From Tigriopus japonicus (lineage: Eukaryota; Arthropoda; Copepoda; Harpacticoida; Harpacticidae): DNA of 64,000 bases. This document shows, one piece after another, positions 1-64,000 of the stretch. The position numbers and the translations under genes were made by a program. The notes under the pieces are model-generated. The model did not search any database. It saw only the letters and a program-made list of their open reading frames with translations, and was not told the DNA's origin. The DNA lies in NCBI GenBank assembly GCA_010645155.1, contig CM021313.1, positions 3,794,010 to 3,858,009 of the forward strand, in the 5' to 3' direction. Position 1 is the first letter of the stretch, and each line of letters starts with the position of its first letter.

Positions 1-465
1 AATAGTTGGGTCAACCTAATTTGTGGCAATGAGTTGTTGATTCAAGGCGCTAATTTTCCTCCGGAATTCGTGATATCTCTTTCCCGGATCTCAGTAGCGC
101 TCCCTGCACAAACAATCAAAGATTTGGAACAATTTGTTTTCTCCTTTTCCAGATTCACGGCTGTGCCAATGTTTTATGAGTTCAGAGATGATGGTCTGTT
201 TTCAGGGAAAGGATTTCCTTGGACTGATTTATTCATGAATGACATGCTCCGTCTGCATGCGGGAGGAATTTTTAACAAACTCTTCACCGCAAATTTGACT
301 GCCCAATGGCTTCAAATTCTTCAGCCCAGAAATCTCCCAGAAAGGAATTTGGAAAGAAGGCCTATTCATTTGCAGCAAGTTCTATTTTTTTTGTTTTTTT
401 AGTTTGGAGGAATAATTTTTGCTTTTATAGTGTTTGCGTGGGAATGGATAAGAGGCAAAAAATAA
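1..465 (+). pseudogene. Ionotropic receptor (iGluR-like) C-terminal exon with in-frame stop
   Basis: The frame is open from base 1. It reads like the end of the ligand-binding S2 lobe of an arthropod ionotropic receptor: a stretch ending DGLFSGKGFPWTDLF, then an amphipathic helix with RLHAGGIFNKL, the position where the family has 'ilrl.esGil.kl'. A hydrophobic segment follows, with FGGIIFAFIVFAWEW, matching the last membrane helix and its trailing acidic residue, and the frame ends at TAA 463-465. A TAG at 400-402 sits in the same frame inside that helix, after a T-rich run. The TAG could be part of a splice acceptor, but the only near donor would leave an intron of about 23 bp, which is too short. 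I read it as a nonsense mutation or sequence error. Ionotropic receptors are chemosensory cation channels. The 5' part lies outside the window. Confidence 0.6.
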
Positions 466-1320
466 ATGTTCTATCAAAATCCAAGCTTAGTTAGATGGTT
501 TGAGGAATTACCCACGATTGATGGAACATCTCAAAATCTTTTGCTGGGCCCACCCTCAAACCAAAATTTGTTTATCATTTCCCAGGCGCTAAGAAGTTTC
601 GCAAATATACCTTTAAAACCGGAGAAAGCTCAGGCCCACACTCTGAAAAACGGCTTTTTTTGCTCTTCTCCTTACTTGCAAGATATTCAAACACAACTTG
701 ACACTTACTAACCAAATTTGATTAAACCATGAACCACTGCATCCAGGACGGATTTCAAAAGTGGGTCCAATCGTTTGACTTAAATGTGACGCTTTTTTGA
801 ATAGCATTTCACAATACAATATTTTAAAAAGTTTTTCACGGTGTTTCAAAGGGCTTTTTAGGTTTTGATCGAAATAGTCAAACACATCTTAGCATTTTTT
901 GGACCCACTATTCAATGGGAAACAACAATACTTTATTGTGTTATATTAGTTTAGGTCCAGGGAAAAAGTAACTTACCTAAAAATAGATAAAAAATAACAC
1001 TTTTTGTAAAATAAATTAATCCATTTTTAGAGAACACTTAGTTAACGGTTGAATTCAAACTACATAAAACTACATTCATTTATAGTTGTGTTATTTGGGT
1101 TTGAATGGTCCATTTTTGACCCCAAAAAGCTAAAAAACGCTAGTTATATCAAAAAACAAATTCCCAAAGATTTCACATAGCTTTTCAATGTCATGAAAGA
1201 AAATGAAAATTCTGAATTTTGAAATATATGTCAAAATGACTCAAAATAATATAAAATAACACTTAAAATGCACGTAAAATAAGTTGTGCTTTCAACAAAA
1301 AATACAAAGAAACATGTCAG
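466..1320. other. Non-coding, AT-rich
   Basis: Only short ORFs without recognisable motifs occur here (for example 466-711). The sequence has T- and A-runs and no splice or promoter structure that I could support. Confidence 0.5.
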
Positions 1321-1321
1321 T

Positions 1322-2123
1322 ATTGCAAAGGTCTTTGAGAAGATCATGAGGTCCAAGCTTGTTGAGTATTTGGAAGCTCATGATCCCAGGGCAGCATGGG
1401 TTTCGAGCCTATTTTAGTACAGTCACCCATTTTGTTGACCATATTGATCAGATCATTGAGGGGCTTGAAAGTCACGAGTCAGTTGATGTAGTCTATCTTG
1501 ACTTTGCCAAGGCCTTTGATAAGGTAGATCATGGTCTTTTGCTCGATCAACTCAAAGAGTTTGTGATCCTCCAGGGTATGGTTCGGAATTGGATTGGTAG
1601 TTTCATGAGTAATAAGAAGCAAATGGGTAATGATTGAAGGATCATGTAATGGCATGTATGATGTCAAGTCTGGTGTTAAACAAGGTTCAATCTTAGGTCC
1701 GCTCCTGTTTATTCTCTTTTTTGTTCTTTTTCAGAAGTTTAGAACAAAAGCCAGAATTTCTTCATATGCTGATGACACAAAATTAGTTTGTGGAAGGAAT
1801 GGCCAGGACTTGGACTCAAAATGTTTTGTTGAGGACTTGGAGAAAGTCTACTCTTGGGTTGGTGAGAGTAATATGGCATTGAACGGGATGAAATTCCGCA
1901 CAATGACGTATGGGGCGTCAAAATTAGATGTTCCGCTCAAAGACAATGGAGGTTGTGATATTGAGCAGGTATCGTCCATGAGGGATTTAGGAGTTGTCAT
2001 CCAAGATGATGGAAAGTTTGATGAGCATATCCAGTTGAAAGTGGGGAAGGCATTTCAAACATGCGGCTGGATCTATCGCACTTTCAAGTCCAGAGATAGT
2101 ATTAAGATGCTAACTCGATGCTA
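1322..2123 (+). pseudogene. Non-LTR retrotransposon RT remnant (family 1, copy 1)
   Basis: This is an RT core of the Jockey/CR1 type in two frames: 1359-1637 (motif DFAKAFDKVDH) and 1630-2124 (KQGSILGPLLF, then SSYADDTKL with the catalytic YADD). The frame change falls near 1625-1640. The nucleotide sequence closely matches the longer copy at 62.2-63.7 kb. It starts abruptly within RT at VFEKIMRSKL and stops at TMLTRC, where the other copy continues, so both ends are missing. It is a dead truncated copy that cannot encode a working polymerase. Confidence 0.85.
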
Positions 2124-2472
2124 ATTTAAGTTTTCATATACCCGGAACGTTTTTTCGCTTTTTTGGGCCAAAAATGAACCGGTTAAACTCAAATAACTCA
2201 TCAGGTGAGCAACATATTTTAAAACAATTTCGATTCGAAGGGTATCTAAATCTGCTCTAAAAGTGTACTGACTAGATTTTCAAAAAATAATTTATTTAAT
2301 AGGTTTTTAGGCATATAACTTTTAATCTAGACCTGACTTTGAGAAACTCAGAAAGTCAAAGTTGCTCCTCTTGGTTTCCTGAGCCTGAATAACAATTCAT
2401 CGTGTTTGGGAATTTTCATAGAAACTTGAGATGATTTTTTTTCAATACCGTGAACAGGAAGGAGCCAAAATC
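2124..2472. other. Non-coding spacer
   Basis: AT-rich sequence between the RT remnant and the envelope-like ORF. No gene seen. Confidence 0.5.
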
Positions 2473-3440
2473 ATGAGACCATCAGTTCCAATTTGCGTGT
2501 TTCAAATCTTTCTACTTTCTGAGAGTGCAAAGCTTTTGGTCTTCCAGGAACGTTATTTTTCAACGGCAAGAAATTATCCCCTGTTCAATCATTTGGGGAC
2601 TGTTTATCCTCAAGCTGGAGTGGCAGATCTAGTTTACGAGCTTGATTTGACCTGTCTTTATGGAGATCTGTCGGCAATATGCCGCTTATTCAATTGGTTC
2701 AACACTACTTTTACGGTACCCAACAATGAACAGATCTTTTCCGTGGCCCACACGTTACACGTGGTCAATCAGTCCTGCGTCATCCAAACCCAACTAACAA
2801 ACCTCTTACACGTCCTAAAAGTGCCAGCCCCAGAGCGACCCAAACGTCAACTCTTCGTGGGCATGGCCCTAGCAACTCTTGCTGCTGTGGTAGGAGGATT
2901 TGTATTTGAAGATTCGCATGGGACTTCGCAAAGCGATCTCCAGCTTCTCAAAAATCAGGAGCATCTTATACAAGTCGTTCGTGGATCTGAGCACACCCTG
3001 AAGCTTCAAGGGATGCACATTGAAAGACTCAGGGAAGTAGGTACTCAATGACCAGATCAGTCTGGCCGAAATTAATGCTCACAAAGTCAGCGTTTTTGTT
3101 TCGCTCTTTGTTATGGCAACATACGCCGCTCAGCAAGCCATCCGTATCATGGAGGTTATCTCAACTCTAATATTATCAGACAATTATTACTACAACTTTT
3201 TCCTGGTCGAATAGTTTTGGAGAAACTCGCACATCTCCAACTCCAAGCTTCTCTTAAAACCCATCAATTGGCACCTACCACTGTTTAAATGTTTTATCCT
3301 GTAAGCACAGCCATCTAGTTTTTCAAAACGGCACCATCAGAATTGCCATCCATCTACCGGTTATATCCAAATTTGACCGGTTATATCCAAATCTGAAGAA
3401 TTTGAATTTTTTGAATATAATGGACTTCCTATCGCAGGAC
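2473..3440 (+). pseudogene. Retroviral/errantivirus-type envelope remnant (baculovirus F-like)
   Basis: The intact part ends at 3051. From the ATG at 2473 a hydrophobic leader (PICVFQIFLL) looks like a signal peptide. A cysteine-containing ectodomain follows, then a furin-like site RPKR (2836-2847), directly followed by a Gly/Ala-rich hydrophobic segment (FVGMALATLAAVVGG) in the position of a fusion peptide, and then a helical heptad-like stretch. This order is that of class I fusion proteins in gypsy-type env and baculovirus F. After 3051 similarity continues to about 3440 but changes frame near 3045 and 3200 and carries stops, so the gene is broken. The role in an intact element would be membrane fusion. 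No gag or pol of the same element is recognisable next to it. An alternative is a captured cellular F-like gene, which I think less likely because of the decay. Confidence 0.55.
3356..3395. repeat. Two-copy ~20 bp tandem repeat
   Basis: ACCGGTTATATCCAAAT occurs twice in direct succession inside the env-like remnant. It is a local slippage duplication and one of the changes that damaged the frame. Confidence 0.7.
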
Positions 3441-3556
3441 AAAGTAACCAGCTATTTTATCCTCGCTACTTTATAAATATTCATGTGACCCGTCCCTCCT
3501 AGAAAATACAGCAGTCTCTTTCGACCCTTCGTATCGGAAACACCTCATTTCATAAC

Positions 3557-3604
3557 AGTTAGTTTGTTAGTTAGTTAGTTTGTTTGTTAGTTTGTTTCTT
3601 TCTT
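3557..3604. repeat. TTAGTTTG-type simple repeat
   Basis: Imperfect run of GTTAGTTTGTTAGTTAG units, low complexity. Confidence 0.8.
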
Positions 3605-4393
3605 AATGAGTCAGTACACCACTGAAAAGGGTATTCCATGAAGGAATATACCCGCTCCTGGCCAGTTTTAGGCTGCCAGTGGTATAAATTGGTAGTTGTT
3701 TCCATTGAAAGATGAACAGAAATCCACTTTAAGATGGAAGCTGCAATTTTGTCAACAAGTTTAAGTTGAGGATAGATCTGAAATCAAGAGAATTTTCCCC
3801 TGTTTTGGCCCCATCTAGTGGCGATTTTTGTAACCTTCAATTTAACTTCTTCATTCAACGAACTTGTTGATTATTTTAATGATCCGGCAGCTTTTGATTC
3901 TAGTTTGTGAAACAAGAAGTGGTGTGATGGTTTTGAGAATTCAGATTCAACATAAATACTCAGTGCGAGTACCAGATGATAATGCAGTGTTGGGAGTGGC
4001 AAAGTGATGTTTAACAAACAACCCTTCAAAGACAAAACTCATCATCTCTCAGGGAAAATGTTTTACTCACACACCAAAAGTTTCAATAATGGTGGGGGAG
4101 GAAATTGTGGAAGAATCTCCTGTATGCAAGATCCTAGGAATTCTAGTCCATCCAGACCTTAAATGGACCCAACAACTCCTATGCTCAAAGGAGAATGCTT
4201 TCCAATTGGATGTCTCCCCAACCATGTGAGGACTTCAGATCAAGGAAGCATAGTCTAGATGCACAGTGTGGATATACGGAAATTTTTGTTGGATGAGTTA
4301 AAGCTGTTGAAGAGCAAAGGTTGCAGGTGAAAGCTTGATATTTCCGAAGATTATTATTTAAGTTGTGCCCAAACAAACAACAAGTGACCCTGA
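3605..4393. other. Non-coding
   Basis: No supported gene. A sequence around 3960-4180 (TTTTACTCACACACC, TGCAAGATCCTAGGAATTC) may be a very decayed RT palm/thumb fragment, too eroded to call. Confidence 0.35.
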
Positions 4394-4401
4394 CTTCAAC
4401 C

Positions 4402-4971
4402 TAGGGATGGGTGACAGCGGCAATTTTGCCCTCGACTCCGTCACCAACACTGCAAGGTTGACACCAACGCCGACACCTACACTTGTGTTGAAGTTGCCCA
4501 TCAACCTCGTGGTGTCGACATTGACACCGATAGCGTGTTCCTTATAATTAAGTCAAACAAAATGTGCCCTTCTGGACTGTAATATGGAGCACCAGTTTTG
4601 ACAGATCTACCTATTCTAAAAACATTTAAGTTCATGTTAGTTCAACATAAAATGGAGAGAGGGAAAATCAGCTTACATTTTACAATACCCTAGCTGGGTG
4701 TGTGATTTTCTTGCTTTGCAAGTCTGTTTTTGGAGTTTTGTAAGCGTTTATTTTTATGATGGAACAAAAATTAAAGATATTGGATATTGTTTTGTCCTTC
4801 ACATTTACAATCAAAATTGGGATCAAGTTTTTCGGCGGGCAGTACGTTTTTCAAAAACTCTTTAAGCCTTAAGATGTCGGCACCAGAGACCTGGTGTTGA
4901 TGCCGACACTGAAAGTCCAAAAAGTTGGTATCAACACCTTGGCACCGACACCGGCTTCTCGCCCACCCCTA
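4402..4971. mobile_element. hAT-type MITE with 8 bp target duplication
   Basis: The termini are TAGGGATGGGTGA on the left and TCGCCCACCCCTA on the right, imperfect inverted repeats. They are flanked by the identical 8 bp CTTCAACC (4394-4401 and 4972-4979). An 8 bp duplication with short termini is typical of hAT transposons. The 570 bp interior is non-coding, with ACACC/GGTGT-rich repeats near both ends that could pair. No transposase, so it is non-autonomous. Confidence 0.88.
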
Positions 4972-5129
4972 CTTCAACCCTACAACGAAACGAACTTGTT
5001 TGGGCACAACTGCTTGGGAAACGTCACAGCCAAAGGTCAGCTGGGGCCTGAAAATTGTCCAACAAAATGTTAGGCCTGTCTGCCCCAGCGTCTCCTCTCT
5101 GCCAACTCTGTGTCTAGATGAGGTTGGAT

Positions 5130-5206
5130 TAGAGACTTGTAGATGGTTAACATGGCCAGTTTTTCTCTTGACCTAAAGGTGCGCAAGGCCCAGTCAGACA
5201 TCTGAG
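5130..5206 (-). pseudogene. RT thumb fragment, distal half of a split copy
   Basis: The minus strand reads WALRTFRSREKLAMLTIYKS followed by LIQPHLD, the same block as YRTFKSRDS...LFKSIVQPHLE in the copy at 63.1 kb. Its proximal half is at 6412-6560; the hAT element 5207-6411 separates them. The reading frame decays below 5130. Confidence 0.75.
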
Positions 5207-6411
5207 CAGGGTTGGTCAGGGGAATTATCCCCTCCAAAAAGAGTCCTGTTTATCCCCCTTGGGATAAACGGGATTTTCCTTCAAGTAGTAAAAGGGATAA
5301 ACAGGATAAACGGGATTTTCCTACTTTTCAAGCTTTTTTCCTACTTTTCAAGCTTTTTTCCTACTTTTCAAGCTTTTTTCCTACTTTTCAAGCTTTTTTC
5401 CTACTTTTCAAGCTTTTTTCCTACTTTTCAAAGTTTTTTCCTACTTTTCAAGCTTTTTTCCTAATTTTCAAGCTTTTTTCCTACTTTTCAAGCTTTTTTT
5501 CTTACTCTTCAAGCATTTTTTCCTACTTTTCAAGCATTTTTTCTTACTCTTCAAGCATTTTTTCCTATTTTTCAAGCATTTTTTCTTACTCTTCAAGCAT
5601 TTTTTCCTACCTCACAAGCATTTTTTTCTACGTTTCAACCGTTTCTTCCTTATTTCTATAATTATTCACATATTTCCCTAACACAATATTTCCCACAAAA
5701 TCTCACTTTTTCAATTAAGCCCCACACAAAAATCATTTCCATTAGTACAATCTCCAAAGAACTCCAAAGTTTTTAGCTTTTATTTGTTTGTGTTTCCAAA
5801 GTTAAAACGCAGCTTTGCAGCTGCAATCTGATAAAGGCTGTCTGCTCAGTAGGAATATTGCAGGGTTAGTTGGTGGACTATCTCAACCATAAAGCGTCCC
5901 GTTTATTGGGATTAACGGGATTTTCCTCCAGGTAATAACGGGGATAAAGGGGATTTCCCTCCTTTTTCAAACATTTTTCCCTAATTTCTAGAAATAAGTT
6001 CATTTTTGTGTCTCTGTATTACATTTACTGAGCATTAAGCTTTCTGACTTAGATATTCTTGAACTTTGGATGATTTCTTTAATTTCATCACGTCTGATCA
6101 AGTACTGTCAATTGTGGGCTTTTTGTAACATATATTTTTCAATTTGATAATATATAACAGTTTTTTCTTTTATATATTCTGTTAAATATTGTAAATATAA
6201 TTCATTCATATTTATATTAAGCCTTTAGTTTAATTGGCTACTTTCAGGGATGCCAAATATTAATCAAACATTTCAAAATCAGAACAATATTGGCTCTTTT
6301 TCGTTTATCCACTTGTTCATCCCGTTCATCCCCCATTTATCTCGTTTATCCCCCCATTTAACCCCGGGTAAAAGGGATAAATCGAAAAAGTTGATCCCCC
6401 GACCAACCCTG
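5207..6411. mobile_element. hAT-type non-autonomous element with internal minisatellite
   Basis: The termini are CAGGGTTGGTC (5207) and GACCAACCCTG (ending 6411), flanked by identical 8 bp CATCTGAG at 5199-5206 and 6412-6419. CAGGG ends and an 8 bp duplication point to hAT. The interior carries GGGATAAACGGG-type motifs near both ends, in opposite orientation at the right, and a long T-rich minisatellite. A second copy of the left terminus begins at 5861 (CAGGGTTAGTTGG...), so the element contains an internal duplication or a nested relative. No transposase ORF; the 149-residue ORF at 5212-5661 is only translated minisatellite. Confidence 0.9.
5311..5637. repeat. 20 bp minisatellite CCTACTTTTCAAGCTTTTTT
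   Basis: About nine near-perfect 20 bp units (5321-5500) grade into longer variants with CAAGCATTTTTT and CTTACTCTT. It lies entirely inside the hAT element. Confidence 0.9.
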
Positions 6412-6580
6412 CATCTGAGCCGCTTTGGATATCTTTTCATTGAGATGTGTGCTAAACTTTGCGTCGTCTTGGATATTGACTCCAAGATCTTTCATTCTAA
6501 CAAAATTCTCAATGTGAGAACCCTTATTGTTGACGTAGATTGGGTTTGGGAAAGACAAGAGTGGGGTTCATTTAGTTTTG
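6412..6580 (-). pseudogene. RT thumb fragment, proximal half of the split copy
   Basis: On the minus strand the frame ending at 6412 reads VRMKDLGVNIQDDAKFSTHL and then ISKAAQMQ, equivalent to MRNLGVVVQDDGKFDEHIQL in the 63.0 kb copy. With 5130-5206 it is one RT remnant interrupted by the hAT insertion. It is a different subfamily from the copies at 1.3 and 62 kb. Confidence 0.8.
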
Positions 6581-6898
6581 TTTCCCCCCTTCCCATCATC
6601 TATCAAATGTATCTATGCTCGGTTCCCCGATCAACTGACATCTATAAAACACAACACTTGTTCTCGTCATCTTAACAAGCGTGTACATATTTATTCAGTC
6701 TTCCATCCTTGTTTAGTCCACGCCCACAAACCATGGCGCAGCGTTAACCTCAAATTACGCTCCACACTCTGACACGTTCTCCACATCCACTTCTACTATT
6801 GCGCTTTCTGTCACGTCATATCCATTCCAACCATCCGTCAAAACAAGGAGCACGCTGTCTCCACCTCTGATCTTCGTTACGTTCAGCGGTCGCTTAAG
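6581..6898. other. Leader region of the non-LTR element
   Basis: About 300 bp before ORF1 without a convincing ORF. It probably includes the 5' UTR of the retrotransposon, but I cannot fix its 5' end because no flanking duplication is visible. Confidence 0.35.
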
Positions 6899-7252
6899 AT
6901 GGGTTTGAAGGAACAGGCAGCTAATAGGAAGCCTCAAATCACGAAGAAACTCAAACTTGTTCGCGACTTGGACAAGCCCGGAGCTGATATTGATCGGTTA
7001 TGGAGATTATTGGGCGAGGCGGAAATGAAGCGAGATGAAATGATGGATCTGTATTATGACCTTGCTGCAGAACAGGAACTCGAGGTCGACGGTAAGGCCA
7101 TCCTAGAGGAGAAGGTGAAGTCCGTAGATGAATATTCTGCCAAAATTGATGAAATCGCCGCGGCTTTAATGGTGAGAGAACGGGTGGAGCGAACATCACC
7201 TTCATCCATGGGCTCAATTTCAAGTTCTACGACACGTCGAGATGATGATTGA
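6899..7252 (+). CDS. Non-LTR retrotransposon ORF1-like protein
   Basis: 117 residues from ATG 6899. The protein is charged and helical (RLWRLLGEAEMKRDEMMDLYY, then VKSVDEYSAKIDEIAAAL), suggesting a coiled coil, and ends in a Ser/Thr/Arg/Asp-rich tail. No zinc knuckle or RRM is seen. It sits about 100 bp before the APE-type endonuclease frame of the same element, the usual place of ORF1, whose products normally bind the element RNA. That role is inferred from position only. It is short for an ORF1 and could be a fragment or a captured sequence. Confidence 0.5.
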   Translation: MGLKEQAANRKPQITKKLKLVRDLDKPGADIDRLWRLLGEAEMKRDEMMDLYYDLAAEQELEVDGKAILEEKVKSVDEYSAKIDEIAAALMVRERVERTSPSSMGSISSSTTRRDDD

Positions 7253-7357
7253 TCTCAAATCAAGACAAATCCACCCATAGAAAGCAACCTAAGAACCCCC
7301 CCAATAAAAACTCCAACCCGAAAAGAGAGCACCACAACAAATCTCATCCGCGAAAAA

Positions 7358-9059
7358 ATGATTTTTAGTCTTACGGGGACTTCTGGAACTGATGCTCACA
7401 CGCATGTGTGTCATCCGCCATCTTTGCATCAAAATCCCCGCCCGCTACCTTCACTGGAAATCCCTCGACCTTTCACTCCTCCACCCGTAAACAAATCCTT
7501 AACAGTCGTGTCATGGAACATTCGCCGAGGTTTCTATACAAAAGAGACGCAAGTCCAACTCTGCCTATATCAGGCTCGGGCAGGTGTCTGCTTTCTTCTC
7601 GAAACTGACATTCCCTCAATCGAAGCCTCCTCCCTGGTTACCTACGCTGGTTACGATGTTCTTCTTCCCATTCCTGGTGGAAACTCTAGTTTGACTCGTA
7701 TCGTTGCGCTTGACGTGACTTGATGGGTGCAGGCTGTCCCTCCATCTGGCTAGAGGTGAACGACGTGAAACTTGGTAACTCTCCTTACTTCCTTGGTGGG
7801 TACTACCGGGAATGGGGTCAGAGATAGGGAAAGAACATCGACCAGCAGAGGGAGCGGCTTGATTCCTTCCTTGACCAACTAGATCATGCTAATTTACTTA
7901 GTCATCGTTGTGTTGTACTATCAGACATGACCCTGGACTACAATCGTTGGGAGGATCCCCATTACAATCTGCACACCCTCTCTCAACGTCTGGCTCAATC
8001 ATTGGCCTGCAATAACATGTCACTTCTTCCCCTTGGAAACACCTTCTCGGTTGACCGCAAAGAGCAGTCCGGTCCTGTGAGAATCAAATCTGCACTGGAT
8101 CACATATACGTGGGTTCTCATGCGATAATCAAGTCTTATGGATGCTTGGCCAGCTCCCTCAGTGACCATTGCCCAATTTTCGTGACTTTAACACACACTG
8201 GAAATTCTCGACCCCTAAAGCGAGTTATTTGGAAGCGGTGTTACAAGAACTTCTCCATCAACTTCTACCTGAACTCTCTCCATTCCACTGACTGGGACTG
8301 CATGAAAGACTTGGATAGTAATGGCATGGCATGTTTCATTAGTGCTGCCATCACCAGGTCACTCAATGAGTGCGCACCCCTGAGGAAGTTCTCCATCTCC
8401 CACAATTATAAATTTGGCCTCAGCGAGAACACAAGGGCTCTCATGGAGGAGAGAGACAAGGCCTTTGCCGCCTCTCAATCAAACTTTAACGACTGCTCTC
8501 TCTGGGATCACTACAAGAAGCTCCGTAACGAAGTGAAAAAAGAGGTTGAAAAAGACAAGAGCCACTTTACGTCTCTGGCCTTGAGGCATGCCAATGATGC
8601 AGGCAAACTCTGGGGGCTCGTCAATAATCTCCTGCGGCCCAGGGAGGCCAGTCCTGAACTTGAGATCGAAGGATTGAAAACGGATGACCCTAACAGGGTC
8701 TGCCAAACTTTCAACAACTACTTCAAAAAGAAAGTCGAAGGTCTGAAGGCAAAGATCAATCCCAAACTAGTCCAGTCTCCATTGGTTAAGTTGGAGAAGG
8801 ATCTACGATTTTGGCCGGCCTTTGATTTCAAATTGGTTACCCCGCCCCATATCTGTGAAGTTGTGCGTACCATGAAAATGAAAGGCCCAGGAACGGATGG
8901 CATCCCCATGATTGCAGTTCAACAGGGCATGGAGTCCCTAAGTGTGCCACTGTGTAACTTAGTTAATCACTCTCTAGTCACCTGCTCCTTTCCCCAAATC
9001 TGGAAAACTGCCCGTGTTGTACCTGTGTTCAAAAACAAGGGCTCCAAGAACCAGGTGTC
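7358..9059 (+). pseudogene. Non-LTR retrotransposon APE endonuclease and RT N-terminus
   Basis: The endonuclease begins with LTVVSWNIRRG and has LLETDI (metal-binding Glu). It ends with SALDHIYVG and LSDHCPIFV, the conserved DH and SDH of APE-like nucleases that nick target DNA. Frames: 7358-7723, then 7732 onward in another frame with a TAG near 7828, then 7927-9059 open. The linker (ALMEERDKAF...) leads into the RT start, with MKGPGTDGIPM and IWKTARVVPVFKNKGS. The frame is interrupted at 9060 by the LTR retrotransposon and resumes at 13142 with NYRPISILPA. Besides the two insertions the copy has one frameshift and one nonsense codon, so it is dead. Confidence 0.85.
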
Positions 9060-9063
9060 CAAT

Positions 9064-9182
9064 TGTAGCGACTCTCGAGCAACTACTTTGTCTGTGCTCA
9101 TTTATGTCTCTCCTTGAACTTTACATATAGGATCGAAGGAAAGAGAATAAAGGCAATTACTTGTTTACTTGAATCCGCTAAA
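9064..9182 (+). repeat. 5' LTR of CsRn1-type element
   Basis: Starts TGTAGCGACTCTCG and ends AATCCGCTAAA. Matches 13023-13141 except for one base. Very short for an LTR. It contains ACATATAGG as a possible TATA and GAATAAAGG as a possible poly(A) signal. Confidence 0.92.
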
Positions 9183-9183
9183 T

Positions 9184-9200
9184 TGGTGACCCCGACGTGA
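9184..9200 (+). promoter_or_regulatory. Primer binding site, tRNA-Trp type
   Basis: TGGTGACCCCGACGTGA begins 1 bp after the LTR. It is complementary to the 3' end of animal tRNA-Trp (…TCACGTCGGGGTCACCA), as in CsRn1-clade elements. The tRNA match is from known family features. Confidence 0.85.
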
Positions 9201-9229
9201 TAATTTTTTTGACGACTCGTTTAGTTGTC

Positions 9230-10000
9230 ATGGAATTCGACAAAGATGTATCGGTGGCAAAGGAAATTTCTCCTTCATCGACTTCATTCGTTACTCAAAA
9301 TCCTGTTGTGGCGGCAGCATCTGTCAAGTTACCCACGTTCTGGACTCATGGACCGGTGATTTGGTTTGCTCAGGCAGAATCACAATTCGACATCAAGGGT
9401 ATTTCTTTGGACGAAACCAAATACAATTATGTGCTATCTGCCCTTGATTTTGCGACAGCTCAACGAGTTGAGGACATTATTTCCAACCCCCCGCCAAAGT
9501 AAAGCAAATATGAAGTTTTGAAAGATCGGTTGTTGGCTTCTTTCACCTTATCGGCGTATCAAAGAGCTCAGCGATTACTAAGAGTGTCGCCACTTGGAGA
9601 TCGTACTCCGTCAGCTTTAATGGATGAGATGCGTGGATTACTTGGAGGACATGAACCTTGTTTTTTATTCAAAACAATCTTTGTGGATCAACTTCCAGAA
9701 GATGTACGTCCCGCCTTAGTCTCGATTTTGGATACAACTTCCCCTCGTGATCTAGCTCTATTGGCTGATAAGATGGTTTCGGCTCTTCGTCCGAGTGTCA
9801 ATGTTATTTCTTCTAAACGTAGTGGAAGTGGTAATCGATCGTCATCTCGGGATAAACTATGTCGGTTCCACAAACGATGGGGAGCTAAGGCCTTTCGATG
9901 TGAAGGATATTGCTCATATCAGAAGAATTCCCAAGATCCACCCAACAAGTCTAATTTCATTCATTCGGTCCAGGGAAACGAATTCCTCGACCATCAGTAG
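9230..10000 (+). pseudogene. gag: gag of CsRn1-type element (one nonsense codon)
   Basis: Start at ATG 9230 (MEFDKDV). The capsid part has LPTFWTHGPVIWFAQAESQF, then ALDFATAQRVEDII, typical of CsRn1-like Gag ('f....p..WF...E..F'). A TAA at 9500-9502 interrupts the frame after NPPPK; the same frame continues with VLKDRLLASF and reaches LCRFHKRWGAKAFRCEGYC, the CHCC zinc finger (C-x2-H...C-x3-C) that marks the CsRn1 clade instead of the usual CCHC knuckle. It ends at 10000. Gag forms the virus-like particle that packages element RNA. The premature stop would remove two thirds of it. Confidence 0.85.
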
Positions 10001-10017
10001 CTAATATTGGTGGTCGG

Positions 10018-12999
10018 TTGTTGTTCGTAACAAATAAAATTAACAAGACCTCCTATTTAGTTGATTCGGGTGCACAAATTAGTATTTTACCCGTTACACG
10101 ATCCGCACGGTTGGCGTCAAGGGGTACTCCATCATTTTCCGCTGCTAATGGTTCGTCCATTCGATGTTATGGACGAGTTACTCAAAATCTTCTTCTGGGT
10201 GATCAGAATTATACTTGGACATTTTACTTGGCGGATCTGGATCAGGCCATTATTGGAGCAGACTTTCTTGGTGCCAATAAGCTTATGGTTGATCTAACAC
10301 ATGCAAGACTCTATGACCCTAATTCCCGTAAATCCATTCAGGGTCATCTGAGTCATGGAGTTGCGCCATCTTTAACAGTTGTACGTCGAAATTGTCCAGA
10401 TCAATTCATCAAGGTGTTGCAAGATTACCCTGAACTCTTGGTGCCAGCATTCAATAATGTTACTCCTAAACACGGAATTTTTCATCATTTGCCTACAACA
10501 GGACATCCTGTCCATTTTAAACCTCGTTGGTTAAACAGTCCTTAATACAAGGCAGCTAAAGAAGATTTTCAGCGTATGATGGATTTGGGTATATGCCGAC
10601 GTTCGAAAAGTGATCATGCATCGCCTCTGCATGTCACTCCTAAGTCTGATGGCAGTTGGAGATGTTGCGGAGATTTTCGCGCTCTTAATGATCAAACTAC
10701 ACCGGATCGGTATCCAATTCCACACATCCAAGATTTCGCTGAAGGTCTTTACGGTTGTACAATATTCTCCAAAATTGACTTAGTGCGCGGTTATAACCAG
10801 ATTCCCATGGCACCAGAAGATGTTCACAAGACTGCAATTATAACTCCTTTCGGACTGTTTGAATTTCTCAAAATGCCCTTCGGTCTACGAAATGCAGCAC
10901 AAACATTCCAACGAATGATGGACTCTGTTCTCTGTGATTTGCCATTTGTTTTTGTTTATCTCGATGATATTTTGATTGCCAGTGAATCTGAGTGTGACCA
11001 TTTGTCACACTTACGTATTGTGTTCAAACGTCTTGCCGACAATGGTCTCGTCATCAATGAAAAGAAATGTCTGCTCGGGGTGCCGGAGTTACCCTTTTTA
11101 GGACATCAAATCTCAGCGGCGGGCATTGCTCCCTTGACTGAACGGGTGCAAGCCATCAGAGATTTTCCAGTTCCTACAACACAACAGTCGTTGCGTGAGT
11201 TTTTAGGAATGATTGTGTATTATCACAGATTCATTCCGGGTTTGGCGGGAGTTTTAGCTCCTTTACATGAAAATCTGAAACTGAAACCAAAAGATTTTCG
11301 GATGACCCCTCAGTTGGAATCTGCCTTTGATCGGGCCAAAGCTAAGCTCGAAGATGCCACTCTACTGACATTTCCCAAAGGTTCTGCTCCACTCGCTCTG
11401 ACAACTGACGCTTCCAGTGTGGCTGTGGGAGCGATCCTCGAACAGTTCACACATGGAGATTGGCATCCATTGGCCTTTTTCTCACGTAAATTGCGCCCAC
11501 CAGAACTCAAATACAGTACTTTTGATCGAGAATTACTAGCCATTTACTTGGCGATCCGGCATTTTCGCCATTTCGTGGAAGGACAAGAACTGCTCTTGTT
11601 GACCGATCACAAACCCTTGACCTTCGCTTTCAACAAACGGACTGATCCTTTTTCGTCGCGTCAACAACGCCAGCTCTCATACATTTCAGAGTTCTCGACA
11701 AATATCAAACACGTGTCCGGGAAGCGGAATGTGGTGGCTGACGCCTTATCAAGAATTGGAGCGATTTTTGACTCTGTTTCGGCTCAGTCTTTGCAGACGG
11801 CGCAGCAAGAAGATCCTCATTTGGCTGCCGTGCAGACTTCTTTAACATCTCTGAAGTTTCAAATGGTGGAATTCGGGCCGGGGAACGTGTTGTTGTGTGA
11901 CACTTCACAAGGTCGTGCTCGTCCATGGGTGCCAGAATCTCTTCGCAAGATGGTTTTCCAATCTATTCATGCTACGGCACACCCCGGAGCCCGTGCTGGG
12001 CGCAGGCTAATCAGTCGACATTTCGTCTGGCATGGTCTCAATCGAGATGTGAATCGTTGGACAGCCGAGTGCTTGGATTGTCAAAGAGCTAAAGTGGTGC
12101 GACACACACAATCTCCTCCCGAACATATTGATATTCCTTCGAAACGGTTCCAAGTGATTCATTTGGACATCGTAGGACCTTTAGAAGTCTCGGAAGGGTT
12201 CAAGTATCTACTCACAATCATCGATCGATTTACACGATGGCCAGAGGCCGTACCCATGGCAGATATTTCGACCATAACATGTGCCAGGGCTCTCCTTACA
12301 GGATGGATCTGTCGTTTTGGTGTTCCGGAGACAATAGTGACAGATAGAGGTGCGCAATTTACGTCAGCACTTTGGGACGAGCTCTCAAAGATGTTGGGTG
12401 TGCGACTTCAAAACACAACATCATATCACCCGCAATCCAACGGACTTATTGAGCGCTTCCACCGTCAGCTCAAAGACTCATTGCGTGCCAGGTTGGCGGG
12501 ATGTCATTGGATTCATCACCTACCTTGGGTTCTGTTTGGAGTCCGTTGTGCTCCAAAAGATGATTGTAACTTGTCGCCGGCTCAATTATTATATGGAACC
12601 AATCTCTGCATACCTGGTGCTTTGTGCGTTTTTCCGACAACAGATAGCACCCCGGCTGAACATTTCAAATACTTGAGTAATCAACTCGAAAAGATTGTGC
12701 CTCCTGCATCTCATTTTCATGGTAAACCGTCCACTTTTATACCACCGTCATTATCATCTTGCCCATTTGTATGGCTCCGTGTTGATAGAGGTCGATCTTC
12801 TTTGGAATCGCCTTATGAAGGTCCATACCGGGTGATGCGTCGATCTCCCAAGACTTTCAAGTTGGATATGGGTAGAACTACGGCAACAGTGTCAATAGAT
12901 CGTGTTAAACCAGCCGTTTTCGACTATTCGCAACCTCCTCCTGTGGTCACTCGTGCTGGGCGTGTAGTAACACCCCCTCAATTGTATCGACCCGTATGA
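10018..12999 (+). pseudogene. pol: pol of CsRn1-type element (protease-RT-RNase H-integrase, one nonsense codon)
   Basis: Frame differs from gag, as expected for frameshift-expressed pol. Protease: YLVDSGAQISIL with the DSGA active site at ~10057. A TAA at 10543-10545 lies in the linker before RT. RT (10576 on): [42 protein letters not shown], and catalytic [10 protein letters not shown]. RNase [13 protein letters not shown], then [24 protein letters not shown]. Integrase: His/Cys zinc region (HPGARAGR...HF, C-x2-C in ECLDCQ), catalytic Asp in LDIVGP and TDRGAQF, Glu in [13 protein letters not shown]. It ends with a [15 protein letters not shown] module and stop at 12999. All catalytic residues are present; the single stop is the only visible defect. 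Confidence 0.92.
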
Positions 13000-13009
13000 A
13001 TCCGGATCT

Positions 13010-13022
13010 GGGCGGGGAAGTC
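13010..13022 (+). promoter_or_regulatory. Polypurine tract of CsRn1-type element
   Basis: GGGCGGGGAAG immediately before the 3' LTR is the expected primer site for plus-strand DNA synthesis. Confidence 0.75.
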
Positions 13023-13141
13023 TGTAGCGACTCTCGAGCAACTACTTTGTCTGTGCTCATTTATGTCTCTCCTTGAACTTTATATATAGGATCGAAGGAA
13101 AGAGAATAAAGGCAATTACTTGTTTACTTGAATCCGCTAAA
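13023..13141 (+). repeat. 3' LTR of CsRn1-type element
   Basis: Same as the 5' LTR except one base (TTATATATAGG here, TTACATATAGG there), followed by the target duplication CAAT(T). Confidence 0.92.
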
Positions 13142-13258
13142 CAATTACAGACCCATATCGATATTACCAGCTCTCTCAAAGATCCTTGACAAAGTTGTAC
13201 AAATCCAAGTGTCTGATCATGTTGAGAACACAGGACTCCTCCCGCTGTCTCAGCATGG
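13142..13258 (+). pseudogene. Non-LTR RT, middle fragment between two insertions
   Basis: Resumes the host RT frame with NYRPISILPALSKILDK and runs to the LSQHG block, where the solo LTR interrupts it. In non-LTR RTs NYRPIS and QHGFR are blocks 1 and 2, so nothing but the LTR elements separates the pieces. Confidence 0.88.
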
Positions 13259-13802
13259 TGTAATAAAACAGATGACGAGGTCGACATAGTCATCGAGGCG
13301 GCAAGAACAGGCCCATAAGTTACATTGGCGAAAAAGCGATGACAAGACAAAGGCCCATTAAAAGAACGTGATCGAGTCCAAAGTCAAGCCAGTGCAAGAG
13401 ACCCGGTCGTGATCATAACAAGAAAGACGCCAACGACCACACATGGGGTACATATGCGACGATAATGCCTGACAGGGTTGCCCAATTGCCAATAATGTAC
13501 ATATTGAATTTAAGCCTACATCTTAAACTAACACCCGGTATTGTTTTCCACACTAACAACCCTTCCAGAATGTACGACTAGTAAACCCCAACCAGTATAA
13601 ATAGAACTCGCCAAAACAGGCGAAACAATTCCTTTCCTCAATCCGCCCTTTGTCCCTCACCAGTTTACATCTCTAGTACGACATTGCCTTCTTCGAAATA
13701 AGGTAACATCGAGCAAAGAAAACAACTCGCATCTACTTCCTTCTACGACCTGGATTATTGGAGTCAGCTCGTATCCGTCTCATCCTCATCCCTTCCATTA
13801 CA
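13259..13802. mobile_element. Solo LTR (544 bp)
   Basis: Starts TGTAATAAAAC and ends CCATTACA (6 bp inverted ends TGTAAT/ATTACA). It is flanked by ATGG on both sides (13255-13258, 13803-13806) and splits the QHGFR block of the host RT. TGT...ACA ends, a 4 bp duplication, a TATA box at 13596-13603 and no coding content make a solo LTR, the product of LTR-LTR recombination. The internal element is not present in this window, so its clade is unknown. Confidence 0.88.
13596..13603 (+). promoter_or_regulatory. TATA box of the solo LTR
   Basis: CAGTATAAATAGAACTC lies about 200 bp before the LTR end, which suggests the plus strand is the transcribed strand. Confidence 0.6.
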
Positions 13803-15022
13803 ATGGATTCAGATCCAAGCGTTCCACTACCATTGCGCTAGTGGACATGGTTTGGCGCCTTGGGGAGGCAACAAACAAGAACATGGTGTCCACAGTAAGT
13901 GCATTTGACTTGACTGCCGCATTCGACTGCCTTGACCCGGATGACCTCGACCACAAGTTGAAACACTTTAACTTCAGTGATGCCTCCCGTGCTTGGATAT
14001 CCTCTTATCTTCGAGGCCGGTCACAACGAGTTGCTATTAACAATGTAGAATCCAGCGATTTGGATCTCTCTGTCGGCAGTCCCCAAGGTAGCATCCTATC
14101 CCCCTTTCTATTCACCATTCTTATGTCGGATCTGGAATTTTGGTTAAATCATTGCAATGTGATCAGTTACACTGACGATACCACTATCTGGAGCTCTCAT
14201 CATGATGCATCCACAGCCATAAAAGAGGTTGAATCAGACTCCATCAATATTCTCACCTTCATGGCATCGAATGGATTACTAGCAAATCCAACCAAGACTG
14301 AGGTGATCGTCAGCAAATGCCCGAACCGTTTTTGGGGTAAGAGCCTCGATATTGGAGGCTGTTGTGTCCCAGTTGCCAAATCAATCACGCTCTTGGGAAT
14401 TACCGTTGAAAGTGACTTGTCTTGGCGCAGCCAGTTCAAATCCCTCCTGAGTCAACTCAACCAGAGGCTTGGCCTAATCAAGCGACTCTTGCGGTGGGTT
14501 CCCAGGACCAATATCAAGCCATTTGTGGACGGGCTGGTAATCTCCAAACTCCGGTACTGTTTGCATGTGTTTGGATCTATTAGGATGACAGATACGGAGC
14601 GTAGAAACGGATGGATGGCGAAGATCCAGATCTTTTTGAACAATCTCATGAGGCTGCTTTGTAACAAGAAAAGACAAGACAAGTTGAGCATAGAGGAGCT
14701 AATGAACAACACTAGACTACCATCTCTCAATCGTTTATGGGCCCACTCTCTCCTCTGCGAGCTTGTCAATGCACAAGTCATTGGGTCTCCAATTTCCTCA
14801 ATCCTCAAACCACACAACAGGGCTCATCGAATGGCACTTCGTGGTGACCACCTATCAAGATGCAAATCCTACTCGGAATCTTGGCGGGGCATGTCACTAC
14901 GAGAAGCCCTCCTCCTCTGGAACAAGTTCGTTGAAAAGCACCAGATTACTAGTCAATTGTTAGTGGATTCTATTTCCGTCCCTAAAGCCAAAGAAGAATT
15001 ATTACAGCAACTCCCAATTTAG
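13803..15022 (+). pseudogene. Non-LTR RT, palm to C-terminus
   Basis: After the solo LTR the RT continues: VSAFDLTAAFDCLD (motif A), GSPQGSILSPFLFTI (motif B), VISYTDDTTIW (motif C; TDD in place of the common ADD), then thumb and a long C-terminal region with RLGLIKRLLRWVP. It ends with LLQQLPI and stop at 15020-15022. The 393-residue open stretch is the best preserved part of this element. It is a different family from those at 1.3 and 62 kb (different motif C and C-terminus). Confidence 0.9.
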
Positions 15023-15557
15023 GATCGTTCTTTTACATAAATTTGTTCTGTTAAACATCATCCTACTTATACAAAAGTGAGAATGTTCGCTGAAATACAA
15101 GCACACACACTCAGCAATTCAAACCGATTTCAGACTTGAAACCTATCACGCTTTCGTCCGAATCTGAACCATTCGAAATGGGGATATGGATGGACAAGTT
15201 CAAAGAATATTGTAAGGCATTGTTCGATTATGGAGTGGTGGTAAATGACTAGTTGATTTATTGCAGTGTTGGCGAGAGTATATATACATACGAACGTTCG
15301 TAAATGTAAATGACATGGTTGAGCAACGATTACGAGAATAAGAGCAAAAGGGAATACAACAGGCATCACACGTTGAGGTCTGCGATCTCGATGGAAGGTA
15401 GGCTGTCGTTAATTTTTTTATTATCAGCGACCTTTGTGTTGTGTCGTGTGGGCGTTATGGAGGGCGAGGACGGAGGACGAGAACGATATATGTGGTTAGA
15501 GATCAGAAGATCGAGTGTTGTCTTATTTACGAGGAAACAGCCGATGCATCGATATAA
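15023..15557. other. 3' tail of the non-LTR element and unassigned DNA
   Basis: No poly(A) or flanking duplication identified, so the 3' end of the element is not fixed. The stretch 15300-15557 may be the eroded start of the gypsy gag that follows, but I see no supporting motif. Confidence 0.35.
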
Positions 15558-16545
15558 ATGAGATGTACAAAAGTACCATTCAAAATACAACATGTTGTGA
15601 TTGAAGAAGAAATTAGAACAACTACGTCTGTCGATGCGTGTTGTCTTGTCCTTGAAAAACACTTCCTCGAGCTTAAACCACTATTTACACGTCGTCTTGC
15701 ACTCTTTAACATGAAGAAGAACATGCAACCTTTCAAGGATTTCGTTGCCGATTTGAGGAGACATGCTCGTGAGGCCGAGCTGTCTTCAATCACGACGACA
15801 CAATGGTTGACCTTCCTGGCATTAGCTGGTTGTCGTGAAAAGAAGGTGCTTTTTCCAAGCTAAGAGAACTAAAAGATCCAGAAATGTCTGATTTATTGGA
15901 AAGGGCAACTCAATATGAGGGAGTATTAAAAGATATCAATCCACCGATGACAAGGACATCTTCCGTCTACGATCCTCCCATCTCTGCTGAAGCCATATTG
16001 GCATTAGTCGCCGCAAATTGTAAAGGATGCGGTTACCCTCATTCTCGAGAAGCCTGCCCATTCCGAGACAGGCCTTGCTACCCTTGTGGAACGGTGGGGC
16101 ATGTCAAGAGTCTGTGTTACCAACGTAGCCCATCTTCATGAAGCCAAGCAAGTCGCGGCCGCACAATGGAATGAGGTCGGCGTGGCGATTCACCTGGAGT
16201 TCGTTATAACGGTGAATCTAGTCGCTCATCATCCATTACAAAACTCAACACAGTTCGAACTCGCCCCTTGGTTACTTCACCTGAAATGGAATTAGTGGAA
16301 ATCAAATTCCTTGACCCCGAATTTACACTTCAGGCATTACCTGATTCCGGCGCCGCCCGCACAGTCATTCCAAAGAATGAGTGTCCAGAGAGAGTGATAC
16401 TTGAACCGTCTCGTACTGTTCTTAGTGCGGCAAATGGCACACCTTTGCGAAACTTGGGCAAGTTTCAATTCAATTGCCAAGCAAAAGGGGGACCTACCAC
16501 AAAGATCTCTGCATTTGTTTCCCCTGACATCAAGGAGGGAAGTGG
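15558..16545 (+). pseudogene. Ty3/gypsy gag-protease fragment
   Basis: Capsid part 15558-15863 (LALFNMKKNMQPFKDFVADL, RRHAREAELSSITT) resembles the Gag of Mag-type gypsy elements. A frameshift near 15862 leads to 15884-16141 with two zinc knuckles, CKGCGYPHSREAC and CYPCGTVGHVKSLC (CCHC). A further frame at 16268 encodes the aspartic protease: LPDSGAARTVIP with the DSGA active site, then VLSAANGTPL. The protease ends abruptly near 16545 (SPDIKEGSG), where sequence of another LTR element begins. RT and integrase are absent. Broken by frameshifts and truncation. Confidence 0.75.
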
Positions 16546-16617
16546 TGTGGCGAGCGTATGCTCGCTGCTCGTAGTAGTACTCGATCTGTGATATGTATAC
16601 ATGTACTCTAGTCGGAA

Positions 16618-16694
16618 GGTACTCTATCCCATTGGATCATCGGATGATTGCAGCACCACTCCCAAACTGATCATCCCAAATCAGTACTGCTATA
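16618..16694 (+). repeat. LTR segment (5' copy) of the second LTR element
   Basis: GGTACTCTATCCCATTGGATCATC ... AATCAGTACTGCTATA matches 20678-20777 apart from an insertion and substitutions, and is followed 3 bp later by a primer site. The LTR probably starts further left, around TGTGGCGAGCG at 16545, but the 3' copy does not match there, so that start is uncertain. Confidence 0.6.
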
Positions 16695-16697
16695 AAT

Positions 16698-16716
16698 TGG
16701 CGCAGTCGGTAGGATC
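16698..16716 (+). promoter_or_regulatory. Primer binding site, tRNA-Ser type
   Basis: TGGCGCAGTCGGTAGGATC directly follows the LTR segment and would pair with the 3' end of a serine tRNA (…CCTACCGACTGCG-CCA type), the primer used by Mag-clade gypsy elements. The match to a host tRNA could not be tested. Confidence 0.65.
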
Positions 16717-16831
16717 TTCTGCAAGTAGAGGACCAAAGCAAGCAATCGACCAGAGCAGACACGTCCCGTGCCCAACAGATGTACACATCTGGTGCATTGC
16801 TTGAACTACTCAGAGGATCCAGAACCTTTTT

Positions 16832-17815
16832 TTGACAGAACCTCAAGTCACGATAAAGCAACATGGCAAAGCCCTTCAAGGCTTGGCACACAACCTTCTG
16901 AGCCTGATGGAAAGCATCCGAGAGGAATGTATTGACTCAAATCACAGGGATGAACGCATCCTGGTCCAAGCAATGGCAACCCCACAATTAGAGGAGGAGC
17001 ACATAAGGGCAGCAAGGCACCGCGACGAAGAATGAAAAGGGGAACTGAAGATCCAGAAGCCATCGGAGATCAAGATCCGGAAGTTCAATGGAGAAACGAC
17101 CCATGAATCTAAGGATTGGTTGCTTCATTGCCAGGACACCAGCCAATGTGGCAAGTGGGAAGGCCAAGACACCATCATGATGGTACTGGCGGCCTTATCA
17201 GGCAAAGCTAGCCAAATGGCCGCAAGCCTTCCCTGGGACATGCAAGCCTACGAGAGTGTGGACAAGTTCTGGGCCGCTTTGAAAGAGTTTTTTATCAGCG
17301 CAGCCCATGTTTCTGTGGCCCGAGCCAAGTTTGAACGACGGACTCAGTTACCAAAAGAGAACATCCGCAAATTTCAGGGCAACCTCAAACAGCTTTGGTG
17401 CGGAGCATATGGTCAAGAAGAAGAACCCTGGAGATTTGATACGGACATGGTGGTCCCAACGGGCAAAAGTCGTGACCATGCAGCTGGTGAAACGTCACGT
17501 AAACTTATTGATCGATTTATTTTTGGGTTGCGAGACGCTGAAGTGCATCTCAAAATCCATGACTTGGCCAAAACTATGACTGGCAAGCCGATCCTGACGT
17601 ACCATGATGCCGTATCTTGTGCAATGGAATTCAAATCCAATGCAGACCGGTTAAGATATGACAACAAGTTCCAGCAAAGTGCGCTTAATCAAAATAGAAC
17701 AAATAGAAAATCCTTAACCTTGATCACCCTTCAACCTGTTGAGAATCAGAGTTTGAAAATGGCAATGGACTCCTTGGTTCTTCCAAGACTATGCGGTCTC
17801 AGGGGGAAGCACTAG
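16832..17815 (+). pseudogene. gag: gag of the second LTR element (one nonsense codon)
   Basis: Frame opens with MTEPQVTIKQHGKALQG. A TGA at 17033-17035 follows ARHRDEE, and the same frame continues with IKIRKFNGETTHESKDWLL. Gypsy Gag capsid signatures are present: MMVLAALSGKASQMAASLP, FWAALKEFF, RAKFERRTQLPKENI, LIDRFIFGLRDAEV. It ends LCGLRGKH at 17815 without a zinc knuckle, so the nucleocapsid end seems deleted or frameshifted. It starts 134 bp after the primer site, as expected. No protease, RT or integrase follows; the pol region has been lost. Confidence 0.75.
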
Positions 17816-18563
17816 CACTCTACACTGATAGGATTCCTTTACAGACAAACTGAAACCCAACTCAACTTCAAACTTCAGCAATGAGTTAACTCATTGATCA
17901 AAGTACCTCAGTGGTACTCGCTCCTCCACGGAGCCAGATGAAGCAGAAATTGTTTTAGGTTTCACTTCATCATATCAACTCTTTTTTATTACTGGAGTGG
18001 TCCTATTTATACGTTTCAAGCCTGGTGCATTTGTAGTAGGGGCCTAAGCCGTCAGCGTCTGGGTTTCCGCCGTTAGGCAAGACTCATTGTCTTGCAGTAT
18101 ATTCATATGCAGGCTGCATCATGCTTCAACTCTTGCCAAGGTCTCACTCCTGCGGTACCATCTGGTCTCCCATATAAGTTCTGTGCATGGAAGAGTCTAG
18201 ACAATTCAGACCGGCTGGATTGCATTCCGTCCCTCTTACAAGGGCATTGCATCACGGGCCAGACTGAGACAGACGCTAACATGTTCTGATGGATTACTAG
18301 ACTGGCTGGACAGCTCCCCATTTTAGAACACCTTCATGATTGCACAAAGAACCACTCCAGAGGTTAATGTCATCCTCCTTCCATTCAGTGCACAGCACAT
18401 ACACTCCCCGCCGTTGGCCTTGAGTCTCAAGCCAACATTAATTTTGGGACAATTTTGCATTTGGGAAATAAGTGCAATTACCTTGAATCTGAGGACACAG
18501 AACCAAAATGGCCGAGGTTGGGTTTACAATATTATAACATTGTGCGTTAATCATTGAGTTATG
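17816..18563. other. Non-coding between gag and a minus-strand fragment
   Basis: No ORF with recognisable features. A TATA-like TATTTATACG lies at 18003-18013; it could belong to an LTR remnant. Confidence 0.4.
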
Positions 18564-18918
18564 TCACTGTTTGAATGAATGTGCTCCAGCGTTTAGAATA
18601 TCTGCTCGAACTTCATCATACTTTATCGTTGGCACATAAATGTTCTGGGCACATACTGGGACATCTCTGTTGTTGAGCCGGTTATCCTGCCAGGGGAAGA
18701 AACCCCATGCAGCGTCATTGTACAGACGCTTGGTGCAACGGCCGTGTTTTGCTGCTTGAAGGAACACCTCAAAGAAATGTCTCTGTGAGTGGAGGTGGCA
18801 AGATGCACTCACGTGTCCACGACAGGAACATTCGTTACACCTGGAATGCAAAGTCCTGCAACCCTTTATGGTGTGCGGTCTCTTGCCAGCACAGAACTTG
18901 TATTCACAAAAGTCTCCC
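18564..18918 (-). pseudogene. Zinc-knuckle ORF fragment of a retroelement
   Basis: Minus-strand frame open from the assembly gap to a stop at 18564. It holds CEYKFCAGKRPHTIKGC followed by LHSRCNECSCRGHVSASC, a double Cys/His cluster (C-x4-C-x5-H-x4-C, then C-x2-C-x3-GH-x4-C), then a helical tail with WGFFPWQD. Such clusters occur in nucleic-acid-binding proteins of arthropod retroelements (ORF1 or Gag). The N-terminal part is lost in the gap. Clade not determined. Confidence 0.45.
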
Positions 18919-19343
18919 NNNNNNNNNNNNNNNNNNNNNNNNNNNNNNNNNNNNNNNNNNNNNNNNNNNNNNNNNNNNNNNNNNNNNNNNNNNNNNNNNN
19001 NNNNNNNNNNNNNNNNNNNNNNNNNNNNNNNNNNNNNNNNNNNNNNNNNNNNNNNNNNNNNNNNNNNNNNNNNNNNNNNNNNNNNNNNNNNNNNNNNNNN
19101 NNNNNNNNNNNNNNNNNNNNNNNNNNNNNNNNNNNNNNNNNNNNNNNNNNNNNNNNNNNNNNNNNNNNNNNNNNNNNNNNNNNNNNNNNNNNNNNNNNNN
19201 NNNNNNNNNNNNNNNNNNNNNNNNNNNNNNNNNNNNNNNNNNNNNNNNNNNNNNNNNNNNNNNNNNNNNNNNNNNNNNNNNNNNNNNNNNNNNNNNNNNN
19301 NNNNNNNNNNNNNNNNNNNNNNNNNNNNNNNNNNNNNNNNNNN
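18919..19343. other. Assembly gap (N)
   Basis: 425 undetermined bases. ORFs spanning it are artefacts. Confidence 0.99.
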
Positions 19344-19445
19344 CGTTGGCTGCTTTGGCAACCCTGTTTCTATCCTTGCATTGTTGGCTGCTTTAGCAAC
19401 CCTGTTTCTATCCTTGCATCGTTGGTTGCTTTGGCAACCCTTACA
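19344..19445. repeat. 38 bp minisatellite next to the gap
   Basis: CGTTGGCTGCTTTGGCAACC...TTGCAT repeats at 38 bp intervals (2.6 copies visible). The array probably extends into the gap and explains it. Confidence 0.85.
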
Positions 19446-19803
19446 TTTAAGATCCATCCTTGGCAATTTCTATTCTTTTCCCTGACCACTATCTGAAGGT
19501 CGGGTTCTGATCACCCTTTGATTGGTTGAGAAATTAGAAGAGCAAAACGGCCGAGCTAAGGTACTGTACATACCAATATTATTACACTATCTGATCATCC
19601 CAAGAATATAAAAAAAGGTTATGGTCTTTCGATACAATGTCTTTTGCCTTTGTCGCGTGAGTAATAGTCTGGCTCTTGTGAACTTTTCATCGGAGATCTT
19701 AAGATTAGTCTTGAAAAATCAAAACCCTAGTATTAGGTGCTCTCTCTGGAGGGAGCTATCTGGGCATTCGACTTAGTGCTAGGGTCAGAGAGTTGGTCTG
19801 CTT
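19446..19803. other. Non-coding before the env-like ORF
   Basis: Contains AAGAATATAAAAAAAGG (19604-19620), possibly a TATA box, and no ORF of note. Confidence 0.35.
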
Positions 19804-20367
19804 ATGTTCCGTCCGGTTTTGTGGGAATATATCATTGAATATCAGTTGGGCCTTTCAACCCCGACTTTGGACAGAACACACCTGCGTCAAACTATGATGG
19901 ATATAGATGGCACCTGTAGGTCATTGGTAGCCTATACCCAATCGCTTCACGACATCCTCACAACTCAGACACAAGCACTGCAAGGAAAGGTGGACACGCA
20001 TCTCGTAGATCCAAAGCAAGTTCAAACCAAACTCCAGAAAATCAAGAGTCGAATCCCTGATGACATGAAAATAGCCATTTCAAAGGACCACATCATGGAC
20101 TTCTATTCTCTACCGTGTCACACACAAATGGAAAAGTCACTAGTGCGAGTGATCATCCCTATATCAATTTTCAACATCCTGGAGACATTGGAAATGTACC
20201 GATACATTCCGACGCCATTGTTGTTACAACACGGCATTGAACTTTTCCTCACTGGTAAGGATCACGTGTTGGCGACCAATAATGAGAATACGTTGTACTT
20301 GGATCTAGCGGAAAGCGAAATCCAGGCATGCCTCAACGTGGGGACTCTTCACCTATGCTTACCATGA
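19804..20367 (+). pseudogene. Envelope (F-like) ectodomain fragment
   Basis: 187 residues from ATG 19804. A helical N-terminal part (TLDRTHLRQTMMDIDGTC) is followed by SLVRVIIPISIFNILETLEM, YRYIPTPLLL, and a late cysteine pair (IQACLNVGTLHLC). The pattern 'iPl...f.ly...P.p......y..l...el..C......C' is that of the membrane-proximal ectodomain of gypsy-type env/baculovirus F proteins. No cleavage site, fusion peptide or membrane anchor is present, so it is truncated at both ends. It lies between gag and the 3' LTR of the same element, where env belongs. It is a partner in kind to the 2.5 kb remnant, which keeps the opposite half. Confidence 0.5.
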
Positions 20368-20675
20368 GAGTCCAGAAAAAGGAAGACATCCCTTCCTGTC
20401 TCCACCCACTTTTCCGTGGACTGACGAAAGAAACCCTTGGCCAATGCGAACACAAGTTTAGACTTTTAAGTTAAGGTTAGAGAATCTCTCGAATTAACTC
20501 TTGTCCAACCTGATACAGTTTTGGCCACGGCTTCTGAAAGTCGTCAATATCTCAGTCTGAAAAGTTCCCCTTGCTGACTTATCCTACATTCAACATCACC
20601 ACCTTCGACCAAATAAAGGATAAGACCCTAATCACGAAACTCTGTCTCCAACCACTCTTATTATTCGAGCTCTGA
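20368..20675. other. Non-coding 3' region of the second LTR element
   Basis: No ORF; contains CCAAATAAAGGATAAG at 20608-20624, a possible poly(A) signal. Confidence 0.35.
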
Positions 20676-20677
20676 AA

Positions 20678-20777
20678 GGTACTCTATCCAATTGGATCAT
20701 CAGATCAGCATCAACATTGCTCCCAATCAGGATCAACACTGCTCCCAAATTGATCATCCCGAATCAGTACTGCTACA
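20678..20777 (+). repeat. LTR segment (3' copy) of the second LTR element
   Basis: Matches 16618-16694, with an extra internal repeat (CAGCATCAACATTGCTCCC / CAGGATCAACACTGCTCCC). Ends CAGTACTGCTACA. The pair brackets gag and the env-like ORF, defining a ~4.2 kb pol-deleted element. Confidence 0.6.
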
Positions 20778-21229
20778 ATTTTAAGTAGATTGTAATGATG
20801 AATAAGCATCAAAAGAAATATTTGACAATATTTATGCACCATCCACAACATATGCGCTGGTGGGAGGTTCAACGACTCTATCCCATTGAGCAAGCTACGT
20901 CAAGTTCTGAAAAAGAAGATAGTTGCCATGTAACATCCAATCTACAATATTTCCCGAGTCTTTTTGTCAAAGCCCGATTTGCAAAAACATATTTTGAGTT
21001 GTTCGGAATATTACGATTTCATCCTCAATTACAATGGCCGACGACGGGACGGTGAGAGGCCAGAGGACAAGAAGCAGCCACAGCAGCCACAGCTGCGTGA
21101 TGAACATTAAAAAGTGCAATCCGCCAACTCAACCGAGGTTCGAAGCTCGTTCAGCCTAGGTGTCATCAACATCAAGGTTAACTTGGAAAATCGTCGTGAA
21201 CGGAAGAAGAGAACCAGTCAATGACCCCA
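20778..21229. other. Unassigned
   Basis: ORF 20795-21055 (86 residues) has no recognisable motif and I do not call it a gene. Confidence 0.35.
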
Positions 21230-21415
21230 AAAGAATATATGCTTTGGCAAAAAAAAAATCGGGTCACATCCCGTTCAATCAAGATTTAGGCCTCGGCCCG
21301 GGTCCCGCAAGCCTATGAATATGATGGCATAAGGATTAAACGAACGTGACAAAGGGAATCGGAACCACCCAAGGAATTTACATTGAGCATGTCTGCCATG
21401 GATATTGTCAAGTCA
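21230..21415 (+). pseudogene. Copy of the Polinton polymerase gene 5' end
   Basis: The sequence from TTTGGCAAAAAAAAAATCGGG through CATGTCTGCCATGGATATTG matches 29705-29875 nearly base for base, including the PPKEFTLSMSAMD frame that starts the polymerase remnant there. Similarity stops near 21405. It shows that the capsid-bearing element (from 21.8 kb) also once carried the polymerase gene, most of which is deleted here. Confidence 0.65.
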
Positions 21416-21747
21416 TGATGAGACTAAAGTAGTTTGACTTCTTTATTGACTAGAACATGCACGTGTTTATACAGTAAAAATGACTAGAATGAGCATGACC
21501 AGAACAGAGCAAGAGCGAGGACTTCACATTTCCCTTTCCAGGGTGGAAATCATGAATCTGTTAAGGATTTGGGAGGTCGGATTCGGGAGGTCGGATTCAT
21601 AGATAGTGGAAAGAATCGACCCCAAGCCCCGTCCCTGTTGAACATTTCGTTTCCTATGGATGAGCATGTTACCAGGCAGAGATTATCTCATCATGTCTTG
21701 TTCCAATGTCTTTCTTACATATTGGTTGGATTACCCTGGCTGTTGAA
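21416..21747. other. Spacer upstream of the capsid gene
   Basis: Contains a short direct repeat (GGGAGGTCGGATTC twice at 21569-21597). No gene. Confidence 0.4.
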
Positions 21748-21756
21748 CTATATAAG
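21748..21756 (+). promoter_or_regulatory. TATA box of the capsid gene
   Basis: CTATATAAG, 60 bp before the ATG at 21808. Same spacing as in genes A, B and C nearby. Confidence 0.65.
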
Positions 21757-21807
21757 AACCTCAATCTCATGATTTTTAATTGAAAAAGATCATCCATCTC
21801 TTTCATC

Positions 21808-22838
21808 ATGGAGCAAAGCAAAGGCTATGGAAGTTCAAAAGTTTCCATGACTTCGATGGGTTCTGAGGATATCGATTTGTTCTCTAATATTAGTGCTGAT
21901 CCCCTGGTAAAAAATGGAAGAACGGTGACATTACGTCCGCTTTCCGAGAATGTGAACGCAGTTTGACAATTTAAACTTATGTAAATAGCAATGATGGTCC
22001 CATTAACGAGGGGTTCAAGACACGAAGCGCGCTATTTCGAGGGTCAAAGTCGGTGGACTTTTATATACCATTAGCCTCAGATATATTGCAATCCGATCGA
22101 TTGTTGCATCCCTCGGCCGGTCTAAAGGTCCGACTCCTTCGTAGCAACGATGCTTTCTCTATTCTGAGTAATTCTGATCAATTATTCAAAGTCAATTTAT
22201 CCAACCTTCGACTGCACGCGCACTATGTGGAACTTCATGAAGGAATGGTAAAAAAACATAATGCGACATTGCTGCGTGAACCGGCCATTTATCCCATAAC
22301 GAGAACGGTTCTTCGTGAATTCAATTTGCCTTCGGGATCAACCTCAAAATATATATCACAATTATTTACTGGAAAATTGCCAAAGAGTTTGGTGATTGGC
22401 CTTGTTTCTGCCAAGGCTTTCCACGGTCATCAAAAGTTGAATCCTTTCAATTTTCGGCATTGTGACATTCAAGAATATAGCCTAAAACTCAATGGTGAGC
22501 TCGTTCCAGCTGACCCTTTCAAACCGGATTTTGAAAATAACCTCTACACTCGTTCATATTTGGAATTCAATCGGAACATTGGTGTCGACGTGAGTGAAGA
22601 TCATGGGAATGCGGTCACGCATGAATTATTTGCGGGTGGTTGTTTCTTCTTGGCCTTTGACCTTAATGGTCACCGATGTAATATGCTCCATCATCACACG
22701 AGCCTTGAGGGTACCATTGATTTACCTGTGGTCTTTAAGAAACCCCTCCCTGAGGAGGTTATTGCCATTGCCCTAGCTACGTTCGACGCTCATGTCGAAG
22801 TCAGTCATGACCGAACGGTAAAAGTTGTGTTTGACTAA
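21808..22838 (+). pseudogene. Polinton/adintovirus-type major capsid protein, internally deleted
   Basis: The N-terminus (21808-21965, with SEDIDLFSNISADPLV and TLRPLSENVN) is followed by a break with a frame change near 21965-22050. A long open frame then reaches 22838. That frame carries the second jelly-roll of the double jelly-roll capsid protein (proteins often labelled 'F54H12.2-like'): SDRLLHPSAGLKVRLLRS, TGKLPKSLVIGLVSAKAF, LNPFNFRHCDIQEY, FFLAFDLNG, and the terminal RTVKVVFD. Family members have about 400-500 residues; here roughly 200 central residues (the first jelly-roll) are missing, so the gene is not functional as sequenced. The product would form the icosahedral shell. The protease gene follows 26 bp downstream. 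An assembly collapse could mimic the deletion. Confidence 0.75.
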
Positions 22839-22864
22839 GTTTTGTGTTAAAAAAACTCTTCACC

Positions 22865-23314
22865 ATGGATAAGGCTTTAACCAACGTGGAAATTGAACGG
22901 GTTCTCGCTGGAATATGTCCCGGCTTTCATGGCGTGTTTTCGTGCGATACTATCCCCTTGTCCCTGCGCACTGGTTCCATGATTTGCAACCTTTCAAACG
23001 CTGCTAGTCCAGGAACCCATTTCATAACTATTCTACTACGATCGGATTGTACTATTTACATTGATTCCTTCGGCATTCCCTCCTTTGTTCCCAAAATAAC
23101 ACGTTTCATGGAAAATCTAGGCAAGCCCATCTTCTTCAATGCCACGCCCATTCAAGATTTGGAATCGTTCTATTGCGGGTTCTATTGCATCCTATTTTGT
23201 TTGGTTAATAGTCATAACTGTTGGAAGAATCTTCATTTTGTCAGTGAACTAAAGAAAAATGATGACATCTGTATTAACACAATTGTCAGTTGTTTGGAAC
23301 ACATTCCTAAATAA
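22865..23314 (+). CDS. Adenain-like cysteine protease of Polinton type
   Basis: 149 residues from ATG 22865, chosen over the upstream GTG frame because of the strong context CACCATGG. The catalytic set of adenovirus protease is in order: His52 in PGTHFI, Asp67 in IYIDSFG, Gln97 in PIQD, and Cys104 in FYCGFYC; the Q-x6-C spacing is the same as in adenain. The N-terminus has CPGFHGVFSCDTIP, usual for Polinton proteases. It would mature capsid proteins during assembly. The gene is intact, lies 26 bp after the capsid stop codon on the same strand, and ends against the convergent gene B at 23356. No own TATA box at the usual distance, so it may be co-transcribed with the capsid gene. Confidence 0.85.
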   Translation: MDKALTNVEIERVLAGICPGFHGVFSCDTIPLSLRTGSMICNLSNAASPGTHFITILLRSDCTIYIDSFGIPSFVPKITRFMENLGKPIFFNATPIQDLESFYCGFYCILFCLVNSHNCWKNLHFVSELKKNDDICINTIVSCLEHIPK

Positions 23315-23355
23315 AATGATCTTATTTTTCTCTTCTTTACATGACTTTTATTTTA

Positions 23356-23806
23356 TCAATTTATACATTCACCTCTTACGTCATGAATATTGCCACAATC
23401 CCAACATTCATTCAGGTGCCAACACTTACACTCGGTGTAAACTTGGAACCTGAATGCACAGAACCAGCAAGCAACTTCTTCTTCCACTTCTACGACCTCT
23501 CGTTCTTCATCAGGTTGTGTTGGAACCGGCCACTGGTATAAATACCATATTCTATTGAACTCCCTCCGCTCTTCTTCGCTCATTATTTTGGGATTAAACT
23601 TTTCCTCGTCATTCCCATTGTTTTCTTCGTTGTTGTTGGCGATGTTGTTGTTGGCGTGTTGACTTGTTGACATTGATGTTATTGGCGTTGTTGTTGTTGG
23701 CGATGTTCTGAACTTGTTCCTCTTCAATTTCAATGATGTTGTCGGCTGGTTCCTCTTCATCTTCATCATCACTGATTGTGATGATCGGGATTTCATTCAG
23801 AGACAT
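23356..23806 (-). pseudogene. Gene B, copy 1: acidic N-terminus plus Cys-rich C-terminus (one frameshift)
   Basis: Minus strand, ATG at 23806. N-terminus MSLNEIPIITISDDEDEEEP: a hydrophobic IITI core followed by acids, like a SUMO-interacting motif. An Asn/Gln-rich low-complexity middle follows, where the frame shifts between about 23700 and 23640 in GTT repeats. Then EEERREFNRIWYLYQWPVP and VACWFCAFRFQVYTECKC, ending ECWDCGNIHDVRGECIN. The Cys pattern C-x9-C-x-C-x5-C-x2-C-x3-H is kept in the other copies and suggests metal binding. Not recognised. A TATA-like ATTACATAAAG lies about 57 bp upstream. Convergent with the protease and divergent from gene A. The frameshift may be natural or a sequence error in the repeat. 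Confidence 0.6.
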
Positions 23807-24078
23807 ATTTCTTGTACGATGATTTGGGGTGTATTGCTACATTCGTTTATCGTTCAATACCTCTTTATGTAATGGCTGTGGGGGCAATCCGATGACTCCT
23901 CCCAGAGGCATATGTACGGCGAACTTGGGGCGTGTATTTCAATGGAAGTCGATCTTTATTGCTTGAGTTGGGCAGGCGACAAAAGATTCATTTGCTATGT
24001 CTGGTTTCCTTTCCCCCTGTGTGTGTATACACCTTGTTACTAATTAAGGATGTGAGGGGTGGGGGAAGTGTTCATGTG

Positions 24079-24084
24079 CACGTG
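24079..24084. promoter_or_regulatory. E-box CACGTG upstream of gene A
   Basis: The palindrome CACGTG sits 21 bp before the TATA box of gene A copy 1; the copy at 32.2 kb keeps GCACGTGAC at the matching place. Function inferred from conservation only. Confidence 0.4.
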
Positions 24085-24104
24085 ATAAAGGGAAGGAGAG
24101 ATTG

Positions 24105-24112
24105 TATAAAAA
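24105..24112 (+). promoter_or_regulatory. TATA box of gene A, copy 1
   Basis: TGTATAAAAAGAC, 60 bp before ATG 24165. The same 60 bp distance holds at 32194 (TTTAAAAAG) and 52082 (CATAAAAAG) for the other copies. Confidence 0.7.
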
Positions 24113-24164
24113 GACGTGAATCTCTGCATGAGAACATGAGTACACTTCTGTTATTCATTGCATC

Positions 24165-24523
24165 ATGTTCCCTCCACCTCAAGAATCATCTTTGTCTCAA
24201 TCAAGTGACGTAGAGTCTGAGTATGAGGTATCTTCGTCTCAATCAAGTGATGGTAAGATTATTTCAAGTTTATAAGTAATCACTGATTGATGTAATAGTG
24301 TTTGGTTTTTATTTTTACAGCTGCTTTTCGAGCGGAAGTGCGATCTCTCAAAATGAGATATAGACAAGCGAAGGTGCGGATAATGGAAAGAGAAATTCTG
24401 AGCCTTCCGGAACATCAAAGACCGGGATATGCTCGAGACATGAGGCAAAAAATTGAATGGGAACTCAAAAACCTACCATTGGTAGTGTTATCAATCAGAT
24501 TGAAGGAATTTAATGCAACTTGA
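24165..24523 (+). CDS. Gene A, copy 1: two-exon basic protein, Polinton-linked, unrecognised
   Basis: Exon 1 24165-24252, intron 24253-24320 (GTAAGA...TTTTTACAG, 68 bp), exon 2 24321-24523; splicing keeps the frame and gives 96 residues. Exon 1 encodes a Ser/Glu-rich acidic leader (SQSSDVESEYEVSSSQSSD). Exon 2 encodes a basic helical domain with RSLKMRYRQAKVRIMER and then GYARDMRQKIEWELKNLP, ending in LSIRLKEF. The core MR-x-K-[IL]-E-W-x-L-K-x-L-P-L-x-V-L recurs in the copies at 32.4, 46.8, 52.3 and 60.1 kb, although the rest has diverged, so the protein was under selection. No known domain recognised; small, basic and helical suits a nucleic-acid-binding or virion-core role, but that is a guess. 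Divergent from gene B. Confidence 0.65.
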
Positions 24524-24613
24524 ATGTATTAATTTCTTTTCAAAATATATATTATCCTGATAAAAAGGTTTGATTGTATTTGATGGAAGAGCAACAATTA
24601 TCAAAATAGCCTG

Positions 24614-24621
24614 TATAAATA
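24614..24621 (+). promoter_or_regulatory. TATA box of gene C
   Basis: CTGTATAAATAGG, 57 bp before ATG 24671. Confidence 0.6.
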
Positions 24622-24670
24622 GGACGGATAATTAGGCACAATATCAGTTTCAATTGAACCAAGAAAGAAT

Positions 24671-24857
24671 ATGGAGACCAAGCAGTCATTCCTACACCTT
24701 TTACCCAAAGTTCCAATAAGTCGGGATAAACTTTATCTGGCAAAGCCAAGTAAGTAGGTTAAAAATTTATATTGTTATTGGATCATATATTGGATCATTT
24801 TGATTTTCAGAGCCATGCATTAATTGCTTATTATCTTCATATGAGAAAATAAATTAA
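24671..24857 (+). CDS. Gene C: 41-residue two-exon protein, unrecognised
   Basis: Exon 1 24671-24749 (METKQSFLHLLPKVP...), intron 24750-24810 (GTAAGT...TGATTTTCAG, 61 bp), exon 2 24811-24857 with KPCINCLLSSYEKIN and stop TAA. The phase is consistent (79 + 47 nt). A TATA box stands 57 bp upstream. The exon 2 segment with its acceptor recurs at 25058-25107, 27720-27775 and 28293-28348, there without exon 1 and with a changed acceptor (TTCTG) or altered ends. It is small, with one C-x2-C pair. Coding status rests on the fit of promoter, splice sites and frame, without homologues, so it is tentative. Confidence 0.4.
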
Positions 24858-25340
24858 AAAAATCATCTGCTAATTCATAAAGAATCCATGGAACACACGA
24901 GGAATGGAAAGCAAGGATGGGACAATAAGGCGGAAGGGATGACATGCATTTGCCCCCTGGATATTTGGAATCCAGAAAATCCAGAATAATTTGTAATGAT
25001 GAAAAAAAGCAAAAAAAAAATAATGGACAATTAAGGGCAAATGATACCACAGTCTTTGATTTTCAGAGCCATGCATTAATTGCTTATTATCTTCTTATGA
25101 GAAGATAAATTCAAATAATCATCTGCTAATTCATAAAGAATCCATGGAACACACGAGGAATGGAAAGCAAGGATGGGACAATAAGGCGGAAGGGATGACA
25201 TGCATTTGCCCCCTGGATATTTGGAATCCAGAAAATCCAGAAAGTGCCTTCTCGCCCACAATCCTGGACACTATTCTAAATAAATTGTAATGATGAAAAA
25301 AAGCAATAAAAGAAATAATGGACAATTAAGGGCAAATGAT
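24797..25340. repeat. Tandem duplication, ~256 bp unit
   Basis: The segment from gene C exon 2 (AGCCATGCATTAATTGC) through CATGGAACACACGAGGAATGG to GACAATTAAGGGCAAATGAT is repeated: AGAATCCATG at 24881 and 25137. The second unit has a ~35 bp extra piece (CTTCTCGCCCACAATCC...). Confidence 0.85.
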
Positions 25341-25439
25341 CCTACACTCAGGGAAAAACCCCGAGAGCGCTACGGCCATTGGTCATATGGGGAAAGGCAT
25401 GTTTTGCGTGTGCGGGACCCAAGCATCTAATGAAAGATT

Positions 25440-25632
25440 ATATAAGCTTTATCGAGCTACAATCCCAAAATATGAAGAGGGCATGGAAGAGCTGGAACAG
25501 GAGGTTGCCTACTGGTTTTGTGCCTTTAGATTTGGCATTTGCGATGAATGCACGTGTCAAAGGATCATGGAGTGTTGGGAGTGTGGACGAGTGCACAATA
25601 TGGATAATGATTTTGCCTTTTGGTTTTGCTGA
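25440..25632 (+). pseudogene. Gene B, divergent copy 2 (C-terminal part)
   Basis: The frame contains VAYWFCAFRFGICDECTC and MECWECGRVHNMD: all five cysteines and the histidine of the gene B pattern are kept, although most other residues differ from copy 1. No acidic N-terminus or start codon in context. It ends at TGA 25630-25632. The upstream part of the frame (from 25336) looks like unrelated sequence. Confidence 0.5.
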
Positions 25633-26340
25633 AGAAGACATGCTGGATGCTAGAAATCCAGTAGCGATCAGGTTTGAAAGACCACAGAAGAAATCTAGAC
25701 TTGGAAAAAAAAGAACAGGGAAAGGATTTTCGGCCAATCTTGGTTACTCTAGCGACATTGAAAGAACTGGAAACCAAACTAAACAGAATTAAACTTGGTC
25801 TTGTGAATCAGATGATAAAGATATCATTACAAAAACATGTGGAAGGAAGCTAACTGAAGAATCAAGGGATCAACTAATTTCCTTCAAGGCATGCTGAAAT
25901 GCTCTGCAAACTCCAGCTTCCTTTTCTCTTGGACACTGACAAACTGACTAATCAGGACAAGCCACTTGAGGTTAGAAAGTAGTCGGTTTCTAAGGTCGTC
26001 CTATACCAAAGGTGTAGACACAAAACTCTATTGGGACGGACGAGAAAAAGGCCAAAGTGTTGGGCACAATGGGTATTGGGGACCTCACTGGAGAGAAAGC
26101 AGTCATTCATGAACTGAAGACTGTTACTAATGTTGGTGTAAAGTTACTGGCTGGTTTGGACAGGGACAGACCAGAGAAAGTGATTGGCGACACTCAGTAG
26201 GAGATTATCAAGAACATCAAGACAGAGACCTTTACTCCTAAGAAGTCCCAAAGAGGCGATGATGTTAGGGGCTGCTAGAAAAAAAAGAATATAAAGAGAA
26301 TTCCATTCCTCACAAATATAAAGTATCTGTTTAAAAAAAT
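25633..26340. other. Unassigned, with one ORF remnant
   Basis: Around 26036-26278 a plus-strand frame reads KVLGTMGIGDLTGEKAVIHE, then GVKLLAGLDRDRPEKVIGD, one TAG, and then KNIKTETFTPKKSQRGDD to a TAG. Its composition looks coding, but I do not recognise it. It may be another Polinton gene fragment. Confidence 0.3.
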
Positions 26341-26964
26341 GGATTTATTTCATGTGGGAAAGTGCATGTTGAAGGATGGGATATCGAACATTGACCTTTA
26401 CGTCACTTGAGCGGGTTGCGTTAACAACCAACGCGCTTTCTGTAGTTGGGATATACACTTCTGATTTGTTAATCATTTTTAATTGACTTCATTTTTCAAT
26501 GACATGGAATTAAAAAATGTTGTTTGTCACTTCTTTTGAGGTTTCTTTGTTCATTCAAGTTTGTTGTGCACCTGCTTTTTTCAACATGTTGACATGTGTG
26601 AGTCATGCTTGGGAAGTTGTTGCGTCATCTCAATCGATTTTAAGCGATTGATAAATGTATTTGAGCAATGCAATCAAAAATTTTGTCTGTCAAAAGTACT
26701 TCTTTTGGTGTTTCTTTGTTCATTCATGTTTGTTGTACACCTGAGGCTAGTTTTTTAAGACGCAAAGATCGATCTTAAGATCGTACTTTAGTACTCTAAG
26801 TCCGATCTTGAGATCGATCTTTGCGCTTAAAAAACTAGCCTCTGCGTTTTCCGAAATCATGCCACATATGGGTAATTACATACCGGGCCGGAAATTGGGG
26901 GTTATAGTGTGCACTACCATAATTGGTTTAATTATAGGGGCCTCCAAAAGTTGGTGAATTACTT
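26341..26964 (+). repeat. Polinton-type right terminal region, copy 1 (subterminal repeats)
   Basis: Contains the GCGTTAACAACCAACGCGCTTTC block, then two ~165 bp units (TTCATTCAAGTTTGTTGTGCACC at ~26551, and again at ~26710), and CCGGGCCGGAAATTGGGGG near the end. It runs to GGTGAATTACT (26964). The last ~10 bp of the intact terminus (ATACTACT) are missing: at 26965 the sequence turns directly into gene B-related DNA. Confidence 0.7.
26743..26842. mobile_element. 100 bp hairpin insertion
   Basis: GAGGCTAGTTTTTTAAGACG... is almost perfectly complementary to ...GCGCTTAAAAAACTAGCCTC, giving ~47 bp arms and a tiny loop. It interrupts a subterminal repeat unit that elsewhere reads continuously (ACACCTGCTTTTTTC), so it is an insertion, probably a tiny foldback MITE. 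Confidence 0.8.
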
Positions 26965-26989
26965 TACAACTTTTGGTATTTATACCATC

Positions 26990-27165
26990 AATGTGTACCA
27001 TCACCACTGCCCGAAGAATGGGAGGAAGTGGAGCGGGAAGTTGCTTTGTGGTTCTGTGCATTAAGGTTCCATGTTTACACTGAGTGCAAGTGTCGGTACC
27101 TGAATGAATGTTGGGATTGTGACAACATACATGACACAAGGGATGAATGTATAAATTGAGAAAAT
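26990..27165 (+). pseudogene. Gene B fragment, copy 3
   Basis: The frame includes LPEEWEEVEREVALWFCALRF and then HVYTECKCRYLNECWDCDN, with all Cys and His positions kept, then stops (TGA 27157-27159). The N-terminal half is missing; what precedes it is the truncated terminus at 26964. Confidence 0.6.
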
Positions 27166-27390
27166 AAAAGTCATGTAAAGAAGAGAAAAATAAGATGTAT
27201 TGTAAAATGTATTTAACTTATTTCATTTCATGTGTGAAATGTAAAGGTGTAACTTGAGGGATTGTTGGGATATGGAACATTGTCCTTTTGGACACTTGCC
27301 ACATTGCGTTGACAAAACAATGCGCCTTCCGCAGTTTGGATATAATCTTCAGTTCATATACAAAAAATAATATAATATATAAATTTAATC
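27166..27390. repeat. Partial terminal-region block
   Basis: Contains TGTGAAATGTAAAGGTGTAACTTGAGGGATTG and CGTTGACAAAACAATGCGCCTTCCGC, the inner part of the Polinton terminal region also found at 26.34 and 32.65 kb, followed by an AT-rich join (TATAATATATAAATT) to the next gene B copy. Confidence 0.6.
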
Positions 27391-27620
27391 CCAAAATGAT
27401 GAGCCAGGAAGAGCGAAAGGAGTTCTATTGGATATTGTATTGATACCATCAACGTATACCATCACCACTACCCGAAGAATGGGAGGAAGTGGAGCGGGAA
27501 GTTGCTTGCTGGTTCTGTGCATTCAGGTTCCATGTTTACACTGAGTGCAAGTGTCGGCACCTAAATGAATGTTGGGACTGTGGCAATATACATGACACAA
27601 GGGATGAATGTATAAATTGA
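27391..27620 (+). pseudogene. Gene B fragment, copy 4
   Basis: Starts at NPKMMSQEERKEFYW and, after a frameshift, continues with VEREVACWFCAFRF and TECKCRHLNECWDCGNIHD. The Cys/His pattern is complete. No acidic N-terminus. Confidence 0.6.
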
Positions 27621-27889
27621 GAAAATAAAAGTCAAGTAAAAAAAGAAGATATGCCCGAGCAATGAGGCGAAAATTGGAATGGCAGCTCGATATTTCATTT
27701 TATCATATATTGGATCATTTTGATTTTCTGAGCCATGCATTAATTGCTTATTATCTTCTCTTGAGAAGGTAAATTCAACTTTTCATTTAAATAATCAACT
27801 GCCAATAAGGAGGATGGGATGACATGCATTTGCACCCTGGATATTTGGAATTAAGAACATTCCGAAAGTACCTTCTCTCCCACCTTCTC

Positions 27890-28194
27890 TCAACAACGAG
27901 GAACCAGCACACAACAACGAGGAGAACAACGGAAATGGGAATGACGAGGAAAAGTTTAATCCCAAAATGATGAGCGAAGAAGAGCGGAGGGAGTTCAATA
28001 GAATATGGTATTTATACCAGTGGCCAGTTCCAACACAACCTGAAGAACGGGAGGCTGTAGTAGTGAAACGGGAAGTTGTTTGGTGGTTCTGTGCATTCAG
28101 GTTCCATGTTTACACCGAGTGGAAGTGTCGGTACCTGAATGAATGTTGGGATTGTGACAACATACATGACATAAGAGATGGTTGTATTACATGA
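27890..28194 (+). pseudogene. Gene B, copy 5 (in first tandem unit)
   Basis: The frame runs through LNNEEPAHNNEENNG, MMSEEERREFNRIWYLYQWP and VWWFCAFRFHVYTEWKC to ECWDCDNIHDIRDG and TGA. One cysteine of copy 1 is Trp here (EWKC), so the metal-site pattern is damaged or tolerant at that place. It has no start before the acidic part; the N-terminal IITI segment is absent. Confidence 0.55.
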
Positions 28195-28464
28195 GGAAAA
28201 AAAGTCATGTAAAAAAAGAAGATATGCCCGAGCAATGAGGCGAAAATTGAAATGGCAGCTCGATATTTCATTTTATCATATATTGGATCATTATGATTTT
28301 CTGAGCCATGCATTAATTGCTTATTATCTTCTCTTGAGAAGGTAAATTCAACTTTTCATTTAAATAATCAACTGCCAATAAGGAGGATGGGATGACATGC
28401 ATTTGCACCCTGGATATTTGGAATCCAGAACATTCCGAAAGTATCTTCTCTCCCACCTTCTCTC

Positions 28465-28767
28465 AACAACGAGGAACCAGCACACAACAACGAGGAGAAC
28501 AACGGAAATGGGAATGACGAGGAAAAGTTTAATCCCAAAATGATGAGCGAAGAAGAGCGGAGGGAGTTCAATAGAATATGGTATTTATACCAGTGGCCGG
28601 TTCCAACACAACCTGAAGAACGGGAGGTCGTAGAAGTGGAACGAGAAGTTGCTTGCTGGTTCTGTGCATTCAGGTTCCATGTTTACACCGAGTGGAAGTG
28701 TCGGTACCTGAATGAATGTTGGGATTGTGACAACATACATGACATAAGAGATGGTTGTATTACATGA
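28465..28767 (+). pseudogene. Gene B, copy 6 (in second tandem unit)
   Basis: Almost identical to copy 5, including EWKC, but with the intact VEVEREVACWFCAFRF segment. Same truncated N-terminus fused to gene C-type spacer. Confidence 0.55.
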
Positions 28768-28969
28768 GGAAATGTTCCAAGTGTAAAATGAGGGGGCACA
28801 TAGTAATGCAATCAAAGCTGAACTGAGCATTTTTTGCAATCTTTTCTGATTTTGCAGCGCAAAGTCAATTCACATCTAGTTACATGAAAGACGCGGCATG
28901 TTTTTTTAATTGGTCCGACGATTGATGTTGAAACGGATCCCCACCAGCCTCGGCAAGACAACAGCTTTG

Positions 28970-29250
28970 GACAAACTAAAGTGCCTCAAATGTTGAAGTA
29001 TTGGTTGAAATTATTGATAAAATTCCTTTCAAATCGGCATGGACATCTAACTACTGAAAAGGTAATTCAGGCATGATGAATGCCAAAATTCATCAGAAAA
29101 AAAAACAGTAAAGTTCTATTTGGAGTTCCTAAATCAACATTTTAGGCACTTTAGTTTGTCCAAAACTGATGAATGACCGTTGCAATCTTCAAAAATATGT
29201 GTAGCATGGGAACTGCGAGCTGTTGCCGCGCACGAAATTCACTAAATGTT
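28970..29250. mobile_element. Truncated copy of the long-TIR foldback MITE (see 38216-38680)
   Basis: From TTTGGACAAACTAAAGTGCCTC through TAGCATGGGAACTGCGAGCTG to GAAATTCACTAAATG it matches the MITE at 38.2-38.7 kb. The outer ends (GCACTATAATAA) are missing on both sides. Confidence 0.75.
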
Positions 29251-29700
29251 TAAATAAGGGGAAAAATGTTTTTTTTTAAGGGAATGAACAGCAACGGTAA
29301 AAAAACAAGAATCGAAGAATCAAGGGATCAACTAAATCCCCACCCACTGAAAACGTGTGCTGTCTTTGGAGGAAAAAGGCAGTCCACGCCTAGTTAAGAC
29401 AAAGAAAAAAAATCAAAGGAAGTAAGTGGAGGAGAAGGGATCAAAAAAAAATTGCAAGACTCGCAAAAAATAACTAGCAAAAATGCACACTGAAAGCCTT
29501 AAAATTGATTATTGGAGAACAATTCGAGAAATTATGGAAATTGAAGTCTACATACAACTCAAGCAGACAACCTTCATTACAATAGAATTCATATTTCATG
29601 GGACTATTTTATCCTTCTTCACCTTCTTTGCAAATAAGTAGGTTTGCATAAACCATCAAAAAGTTATGAAACCATTATTCAGGTTGGGTGGTACATTCCA
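29251..29700. other. Non-coding, A-rich
   Basis: No ORF or repeat that I could assign. Confidence 0.4.
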
Positions 29701-29822
29701 AATGTTGCTTTGGCAAAAAAAATCGGGTCACATCCGGTTCAATTCAGGTTTAGGCCTCGACCCGGGTCCCGCAAGCCTATGAATATGATGGCATAACGAT
29801 TAAAGGAACGTGACATGAGGAA

Positions 29823-31270
29823 TTGGAACCGCCCAAGGAATTCACATTGAGCATGTCGGCCATGGATATGAAGCGTTTGTTTTCCAAGATTCTTGTGAAG
29901 CCGACCTTGCACGTCTCAAAAGGCGATATGCTGAACAATGAGGCAAAGAAAATTAACTGGGAAATGTGGATGAGAAATTCCTTTTTCCGTTTCGAGCACA
30001 TTCCTTTAAGGCTCACGTTGAAGATAACTGGAATCTAGAGTTGGCCAGCAGTTTTGACTCCTTGGCCGCCAAGAAGGAAGATTTCCATGAACAAGGGCCA
30101 TGTTGGAAAGTGGAACGGATCCCGTCGGTTCGAGTTGAAGTTATTCGTTGTCGCCCACTGGCAAGATCTTTCAACTTGCCGGTGGTGTCCAAGCCTGAGG
30201 ACTTTAAGAAAACGCGGATTCCAGTCAGTGGGCAAGCCTCCAACTACTGTTTTTATCTAGCCATTGGCACCCACTTTGTCAAGGACCTGGAATCCAGTGA
30301 CCTTCAGCTCTTTATCGATCTGAACATGAAGGGACTACAGGCCGACGATGTTGCGGTTGAAGTGCGAGATTGAACGATTTGAACGAATCAATCCGCATCT
30401 TTCATTGCGGATTAGTGTGCTGTATATGGATGGAGAAGACATTATTCCGATACGAGCTTCGCGAAATTTGAAAGGTAAAAATATCAACTTAATCTTATAT
30501 AAATGCTTGCACCTAAAACAAAGTGACTAGTCACTACACTTTAATTAATTCCCTCGACACATTTGTGAGGCGCACCTATCGTGCTGCCATGGGGGAAAAA
30601 CAATATGAAAAGTGTCAAACATGCCCCAAATGCTTGCATTCATTTTCGCGTGCTCATATCTTGGACAATCATGTGAAAGAATGTTGAAGGATTCAGTACG
30701 TTCAGTACTTGGTGAAAAAGTTTGAAGCAGCTCTTATCGTTTTTTTTTATGGGAAAGTTGTCCGACACCTCCTGCCAAAATGTGCTCGATAAAGTCTTGT
30801 CAACAGTCCAAATGTTTTCATAAAAGTCCATTTTTTCGTGAGGAGAAAGCCATGGCTTATTATTTCATTATTTTGGACTTTAACTATGACATTGTGCGGC
30901 AACGACATTATCATGGTTATGATTGTATTCAAGACTTGCAGAACACTTAGGTTAAGGCTCGAAAACGAGTCAATGAAATTTTTGCCAACATTGTTCCAGT
31001 GACTTTAACCAAGGAGGAAAGTCCTCAGTTTGAAAGTATCACAATGCGCCATATTTGTGAGGGGAAAGTAAAGAAAAAAAAGGATGATCACTTAGTTCGG
31101 GATCATTGCCGTCTCACTGGTAAATATCTGGGGGCAGCTCACAATTCTTGTAATTTAAATCGTCCCTAACAAAAAGTGGGTCATATTTATTGTCACAATT
31201 TTAGCGGTATGATTCCCATTTAGCAACTTGAGTTTGATCAAGATTTAAAATCAATTGAGGGATTGGCTCA
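29823..31270 (+). pseudogene. Polinton protein-primed DNA polymerase B remnant
   Basis: A chain of frames: 29823-30038 (PPKEFTLSMSAMD), 29966-30373 (RVEVIRCRPLARSFNLP, ASNYCFYLAIGTHF, FIDLNMKGLQ), 30348-30530 (FERINPHLSLRISVLY, then IRASRNLKGKNINLIL). A Cys/His motif follows at 30613-30687 (CPKCLHSFSRAHILDNH), and at ~31050-31160 HICEGK, then VRDHCRLTGKYLGAAHNSCN. This order, including the C2H2-like finger and the DH-LTGKY-GAAHN-CN block, is that of the N-terminal/exonuclease part of Polinton-type PolB. Several frameshifts and stops are present and the palm domain is absent. In an intact element the enzyme replicates the linear genome from a protein primer. Gene B and gene A follow directly. 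Confidence 0.75.
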
Positions 31271-31603
31271 CAAAACGGAAAGGCTAAGAACACTTCCAAA
31301 GTACGACTTCATCTTTTTCGACTTTTTTTTTTGTTTTGCACTGATCATTGGCTGGATTGGTTCAGGATTTGGCAAAATCTGAGGCTGAATTTAAAGTTTT
31401 GGATCAAATAGGTTTTGCTCTGGACAAGACTAAAAGGGAACTTTAACTTCGCAAAGGGGGTTTTCCTTAAGAGTTTGCGACCAACAACCAAGTAATCTTT
31501 CACCGCATGCCAGCCAAAAAATATCAACATCCCTTGAAATACACGCCCCAATTTCGCCGTACATATGCCTCTGGGAGAGGTCAGCGGATGATCCCATAGC
31601 CTT
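31271..31603. other. Promoter-side region of gene B, copy 7
   Basis: TGAAATACACGCCCCAATTTCGCCGTACATATGCCTCTGGG (in part) also occurs, inverted, upstream of gene B copy 1 (23890-23940). The conserved block may be the end of a preceding gene (frame RRTYASGRG) or a regulatory region. Confidence 0.4.
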
Positions 31604-31610
31604 TATATAA
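31604..31610 (+). promoter_or_regulatory. TATA box of gene B, copy 7
   Basis: CTTTATATAAAGAGG, 58 bp before ATG 31662. Confidence 0.65.
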
Positions 31611-31661
31611 AGAGGGTTTGAACCAGAAACGACTGTATCAGTAACATTACATTGCCCAAAC

Positions 31662-32157
31662 ATGCCTGCAAATGAAATCCCGATCATCACAATCAGTCAT
31701 GGTGAAGAAGAGGAACCAGTCCACAACAACGAGGAACCAGCACATGAAGATAAGGAGCATGAGTTTCAATTCCAATGGCGAAGAGGGGATGATGAAGAGG
31801 AACCAGACCTCAACATCAATGACAACAACGCCAACTACAGGAATGGTGAAAGGCAAGATGAAGAGGAAGACGGAAGTTCAATTCCAATGGCGATGAGGGG
31901 GTGATGAAGAGGAACCAGGCCACAACAATAACGAGGAGAACATCATTCCAGACATACGCGCAGAACCAGCACACAACAAAAAAACAAGGAACCAGCCCGC
32001 AACAGCGAGGAGAACAATGGGAGTGGGAATGACGAGGGAAAGGTTGATCCTTAGGCAATGAGCCCAGAAGAGCATCAGGAGTTCAATAGAACATGGTATT
32101 TATACCAGGGCCGTGTTCCAGCACTACCTGAAGAACGGGAGCCCGTGGTAGTGGAGG
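31662..32157 (+). pseudogene. Gene B, copy 7 (N-terminal part, Cys domain lost)
   Basis: MPANEIPIITISHGEEEEP repeats the start of copy 1: IITI core plus acids. It continues in an acidic, Asn-rich region with duplicated EEPAH/EEP units and a stop at 31902-31904. Pieces in another frame then reach TWYLYQGRVPALPEERE near 32090-32150. The sequence passes straight into the gene A upstream region at TGTTCATATGCACGTGAC, so the Cys-rich end has been deleted. With copies 3-6, which lack the N-terminus, it shows the two halves being lost separately. Confidence 0.6.
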
Positions 32158-32253
32158 TGTTCATATGCACGTGACGAGAGGAAGGAGAGATCCTTTAAAA
32201 AGACAAGAGTCTGTGCATGTGAACACGAGTATACTTCTGCTATTCATTGCATC

Positions 32254-32590
32254 ATGTTCCATCCACATCAAGTGACGTAGAGTCTGAGTATGAGGTATCT
32301 TCGTCTCAATCAAGTGATGGTAAGATTATTTCAAGTTTATAAGTAATCACTGATTGATGTAATAGTGTTTGGTTTTTATTTTTACAGCTGCTTTTCGAGC
32401 GGAAGTGCGATCTCTCAAAATGAGATATAGACAAGCGAAGGTGCGGATAATGGAAAGAGAAATTCTGAGCCTTCCGGAATATCAAAGACCGGGATATGCT
32501 CGAGACATTAGGCAACAAATTGAATGGGAACTCAATAACCTACCACTGGTAGTGTTATCAATCAGATTGAAGGAATTTAATGCAACTTGA
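32254..32590 (+). pseudogene. Gene A, copy 2 (exon 1 deletion)
   Basis: Exon 1 starts at ATG 32254, but a 22 bp deletion relative to copy 1 (after CATCAA) shifts the frame. The donor GTAAGATTATTTC, intron and acceptor TTTTACAG are conserved, and exon 2 (32388-32590) is nearly identical to copy 1, with a few changes in the RDIRQQIEWELNNLP core region. Upstream CACGTG and TTTAAAAAG (60 bp before the ATG) are kept. Probably non-functional, unless a downstream start is used. Confidence 0.65.
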
Positions 32591-32639
32591 ATGTATTAAT
32601 TTCTTTTCAAAATATATATTATCCTGATAAAAAGGTATT

Positions 32640-33021
32640 TCCTTCATTTCATGTGTGAAAGAAAGCTAGAAAGCTAAGGGTGAAACTTGAGGGATTTGAT
32701 ATGGACCATTGTCCTTTACGACACTTGAGTGGGTTGTGTTAGCAATCAACGCGCTTTCCGTAATTGGACTTCTGGTTTGTTATTAATTGTTTATTTGACA
32801 TCATTTTTCAATGACATAGATTTTAAAAAATTTGCCAGTCAAAAGTACTTCCTTGATGTTTCTTTGTTCATTCATGTTCGTTGTACACCTGCTTTTTTCG
32901 AAATAATGACACATGTGGGTAATTATATGCTTGGGAAGTTATTGCGTCATCTCATTCGATTTTAAGTGATTAATTTATCTATTTGACCTCCTGCAACCTG
33001 CTAGTGAATTACTATACTACT
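32640..33021 (+). repeat. Polinton-type right terminal region and terminus, copy 2
   Basis: Contains the GTGTTAGCAATCAACGCGCTTTCC block, one subterminal unit with TTCATTCATGTTCGTTGTACACC, and ends GTGAATTACTATACTACT, the inverse of AGTAGTATAGTAATTCAC at 56912. Flanked on the right by AATGAT. It closes the unit PolB - B - A. No left terminus with AATGAT is seen, so this element is truncated or rearranged on its left. Confidence 0.75.
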
Positions 33022-34500
33022 AATGATGATTGATACCACTTTGTTGGCTGTTGTTTTAATCCATTTCCGTGTGACAAAATGCATGACAAGTTTCAGCTAG
33101 ATCCTTGTAAATACATATCTTTGACCGGGTGTGCATAAGTTTGTATGTTGAAGCTCACCAGCATAATTACTCACGTATGAATATGATGACTCGACAAAAG
33201 GCATTTACCAAGCCAAATCAGTTTCCATCCAATTGAAGAAGATTCAAAGAAAACAAAAACGGTATACACCCGAAGCTGATTAAATATTTTATGGGAACAA
33301 AGTGGTTCAATGTCAAAAACTTTGATACCCCATTTTTAAGGTTTTAATGAAGAACGTTGCACATCGTCTTCAGCAAAACCCAACTAATTTTACCCCAATC
33401 TGCCATTCAAACAAGCAGTACAGATTAATCACTTTCCCCCAAATTGGTCAAGTTCGCACAGCCTTCAAAGAAATAAGCGAGTAGTTTAAAAATTTGTTGC
33501 CAGAATAAAGGTGGGCAGTCGGGCAACTTCCTTAAATTAAATGCCTTAAGTGAAATGAAGGGTCGAACCTAATCAAGCACTCCCCAGTGCTACCCCGGAT
33601 CCTGTAAGCTAGATTTTGGTCGAATATTAATTTTGCTCTTTGGACCCCTATCGCTCAAACGTTTGAGCCATGAAAAACCAGAACTGAACTTAGATCTCAT
33701 AACAAAGATCTCCTCTTGAGCTTTCAAAGCGTCAGAACGCAACAAATTTGGGCGTTATTGTGAGCTTGGAGATTCTACCCTGATTATAATTGTTACCACT
33801 CACCAAGAGGCAGGTTCACTTTCAATTTTTCCACATTTTAACTTCAAGACATACTTACCCACAACCTTCTGCTCTGAGGGTTTGCAACCTATTGAATGTT
33901 ACGACGTGGCGCAAACTCATGAACGTTCAGGTTTAGTTCAGGGTGACTAAAAAGGGTTTTCAAATTGTAACATTCATTTTGATTAAAATCAGTTCTGCTT
34001 AGGTCCCAAAAGTGTGCTTTACCATTTACAAATGTGGGTTTCAAAACCTGCGTGTGCGTTTCAAAATTGTCCTTGCCTGAGTTGGAAATAGACGTGAAAC
34101 ACAACAAACATTGAAAGCTTTCTTTCATAACTATACCCTTAGTTTTGCACTTCATATCCTACGAAATAAGATGTAATTGCCTTTGTTGTCCATTTCATCT
34201 CAATTTCTAATTAATACAGGATTCCGATATTGGTGCTTCGGTTAACAACCGAAAAAAGCTCCTTTTGTAATAATTCGGGTATGGTCAACCTGAAAGACGA
34301 CGCCACTCCTTCCAAGTCGTCGTTCGTGCCTGTGAGAACGAGAAACAGATCCACAGATAATGGCTAGATGTCGCATTGGCCCATGCCGTCGGCTAGAGAG
34401 TAGAGACACCACTTGGCACAGCTGCTCTAGTTTCGAAATATCAAGGCGACTGCGTGCTTAGAGGTAACAACGCTCGATGGCTTGGAGAACAAAGTACAGT
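33022..34500. other. Non-coding
   Basis: No coding or mobile structure that I can support. 34230-34500 is more GC-rich (AGACGACGCCACTCC...) and may be an old retroelement leader; no motif confirms this. Confidence 0.4.
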
Positions 34501-34562
34501 CGAATCTCGTTTTAAGCAACTTTTCTGTCAGCGGCAAAATGTTGCTTAAATCGAGATTATTC
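34501..34562. repeat. Inverted repeat, possible pogo/mariner-type end
   Basis: CAGTCGAATCTCGTTTTAAGCAAC pairs with GTTGCTTAAATCGAGATT. TACAGTCGAATCTCG resembles termini of pogo/Tigger-type elements; no opposite end found nearby. Confidence 0.4.
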
Positions 34563-34641
34563 TTTTATTGAGACTCAAGAAACGATAAAAATACTGGAAT
34601 CTACTAGAGGAGTTTACATCATCTTAATAAAACCTTATAAG

Positions 34642-35189
34642 TAGGGCCCGGAAATAAGTTTTTTAAAATATAAAATATTTTAAAAAAAGTTCATCCGTTT
34701 TTCGTCGATTTTTTTAAATATTTTAGCTTTTTCAAGGAAAAATTAAATATAATCTCGAATATTTGAGTCAGAAAAAATATTTGAAGCAAAATTGAAGAAA
34801 ATAATTGAACGACCAATGCTCAATAGGACTTACCGAAAATGCACCGAAAATACAAAATTCTCTACAAAATGGCATTTGAACTAAAATTATAGACATTCAC
34901 AACCAAAACTACTGTCTTCCGCGAAAAAAATTGCGCCAATCATTGACGCAAATTGAAAATTATATTTTTGAATCAATTACAATCAAGTATGCCTCCAAAA
35001 ACGGCCAAATACATCAAATTCACCTGAACGAATTTGGAAAATCGGTGCACACAGACAAAAATACCAAATAATCCCTTGTCAAAAAAATATTTCTTAAATA
35101 TCCGGCTTTTTTCCAAATATTTTGGCCTTTTGAAGAAAATATATATTGGATATTTTGTCACTTTTTTGCAAATATTTTTCCAGGCCCTA
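34642..35189. mobile_element. hAT-type MITE, TAGGGCC family, copy 1
   Basis: Ends TAGGGCCCGGAAA and TTTTTCCAGGCCCTA, flanked by CTTATAAG at 34634-34641 and 35190-35197 (8 bp, identical; palindromic). The 548 bp interior is rich in AATATTTT and has no ORF of note. Confidence 0.9.
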
Positions 35190-35197
35190 CTTATAAG

Positions 35198-36042
35198 CTT
35201 ACTTTTACTACAAAAAATCTGACAATGACTAAACATATTTGCTTTCAAAATAATCATTAAAACACACAAATTCACATTACAGGTGCATATATTTATATCT
35301 CCATTACAAAGCTTAAGAACTTGTTTCAATCTTAGTTTGACAGAAGATAAAAGCAAAAGTACAATATTGCCTTCATGATAGGTAAAATATCGAAGTTAAA
35401 CAAGAACACACAACGTTTTAAAAAATTGAGCCTTTTACACTTTTACAGTATACTGACGAAGTTTTTTTGTTATTTTTTTTGGAATATCTCAACTGCAAAT
35501 CTTCTATTCTCAGTTTGACCTTAAATGACCTCAAATTTGAGGGACTTTCTTGGGTTGACAAGTTACTTCCTTGGGTTGTTTATTTTCCATTAGGTTTTGC
35601 TTTGGCAGACATAGAAATTTGTTTCACTCTCAAGCATTACACATTTGTTGGTAAAACCAATTTATGCTTCTATTTTTTTGGCTACTTGTCGATAAATTAT
35701 ACCTATTTTCAAACATAACGTCTTTAAAATAGTTATTGTTGAGTGGCATTTTGGACAATTTTTAGTGATTTTAGGGTTCAAAATGTCATTTTCGTTCTTT
35801 TGACTCGAATTTGAAAAGTGCAAGTTTTTTGTCAAAAGCCTTGAGAGCCCATTTGTACCTTCAAATTCTTTTGAGTGACCAAGATTCCAATTCATGTCCA
35901 TCACTATACTTTCAGTTGGCTTTGCCTTTGCAATGTGAATTTTGAATTCACCTTTAAGGCTTTTGTGTCAATCAATTTGTATCATTGTGTTCCTCAAAAA
36001 CGACGTTTCTAAAAGATCAAAGTGTAGTAGGCTGCTGCTACA
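35198..36042. other. Non-coding, AT-rich
   Basis: Short ORFs such as 35467-35718 lack codon-use or motif support. Confidence 0.4.
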
Positions 36043-36212
36043 CAGGGTTGGGTCAATTACTTGAAAAATGTAATTAATTACAAATTCAATTACTTCGTCG
36101 AAAAGTGCAATTAATTACAATTACAATTACATCATCCGAAAATGTAATTGACTTCAATTACAAATACATGGCAATTGCATGTCAATTACAATTCTTCCGT
36201 CTCTTTCACCCT
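36043..36212. mobile_element. One end of a hAT-type element
   Basis: Begins CAGGGTTGGGTCAATTAC and continues with repeated GTAATTAATTACAAT motifs, the typical 5' end of a widespread hAT MITE type. No matching opposite end or 8 bp duplication found. Confidence 0.5.
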
Positions 36213-36923
36213 TAAGTAACTAGGCACCAACTGGCAACGTTTAATGCCTGAAAGGTTTATATTTAAAAGTGATTTACAAAAACCAAAAGCTTATGAGCAG
36301 GCTTGAATATCTAAAATTTTATGCCATCAATTACTAGGCATATTTTTCTTTTTCAGAAAACACGAACTTTGTACATATACTATATCAAGTATGACGAGGT
36401 TTTAAAACTTTATTTTGCACCTCATTTGCATTGCAGTAACATTTAAGGATTGAGTGGCTCTACCAGAACTATGTAGGGATCGAGTGAATTAGGTCGGGAA
36501 TTGATAGGGGAGAGAGCTGGAATGTCGTCAAAAAGTGAAAGAAGAAAAAGGTTCTTGAGTAAGGCAGTAAAGGGTCAGGAGATTTGATTTGCGTCAGGAG
36601 ACATGGGGTGTCATTGTTCAAGAACAGGAATTTTCGACGTATCTTTCAGACCCTTAAAAAACGGTGTTTTCAATTGGTTTGATAATTTTTATACTTTTAA
36701 ATGTCAATCAACAAGTGTTTAAAACATGAATAAAATAATTCACAATTGCTAAAAAACAGTTTGGCATTTTTTTCTAAAAATTCAAAGCTTGGGTAATCTT
36801 CTGGGTAACTTTGACGATTTTTTAGGTAATTCTACCAAAAAAAATCTGATAGCTATGCAGTGGAACAGTAGAGCGGCCAAAATGAGAAGATAACCACGTT
36901 TTCAGTGCAATGGTTTGTTGAAC
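36213..36923. other. Non-coding
   Basis: Nothing recognisable. Confidence 0.4.
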
Positions 36924-36931
36924 CTTATCAA

Positions 36932-37765
36932 TAGGGCTAGGGAAATTTTTTTTATACATTAAAAATATTTTTTTACATTTTTTGCCAATTTTACGTATTT
37001 ATAACATTTTAACTTTATTTGACATTTTTTGGAAAATTTCAACATTTTCTTAACATTTTTTGTACTTTTTTGCTCAAAAATGTTATCCCAAACCGGTTCT
37101 GAGGGACCAAATAATCAAATGAAGGCTTGAAATTTCCCGCCAAAATTTCCTACTAAAATTGTCATTGTTCAACTTCACATTTTTCGATGCCAATTAATGA
37201 AAATCTTTGGAAAGGGGAAAAAAGTGCCCTTAAAGTTTCTTTTTGTCAAAAAATTGTGAATATGTTCAAATCAAAAACTTTGGGACCCTTGTTTCCGTGA
37301 TTATTTTACGTGGGCTAAATAGCTATGTGTAGAGTAAAGCGTGTTTTAAGTTGGCACTGTTGCCATTATTTACTCAGACTTTAATATCTATTGCCTTTCA
37401 AAGGGTCTGATTGTGCTATCTGACTTATAACATAAACTGTTTTGACGTCTAGCTTATAAAAACACCCCGCTATGTGAAGCGCAACCTCCAGTTTTTTTTT
37501 TAAGCTAGAGCTTTGACGGCATTATTTCCTTCAGATGTCTGGTCACACTGTCTTAAGTAGTCTTCTCAAGTCCTCCACACATCTAGTCCCATTTCTCACA
37601 CATTTCGTTGACTTTTTTGCCCTAATTTAAAAAAATTGCTCTTTTTGCTCTAAATTTCAACATTTTTGCCCTTCTTGCCCTATATTTCAACATTTTTGGC
37701 CCTTTTTTCCTGACATTTTAATGACATTTTTTTGACGTTTTTCCAACATTTTTTCCCGGGCCCTA
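36932..37765. mobile_element. hAT-type MITE, TAGGGCC family, copy 2
   Basis: Ends TAGGGCTAGGGAAA and TTTCCCGGGCCCTA, flanked by CTTATCAA (36924-36931) and CTCATCAA (37766-37773), 7 of 8 identical. Interior rich in ACATTTTT/AACATTTT near both ends. Same family as 34642-35189 but older. Confidence 0.8.
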
Positions 37766-37773
37766 CTCATCAA

Positions 37774-38215
37774 GAAATAAAGGCATATAAATATCTAATG
37801 ACAGTTACAATAAATTACTTTACTTAGCTGATGTGTTGGTTGAAATAATAGGTCATATGTTTTGTGTTTGGAGATCCATGCTTGAAGCATACTTCATCAA
37901 TTGACTTCCATCCATTTTGCGTATCTTTAACGTTTTCAGGCCTCTAAAACGACGCCATACGAATGCCAGCTTCTGTGTATTAGATGCTTAACCTAAAATT
38001 TGGTAAGATATGCTCTAGCAGGCTTAAAATACGCTTGAAGTCAATAATGGAAGCATGCTTGCAGCACACCTTGGTGCAAGCAAAACATATGAGCTAATAT
38101 ATTTTTGCGTACATAAGATGATAATTGTTAATTGAGTAACAATATCTGACTGAAATCCAGTCTTTACCACCCTTTTGTTTTGTCTACACGGGAGGGAGAA
38201 ATTGTTCCACCTCGA
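37774..38215. other. Non-coding
   Basis: Nothing recognisable. Confidence 0.4.
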
Positions 38216-38680
38216 GCACTATAATAACAGAGTACGGTCATAAAGTGCGCCATCTAGTGGATTTCATGCGGCAACAGCTCGCAGCTCCCATGATACACAT
38301 ATTTTTGAAGATTGCAACGGTCATTCATCAGTTTTGGACGAACTAAAGTGCCTTAAACGTTGATGGTGGCTCTCCAAATAGAACTTTACGTGTTTTCTGA
38401 TGAATTTGGGCATAGATCATGCCTGAATTACCATTTCAATAGTCAGATTTCCATGCCAATTTGAAAGGGATTTTACCAATAATTTGAACCAAAAACCACC
38501 ACAGGTCCATTATCATTACTCAGTCAACATTGGAGGCACTTTAGTTTGTCCAAAACGGATGGTTGACCGTTGCAATCTTCAAAACTATGTGTATCATGGG
38601 AACATGGGAGCATGCGAGCTGTTGCCGCATGAAATTCACTAGATGGCGCACTTTATGACAGTGCTCTTTTATTATAGTGC
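38216..38680. mobile_element. Foldback MITE with ~150 bp inverted repeats
   Basis: GCACTATAATAACAGAG... is mirrored by ...CTCTTTTATTATAGTGC, and similarity between the arms extends about 150 bp inward (AAGTGCGCCATCTAGTG, CATGCGGCAACAGCTCGC, GAAGATTGCAACGGTCA). The centre is ~160 bp. The flanking duplication is not obvious. A shortened relative lies at 28970-29250. Confidence 0.85.
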
Positions 38681-41600
38681 TTTAGCTCCACCGGGATAAT
38701 TAGTTCACATCACTTAAAGGGTTGAAACGAAAGGTAAAAGAAATGTACCTAAAAATGAGTAGCATGTAACTATTTTTAAGAGACAATAACATATGCATGT
38801 TGATAGAATGATTTCTAGACAACTTCAGCACTGAATCGAAATAACATAATGAAAATTGAGTCCATAAATTTTCCCTCTCTTTTTCCAAAACACAAAAAAA
38901 CGAGAGTCACATCCGTAAATTATATGCCTTGGGCGAGGGCTCCCGCGAAAAGTTCTGACGTGTTTAGGTAAAGGTACAGGTATAGATAGGAGGACTGTAG
39001 AAATATGGATGGTGTAATACACAGGACTTCCATGTAACGACAGTTTCAGGTAGAGATAAATTACCTCTCTTGCGCCGCAGCGACTAGTATTCGACTACAG
39101 CTTCAAAGCTTGGTTGAAATTTGGTCACAATGGTTCTTCTACAGGAAGTAATTATAAGCTGTCAAAATATTTGATAGATTAACTTAAGTCGCGACGATTG
39201 GGGACAAATCTGTGGAAGGAGTCTCGAATACATCGACGTAAATAAGGCTTTGTCAAATTTCTGCTTCATAAAATAATGTCAAAGGTCTTTCTTTGGTTTG
39301 TATTCGTTAGGTTTAATTTAAGACAAGCACTCAGGAGCAAAATAGGCCAGTGAATGAAAGTCAATATGGTACATTTTGAAACTGAAATCTGTATTTGAGC
39401 TCTAATTTGACACATAATTGATCTTAAGTCCAGTTTTGCAAGAGTTTAGGTTGAAAAAAGATCAAATTCATTGTGATCGTTCGCGTTCGATAACAAATTC
39501 ACATTATCTAAACATTTATGATTAAAAAAAGAACTAAATAGGATCTAATAAATAAATATTTAACTTTTCCATAGTAAATTCATTTTGATTTTTCTTGGGT
39601 CTTCTGAATCATTGATGGCATGAGGTAAGAATTCAAATACTTGAAAATAGACTTCTGATATATAAAAACAACTTTCTTGTGTGGTCCAAGTCTATCTGAA
39701 GATTTGCATTTTTGTAACTTGGCATAAAAATCATTTTCCAAGAATTCTCTTGGATTGAGGTAGTATCAACCAACATTTAAATTGTATCTTCAAGAGACCT
39801 TAAATGCTGATTTAATGCACGTCTTGATGGCTTCTTGAATATTTTTGTTAAAGTAACTTTTATGGACTTAATAATGAACAACTGAATGCTGATAAAATGA
39901 AATAAACATTGCGACATAAGTATCTGTGAAGATGGTTTATCCTGAAATTGAACCCTTATGGCAATTTTAGACATTGAACTTAAGCAAGTAATGAATCACA
40001 TGCATCCATTCCAACATAGTGCCCAAAAAATCCTTTTCCTCACTTGCAATTTATCTTCTATCCAAAAAGGAATTCCACTTGAGGAGTGCATAGATGTGAT
40101 TGATAATGAAAACCTCAACTGAAAAACAATGTAAGCCAAGCCTTCCAAAAGGAAAATGAAAGAAAAATTGCTAAAATTGGCGAAAATTATCCAAGTCAAG
40201 AAAATATCAATGTTTTTTTTAAATTTTGGGAAAACAAAGCCAAAAATGGAAATAAAAGAGAAAAGTGCACCAAATTTCCATGAAAGCGCCAAAATGCAAA
40301 ATAACAAAATATTGAAAAAATGCAAAAAAAATCGGAAAAAGTGAAACAAAATGCATTTTCATGAAATATGCAGCCTTTTTGATCATTGCATTGAGCTTCA
40401 GTTCAAGAACTATTTTGCTACACAAATCAAACTACTCTGAAATATAACCAAAGTACTTTTGTTTGCCTTGTTTAAAAAGAGTCTTTGGTGATTCAGAAAC
40501 TTTAAAATCATGGCCACGGAAAACAGCATTTTCTGACCACAAAGTTGGGTTAATTAATGAGATTACAATCATATTGAGCTTTTATCGTCTTCATTGACTG
40601 AACTTTTATTGATGTTGTTTGCTGGAAAAAAGTTATGGTGATTGCTAAAGGTTGACGCCTTTTCACTAAAGTGTCCATGGTTTAAATCAAAGTTCGAAAA
40701 CAATTCTTAACAACTTTAATCAAAATGACACGACAGTTAACTTTTCATTGTACATTGTTGCATCTCTGTCTTCCCTACGTCCTTGGAAAATGTTCAGGTG
40801 TAACTAATGATCTTAATGTAATTGCTGGAGCCAAACAAGATGCGGGCTGTCCGGTACAATGCCTGTTGTAATCAATGGATAGCTACCGAAGCTATCACTT
40901 CTCCATGATAGAACGAACATCAAGGTAACTATTACCCAGGTAAGGGCAATTCGTTCAGTCCTGCTGACTAGTTACCAAGTGTTTCAAAGAAATGGAAGAA
41001 TTGACTTTATCGTCCTGACTCGGTATTTAAACCATCACCTTTTTGGCATATGATTTACGTCAGTAACTTGGCTTAGGAGTCAGAAAAAAAACTTTGTTCA
41101 AAATTCAAGCGATAACGATTTTTAACGCAAAGAGTCAGTTTTTGAAAATCGAGCGTTTGTAACTCCGACTTTTTTCTCCCTCATGAAACTTGGTAAAACC
41201 GAAAATAAGGCGACATCAAAGTAATAAAGCCCATGTCTCTTCACAAATATTGTCCGTTGCTATTTTTTAATACGCACACTTTTGTGAGATCGACCCTTTG
41301 AATTTTGGATATGGTTTATTGTTCTGTTTCTTATGATCCACCCGGTGGGAGACGTCATCTATGAGACAATGGCAAGTTTCCAACCGTGCTGAGCAATAAC
41401 CAACCTACACCTGCTTATCGAGGGAGGAAATGTTTCATTCCCAGGCAAATCCACATTATCTAACGAATTTGAACTTGTTTCTTGAAGGTTATTCACCAAC
41501 CCCCCAAGCCAATCATCTCGAATTTTAGGCAGTCTAACTTTGTCAACAACTACAACAAGAGTGTTTATGTCGGAAATCAAAACGTATGTTGGCCAACGGC

Positions 41601-41764
41601 ATAAATTTTCCCCTTCAAAAATAAGGCTAGCATGGGTTATTTTTTAACAATTTTTAGTGTTAAATGGGAAAAGTTCTTAAAGTTTCTTATACAATGTGTC
41701 TCCAAATAATTGCCATTTGGATACAATGTCGCCTTAGCTAGACCTGTGGCATTTTTTGCGGATG
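38681..41764. other. Long non-coding stretch
   Basis: Three kilobases of AT-rich DNA without a supportable gene. Short ORFs (for example 39996-40349 minus, 41359-41580 minus) have no motifs. No TIRs or tandem arrays seen. Confidence 0.4.
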
Positions 41765-42160
41765 TTATACTACCACTACAAGGAATGTGATTCCTTGTAA
41801 ACAATTAAATCAATAATATAATTTATTCAATTAATATTTATACGAAATTTGATCCACCGACGAGTTACTGTTGGCAGATCAGGACAACCCTTGAATAGTG
41901 GGTTGATCAGGAATAGTATTTAAATTCATCCAACCCTGCTTTACACCCTATTAGAGGATCAGCGCCTATATATTCCTGATGAATACTAATGGGCAAAAGA
42001 TTGAACAATGAAGGAATGAAAGAAAAAGAAGAAAGGATGACTTCCTTGATCGAACTAGCCTCAATTCCCTTGGATTTGGAGGTGCTCTTAGAACGCACGT
42101 AAAACCTCTACGATCGCTACAACTGAGCTCAAAGCCTGGGTTAGGCAAGAATGACTCTGC
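41765..42160 (-). pseudogene. Non-LTR retrotransposon 3' end (family 1, copy 3)
   Basis: The minus strand carries NPGFELSCSDRRGFTCVLRA then PPNPRELRLVRS, matching the C-terminus of the 62-63.6 kb copy, then frames with frameshifts (FNLLPISIHQEYIGADPLIG). It ends in a short tail with AAGGAATCACATTCCTT and GTAGTGGTAGTATAAC, equivalent to the tail at 63685-63715. A 5'-truncated copy, as expected from target-primed insertion. Confidence 0.85.
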
Positions 42161-42424
42161 GAAGGATTCATTTCAAGGTCGAAGGACCTACAGCTTAGGG
42201 CCGACACCGGGAATTTAGGACATGCGATGACTGCCTTTGATTCAATAAATTTTGATTATTTTTATTAATAACATTTGTTTTTGAGTGAATGGTGGAACAT
42301 AACAACATTTTAACAAAGGCAAATAACCAGAGAAATGATGTGTGTTCAAGTGAATGGTTGTATTTTATAACATTTCAAGGAGAGCAAAAAGTCATGTTAT
42401 ACTTTAGTATACATGTAAGTCTAA

Positions 42425-42740
42425 CTACACTTTATACAGTCTAGTTAAAATGTTCTTGTCCCTCATGGTGAAAGTGCGTCGCACGAGACCCATCATTCTA
42501 CTCGCCCGCATGACGATATCAGCACAGTTTTCACGGAATTTTATGTTCCGATCAAATATAATACCAAGGTCTGTTTCCATATCTGCGCTCTCAAGTTCCT
42601 GGCCTTTCAGGATATACTTGGGAGTGGTTTTTGGCCTCTTTCCAAACCTCATCATCTACACTTATCCATATTGAAGGTCATTCCATTATTCAAGGCCCAT
42701 TCTTCAGCTGAGTTCAAGGCACTTTGGACTCATGTCGTCT
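42425..42740 (-). pseudogene. Non-LTR RT palm/thumb fragment, other family
   Basis: The minus strand reads FNMDKC near 42670, then MRFGKRPKTTPKYIL, DLGIIFDRNIKF, MMGLVRRTFTMRDK, ILTRLYKV and a stop. This is the palm-thumb part of a CR1/Jockey-type RT, distinct in sequence from the other families here. Both flanks of the domain are missing. Confidence 0.75.
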
Positions 42741-43749
42741 TGAGGTTGCAAGATAATCCTGATGATCTTCAAATCATCCACAAATTTTAGCATCTTTGTG
42801 GATGTAGTCCAATCTAGCCATGAAGGTGCTCTCTTGTGGTTGGTTAACCATTGATGTCTTGTGTGGACTGGTCTTCTCATAATTGATCTTTCTCAAAATT
42901 AGTCTGCTCTGTATCTTAGGGTTGCCACTTCAATTCCACGTGCTTGTTCTTGTCTAACTGGTGATGATTCCATTGCTTTTTCCCTTTCATTTTCATGTTG
43001 AATCACCACACCAAAGTTTGCAGTAGTGACAAGAGAATACCAATATTCCCTGAACCTTTTGACGAATCATACGATCCATTTCTTGTCCATTCATCCATCC
43101 ATTGAATGATCTGACAGAGATGAAAGGCTCAAAATCACGCTGAACAAACACATAAATGACGCAATTGACTTTGAGTAGTTCTCATCAATGGAGAATACCA
43201 TGGTCTGGGATTGGAAGAAAGAAAGAAGGATGAAGTCAAGCTCTCTTTTTTCTTTGAAGGGCCACTCACGACCCATCCAAATTTTCTTCCTCAATCAGCT
43301 TGACTGGATCTCTCTGTGCACTAAAACCCTAGAATGTGACACTTGGAGATGGCAAGATAACCAGAATGAGAGGTAAATCCACAAGGTTTTTAGAGTGACA
43401 TCTTCTTCAAAGCTCAATTCACAATGGTCGCACGTTTCTTAAGGTGACCAAATTGATAATCCAGGTCTAAATCTAATGTTTGTAAAACAAATCGAATTAC
43501 CTTAGTGAATGAAAACCACTTTTATAACACAGCATGTTAAATACATACTGTATATGGAGGATTTCATTGCCACTTTGTAGCAAATAATTAAGCAATACTA
43601 AAAATTAGAATTTATTACGGTCGAAACAAATTGATGAATTTGAATGAGTTGTGTTGTGTTCAATTTTGAGAAAGGGCAAAGCAGATCTGTTTTTATAACA
43701 AATGGCTTGCCCTTATCTGACCTTTATTAAAAAGAGTTCCTTTTCCCTC
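42741..43749. other. Non-coding
   Basis: No supported gene. It includes the 3' flank of the KPKGD gene that follows on the minus strand. Confidence 0.4.
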
Positions 43750-44425
43750 TTATTGGTTTTTCTTTGGGCCCTTTTTGCCCTGTGTATGTTTTCCTTTGGG
43801 TTTATCTCCCTTGGGCTTGTCTCCCTTGGGCTTATCTCCATTGGCCTTGTCTCCTTTGGGCTTATCTCCTTTGGGTTTATCTCCTTTGGGTTTATCTCCT
43901 TTGGGCTTAGCTCCTTTGGGCTTATCTCCTTTGGGCTTATCTCCTTTGCGTTTCTCTCCTTTGGGTTTCTCTCCTTTGGGTTTCTCTCCTTTAGGCTTAT
44001 CTCCCATCGGTTTCTTTCCCATGGGCTTCTTTCCCTTGACCTTCTCTTGCTCATCACTGTTTTTTTCATTTTTCTTGGCCTTTCCTATACGTTCCAAAGC
44101 CAATTCTTCAAGATTTGCCTCCCTTTCCAACAAATTGTCAATAGATTCTGGAAGAAGAGTGATAGATCAGGAACCTTCAATTTTTCTAATAATTCTAATC
44201 TAAGTGAATCTTAATCAAAAGCCAAACTCTTACAGACACATCAAATTTCCCCTTTGAAACGTTTACCATTCCATTTTAATAATTCAGGAACACATATTGT
44301 AATCTGAAGTTCTTACCCGAAATAACATCATCAGCATAAGAATTATCTTCTTCCAGGTCTTCGGCTGTGCTCACTTGTGCAATGACCAAAAGGGTCAGCA
44401 ATCCAAATACTAACTTGAAATTCAT
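43750..44425 (-). CDS. Secreted KPKGD-repeat protein, paralog 1 (two exons)
   Basis: Exon 1 44425-44317, intron 44316-44148 (GTAAGA...CTTCTTCCAG), exon 2 44147-43750; phases agree (109 + 398 nt) and give 168 residues. Exon 1: MNFKLVFGLLTLLVIAQVST is a clear signal peptide, followed by an acidic stretch (AEDLEEDNSYADD). Exon 2 starts with acidic helix (LLEREANLEELALERIG) and then about 17 units of KPKGD/KPKGE, a 15 bp repeat at DNA level, ending GKKGPKKNQ. The mature protein is highly basic, extended and probably secreted. Similar Lys/Pro/Gly repeats occur in adhesive, cuticle or matrix proteins, but I do not recognise a family. Its paralog at 55.86 kb on the other strand has the same exon structure. 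A TATA-like CTATAAAACC lies ~160 bp upstream (minus strand, ~44583). Confidence 0.82.
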
Positions 44426-45706
44426 TGTTTTGATTGGATTGAAGTTATGTAGCACAAACTGAAATAGATAAATAAAATGACCCTAGAAAGTTCTTGGAAA
44501 AACTTATCAAAGGTTCAACTGCACCTGAGCTTGACCAAGCAATGGTAGAGAATGAATAACAGAGAGCTTTATGTCTGGTTTTATAGATGGTGATTAAGGA
44601 TTACCTCAGCCCAGTCATAGTAAGAACAAGTGTTTTGAATTTAGAAACAACAATCAAGCACTTGCTAATGCCCAATGATCCAACCAAAAAATATTTTTTA
44701 AACATACTAAAATTTGATCCCTTATAATATTTGAGTCGTGACTTTAAACACTTCAAAATTATATATCCTATTTCTAAGGTGCCAAATGCCTGAACCAAAG
44801 TCAAAACTAGCTTTTTGTTTTGTTTTTGAGTAACTAATTCTCTAAAATTATCTATCATACAGGAAATGAAGTTACAGACTTGACTTATGAATAAATCAGT
44901 TGAAGATGAGAATCACCGGTCTCATCAGGAAAATAATGTTTCTACTTAAGTTTCACTGATGAAGTGCCTTAAGCGGAACACTCTGGACGACGGTCATTTG
45001 CAATTGAGCCTCAAAAGCCATGATTCATATGATCCAATCAGCACTGATGTCGAATCCTTGCAAGTTGGATTAAAAAACAAAGAGATAGAACTGGAGTTAA
45101 CTCCTACATTTGGGAAGTACATTGTAGATTTCCAAAACTCGCATCAAATAAAAGGTTTAAGAGAGCTCTTCAAAAATCTGATCGCCCGTGGATAAAATGA
45201 GAGGGCCAACAGAGAAATGTCACTCCAGTAGTCAGTGGAGATTTGTTTTGAACACATTTCATTGATCTGGCAGTAAGGTTGTTAAATGACTTGATTCATC
45301 AGACATTGCTCTTGTTTAGCCAAAGCAGTTGAATGAGCAATTTTGCCTCTGACTCCCTAAAATGCAAGTTTGGATTGTAAATCACGGAACTTAGCGTGTT
45401 CAATATCAAATCCCATTGCACACATAGTGCAGGCTTGGTAACTCACGAATATTTTTGGAGCGTCATTTCTCTGTTAGGCCTCTAGATAAAACCAGGGAAA
45501 AGGGCTCGCTTGGCAAGGAAAGGTGATGCGCGAAAATTTGGACAGTCCAATTTTCACACTTTACAGAACCTTCATATTTCTAAAACGTTGGAAAGCTGAT
45601 TGTGTTTTGATTTTTGACATTTTGAGGCTGTAAACTGAGATGTGAAGAGTCTTCATTTTACTTTGATTTCTCTCGTATCCCCGCCCAATGGATGAGTTTA
45701 ATAATG
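44426..45706. other. Promoter flank and unassigned DNA
   Basis: Includes the upstream region of the KPKGD gene. ORF 44959-45195 (78 residues, plus) is the only longer frame; no homology recognised, so it is not called. Confidence 0.4.
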
Positions 45707-45712
45707 GATGAG

Positions 45713-46365
45713 AGTAGTATATGCATTCACTCGATTTTGGATGCCCCTAATCAATCAAGTAAATCATGCATAACCCCTAATTTCCGGCCCGGATGTAATG
45801 GCCTGATTTTGGAAAAAAAGCAGGTGCACAACAAATTTGAACAAAGAAAGGAAGACAAAAGTTTAAATTGCACAGCTCAAAATACGTACAATTAAAAAAA
45901 TAATGACTCAAATACATGAATCATTTAAAATGTAATGAGATGACGTAATAATTTCCCAGGGATGACTCATCATCATGTGGAAAAAGAAGCAGGTGCGCAA
46001 CAAACATGGAATGAACAAAGGAACCTCAAAGGAAGTGGCAGGCAACATTTTTAATTGCATTTAAACAAATAGACTAATTAATCACTTAATATCTATTGAG
46101 ATGAAGCAACAACTTCCCAAGCATGACCCACATGTATCATCATTTTGAAAAAGCAAGTGTGCAACAAGCATGAATGAACAAAGAAACATCACTAGAAGTA
46201 CTTTTGACATGCAACATTTTTTAATTGCATTTAAACAAATAGACTAATTAATAACTTAAAATTTATTGCGGACAATTAAAATTGATTAACAAATCAAAAG
46301 TTTATAACCAAACTGCGGAAAGCGTGTTGGTTGCTAACGCAACCTGTTCATCGTAACGGAAGAAG
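45713..46365. repeat. Subterminal ~165 bp repeats, left arm
   Basis: Three units marked by GCAGGTGCACAACAAAT, GCAGGTGCGCAACAAACATGG and GCAAGTGTGCAACAAGCATG (45822, 45990, 46153), then GGTTGCTAACGCAACCTG. Mirrored at 52738-53390. Confidence 0.85.
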
Positions 46366-46688
46366 CACCGACAAGGTGAACAATATTCTTAACATGCACT
46401 CAGGATAAACATGCACAGGAAGTAAATCTTTGAAACAATGGTAATTTGTTGGTGATAGAAGAGCAACAAAAGTCTTTATAGTAGAAATAAACCACAAATA
46501 AAAAATGAAAAGGTATTTTTTGCAATGAACATTTCAAATTTTATTTCGTGTGATTAACAAATAAGTTTATCCTTGCTGGGAATAATTCGGAAACACACTG
46601 TTTTTATGTCAACACAATCCATTCACAGCAACTTTGAATGTGTCAAAACGGCGTCATGTGTATTGAAATCAAAATAGTACATGAAATT

Positions 46689-46961
46689 TCATTTATATTT
46701 TCGCAATTTGTATGTAAGCACTTCCAATGGCAGCTTCTTGAGCTGCCATTCCAATTTTCGCATCGTCCCCCAGGCATATCTTCTTTTAAAACGAGTGACG
46801 TCACCTTTACAAGAACCTTGAAAATACAAGTGAACAATGTTACATCAACCATTCATCATTTGTAAACTTGAACTAATCTTACCAAAATGTGATTGACACG
46901 GAGATGTTCCATGCGCAGACTTTGAACTTTTCTTGATGCGCTTTTGAGTTGGAGACAACAT
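46689..46961 (-). CDS. Gene A, copy 3 left arm (two exons)
   Basis: Mirror image of the right-arm copy: exon 1 46961-46883, intron 46882-46817, exon 2 46816-46689, 68 residues. It differs from the right arm at one codon (Ala in place of Val in RRYAWGTMRKLEW), and the Ala agrees with the RYA/GYA of the other copies. Same promoter layout as there. The reading frame is complete. Confidence 0.55.
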
Positions 46962-48289
46962 GATTTGACTAATAACAGAAGTATACTCTTATTCATGTGC
47001 ACAGACTCTTGTCTTTTTATGATCTCTCCTTCACTCTGACACTGCAAAATGTTAAAATGTTTTATTTCCATTTACCTTTGAATGGAAGAAGCGTGTTTGA
47101 ACAATATTTCAATCCAATTCCCACAGTGGGCAATGAACTTCATGGATCATAATCAAGGTTAGCAGACACAGGAAGCCATGAATATTTACTTGAAATGCTC
47201 TGAATTTGAGTTTTGATTGAAGATCATCAATCATTTCCAAAACATATTTAAACAGAGTGGATGTCAAGTACTAAAACTACCAAAGTTATAGATGAAACAA
47301 GTGATTAAATCGGAATTATGTTATGTGATAACCCTCAACTGTGAAAAATCAAGCAAACACCAAGTTTGCAGGTGTTTCCCTGTTTGAAAAGCACCTCCAC
47401 TAATGAAGAAAACCCACCACTCTTCACAAATGCTTACCAATTCGTCTTTTTCCTCACTTTGACTACTTTGCACATGCCCTTTTCCATATGTGCACACCCG
47501 CTTTTGTTCAGCTAAGTTGAAAGTAGAGAGTTTGACAATAAGATTCTTTACCTAAAAGTTTAAAGATATTTCTATGTAAAAGAAGCCAGCTAAAGCCCAC
47601 TACCATGTGAATGAGTAAGACGACAAAACCAAAGCCTTACTGTAGGTTGTTTATAGAGTACAGACCATGGCAAGTGGTAGCTGCAGTAGTGGTAAGCCAA
47701 GGCAGACGCAAAAGAAGGTTGAGGAGAGTAATTGAGAGCTGCACCACATAGATATTGGCGCAAGACATGTGGATACCCGCTCAAGGAAGGACACCTCTGT
47801 TGGGGACAGTCATGTACTTGCAACTGAGAATGAATCTCATGTACATACTTGTACGTATGTGTATTTACATGTGCGCAATAGCTTCATTTCTCTATTTCCA
47901 TTACCGAGTTCTGGCACCGAAGCATGCACAAGTATGGAAGTCTCCCTCGCATTATGTGTGGACCAAGCCATCTCTTTAGCAATTGTATACCTATATTGAT
48001 AGAAGGAGTACTTTCAAGGTAGACATCTCTTACTAGGGAAACCGGGCAATGATCTCTGACAGGCCAAGATGGCAAAACAGACGAGCACATATCCTACATT
48101 GCGCACAAAAGTAGACCTCCCATGTCAGATGGTAGCACTATATGATTCGGGGCAAGTGCGATAGGAGGTTAAGGAGAGTGGTTAAAAGTTGTTCACCATA
48201 GATGTAGATACAAAGCGTCTATTAATCAAATCAAAGAGCGCTTGTAATGGTAATGAATATAGCTAAATTTATCTTGTAGGGAGTTCAAA

Positions 48290-49440
48290 GCCTTGATAAC
48301 TTCTTTCCTTTCAAATGGTCTAAAGGTGAATCCATCAACAATTTGCCCACGTTTTTCCCAATATTTCGATAGGTCCAATCATACCAGGTTTTATTTTTGA
48401 CTTGATAGATGTCAATTTGTTTTCAAAGAAGGATGCAAGCTCTTCAGATGTTTTTCTTGGAATCAGTCAGTACCTGATCTTCAACCATGATGCAGCTTGA
48501 GCCACTATTTGCTTGCTTTTTTTGGTGTGTGCCTTGTTGATGGTATTCCAAACATTTTTACTGTACATGCCTTCTTTGGCTTGCCTTCTTGTTTCTCTTC
48601 CAACTCAATTCACACAACAATTTCTCGATTTTCAAAGCATTTACAAAGAGCATCTTTCTCGATCCTAACGGCAGCATCACATTCTCTTTTTGGAGAGTCT
48701 CTTTCTTGCAACACTGCTTTTGTATCCTCACTGAAAGCTCTTTTATAGGATGAGGGAATAGCAAAAGCGCACCCTGGTGGGTGCTTATCAAGCACCCGAT
48801 TGACATTTTTTTCTATGAATTTACCCATAAAGTCCGTGTCAGTATCCCAACAAAGATAATGACACGGAATTCCCCAAAGATCTGTTAAAAGTTGTCTTTT
48901 CTCATCTGTTTGTAGCATCTTTTCGCAATCCACTTCTTTGATTTTGATGCATCCAATTTCCTCCATGGAATTGTAGCCACAAGAAGACAATGGTGACTCA
49001 CAGCGCTTTGGAGTTTATAAGTTTTCAAGCAAAGATTTGGACCGCAACATATGTGGTCTATGGTTGAATGACAAGTCTCATCTTGATCTCGCCTTTCTTC
49101 AAATGTGTGCTGAACTCCTGTCTCCACAAGGTCACAGACCCGTCACTAGAGTCAATTACCCGCCACAGAGACATCAAATGATGATTGTCACCTTCAATTC
49201 TCTTTACGTTCAAGTTCATGTCTACACCCATAATTATGAGCTTGCCTTCACTCACTGCTACTCTTTCCATTTGAGGAACTGGCTCAAATGCTTAGGCACA
49301 TGTTGTTTTACAGACACCCCACTCCACCCACCCACGGTAGAACACTGCAAAGAGAACCTTTTTGTCCCTATTTTGTAATCCCTCTAACTGGATAAGCGGG
49401 AGATACTTGTCCATAAGGTTGTCTCTCAGTCTAAACCTAC
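48290..49440 (-). pseudogene. Non-LTR endonuclease/RT-linker fragment, left arm
   Basis: Mirror of 49660-50810 in the right arm; see that entry. Same frameshifts in both arms, so the fragment decayed before the arms were duplicated. Confidence 0.65.
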
Positions 49441-49524
49441 ACTGCAATTAAAGCTTTTGAGTACTGTCACCCTCGCTTTGTTGGTTTTTGTTCTTGCGAA
49501 AAACATGCCAAAACCGGCGTTTTT

Positions 49525-49578
49525 TCAAATCTTAATTTTTTCCAGGATAAAATTCAAAATCCGTGAAATGTGTTTGCC
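49525..49578. other. Spacer (loop) of the foldback element
   Basis: 54 bp, AT-rich, between the inverted arms. The innermost arm sequence ACATGCCAAAACCGGCG is itself perfectly mirrored. A single strand could form a 3.8 kb hairpin. Confidence 0.85.
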
Positions 49579-49659
49579 AAAAACGCCGGTTTTGGCATGT
49601 TTTTCGCAAGAACAAAAACCAACAAAGCGAGGGTGACAGTACTCAAAAGCTTTAATTGC

Positions 49660-50810
49660 AGTGTAGGTTTAGACTGAGAGACAACCTTATGGACAAGTAT
49701 CTCCCGCTTATCCAGTTAGAGGGATTACAAAATAGGGACAAAAAGGTTCTCTTTGCAGTGTTCTACCGTGGGTGGGTGGAGTGGGGTGTCTGTAAAACAA
49801 CATGTGCCTAAGCATTTGAGCCAGTTCCTCAAATGGAAAGAGTAGCAGTGAGTGAAGGCAAGCTCATAATTATGGGTGTAGACATGAACTTGAACGTAAA
49901 GAGAATTGAAGGTGACAATCATCATTTGATGTCTCTGTGGCGGGTAATTGACTCTAGTGACGGGTCTGTGACCTTGTGGAGACAGGAGTTCAGCACACAT
50001 TTGAAGAAAGGCGAGATCAAGATGAGACTTGTCATTCAACCATAGACCACATATGTTGCGGTCCAAATCTTTGCTTGAAAACTTATAAACTCCAAAGCGC
50101 TGTGAGTCACCATTGTCTTCTTGTGGCTACAATTCCATGGAGGAAATTGGATGCATCAAAATCAAAGAAGTGGATTGCGAAAAGATGCTACAAACAGATG
50201 AGAAAAGACAACTTTTAACAGATCTTTGGGGAATTCCGTGTCATTATCTTTGTTGGGATACTGACACGGACTTTATGGGTAAATTCATAGAAAAAAATGT
50301 CAATCGGGTGCTTGATAAGCACCCACCAGGGTGCGCTTTTGCTATTCCCTCATCCTATAAAAGAGCTTTCAGTGAGGATACAAAAGCAGTGTTGCAAGAA
50401 AGAGACTCTCCAAAAAGAGAATGTGATGCTGCCGTTAGGATCGAGAAAGATGCTCTTTGTAAATGCTTTGAAAATCGAGAAATTGTTGTGTGAATTGAGT
50501 TGGAAGAGAAACAAGAAGGCAAGCCAAAGAAGGCATGTACAGTAAAAATGTTTGGAATACCATCAACAAGGCACACACCAAAAAAAGCAAGCAAATAGTG
50601 GCTCAAGCTGCATCATGGTTGAAGATCAGGTACTGACTGATTCCAAGAAAAACATCTGAAGAGCTTGCATCCTTCTTTGAAAACAAATTGACATCTATCA
50701 AGTCAAAAATAAAACCTGGTATGATTGGACCTATCGAAATATTGGGAAAAACGTGGGCAAATTGTTGATGGATTCACCTTTAGACCATTTGAAAGGAAAG
50801 AAGTTATCAA
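49660..50810 (+). pseudogene. Non-LTR endonuclease/RT-linker fragment, right arm
   Basis: Frames 49833-50045 (GKLIIMGVDMNLNVKRIEG, then VTLWRQEFSTHL) and 49976-50218 (CHSTIDHICCGPNL and AVSHHCLLVATIPW) give the C-terminal half of an APE endonuclease: the DMN, ...IDHI... and S-x-HC blocks. Later frames (50113-50545) are the charged linker before RT (FAIPSSYKRAFSED), and ISEELASFFENKLTSIKSKIK-like sequence near 50650-50710 leads toward RT, which is missing. Several frameshifts. It is an old insertion carried inside the Polinton-derived arm. Confidence 0.65.
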
Positions 50811-50849
50811 GGCTTTGAACTCCCTACAAGATAAATTTAGCTATATTCA

Positions 50850-52080
50850 TTACCATTACAAGCGCTCTTTGATTTGATTAATAGACGCTTTGTATCTACA
50901 TCTATGGTGAACAACTTTTAACCACTCTCCTTAACCTCCTATCGCACTTGCCCCGAATCATATAGTGCTACCATCTGACATGGGAGGTCTACTTTTGTGC
51001 GCAATGTAGGATATGTGCTCGTCTGTTTTGCCATCTTGGCCTGTCAGAGATCATTGCCCGGTTTCCCTAGTAAGAGATGTCTACCTTGAAAGTACTCCTT
51101 CTATCAATATAGGTATACAATTGCTAAAGAGATGGCTTGGTCCACACATAATGCGAGGGAGACTTCCATACTTGTGCATGCTTCGGTGCCAGAACTCGGT
51201 AATGGAAATAGAGAAATGAAGCTATTGCGCACATGTAAATACACATACGTACAAGTATGTACATGAGATTCATTCTCAGTTGCAAGTACATGACTGTCCC
51301 CAACAGAGGTGTCCTTCCTTGAGCGGGTATCCACATGTCTTGCGCCAATATCTATGTGGTGCAGCTCTCAATTACTCTCCTCAACCTTCTTTTGCGTCTG
51401 CCTTGGCTTACCACTACTGCAGCTACCACTTGCCATGGTCTGTACTCTATAAACAACCTACAGTAAGGCTTTGGTTTTGTCGTCTTACTCATTCACATGG
51501 TAGTGGGCTTTAGCTGGCTTCTTTTACATAGAAATATCTTTAAACTTTTAGGTAAAGAATCTTATTGTCAAACTCTCTACTTTCAACTTAGCTGAACAAA
51601 AGCGGGTGTGCACATATGGAAAAGGGCATGTGCAAAGTAGTCAAAGTGAGGAAAAAGACGAATTGGTAAGCATTTGTGAAGAGTGGTGGGTTTTCTTCAT
51701 TAGTGGAGGTGCTTTTCAAACGAGAAAACACCTGCAAACTTGGTGTTTGATTGATTTTTCACAGTTGAGGGTTATCACATAACATAATTCCGATTTAATC
51801 ACTTGTTTCATCAATAACTTTGGTAGTTTTAGTATTTGACATCCACTCTGTTTAAATATGTTTTGGAAATGATTGATGATCTTCAATCAAAACTCAAATT
51901 CAGAGCATTTCAAGTAAATATTCATGGCTTCCTGTGTCTGCTAACCTTGATTATGATCCATGAAGTTCATTGCCCACTGTGGGAATTGGATTGAAATATT
52001 GTTCAAACACGCTTCTTCCATTCAAAGGTAAATGGAAATAAAACATTTTAACATTTTGCAGTGTCAGAGTGAAGGAGAGA
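50850..52080. other. Unassigned arm sequence
   Basis: Shared with 58535-59545 in the second element. It contains two related segments (ACCACTCTCCTTAACCTCC at 50929 and TTACTCTCCTCAACCTTC at 51371) and short ORFs without motifs (for example 51280-51513). A conserved part of these elements, but no gene can be supported. Confidence 0.4.
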
Positions 52081-52081
52081 T

Positions 52082-52090
52082 CATAAAAAG
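52082..52090 (+). promoter_or_regulatory. TATA-like box of gene A, right arm
   Basis: CATAAAAAGACAAGAG, 60 bp before ATG 52142, in sequence otherwise similar to the region before copy 1 (GGAGAGAT...). Confidence 0.6.
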
Positions 52091-52141
52091 ACAAGAGTCT
52101 GTGCACATGAATAAGAGTATACTTCTGTTATTAGTCAAATC

Positions 52142-52414
52142 ATGTTGTCTCCAACTCAAAAGCGCATCAAGAAAAGTTCAAAGTCTGCGCATGGAACATC
52201 TCCGTGTCAATCACATTTTGGTAAGATTAGTTCAAGTTTACAAATGATGAATGGTTGATGTAACATTGTTCACTTGTATTTTCAAGGTTCTTGTAAAGGT
52301 GACGTCACTCGTTTTAAAAGAAGATATGTCTGGGGGACGATGCGAAAATTGGAATGGCAGCTCAAGAAGCTGCCATTGGAAGTGCTTACATACAAATTGC
52401 GAAAATATAAATGA
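52142..52414 (+). CDS. Gene A, copy 3 right arm (two exons)
   Basis: Exon 1 52142-52220 (MLSPTQKRIKKSSKS..., basic rather than acidic), intron 52221-52286 (GTAAGATTAG...TTTTCAAG, 66 bp), exon 2 52287-52414; 68 residues. Exon 2 has RRYVWGTMRKLEWQLKKLP, then EVLTYKLRKYK and stop. Intron position and phase are the same as in copy 1, and the core motif is preserved although the flanks have diverged strongly. This supports a real spliced gene kept under selection in different element lineages. Because it lies in the inverted arm, each element has two, in opposite orientation. Confidence 0.58.
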
Positions 52415-52737
52415 AATTTCATGTACTATTTTGATTTCAATACACATGACGCCGTTTTGACACATTCAAAGTTGCTGTGAATGGATTGTGTTGACATAAA
52501 AACAGTGTGTTTCCGAATTATTCCCAGCAAGGATAAACTTATTTGTTAATCACACGAAATAAAATTTGAAATGTTCATTGCAAAAATTACCTTTTCATTT
52601 TTTATTTGTGGTTTATTTCTACTATAAAGACTTTTGTTGCTCTTCTATCACCAACAAATTACCATTGTTTCAAAGATTTACTTCCTGTGCATGTTTATCC
52701 TGAGTGCATGTTAAGAATATTGTTCACCTTGTCGGTG

Positions 52738-53390
52738 CTTCTTCCGTTACGATGAACAGGTTGCGTTAGCAACCAACACGCTTTCCGCAGTTTGGTTATA
52801 AACTTTTGATTTGTTAATCAATTTTAATTGTCCGCAATAAATTTTAAGTTATTAATTAGTCTATTTGTTTAAATGCAATTAAAAAATGTTGCATGTCAAA
52901 AGTACTTCTAGTGATGTTTCTTTGTTCATTCATGCTTGTTGCACACTTGCTTTTTCAAAATGATGATACATGTGGGTCATGCTTGGGAAGTTGTTGCTTC
53001 ATCTCAATAGATATTAAGTGATTAATTAGTCTATTTGTTTAAATGCAATTAAAAATGTTGCCTGCCACTTCCTTTGAGGTTCCTTTGTTCATTCCATGTT
53101 TGTTGCGCACCTGCTTCTTTTTCCACATGATGATGAGTCATCCCTGGGAAATTATTACGTCATCTCATTACATTTTAAATGATTCATGTATTTGAGTCAT
53201 TATTTTTTTAATTGTACGTATTTTGAGCTGTGCAATTTAAACTTTTGTCTTCCTTTCTTTGTTCAAATTTGTTGTGCACCTGCTTTTTTTCCAAAATCAG
53301 GCCATTACATCCGGGCCGGAAATTAGGGGTTATGCATGATTTACTTGATTGATTAGGGGCATCCAAAATCGAGTGAATGCATATACTACT
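52738..53390. repeat. Subterminal repeats and terminus, right arm
   Basis: Mirror of 45713-46365. Units marked by TGTTCATTCATGCTTGTTGCACAC, TTCCATGTTTGTTGCGCACC and TTCAAATTTGTTGTGCACC; CCGGGCCGGAAATTAGGGG near the end; terminus GCATATACTACT. Confidence 0.85.
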
Positions 53391-53574
53391 GATGAGTTTA
53401 ATCAAACGAATTCAGTTGGGGAGAGTCGAGACTAACACACCTCCAAAAACTTAACGAAAATTCTCGGGCCTAATTGGCATTCTTCGTTTTGGCAATCAAT
53501 CGAAAAGAAAAGGAGGAAATCGAAGTAGTTGAGGTTCCAAGCTTCCATGTTAAATTTATCTTAATTCAATGTGT
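53391..53574. other. Flank
   Basis: Starts with the GATGAG duplication. No gene. Confidence 0.4.
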
Positions 53575-53704
53575 TTACTCCTCAAGGGTCGGTTCCGATT
53601 CTGGATCGGTTCCAGGATTCTTGGATCCAAGTGACCACGAGCCGACACCAGAACCGATACAATCCAATACTGAGCCTGTGCATGGTTGATCCAGACCCAT
53701 CCCT
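53575..53704. mobile_element. One end of a TAGGGATGGGT-type hAT MITE
   Basis: Ends AGACCCATCCCTA, the same terminus type as 4402-4971, with GGTTCCGATTCTGGATCGGTTCC-like repeats inside. No opposite end or 8 bp duplication found. Confidence 0.4.
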
Positions 53705-55796
53705 ATTTGGATGATACCACGTGTTTGAATGTTATGAACACGGTAAGGTGATCCTTTGGAGGACTTCTTCAGTGTCCAAGTAACAGTTTTAGCGTGTTTG
53801 ATAAAGCACACGCCAATCCATGCATTTCGATTTTGGCTTTAATTCAAAACCAATGTCCTCACTTTCAATCAGTAGGTCGTTAATTGCACTACTTCAAATA
53901 GCTCGGTTCTACCAAAGTATAAATCGACATGCTCGAGTTTAGTTCTTTACACACTTTTGAACTTAGACACGGTACCGAAAAAATCAAATCAAGTGTGCAG
54001 AGAAATTTCTAAACAATATAAAATTCGACTCTGACCCAGTAAACTAAGTGGAACAACTTTTTTTTACAGCGTTTTTTGCAATATTCGGTCTAGATTATAA
54101 GATATACACCTTTAAACCTATCAATTTCACATTTTTTGAGAATCTAGTCAACACATTTTATGGCTACCTTCAAAGATTTTCAAACTTTTACTGCTTAAAA
54201 TAAGCTTTCGTATGTTCCAGTTTTTAGAACTTGAGTAGTAACTAACATCCGACAGAGTTTCTAACTACATGAACTTACTTTGCGAAACCTCAATTTTTCT
54301 TGAATTGGAACAATTTTGAAAAAGTGTGGTCTCATCGTGCATCCTTTAAGATGAAAAGAAACAAGGCTCAAAACTTGAGTCAAAATAAAAACCGTGTACT
54401 ACTGTGGTGCATTCTTATAAAGTCAATTTTGAAGGATTTTGTTATTGAAAAAAAAATCATTTTAGTTCAATAGAATGCGAATGCATTATTACTTACAAGT
54501 GTAAACATTAAGTAGCCATTGTTAAAAATGATGCTGGTTATTCAACCATACTCCTTCTTAAGAATTTTCCATGGCTCTAAAGCAGCTCCCAATTGATCTT
54601 TACATCCAAAGTTTTCTCAAATACAATTAAGACCTTTTATTTCTTTTCAAATTGCAAGCAGAGTGTACAATGTCAAGTTTAAAGTGTATATACACTGTAC
54701 ATGTATTAACGAATCAAATGTGGTTGATGTACTCGTTTGGCACTCATTGAAGAAATGCTTTCCCCCTACAGTTTATGCAATTTTCACCATTGGAATGATA
54801 TGTCAAAAAAGTTTGTCTGTTATGTATTTTAACTTCAAATTACAAACTTAAACACGGATATGAGTGGTCCATGGCAATCGAACATTTTGCTCCGGTACCA
54901 GGTGACCATTAATTTTCATTTTCTGGCACCTTTTTTTACACAAATATAATATTTTACATAAATATATTTATTTGCGATGTATTAAACATCATTTTGGTCA
55001 CAAAAACGATAAAGGATATGAAATTGGTGAAGATGTTCACCACACATTGTACATGTACAGTCGTCAGTTGATAATACGTGAAATTCTTTCCTACTACAAG
55101 TTAAGTAATGGTCACTGTCTAATAATTCTCTTGCCACTTGGCGTCTATATCCTGCGTTTATTATAAAAGGCAATTTATTTGCCAAAAGCTGGGGAGGTAC
55201 GTACCGTATGTGACAAAAAGTGTTGGCAATATTCATTTATGGAAAAAATACTTTCTTAATTTTAGAACTTTTGAGTAGTTTATTTTCGAGGACCATGTTC
55301 GCATTCATTCTCCTTCTCTCTTGGTTACTGTACATTAGATATTTTTCCACTGACAATTTGAAACCAAAGCTTCTTAAAAGATCAGCATGGCTTTTAGATG
55401 GGAATGACCTGTCGTGCTTTTAATTTCAAACAACAACGGTCCACGTCCAAGGTTTCTTAATCCTGGCCATTTGTCAAACTGGAAAATACTAGCCTGATCC
55501 AGAGTTTAGTTGGTTATAAGTATTCAAATTTAATAAGTGCATATTAACCTGTTTTGAGGTCAAATCACAACTATTTTAGGAGACCAGTTTCAGGGTAAAT
55601 AACCATTGGGCTTCAACAAGTGTTAGATTTTTTTTTTTTCACATTAAAAACACTTGTTCTTACAAAGAATGAGACGAGTTACTATGAACCATCAACTATA
55701 AAACTTGAAACAAACCACTATTTTTTTTCATTATCTTCCTTTGTTTGGTCAATCTCAGGTACATTCGCACTTCTGATAATTAATAGTTGATAAATA
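53705..55796. other. Non-coding
   Basis: Two kilobases of AT-rich DNA. ORFs such as 54972-55166 have no support. Confidence 0.4.
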
Positions 55797-55863
55797 GTTG
55801 ATAAAAGAACTTTACAGAGCTTTTTTTTCGATTGCATTCCATTGCTTCAATCCTCTTCAAACA

Positions 55864-56410
55864 ATGAATTTAAAGCTAGCATTTGGGTTGCTGACCCTTT
55901 TTGCTATTGCTCAAATGAGCATAGCTGAAGACGTGGAGCAAGACCATTCCTTCGATGATAATGAGAATGATCTTTCAGGTAAGCACTGAAAATTCACTAA
56001 TTCTTCTGATATCATTATTGCATTGGAAAACAATGTGTTTTAAATGAAAAATTACCCGTCAATTAAAATTTGATTCTTCAACACTACATAGCTAGATGCA
56101 ATGCTAATAACAATGGCAGGACGTTCGCTTTATCCATGCCTCTCCTCTTTTAGAACCTATTGAGGAAGAATTGGAAGAGGATTTGAATCTTGAAGAATTG
56201 GAACGAAAAGTAAGAGGCTCGAAAAGCCAAAAAGCCACTGAAGGCAAGGAGAAGGTCAAAGGAAAGAAACCCAAAGGAGATAAGTCCAAAGGAAAGAAAC
56301 CCAAAGGAGATACGTCCAAAGGAGACAAACCCAAAGGAAACAAGCCCAAAGGAAACAAGCCTAAAGGAAAGAACGCAAAAGACAAAAAGGGCCAAAGGAA
56401 AAACCAATAA
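55864..56410 (+). CDS. Secreted KPKGD-repeat protein, paralog 2 (two exons)
   Basis: Exon 1 55864-55978, intron 55979-56153 (GTAAGC...TCCTCTTTTAG), exon 2 56154-56410; 115 + 257 nt give 123 residues in frame. MNLKLAFGLLTLFAIAQMSI is a signal peptide, followed by AEDVEQDHSFDDNENDLS. Exon 2 has EELEEDLNLEELERKV and then about eight KPKGD/KPKGN/KSKGK units, ending KKGQRKNQ. The exon boundary and phase are the same as in paralog 1 on the minus strand at 44 kb; repeat number differs (8 versus about 17), as expected for a slipping 15 bp repeat. The upstream TTGATAAAAGAAC (55798) is a possible TATA box. It is probably an ordinary host gene. Confidence 0.82.
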
Positions 56411-56905
56411 GACCAAAGAGAAAAAAATAACATCAAGATCAAAAAGGCAATCCAATTCTTACTAAAGACTATTCATCAATGCCTTCAACTTTCTTGATAT
56501 TAAACACAGTGGTCTAATTTGTTGATTTATTTTGGGCACGAGGTTTTTTTGTCTTGCATTTCTTCTAATGATAGGGTATTTTATATCTTGCTCATTTATT
56601 TACAAAAAACAATCAAATAATAAAATGACAAAATGAATTAGTTTCAAATATGGTTAGTATGTTTGCAAAGAAGTATGACACTTTTCTTGAATTTCTTTAA
56701 GGACAACCAAGGTGTTGCAAAACAGTTGTTTGAGTACACAATGCCTTTTGATTTAGACTATCGCAAGAAGCTCATGGGAAAGAAGCAAAAACTTGACCCT
56801 AGCGACAAGTGGTGTTAACGTGAAGCTTCAAAAAGGCCCAACAAATCAAGATGTTTAAGTGAAAAAGATGCAGGAAACGGAGCCTTTTGATCTGAAAAAT
56901 ATTAA
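56411..56905. other. 3' flank of the KPKGD gene
   Basis: AATAATAAAATGAC at 56616 may hold the poly(A) signal. 56700-56860 resembles part of 61110-61210 (TAGACTAT-GCAAGAA, GAAGCTTCAAAAA), a short dispersed repeat. Confidence 0.45.
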
Positions 56906-56911
56906 CACAAT

Positions 56912-58110
56912 AGTAGTATAGTAATTCACCAGATTTTGGAGGCCCCTAATCAATCAAGTTAATCATACACACAATAACCCCTAATTTCCGGTCCGGCATG
57001 TAATTACCCACAGGTGGCATGATTTTGAAAAAAAAACAGGTGTACAACAAACATGAATGAACAAAGAAACCTCAAAAGAAGTGATAGACAACAGTTTAAA
57101 TTGCATTTAAACAAATAGATCAATCACTTAAAATCTATTGAGATGATGCAATAACTTCCCATGCATGACTCATCATCATGTGGGAAAGAGCAGGTGCGCA
57201 AAAAACGTGAATGAACAAAGAAACCTCAAAAGAAGTACTTTAGAATCAGGTATATCTGTAATTGCATTTCTGAAATAAATTAATCCATCACTTAAAATCT
57301 ATTGAGTTGACACACTAACTTCCCAGGCATGACATTTTTCACACAAGTGACATAATTTCGAAAAAAGCAGGTGTACCACAAACATGAATGGACAAAGAAA
57401 CAAGAAAAGAATTGCATTTAAACAAATAGATTAATCACTTAAAATCTTTTGAGATGGCGCAATAATTTCCCATGCATGAAATGACTCACATGTGACATGA
57501 TTTCGAAAAAAAGCAGGTGTACAACAAACGAATGATTAAAGAAACCTCAAAAGTAGTGAAATGCTGCATTTTTTATTTGCTTTGCTCAAATAATTTAAAC
57601 ACTTTAAATATATTGAGATGACACTACAACTTCCCATGCATGACTCGTCATCATGTTGAAAAAGAGCAGGTGCGCAACAAACGTGAATGAACAAAGAAAC
57701 CTCAAGGAAGTACTTTTGACATGCAACACTTTTTTAAATTGCATATCATTTAAACAAATAGATTAATCAATCACTTAAAATCTAATGAGATGACGCAATA
57801 ACTTCCCAGGCATGACCCACATGTGTCAACATTTTGAAAACAAAGCAGATGCGCAACAAACATGAATGAACAAAGAAACCTCAAAAGAAGCACTTTTGAC
57901 GTGCAACATTTTTTTAAATTGCATGTTATCTAAAAATGATGCATTTAAAAAATGATTAGCAAATAAGTAGTTTATTACCTAACTGCAAAAAGGGCAATGG
58001 TTGTCAACGCAACCTGCTCAAGTGTTGGAAAGCTCGACTTTGGATATCCCCACTCCTTCAACCTAAACTTTTACCTGTAGGCATAACCTTTCACACATGA
58101 ATGTGTGTCA
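56912..58110. repeat. Left terminus with six subterminal repeats
   Basis: Units marked by GCAGGTGTACAACAAAC-type sequence at about 57033, 57190, 57367, 57514, 57666 and 57845 (147-179 bp apart), then GTTGTCAACGCAACCTGC and a CCTTCAACCTAAACTTT block. Confidence 0.85.
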
Positions 58111-58534
58111 TGTCAGGTTGTATTCTGTCGCAAGTGGAATTGGACAGTCCATGACAAGAGGTGCCATGCGAATTAACTCAATCCATGTTGGGTTTGCGGA
58201 ATTAAGCACAAAAATTGATATGATTCGAGCAACAATTGACAATTGAATGTACCATCAGGTTATTGATTCGTCTTTTTGTCTTATGAGTCAATGCAATTTT
58301 TATTTTTCATGGTCAATGATTTGGTAAACGAAAGTTACCTATTCCCTTGGAAAAGAAAAAAGGCTCCTAACAGCGATATCTCGTCCCAGCTGTTCTGGGA
58401 GGGAAACTCCCTTACTTGTGGGAAGCCTAGCATCAGAACTTGGAAATGAAAACTCAAATGAACACATTGAACGCAAATACAGGCTTGGTTTATGTATGAA
58501 CAGAGAGTCCTTGCTCAGTGACAACAACATATTC
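58111..58534. other. Unassigned interior
   Basis: No recognisable gene; the minus-strand ORF 58339-58545 has no motif. Confidence 0.35.
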
Positions 58535-59545
58535 AATACCATCACAAGCGCTCTTTGATTTGATTAATAGGCGCTCTGTATCTACATCTATGGTGAGCGG
58601 CTTTTAACCACTCTCCTTAACCTCTTACCGTACTTGTCTTGAATCATTGTTGCAAATGCTACCACTTGACATGGGGTCTACTTTTGTGTGCAATGTAAGA
58701 TATGAGACCCTCCGTTTTGCCATCTTCACCTGTCAGGGATCATTGGTCAGTTTTGCTAGTGAGAGAGCCTTGAAAGTGCTCCTTCTACCAACATAGGTTT
58801 AACATTACTAAAGAGGTGGCTTGGTCCACACATAATGCGAGGGAGACTTCCATACTTGTGCATGCTTCTGTGCCAGAACTCGGAAATGGAAATAGAGAAA
58901 TGAAGCCATTGCGCACATGTAAATACACATACGTGCAATTATGTACATGAGATTCATTCTCAGTTGCAAGTACATGACTGTCCCCCACAGAGGTGTCCTT
59001 CTTTGAGCGGGTATCCACATGCCTTGCGCCTATATCTACGTATGTGGTACAGCTCTCAATTACTCTCCTCAACCTTATTTTGCGTCTGCCTCGGCTTACC
59101 ACTACTGCAACAACCACTTGCCGTGGTTTGTACTCTATAAACAACCTAGAGCAAGGCTTTGGTTTTGTCGTCTTACTCATTCACATGGCAGTGGGCTTTA
59201 GCTGGCTTCTTCTACATAGAAATATCTTTAAACTTTTAGGTAAAGAATCCTGTTGTCAAACTCTCTACTTTCAACTTAGCTGAACAAAAGCGGGTGTGCA
59301 CATATGGAAAAAGGGCATGTGCAAAGTAGTCAAAGTGAGGAAAAAGACGAATTGGTAAGCATTTGTGAAGAGTGGTGGGTTTTCTTCATTAGTGGAGGTG
59401 CTTTTCAAACAGGGAAGCACCTGCAAACTTGGTGTTTGCTTGATTTTTCACAGTTGAGGGTTATCACATAACATAATTCCGATTTAATCACTTGTTTCAT
59501 CTATAACTTTGGTAGTTTTAGTACTTGACATCCACTCTGTTTAAA
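58535..59545. repeat. Third copy of the foldback-arm sequence
   Basis: Matches 50855-51855 with scattered substitutions and small indels (for example ACGTATGTGG at 59039). No gene supported within it. Confidence 0.85.
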
Positions 59546-60117
59546 NNNNNNNNNNNNNNNNNNNNNNNNNNNNNNNNNNNNNNNNNNNNNNNNNNNNNNN
59601 NNNNNNNNNNNNNNNNNNNNNNNNNNNNNNNNNNNNNNNNNNNNNNNNNNNNNNNNNNNNNNNNNNNNNNNNNNNNNNNNNNNNNNNNNNNNNNNNNNNN
59701 NNNNNNNNNNNNNNNNNNNNNNNNNNNNNNNNNNNNNNNNNNNNNNNNNNNNNNNNNNNNNNNNNNNNNNNNNNNNNNNNNNNNNNNNNNNNNNNNNNNN
59801 NNNNNNNNNNNNNNNNNNNNNNNNNNNNNNNNNNNNNNNNNNNNNNNNNNNNNNNNNNNNNNNNNNNNNNNNNNNNNNNNNNNNNNNNNNNNNNNNNNNN
59901 NNNNNNNNNNNNNNNNNNNNNNNNNNNNNNNNNNNNNNNNNNNNNNNNNNNNNNNNNNNNNNNNNNNNNNNNNNNNNNNNNNNNNNNNNNNNNNNNNNNN
60001 NNNNNNNNNNNNNNNNNNNNNNNNNNNNNNNNNNNNNNNNNNNNNNNNNNNNNNNNNNNNNNNNNNNNNNNNNNNNNNNNNNNNNNNNNNNNNNNNNNNN
60101 NNNNNNNNNNNNNNNNN
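59546..60117. other. Assembly gap (N)
   Basis: 572 undetermined bases. From the arm copies the gap should hold the promoter, exon 1 and intron of a gene A copy. Confidence 0.99.
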
Positions 60118-60181
60118 GGAATGGCAGCTCAAGAAGCTGCCATTGGAAGTGCTTACATACAAATTGCGAAAATATAAATGA
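60118..60181 (+). CDS. Gene A, copy 4 (last 20 codons, rest in gap)
   Basis: Frame EWQLKKLPLEVLTYKLRKYK and stop, identical at protein level to the end of copy 3. Partial only because of the gap. Confidence 0.6.
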
Positions 60182-60499
60182 AATTTCATGTACTATTTTG
60201 ATTTCAATACACATGACGCCGTTTTGATACATTCAAAGTTGCTGTGAATGGATTGTGTTGACATAAAAACAGTGTGTTTCCGAATTATTCCCAGCAAGGA
60301 TAAACTTATTTGTTAATCACACGAAATAAAATTTGAAATGTTCATTGTAAAAATTACCTTTTCGTTTTTTATTTGTGGTTTATTTCTACTATAAAGACTT
60401 TTGTTGCTCTTCTATCACCAACAAATTGCCATTGTTTCAAAGATTTACTTCCTGTGCATGTTTATCCTGAGTGCATGTTAAGAATATTGTTCACCTTGT

Positions 60500-60985
60500 C
60501 GGTGCTTCTTTCGTTACGATGAACAGTTTGCATTAGCAACCAACACGCTTTCCGCAGTTTGGATATAAACTTTTGATTTGTTAATCATTTTTTATTGTTA
60601 TCATTTTTCAATGACACGGAATTAAAAAATGTTGTCTGTCACTTCTTTTGAGGTTTCTTTGTTCATTCACGTTTGTTGCGCTTCTTTTGAGGTTTCTTTG
60701 TTCATTTACATTTGTTGCGCACCTGCTTCTTTTTCAACATGGTGATTAGCCATGGCTGGGAAATTATTGTGTCATCTCAATAGATTTTGAGTGATTAATG
60801 TATTTGAGTGATGCAATTCAAACAATTGTCTTTCACTTCTTTGTTCAAATTTGTTGTCCACCTGCTTTTTTTCCAAAATCAGGCCACCTGTGGGTCATTA
60901 CACACTGGGCCGGAAATTAGGTGTTATGCATGTTTCATTTGATTGATTAGATCGAGTCGAAAATCGGGTGAATCTATATACTACT
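60500..60985. repeat. Right terminus with subterminal repeats
   Basis: CATTAGCAACCAACACGCTTTCC block, then units with TTCATTCACGTTTGTTGCGC, TTCATTTACATTTGTTGCGCACC and TTCAAATTTGTTGTCCACC, GGGCCGGAAATTAGG, and the terminus TATATACTACT. Confidence 0.83.
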
Positions 60986-60991
60986 CACAAT

Positions 60992-62184
60992 AACTTGAGC
61001 ACTGCTTACTATGCAATATGACAACTGAATAGATCGGTATTGGCATGATTTACTTAAACTGATCGCAAATCGAATTTCTTTGCAATTTGGACTTCCTGAG
61101 TTGATGGTGGCGACAGCAATGACAAACAATCGAAGCTTCAAAAAAGCCAACAACTTGGCCTAGTTTACGCTTCTTTCCCATGAGCTTCTTTAGTTTAGAC
61201 TATTGCAAGAATCGCCTTTAAGAGGCAAAAATCGTATCATCTGGAGTTCAGATGTGGAAGATATCCCTAAAACTGCTCTTCACTTTACTAACTCCAGAGG
61301 CCTCGTATATATCCCTTGTAATTTGACAATAGTGGCAGTCAAAGTAAAATGGTAAATTATTGTAATTTTAGCTGTTCTGGACATGATTTTTTGCCTCAGT
61401 TTGGGTTATTACAGATGTACAATGTACAAAAAGAAAAAGAGAAGCCCTCACTCAGACTAAAGGATTTCTTAACACTATTGTGATAAACAAAGGCAATTTT
61501 GGTCGTTTCAAAAAGCACAACTTTTTAAGTTTGAAAAGATGGATACGAAGTGTAAAAAAGAAACGCCAAGTAACGCGAAGTGTAAGCTATGCTTAAAAGA
61601 TAAAAGAGCCCACTAAATACGGCAAGTCACTTCACATACTATTAGCATGTACTCCAAGTCTTGAATTTCACGGAACGCCCTATTCCCTTGAGTATTCTGT
61701 CTTGAAACATGTGATCTTGGTCAGGAGTCAGGAGACCTGAGAAGTTAATGCAAATAAAAGGTACCTTTAATGTCCTCGAAAATCCAAACAAATGGCCCAG
61801 AATGCAAATAAACATCCAAAATGTTTCATGCTTTTGAAGGGCATTTTATGTTTTGTGTAAGAATGGTCATGACAAATTTCAAATATCCTATCTGTTTTTG
61901 ATAAAATGGCTACAACGGATGGTATTTTTTAGGACATTCGTTGGTTTCAAGTAGTTGTTCCTTACTCCTAGATTCTAAATTACTTCAGTTTGCACATATT
62001 GAACTTTCGACATGTAACCGATAAAATATTTTTTTCGATATTTATAAACTCACTTGTGAAAGCTAAGAATTACTTGACTATTTGTTAACGGATTTTTATC
62101 CGAAACACTGAATGTCATTCCATGTAAATGTCAAGAGATAGCTTGAAGAAGATCTAACGTCAGAATAGATAGATGAATTTGGAA
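60992..62184. other. Non-coding
   Basis: No supported gene; AT-rich flank between the Polinton-derived element and the non-LTR copy. Confidence 0.4.
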
Positions 62185-63720
62185 GTCTTAAAATGTTATC
62201 CGTTGGGGCAAAAAAAAATAAAAAAGTAGCTCATGTCGTTCCAATTTTTAAGGGCGGAGTTAAGTCACTACCTAGAAATTATAGGCCCATTTCTCTGACC
62301 TCCAGCGTTGCAAAGGTTTTTCAGAAGATTATGAAGTCCAAGCTTGTAGATTATTTGGAAGTCCATGATTTAATTCCTTCTGGACAACATGGGTTTCGAG
62401 CTCATTTTAGTACAGTGACCCAATTGGTTGATCATATTGAGCAAATCATTGAAGGGCTCGAAAGTCACGAGTCAGTTGATGTAGTCTATGCTTGACTTTG
62501 CCAAGGCCTTTGATAAGGTAGATCATGGTCTTTTGCTTGATCAACTCAAAGAGTTTGGGGTCCAGGGTAAGGTCCTGTTTTGGATTGATAGTTTTATAAG
62601 CGAAAGGAAGCAAATAGTTAAAGTTAAAGGATCTTTTAGCGGCATGTATGATGTCAAGTCAGGTGTTCCGCAAGGTTCAATTTTAGGTCCGCTCCTGTTT
62701 ATTCTCTTCATTGCTCCTCTCCAGAAGTTTAGAGCATAAGCCAGTATTTCTTCGTATGCTGATGACACAAAATTAGTTTGTGAAAGGAACGGTCAGGACA
62801 CAAAATATTTAGTTGAGGACTTGGAGAAAATCTACTCTTGGGTTGGCGAGAGTAATATGGCACTGAACGGGATGAAATTCCGCACAATGACATATGGGGC
62901 GTCAAAATTAGATGTTCCGCTCAAAGACAATGGAGGTTGTGATATTGAGCAGGTATCGTCCATGAGGAATTTGGGAGTTGTCGTCCAAGATGATGGAAAG
63001 TTCGATGAGCATATCCAGTTGAAAGTGGGGAAGGCATTTCAAACATGTGGCTGGATCTATCGCACTTTCAAGTCCAGAGATAGTATTACGATGCTAACTC
63101 TGTTCAAGTCGATTGTTCAACCGCATCTTGAATATGCCTCACCCATTTGGGCTCCAATGAGTTCAGCAGGTTTGCAAAAGGTCGAGCAGGTCCTAAGATG
63201 TTTTACTAGGAACATCACAGGAATGAGAGAGCTCTCGTATTGGGAGAAGCTCAAGAAGTTAGGGCTGTACAGTACTCAGAGAAGGTATGAAAGGTATCTG
63301 ATACTGTATGTCTTTAAGAGCGTTCATGGGCTCTGTCCTAACCCCGGATTTGAGATTAGTTGTAGCGATCGTAGAGGTTTTACGTGCGTTCTGAGAGCAC
63401 CTCCAAATCCAAGGGAATCTAGGCTTGTTCGAACAATGAAGTCCTCCTCTCTTCTTTATCGGGCTCCTTCATTGTTCAATTTGTTACCCATTAGTCTTCG
63501 TCGGGAATATGTTGGAGCTGATCCCCTAACAGGTTTTAAGGCAGGATTGGACAAATTTTTGAATATTATTCCTAACCAACCCACCATACAAGGGTTGTAC
63601 AAATCTGCCAACAGTAACTCATTGGTAGATCAAATTTCATATAAACGGTAATTTTATAAACTATATTAATCATTAAGTCTCTTTACAGGGATTCCCATTC
63701 CTTGTAGCGGTATTAAAAAA
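62185..63720 (+). pseudogene. Non-LTR retrotransposon RT to 3' end (family 1, copy 2)
   Basis: RT from block 0/1 to the C-terminus: VVPIFKGGVKSLPRNYRPIS, SGQHGFRAHFSTVTQ, then motif A DFAKAFDKVDHGLL, motif B SGVPQGSILGPLLFIL, motif C SSYADDTKLVC, thumb WIYRTFKSRDS, and the C-terminal NPGFEISCSDRRGFTC. Frames: 62193-62495, then 62488-63651 after a 1 nt insertion (GTCTATGCTTGAC versus GTCTATCTTGAC in copy 1), with one TAA at 62737-62739 where copy 1 has AAA. The last stop is 63649-63651. The tail has CAGGGATTCCCATTCCTTG, GTAGCGGTATT, then C- and A-runs at 63725-63744. The endonuclease part is absent (5' truncation). It closely matches copy 1 and the tail of copy 3. Confidence 0.9.
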
Positions 63721-63744
63721 TTCGCCCCCCCCCAAAAAAAAAAA

Positions 63745-64000
63745 AGAATACTTAACACTTTCTTTTATGATTATTTTTGGCGAAAGACCAAAACCCATTC
63801 TCTAATTAGTTAAAAAGATCAAGGTATGCAAGAAAAAAATTTTAAGATCCTACTCTCATTATACAAGAATGATAAATGGAGCAAAATGTAAACCTTTTAG
63901 GACTGAGTGATAGATATTTTGCTAATGATTTCTTCATAAAAAATACGGAACAGCCAACGAGGTTGCGTGACCAAAAATTAGTTTTTAGAGTTCAAGTTCA
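63745..64000. other. Non-coding end of window
   Basis: AT-rich, nothing recognised. Confidence 0.4.

What the first reader, a model, noticed from the sequence alone, without database searches (positions are those of the whole stretch)
45707..53396. A 7.7 kb giant hairpin element with Polinton-type 6 bp target duplication
Two 3812 bp arms are reverse complements without a single indel (coordinate sum 99103 throughout), around a 54 bp spacer, and the unit is flanked by GATGAG on both sides with AG...CT ends. Polintons are known for 6 bp duplications and 5'-AG termini. The whole element is therefore made of inverted terminus. I infer that a Polinton end was copied back on itself, as can happen with protein-primed replication of linear DNA (panhandle or hairpin intermediate), and then integrated in trans. 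At least eight substitutions separate the arms.
Basis: partly seen in the sequence, partly recalled or inferred. Interest (0 to 1): 0.9.

Follow-up and report, generated by a model that had tools for sequence, protein, structure and literature searches.

The report
Giant hairpin Polinton parasite family
A 7.7 kb stretch of an unnamed, probably animal, genome is a mobile element made almost wholly of one inverted-repeat arm with Polinton (virus-like transposon) ends, one of a family of such hairpins that may be fossils of defective genomes copied from protein-capped ends.

Summary
In detail: arms 45713-49524 and 49579-53390 (3812 bp) are inverted copies with 8 mismatches and no indel around a 54-bp spacer, flanked by GATGAG. 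It is a real mobile element. The host genome holds 96 matches to the terminal pattern (control 2). Of 15 elements, 12 have perfect 6-bp duplications and 3 have 5 of 6; a sixteenth, C105, has none. Joined flanks of a sister hairpin match four unfilled copies of its target. AGTAGT...ACTACT ends with 6-bp duplications are those reported for Mavericks/Polintons (PMC8097293). Such ends lie beside family-B polymerase genes at C105 and C19, and the arm holds 190 bp, 96% identical, from about 0.4 kb upstream of that gene. The element has no Polinton gene: it is a mosaic of terminus, relic DNA and a shared deletion. Four other copies have the identical centre, so it spreads as a hairpin rather than having folded here. 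Unexpected: the outermost ~30 bp are shuffled modules that differ between copies yet match on both ends of one copy (12 of 14 elements over 60 bp). Best reading: a helper-dependent Polinton whose arms are equalised by fold-back replication; that mechanism is inferred.

The parts
45707..45712 (.). left 6-bp target-site duplication GATGAG
   Evidence: 15-element survey
53391..53396 (.). right 6-bp target-site duplication GATGAG
45713..49524 (+). left arm of the giant hairpin (3812 bp)
   Evidence: 8 mismatches to the right arm
49525..49578 (.). asymmetric 54-bp spacer (centre), 100% identical in C9, C15, C19 and C41 copies
49579..53390 (-). right arm of the giant hairpin
45713..45718 (+). (AGT)2 terminal motif, as in vertebrate Mavericks; a repeat of the kind linked to jumping-back initiation
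   Evidence: sequence; PMC8097293 section 7 and a Discussion passage
53385..53390 (-). (ACT)2 terminal motif
   Evidence: as above
45721..45748 (+). terminal variable modules: block A ATGCATT, then CAC, block B TCGA, TTTT, block C GGATGCCCCT
53355..53382 (-). same modules, mirrored, identical to the left end
45810..46268 (+). diverged sub-repeats inside the terminal inverted repeat
47177..47367 (+). arm 1465-1655, 95.9% identical to DNA about 0.4 kb upstream of the polymerase ORF of the C105 element (L061)
48260..48261 (.). deletion junction (arm 2548|2549): longer relatives carry about 3.6-6 kb here; mirrored at 50842/50843
48261..49524 (-). relic reading out of the centre, non-LTR-retroelement-like by eye; mirrored at 49579-50842
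   Evidence: Pfam scans of three pieces of the relative L011 showed no retroelement domain
56912..60985 (+). second element of the family in the window (4074 bp, duplication CACAAT), with unlike ends; part of it reads N
20832..33021 (+). degenerate Polinton remains: TBP fragment (20832-20918), capsid-like ORF 22053-22838 (weak), protease-like ORF 22844-23314 (by eye), polymerase-gene remnant 29987-31481, terminus AGTAGTATAGTAATTCAC at 33021 (minus strand)

Best explanation
The element is a non-autonomous Polinton/Maverick derivative in the form of a giant palindrome. Shown: Polinton-type ends, a 6-bp duplication, precise insertion of a sister hairpin, a family sharing one centre, near-identical arms, and relatives with family-B polymerase genes beside related ends. 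Inferred: a linear protein-capped copy is replicated in trans by polymerase and terminal protein of full Polintons. The displaced single strand of a palindrome folds on itself into a hairpin whose open end is a ready duplex origin; copying it round the loop regenerates the full palindrome and makes (or, after mismatch repair, keeps) the two arms identical. Polinton integrase then inserts the linear form with a 6-bp duplication. Such palindromes would behave as defective, helper-dependent genomes.
For: Arms 99.79% identical; sister hairpins 99.7-99.95% (L020, L021, L022, L024) and end repeats of 879 bp (L014) and 1010 bp (L025) at 100%. The outer 60 bp of different copies differ by a median of 17-47%, while own ends are identical in 12 of 14 elements, so an end variant that enters one arm is also in the other. 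C41, C6, L020 and L031 have matched outer ends although the DNA further in differs. 12 of 15 duplications 6/6 and 3 of 15 5/6, against 6 of 156 swapped flank pairs (13 of the 15 elements) at 5 and none at 6. Empty-site match at four copies of the target, 88-96%. (AGT)2//(ACT)2 ends with 6-bp duplications are the reported Maverick signature, tied there to jumping-back initiation (PMC8097293). DNA_pol_B_2: 6 matches in the genome, none in 14 control genomes; those at C105 lie about 1.8 kb inside exact-pattern ends, that at C19 (one stop inside) about 1.9 kb inside an 84%-identical end. A second palindrome, C105:36529-54401, carries the polymerase ORF on both arms (97.6-97.8% in the two long blocks). 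The window arm holds 190 bp from near that gene.
Against: No replication or transposition was observed. That the polymerase is protein-primed rests on its Pfam family (recalled), not on a test; a sequence search of solved structures matched only zinc fingers at its N-terminus (best 60 of 62 shown), and no terminal protein was sought. Arm identity could also come from chromosomal gene conversion or very recent insertion. No unfolded parent of the centre was found: copies lacking one arm (L014, L017, L033, L034) can equally be deletion products. End matching weakens inward: 11 of 14 elements at 150 bp and 8 of 14 at 350 bp have their own two ends as nearest relatives. The locus with the clearest integrase (C11) has no terminus within the search pattern, and C105 has unlike ends and no target duplication. 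The window's second copy has a duplication but unlike ends.
Confidence: 0.7

Rival explanations
1. Fold-back transposon by chromosomal recombination: the palindrome arose when replication or repair of an inserted Polinton switched template at a short inverted repeat, and arm identity is kept by gene conversion between arms on the chromosome; Polinton integrase merely moves it.
For: The centre sits at a short inverted repeat (GCGTTTTTT...AAAAACGC) usable for template switching anywhere. End repeats range from 53 bp (cut short by N) to 3905 bp in the family, as in fold-back elements (recalled). Six of the 8 arm differences cluster in 114 bp, like one conversion tract.
Against: Ends are identical over 60 bp in 12 of 14 elements, also in asymmetric ones whose inner DNA differs, suggesting equalisation at or before insertion. 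The sequence data do not exclude this rival.
Confidence: 0.2
2. Assembly or library artefact (fold-back read) at this locus.
For: Perfect inverted repeats are a known artefact class (recalled); no reads could be examined.
Against: Distinct flanks with target duplication, 8 arm differences, identical centre at four other places with other flanks, empty site for a sister hairpin.
Confidence: 0.02
3. A separate DNA transposon superfamily with 6-bp duplications and its own transposase, unrelated to Polintons; the Polinton genes nearby are coincidental insertions.
For: No gene in the element itself; the integrase-bearing locus C11 has no terminus within the pattern; capsid-type and protease family searches of the genome were empty (uninformative because controls were empty too).
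Against: Polymerase ORFs lie just inside these ends at C105 (both ends) and C19; the capsid/protease-like pair lies just inside such an end at C26; the end motif matches published Mavericks; the arm contains DNA from near the polymerase gene.
Confidence: 0.07

Closest known systems
Polinton/Maverick elements
   Same: (AGT)2//(ACT)2 ends, 6-bp target duplications, long inverted repeats (46-1447 bp in vertebrate Mavericks, PMC8097293 section 7); relatives with DNA_pol_B_2 polymerase beside related ends
   Different: The element carries no Polinton gene; nearly the whole 7.7 kb is inverted repeat; terminal modules are shuffled between copies
Palindromic defective genomes of protein-primed replicons, e.g. 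adenovirus incomplete-particle DNA (recalled; Daniell 1976 seen only as a title in a reference list) and yeast linear-plasmid derivatives (recalled)
   Same: One terminus duplicated in inverted orientation; needs polymerase in trans (inferred here)
   Different: Here integrated copies in a eukaryotic genome; no extrachromosomal form seen
Fold-back elements (Drosophila FB, Galileo; recalled)
   Same: Very long inverted repeats with internal sub-repeats, little or no coding sequence
   Different: 6-bp duplication and Polinton end motif; no relation to a P-type transposase shown or sought
Palindromic hAT-derived MITEs of Atlantic cod (PMC12368964, passages read)
   Same: Non-autonomous, internally inverted
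   Different: hAT ancestry and about 600-bp end repeats

Membership tests
Polinton/Maverick | 6-bp target-site duplication | tested here: met
   window copy 6/6; 12 of 15 elements 6/6, 3 of 15 5/6; C105, a sixteenth, none
Polinton/Maverick | terminal inverted repeats with (AGT)2//(ACT)2 or similar end motif | tested here: met
   motif from PMC8097293
[quoted passage not shown]
   no ORF of 150 aa or more in 45713-53390; DNA_pol_B_2 present in relatives with related ends, C105 and C19
Polinton/Maverick | retroviral-type integrase | tested here: inconclusive
   rve 1.6e-12 in L063 (C11), in one 16-kb region with capsid-like, TBP and polymerase matches, but that locus has no terminus within the pattern; no long ORF in the window element
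Polinton/Maverick | jelly-roll capsid, protease and packaging ATPase | tested here: inconclusive
   window 22053-22838: DJR-like_dom E 0.096, below cut-off, no hit in Pfam at 0.01, NCBIfam or PHROGs; genome searches with PF21738 and PF00770 empty, controls empty too; protease by eye only; single-sequence fold failed, pLDDT 36; ATPase not sought
Non-autonomous Polinton derivative | Polinton ends and duplication without coding capacity, sharing DNA with an element that has the polymerase | tested here: met
Protein-primed defective (copy-back) genome | extrachromosomal linear or hairpin form replicated with helper polymerase | not testable with these tools
   needs DNA from the organism
Fold-back / P-superfamily element (Galileo) | 7-8-bp target duplication (recalled) | tested here: not met
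   duplications are 6 bp; a P-type transposase was not sought

The most novel reading that the evidence does not exclude
These hairpins are the inherited record of palindromic defective genomes of a Polinton. They show that Polintons replicate outside the chromosome as linear, protein-primed DNA, and that palindromes win because each displaced strand folds into a complete origin-bearing duplex. The shuffled but matched terminal modules act as an end-pairing code: only linear molecules whose two ends carry the same modules are efficiently replicated or integrated, so ends are swapped between families as units and then copied across.
Probability: 0.3. Interest if true: 0.87.

Novelty: new variant of a known kind. 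Interest (0 to 1): 0.68.

Why it matters
As far as recalled, Polinton replication has been inferred from genes rather than observed. A family of integrated palindromes with equalised ends gives an indirect readout of the replication intermediate and makes the protein-primed, extrachromosomal model testable: look for linear hairpin-forming DNA. It would also suggest that Polintons breed defective parasites of their own, as viruses do. The matched terminal modules pose a sharp question about how the two ends are recognised.

Tried and rejected
C105:36529-54401 was first taken for a full 17.9-kb Polinton with the same ends; rejected, because both halves carry the polymerase ORF in inverted orientation, the ends differ and the flanks share no duplication. 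An unfolded parent of the centre was sought; L014 looked like one, but it and L017, L033 and L034 can all be products of deletion from a hairpin. Independent shuffling of modules A and B: not fully independent (mutual information 1.06 bits against 0.71 +/- 0.08 shuffled, 0 of 2000 shuffles as high), though four-gamete counts of 4, 8 and 4 (A-B, B-C, A-C) speak for recombination or repeated change between modules (which kept only ends with 60 bp of flank in the locus and a C block followed by AATCA: 38 ends, 27 after collapsing). Structure of the capsid-like ORF: no usable model. Protein homologue search unavailable; the viral-contig scan confirmed no relative of the capsid-like ORF (0 of 17 pattern matches). 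Rfam found nothing in the window. Literature: the answered searches listed no paper recognisable from title or abstract start as describing palindromic Polintons or Polintons with TBP; six papers were opened (PMC2836005, PMC6431247, PMC12368964, PMC5033970, PMC12090768: passages; PMC8097293: passages and section 7), the other listed papers were not, and subscription journals are mostly absent, so novelty is not proven. The organism was not identified; that it is an animal is a guess from the kinds of elements seen. On the self-check the confidence was lowered from 0.72 to 0.70 because the polymerase's protein-primed nature is recalled, not tested, and the matching of ends weakens inward.
Full report
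OBSERVATION. The inverted repeat is exactly as described: 3812-bp arms with 8 mismatches and no indel, a 54-bp spacer, and GATGAG on both sides. The eight differences are not spread evenly: six lie between 47268 and 47381.

FAMILY. The host genome (G000, 194.9 Mb, 158 contigs, organism not named; the window is C10:3794010-3858009) holds many relatives. The arm gave 129 matches with 40 of 111 candidates scored, so counts are lower bounds. The terminal pattern AGTAGTATN{5,7}CACNNNNTTTT matches 96 times, the reversed control 2 times. Hairpins with the identical centre and near-complete arms are at C9 (L022), C15 (L020) and C19 (L021); C41 (L009/L010) has the identical centre, one long arm and one short arm, the short one 99.9% identical to the window arm over 110-3812; C1 (L024, 1959-bp arms) and C58 (L023) have related centres, 93%. 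The spacer with 145 bp of arm is 100% identical in C9, C10, C15, C19 and C41.

MOBILITY. Of 15 elements with both flanks in hand, 12 have identical 6-bp flanks and 3 match at 5 of 6. C105, left out of that count, has no matching flanks. Swapping flanks among 13 of the 15 gives 5 of 6 in 6 of 156 pairs and 6 of 6 in none. The joined flanks of the L024 hairpin match four copies of the same repeated host sequence (retroelement-like by eye) across the junction at 88-96% (C8, C2, C3, C34); these copies are 5-17 bp longer than the matched part of the join, small indels whose place was not examined. So a hairpin inserted as a unit with one 6-bp duplication.

POLINTON LINK. Vertebrate Mavericks most often end 5'-(AGT)2//(ACT)2-3', the intact ones have 6-bp duplications, and the end repeats are thought to serve jumping-back initiation (PMC8097293, section 7 read, other passages seen). 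This family starts AGTAGT and ends ACTACT. Pfam DNA_pol_B_2 has 6 matches in the genome and none in 14 control genomes. Two lie about 1.8 kb inside the two exact-pattern ends at C105 and one, with a stop inside, about 1.9 kb inside an 84%-identical end at C19. The C105 polymerase ORF scores 2.7e-18 with Pfam and 3.3e-19 with a PHROG DNA polymerase; a sequence search of solved structures matched only its zinc-finger part (best 60 of 62 shown). At C26 a copy of the window's capsid-like and protease-like pair lies about 2.2 kb inside an AGTAGT end. The window itself holds degenerate Polinton DNA between about 20.8 and 33.0 kb, including a polymerase-gene remnant (65-72% to L061) and an AGTAGT end at 33021. 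The arm contains 190 bp at 95.9% identity from about 0.4 kb upstream of the C105 polymerase ORF. At C11 an integrase-core ORF (rve, 1.6e-12) with a weak chromo-domain ORF (below cut-off) lies in the same 16-kb region as capsid-like, TBP-like and polymerase matches, but no end within the pattern was found there. The capsid and protease names rest on a weak DJR-like hit (E 0.096) and motifs read by eye; genome searches with the capsid-type and adenovirus-protease families were empty, as were their controls.

ANATOMY OF THE ARM. Terminus with diverged sub-repeats (about 1-560), further family DNA, the polymerase-flank piece (1465-1655), a segment 1813-2548, then at 2548|2549 a junction where longer relatives (L009/L010, L011, L014, L015/L016, L017, L027) carry roughly 3.6-6 kb more, which by eye includes retroelement relics (Pfam did not confirm this in three pieces of L011), then 2549-3812, a relic read from the centre outward. 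Both arms share the deletion, so it came before, or was copied across, the present palindrome.

A SECOND KIND OF PALINDROME. C105:36529-54401 has arms 37037-44571 and 46360-53899 at 97.6-97.8% identity in two long blocks, each with an open 1257-aa polymerase ORF. On the left arm, the one scanned, follow a TFIIB-like zinc-ribbon ORF (E 6e-5, below cut-off, no solved-structure match) and a TBP ORF (3.2e-11); the right arm has a TBP copy of 96%. About 1.8 kb of unlike DNA lies between. Its outer ends differ from each other and its flanks share no duplication, so it may be a fusion of two elements.

MATCHED, SHUFFLED ENDS. Behind AGTAGTAT come three short modules with a few alternatives each. In 25 facing pairs of ends within 20 kb, modules A and B are the same at both ends in 20, against 2.6% expected for random copies (not all 25 are proven single elements). 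The five unlike pairs are at C8:11705080, C10:3850921 (the window's second element), C19:576937, C58 and C105. Over the first 60 bp, 12 of 14 elements have identical ends while other copies differ by a median of 17-47% (L020 and L028 tie with each other); at 150 bp 11 of 14 and at 350 bp 8 of 14 have their own two ends as nearest relatives. Two small, partly N elements (L042, L049) were not in that count; their readable ends are identical. In C41, C6, L020 and L031 the outer 115-230 bp match (C41 with two substitutions, C6 with one) while DNA further in does not. Exceptions at 60 bp are C105 (no duplication) and the window's second element 56912-60985 (duplication CACAAT). Modules only a few bases apart occur in new combinations, though A and B are not independent.

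MECHANISM. Shown: a mobile palindromic family with Polinton ends, near-identical arms, matched ends, precise insertion of a sister copy. Inferred: trans-replication by Polinton polymerase and terminal protein, hairpin formation by the displaced strand, regrowth of the palindrome around the loop, integration by Polinton integrase. The resemblance to palindromic defective genomes of adenovirus and of yeast linear plasmids is recalled; for adenovirus only the title of Daniell 1976 was seen in a reference list. Chromosomal template switching plus gene conversion is the main rival.

NOVELTY. New variant of a known kind: a non-autonomous, palindromic Polinton family with matched modular ends. The paper searches made (named under Tried and rejected) listed none that could be recognised as describing it, but most listed papers were not opened.

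Noticed in passing
L061 (C105:37001-46000), ORFs at 4974-5888 and 5762-6520, minus strand; window 20832-20918: This Polinton lineage carries its own TATA-binding-protein gene (Pfam TBP 3.2e-11) and a TFIIB-like zinc-ribbon ORF (below cut-off) next to the polymerase; TBP matches at C105 (two), C12, C76, C11, C32 and a fragment in the window.
   Followed up: partly
45721-45748 and genome-wide ends: Terminal modules of 4-11 bp are recombined between copies but mostly matched within copies; no known process recalled that explains both.
   Followed up: partly
56912-60985: A second family element with duplication CACAAT but unlike ends, the one duplication-bearing exception to end matching among the 14 elements.
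   Followed up: partly
L043, L061, L062, L044 (C105:36529-54401): A 17.9-kb palindrome with the polymerase ORF open on both arms and no target duplication.
   Followed up: partly
window 23359-23796, 27823-28191, 28396-28764 and L017:586-1047: A small repeated ORF (MSEEERREFNRIWYLYQWPVP...CWFCAF) recurs several times beside the Polinton remains; function unknown.
   Followed up: no
window 19804-20367: Fragment with weak similarity to baculovirus-type envelope protein (Baculo_F 3.6e-4, below cut-off), perhaps from an env-bearing retroelement.
   Followed up: no
window 43792-44035 and 56246-56401: 15/30-bp tandem repeats, related in inverted orientation, on either side of the hairpin.
   Followed up: no
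45691-45712 with 53391-53402: The target of the window insertion reads as a 16-bp tandem repeat once the flanks are joined.
   Followed up: partly
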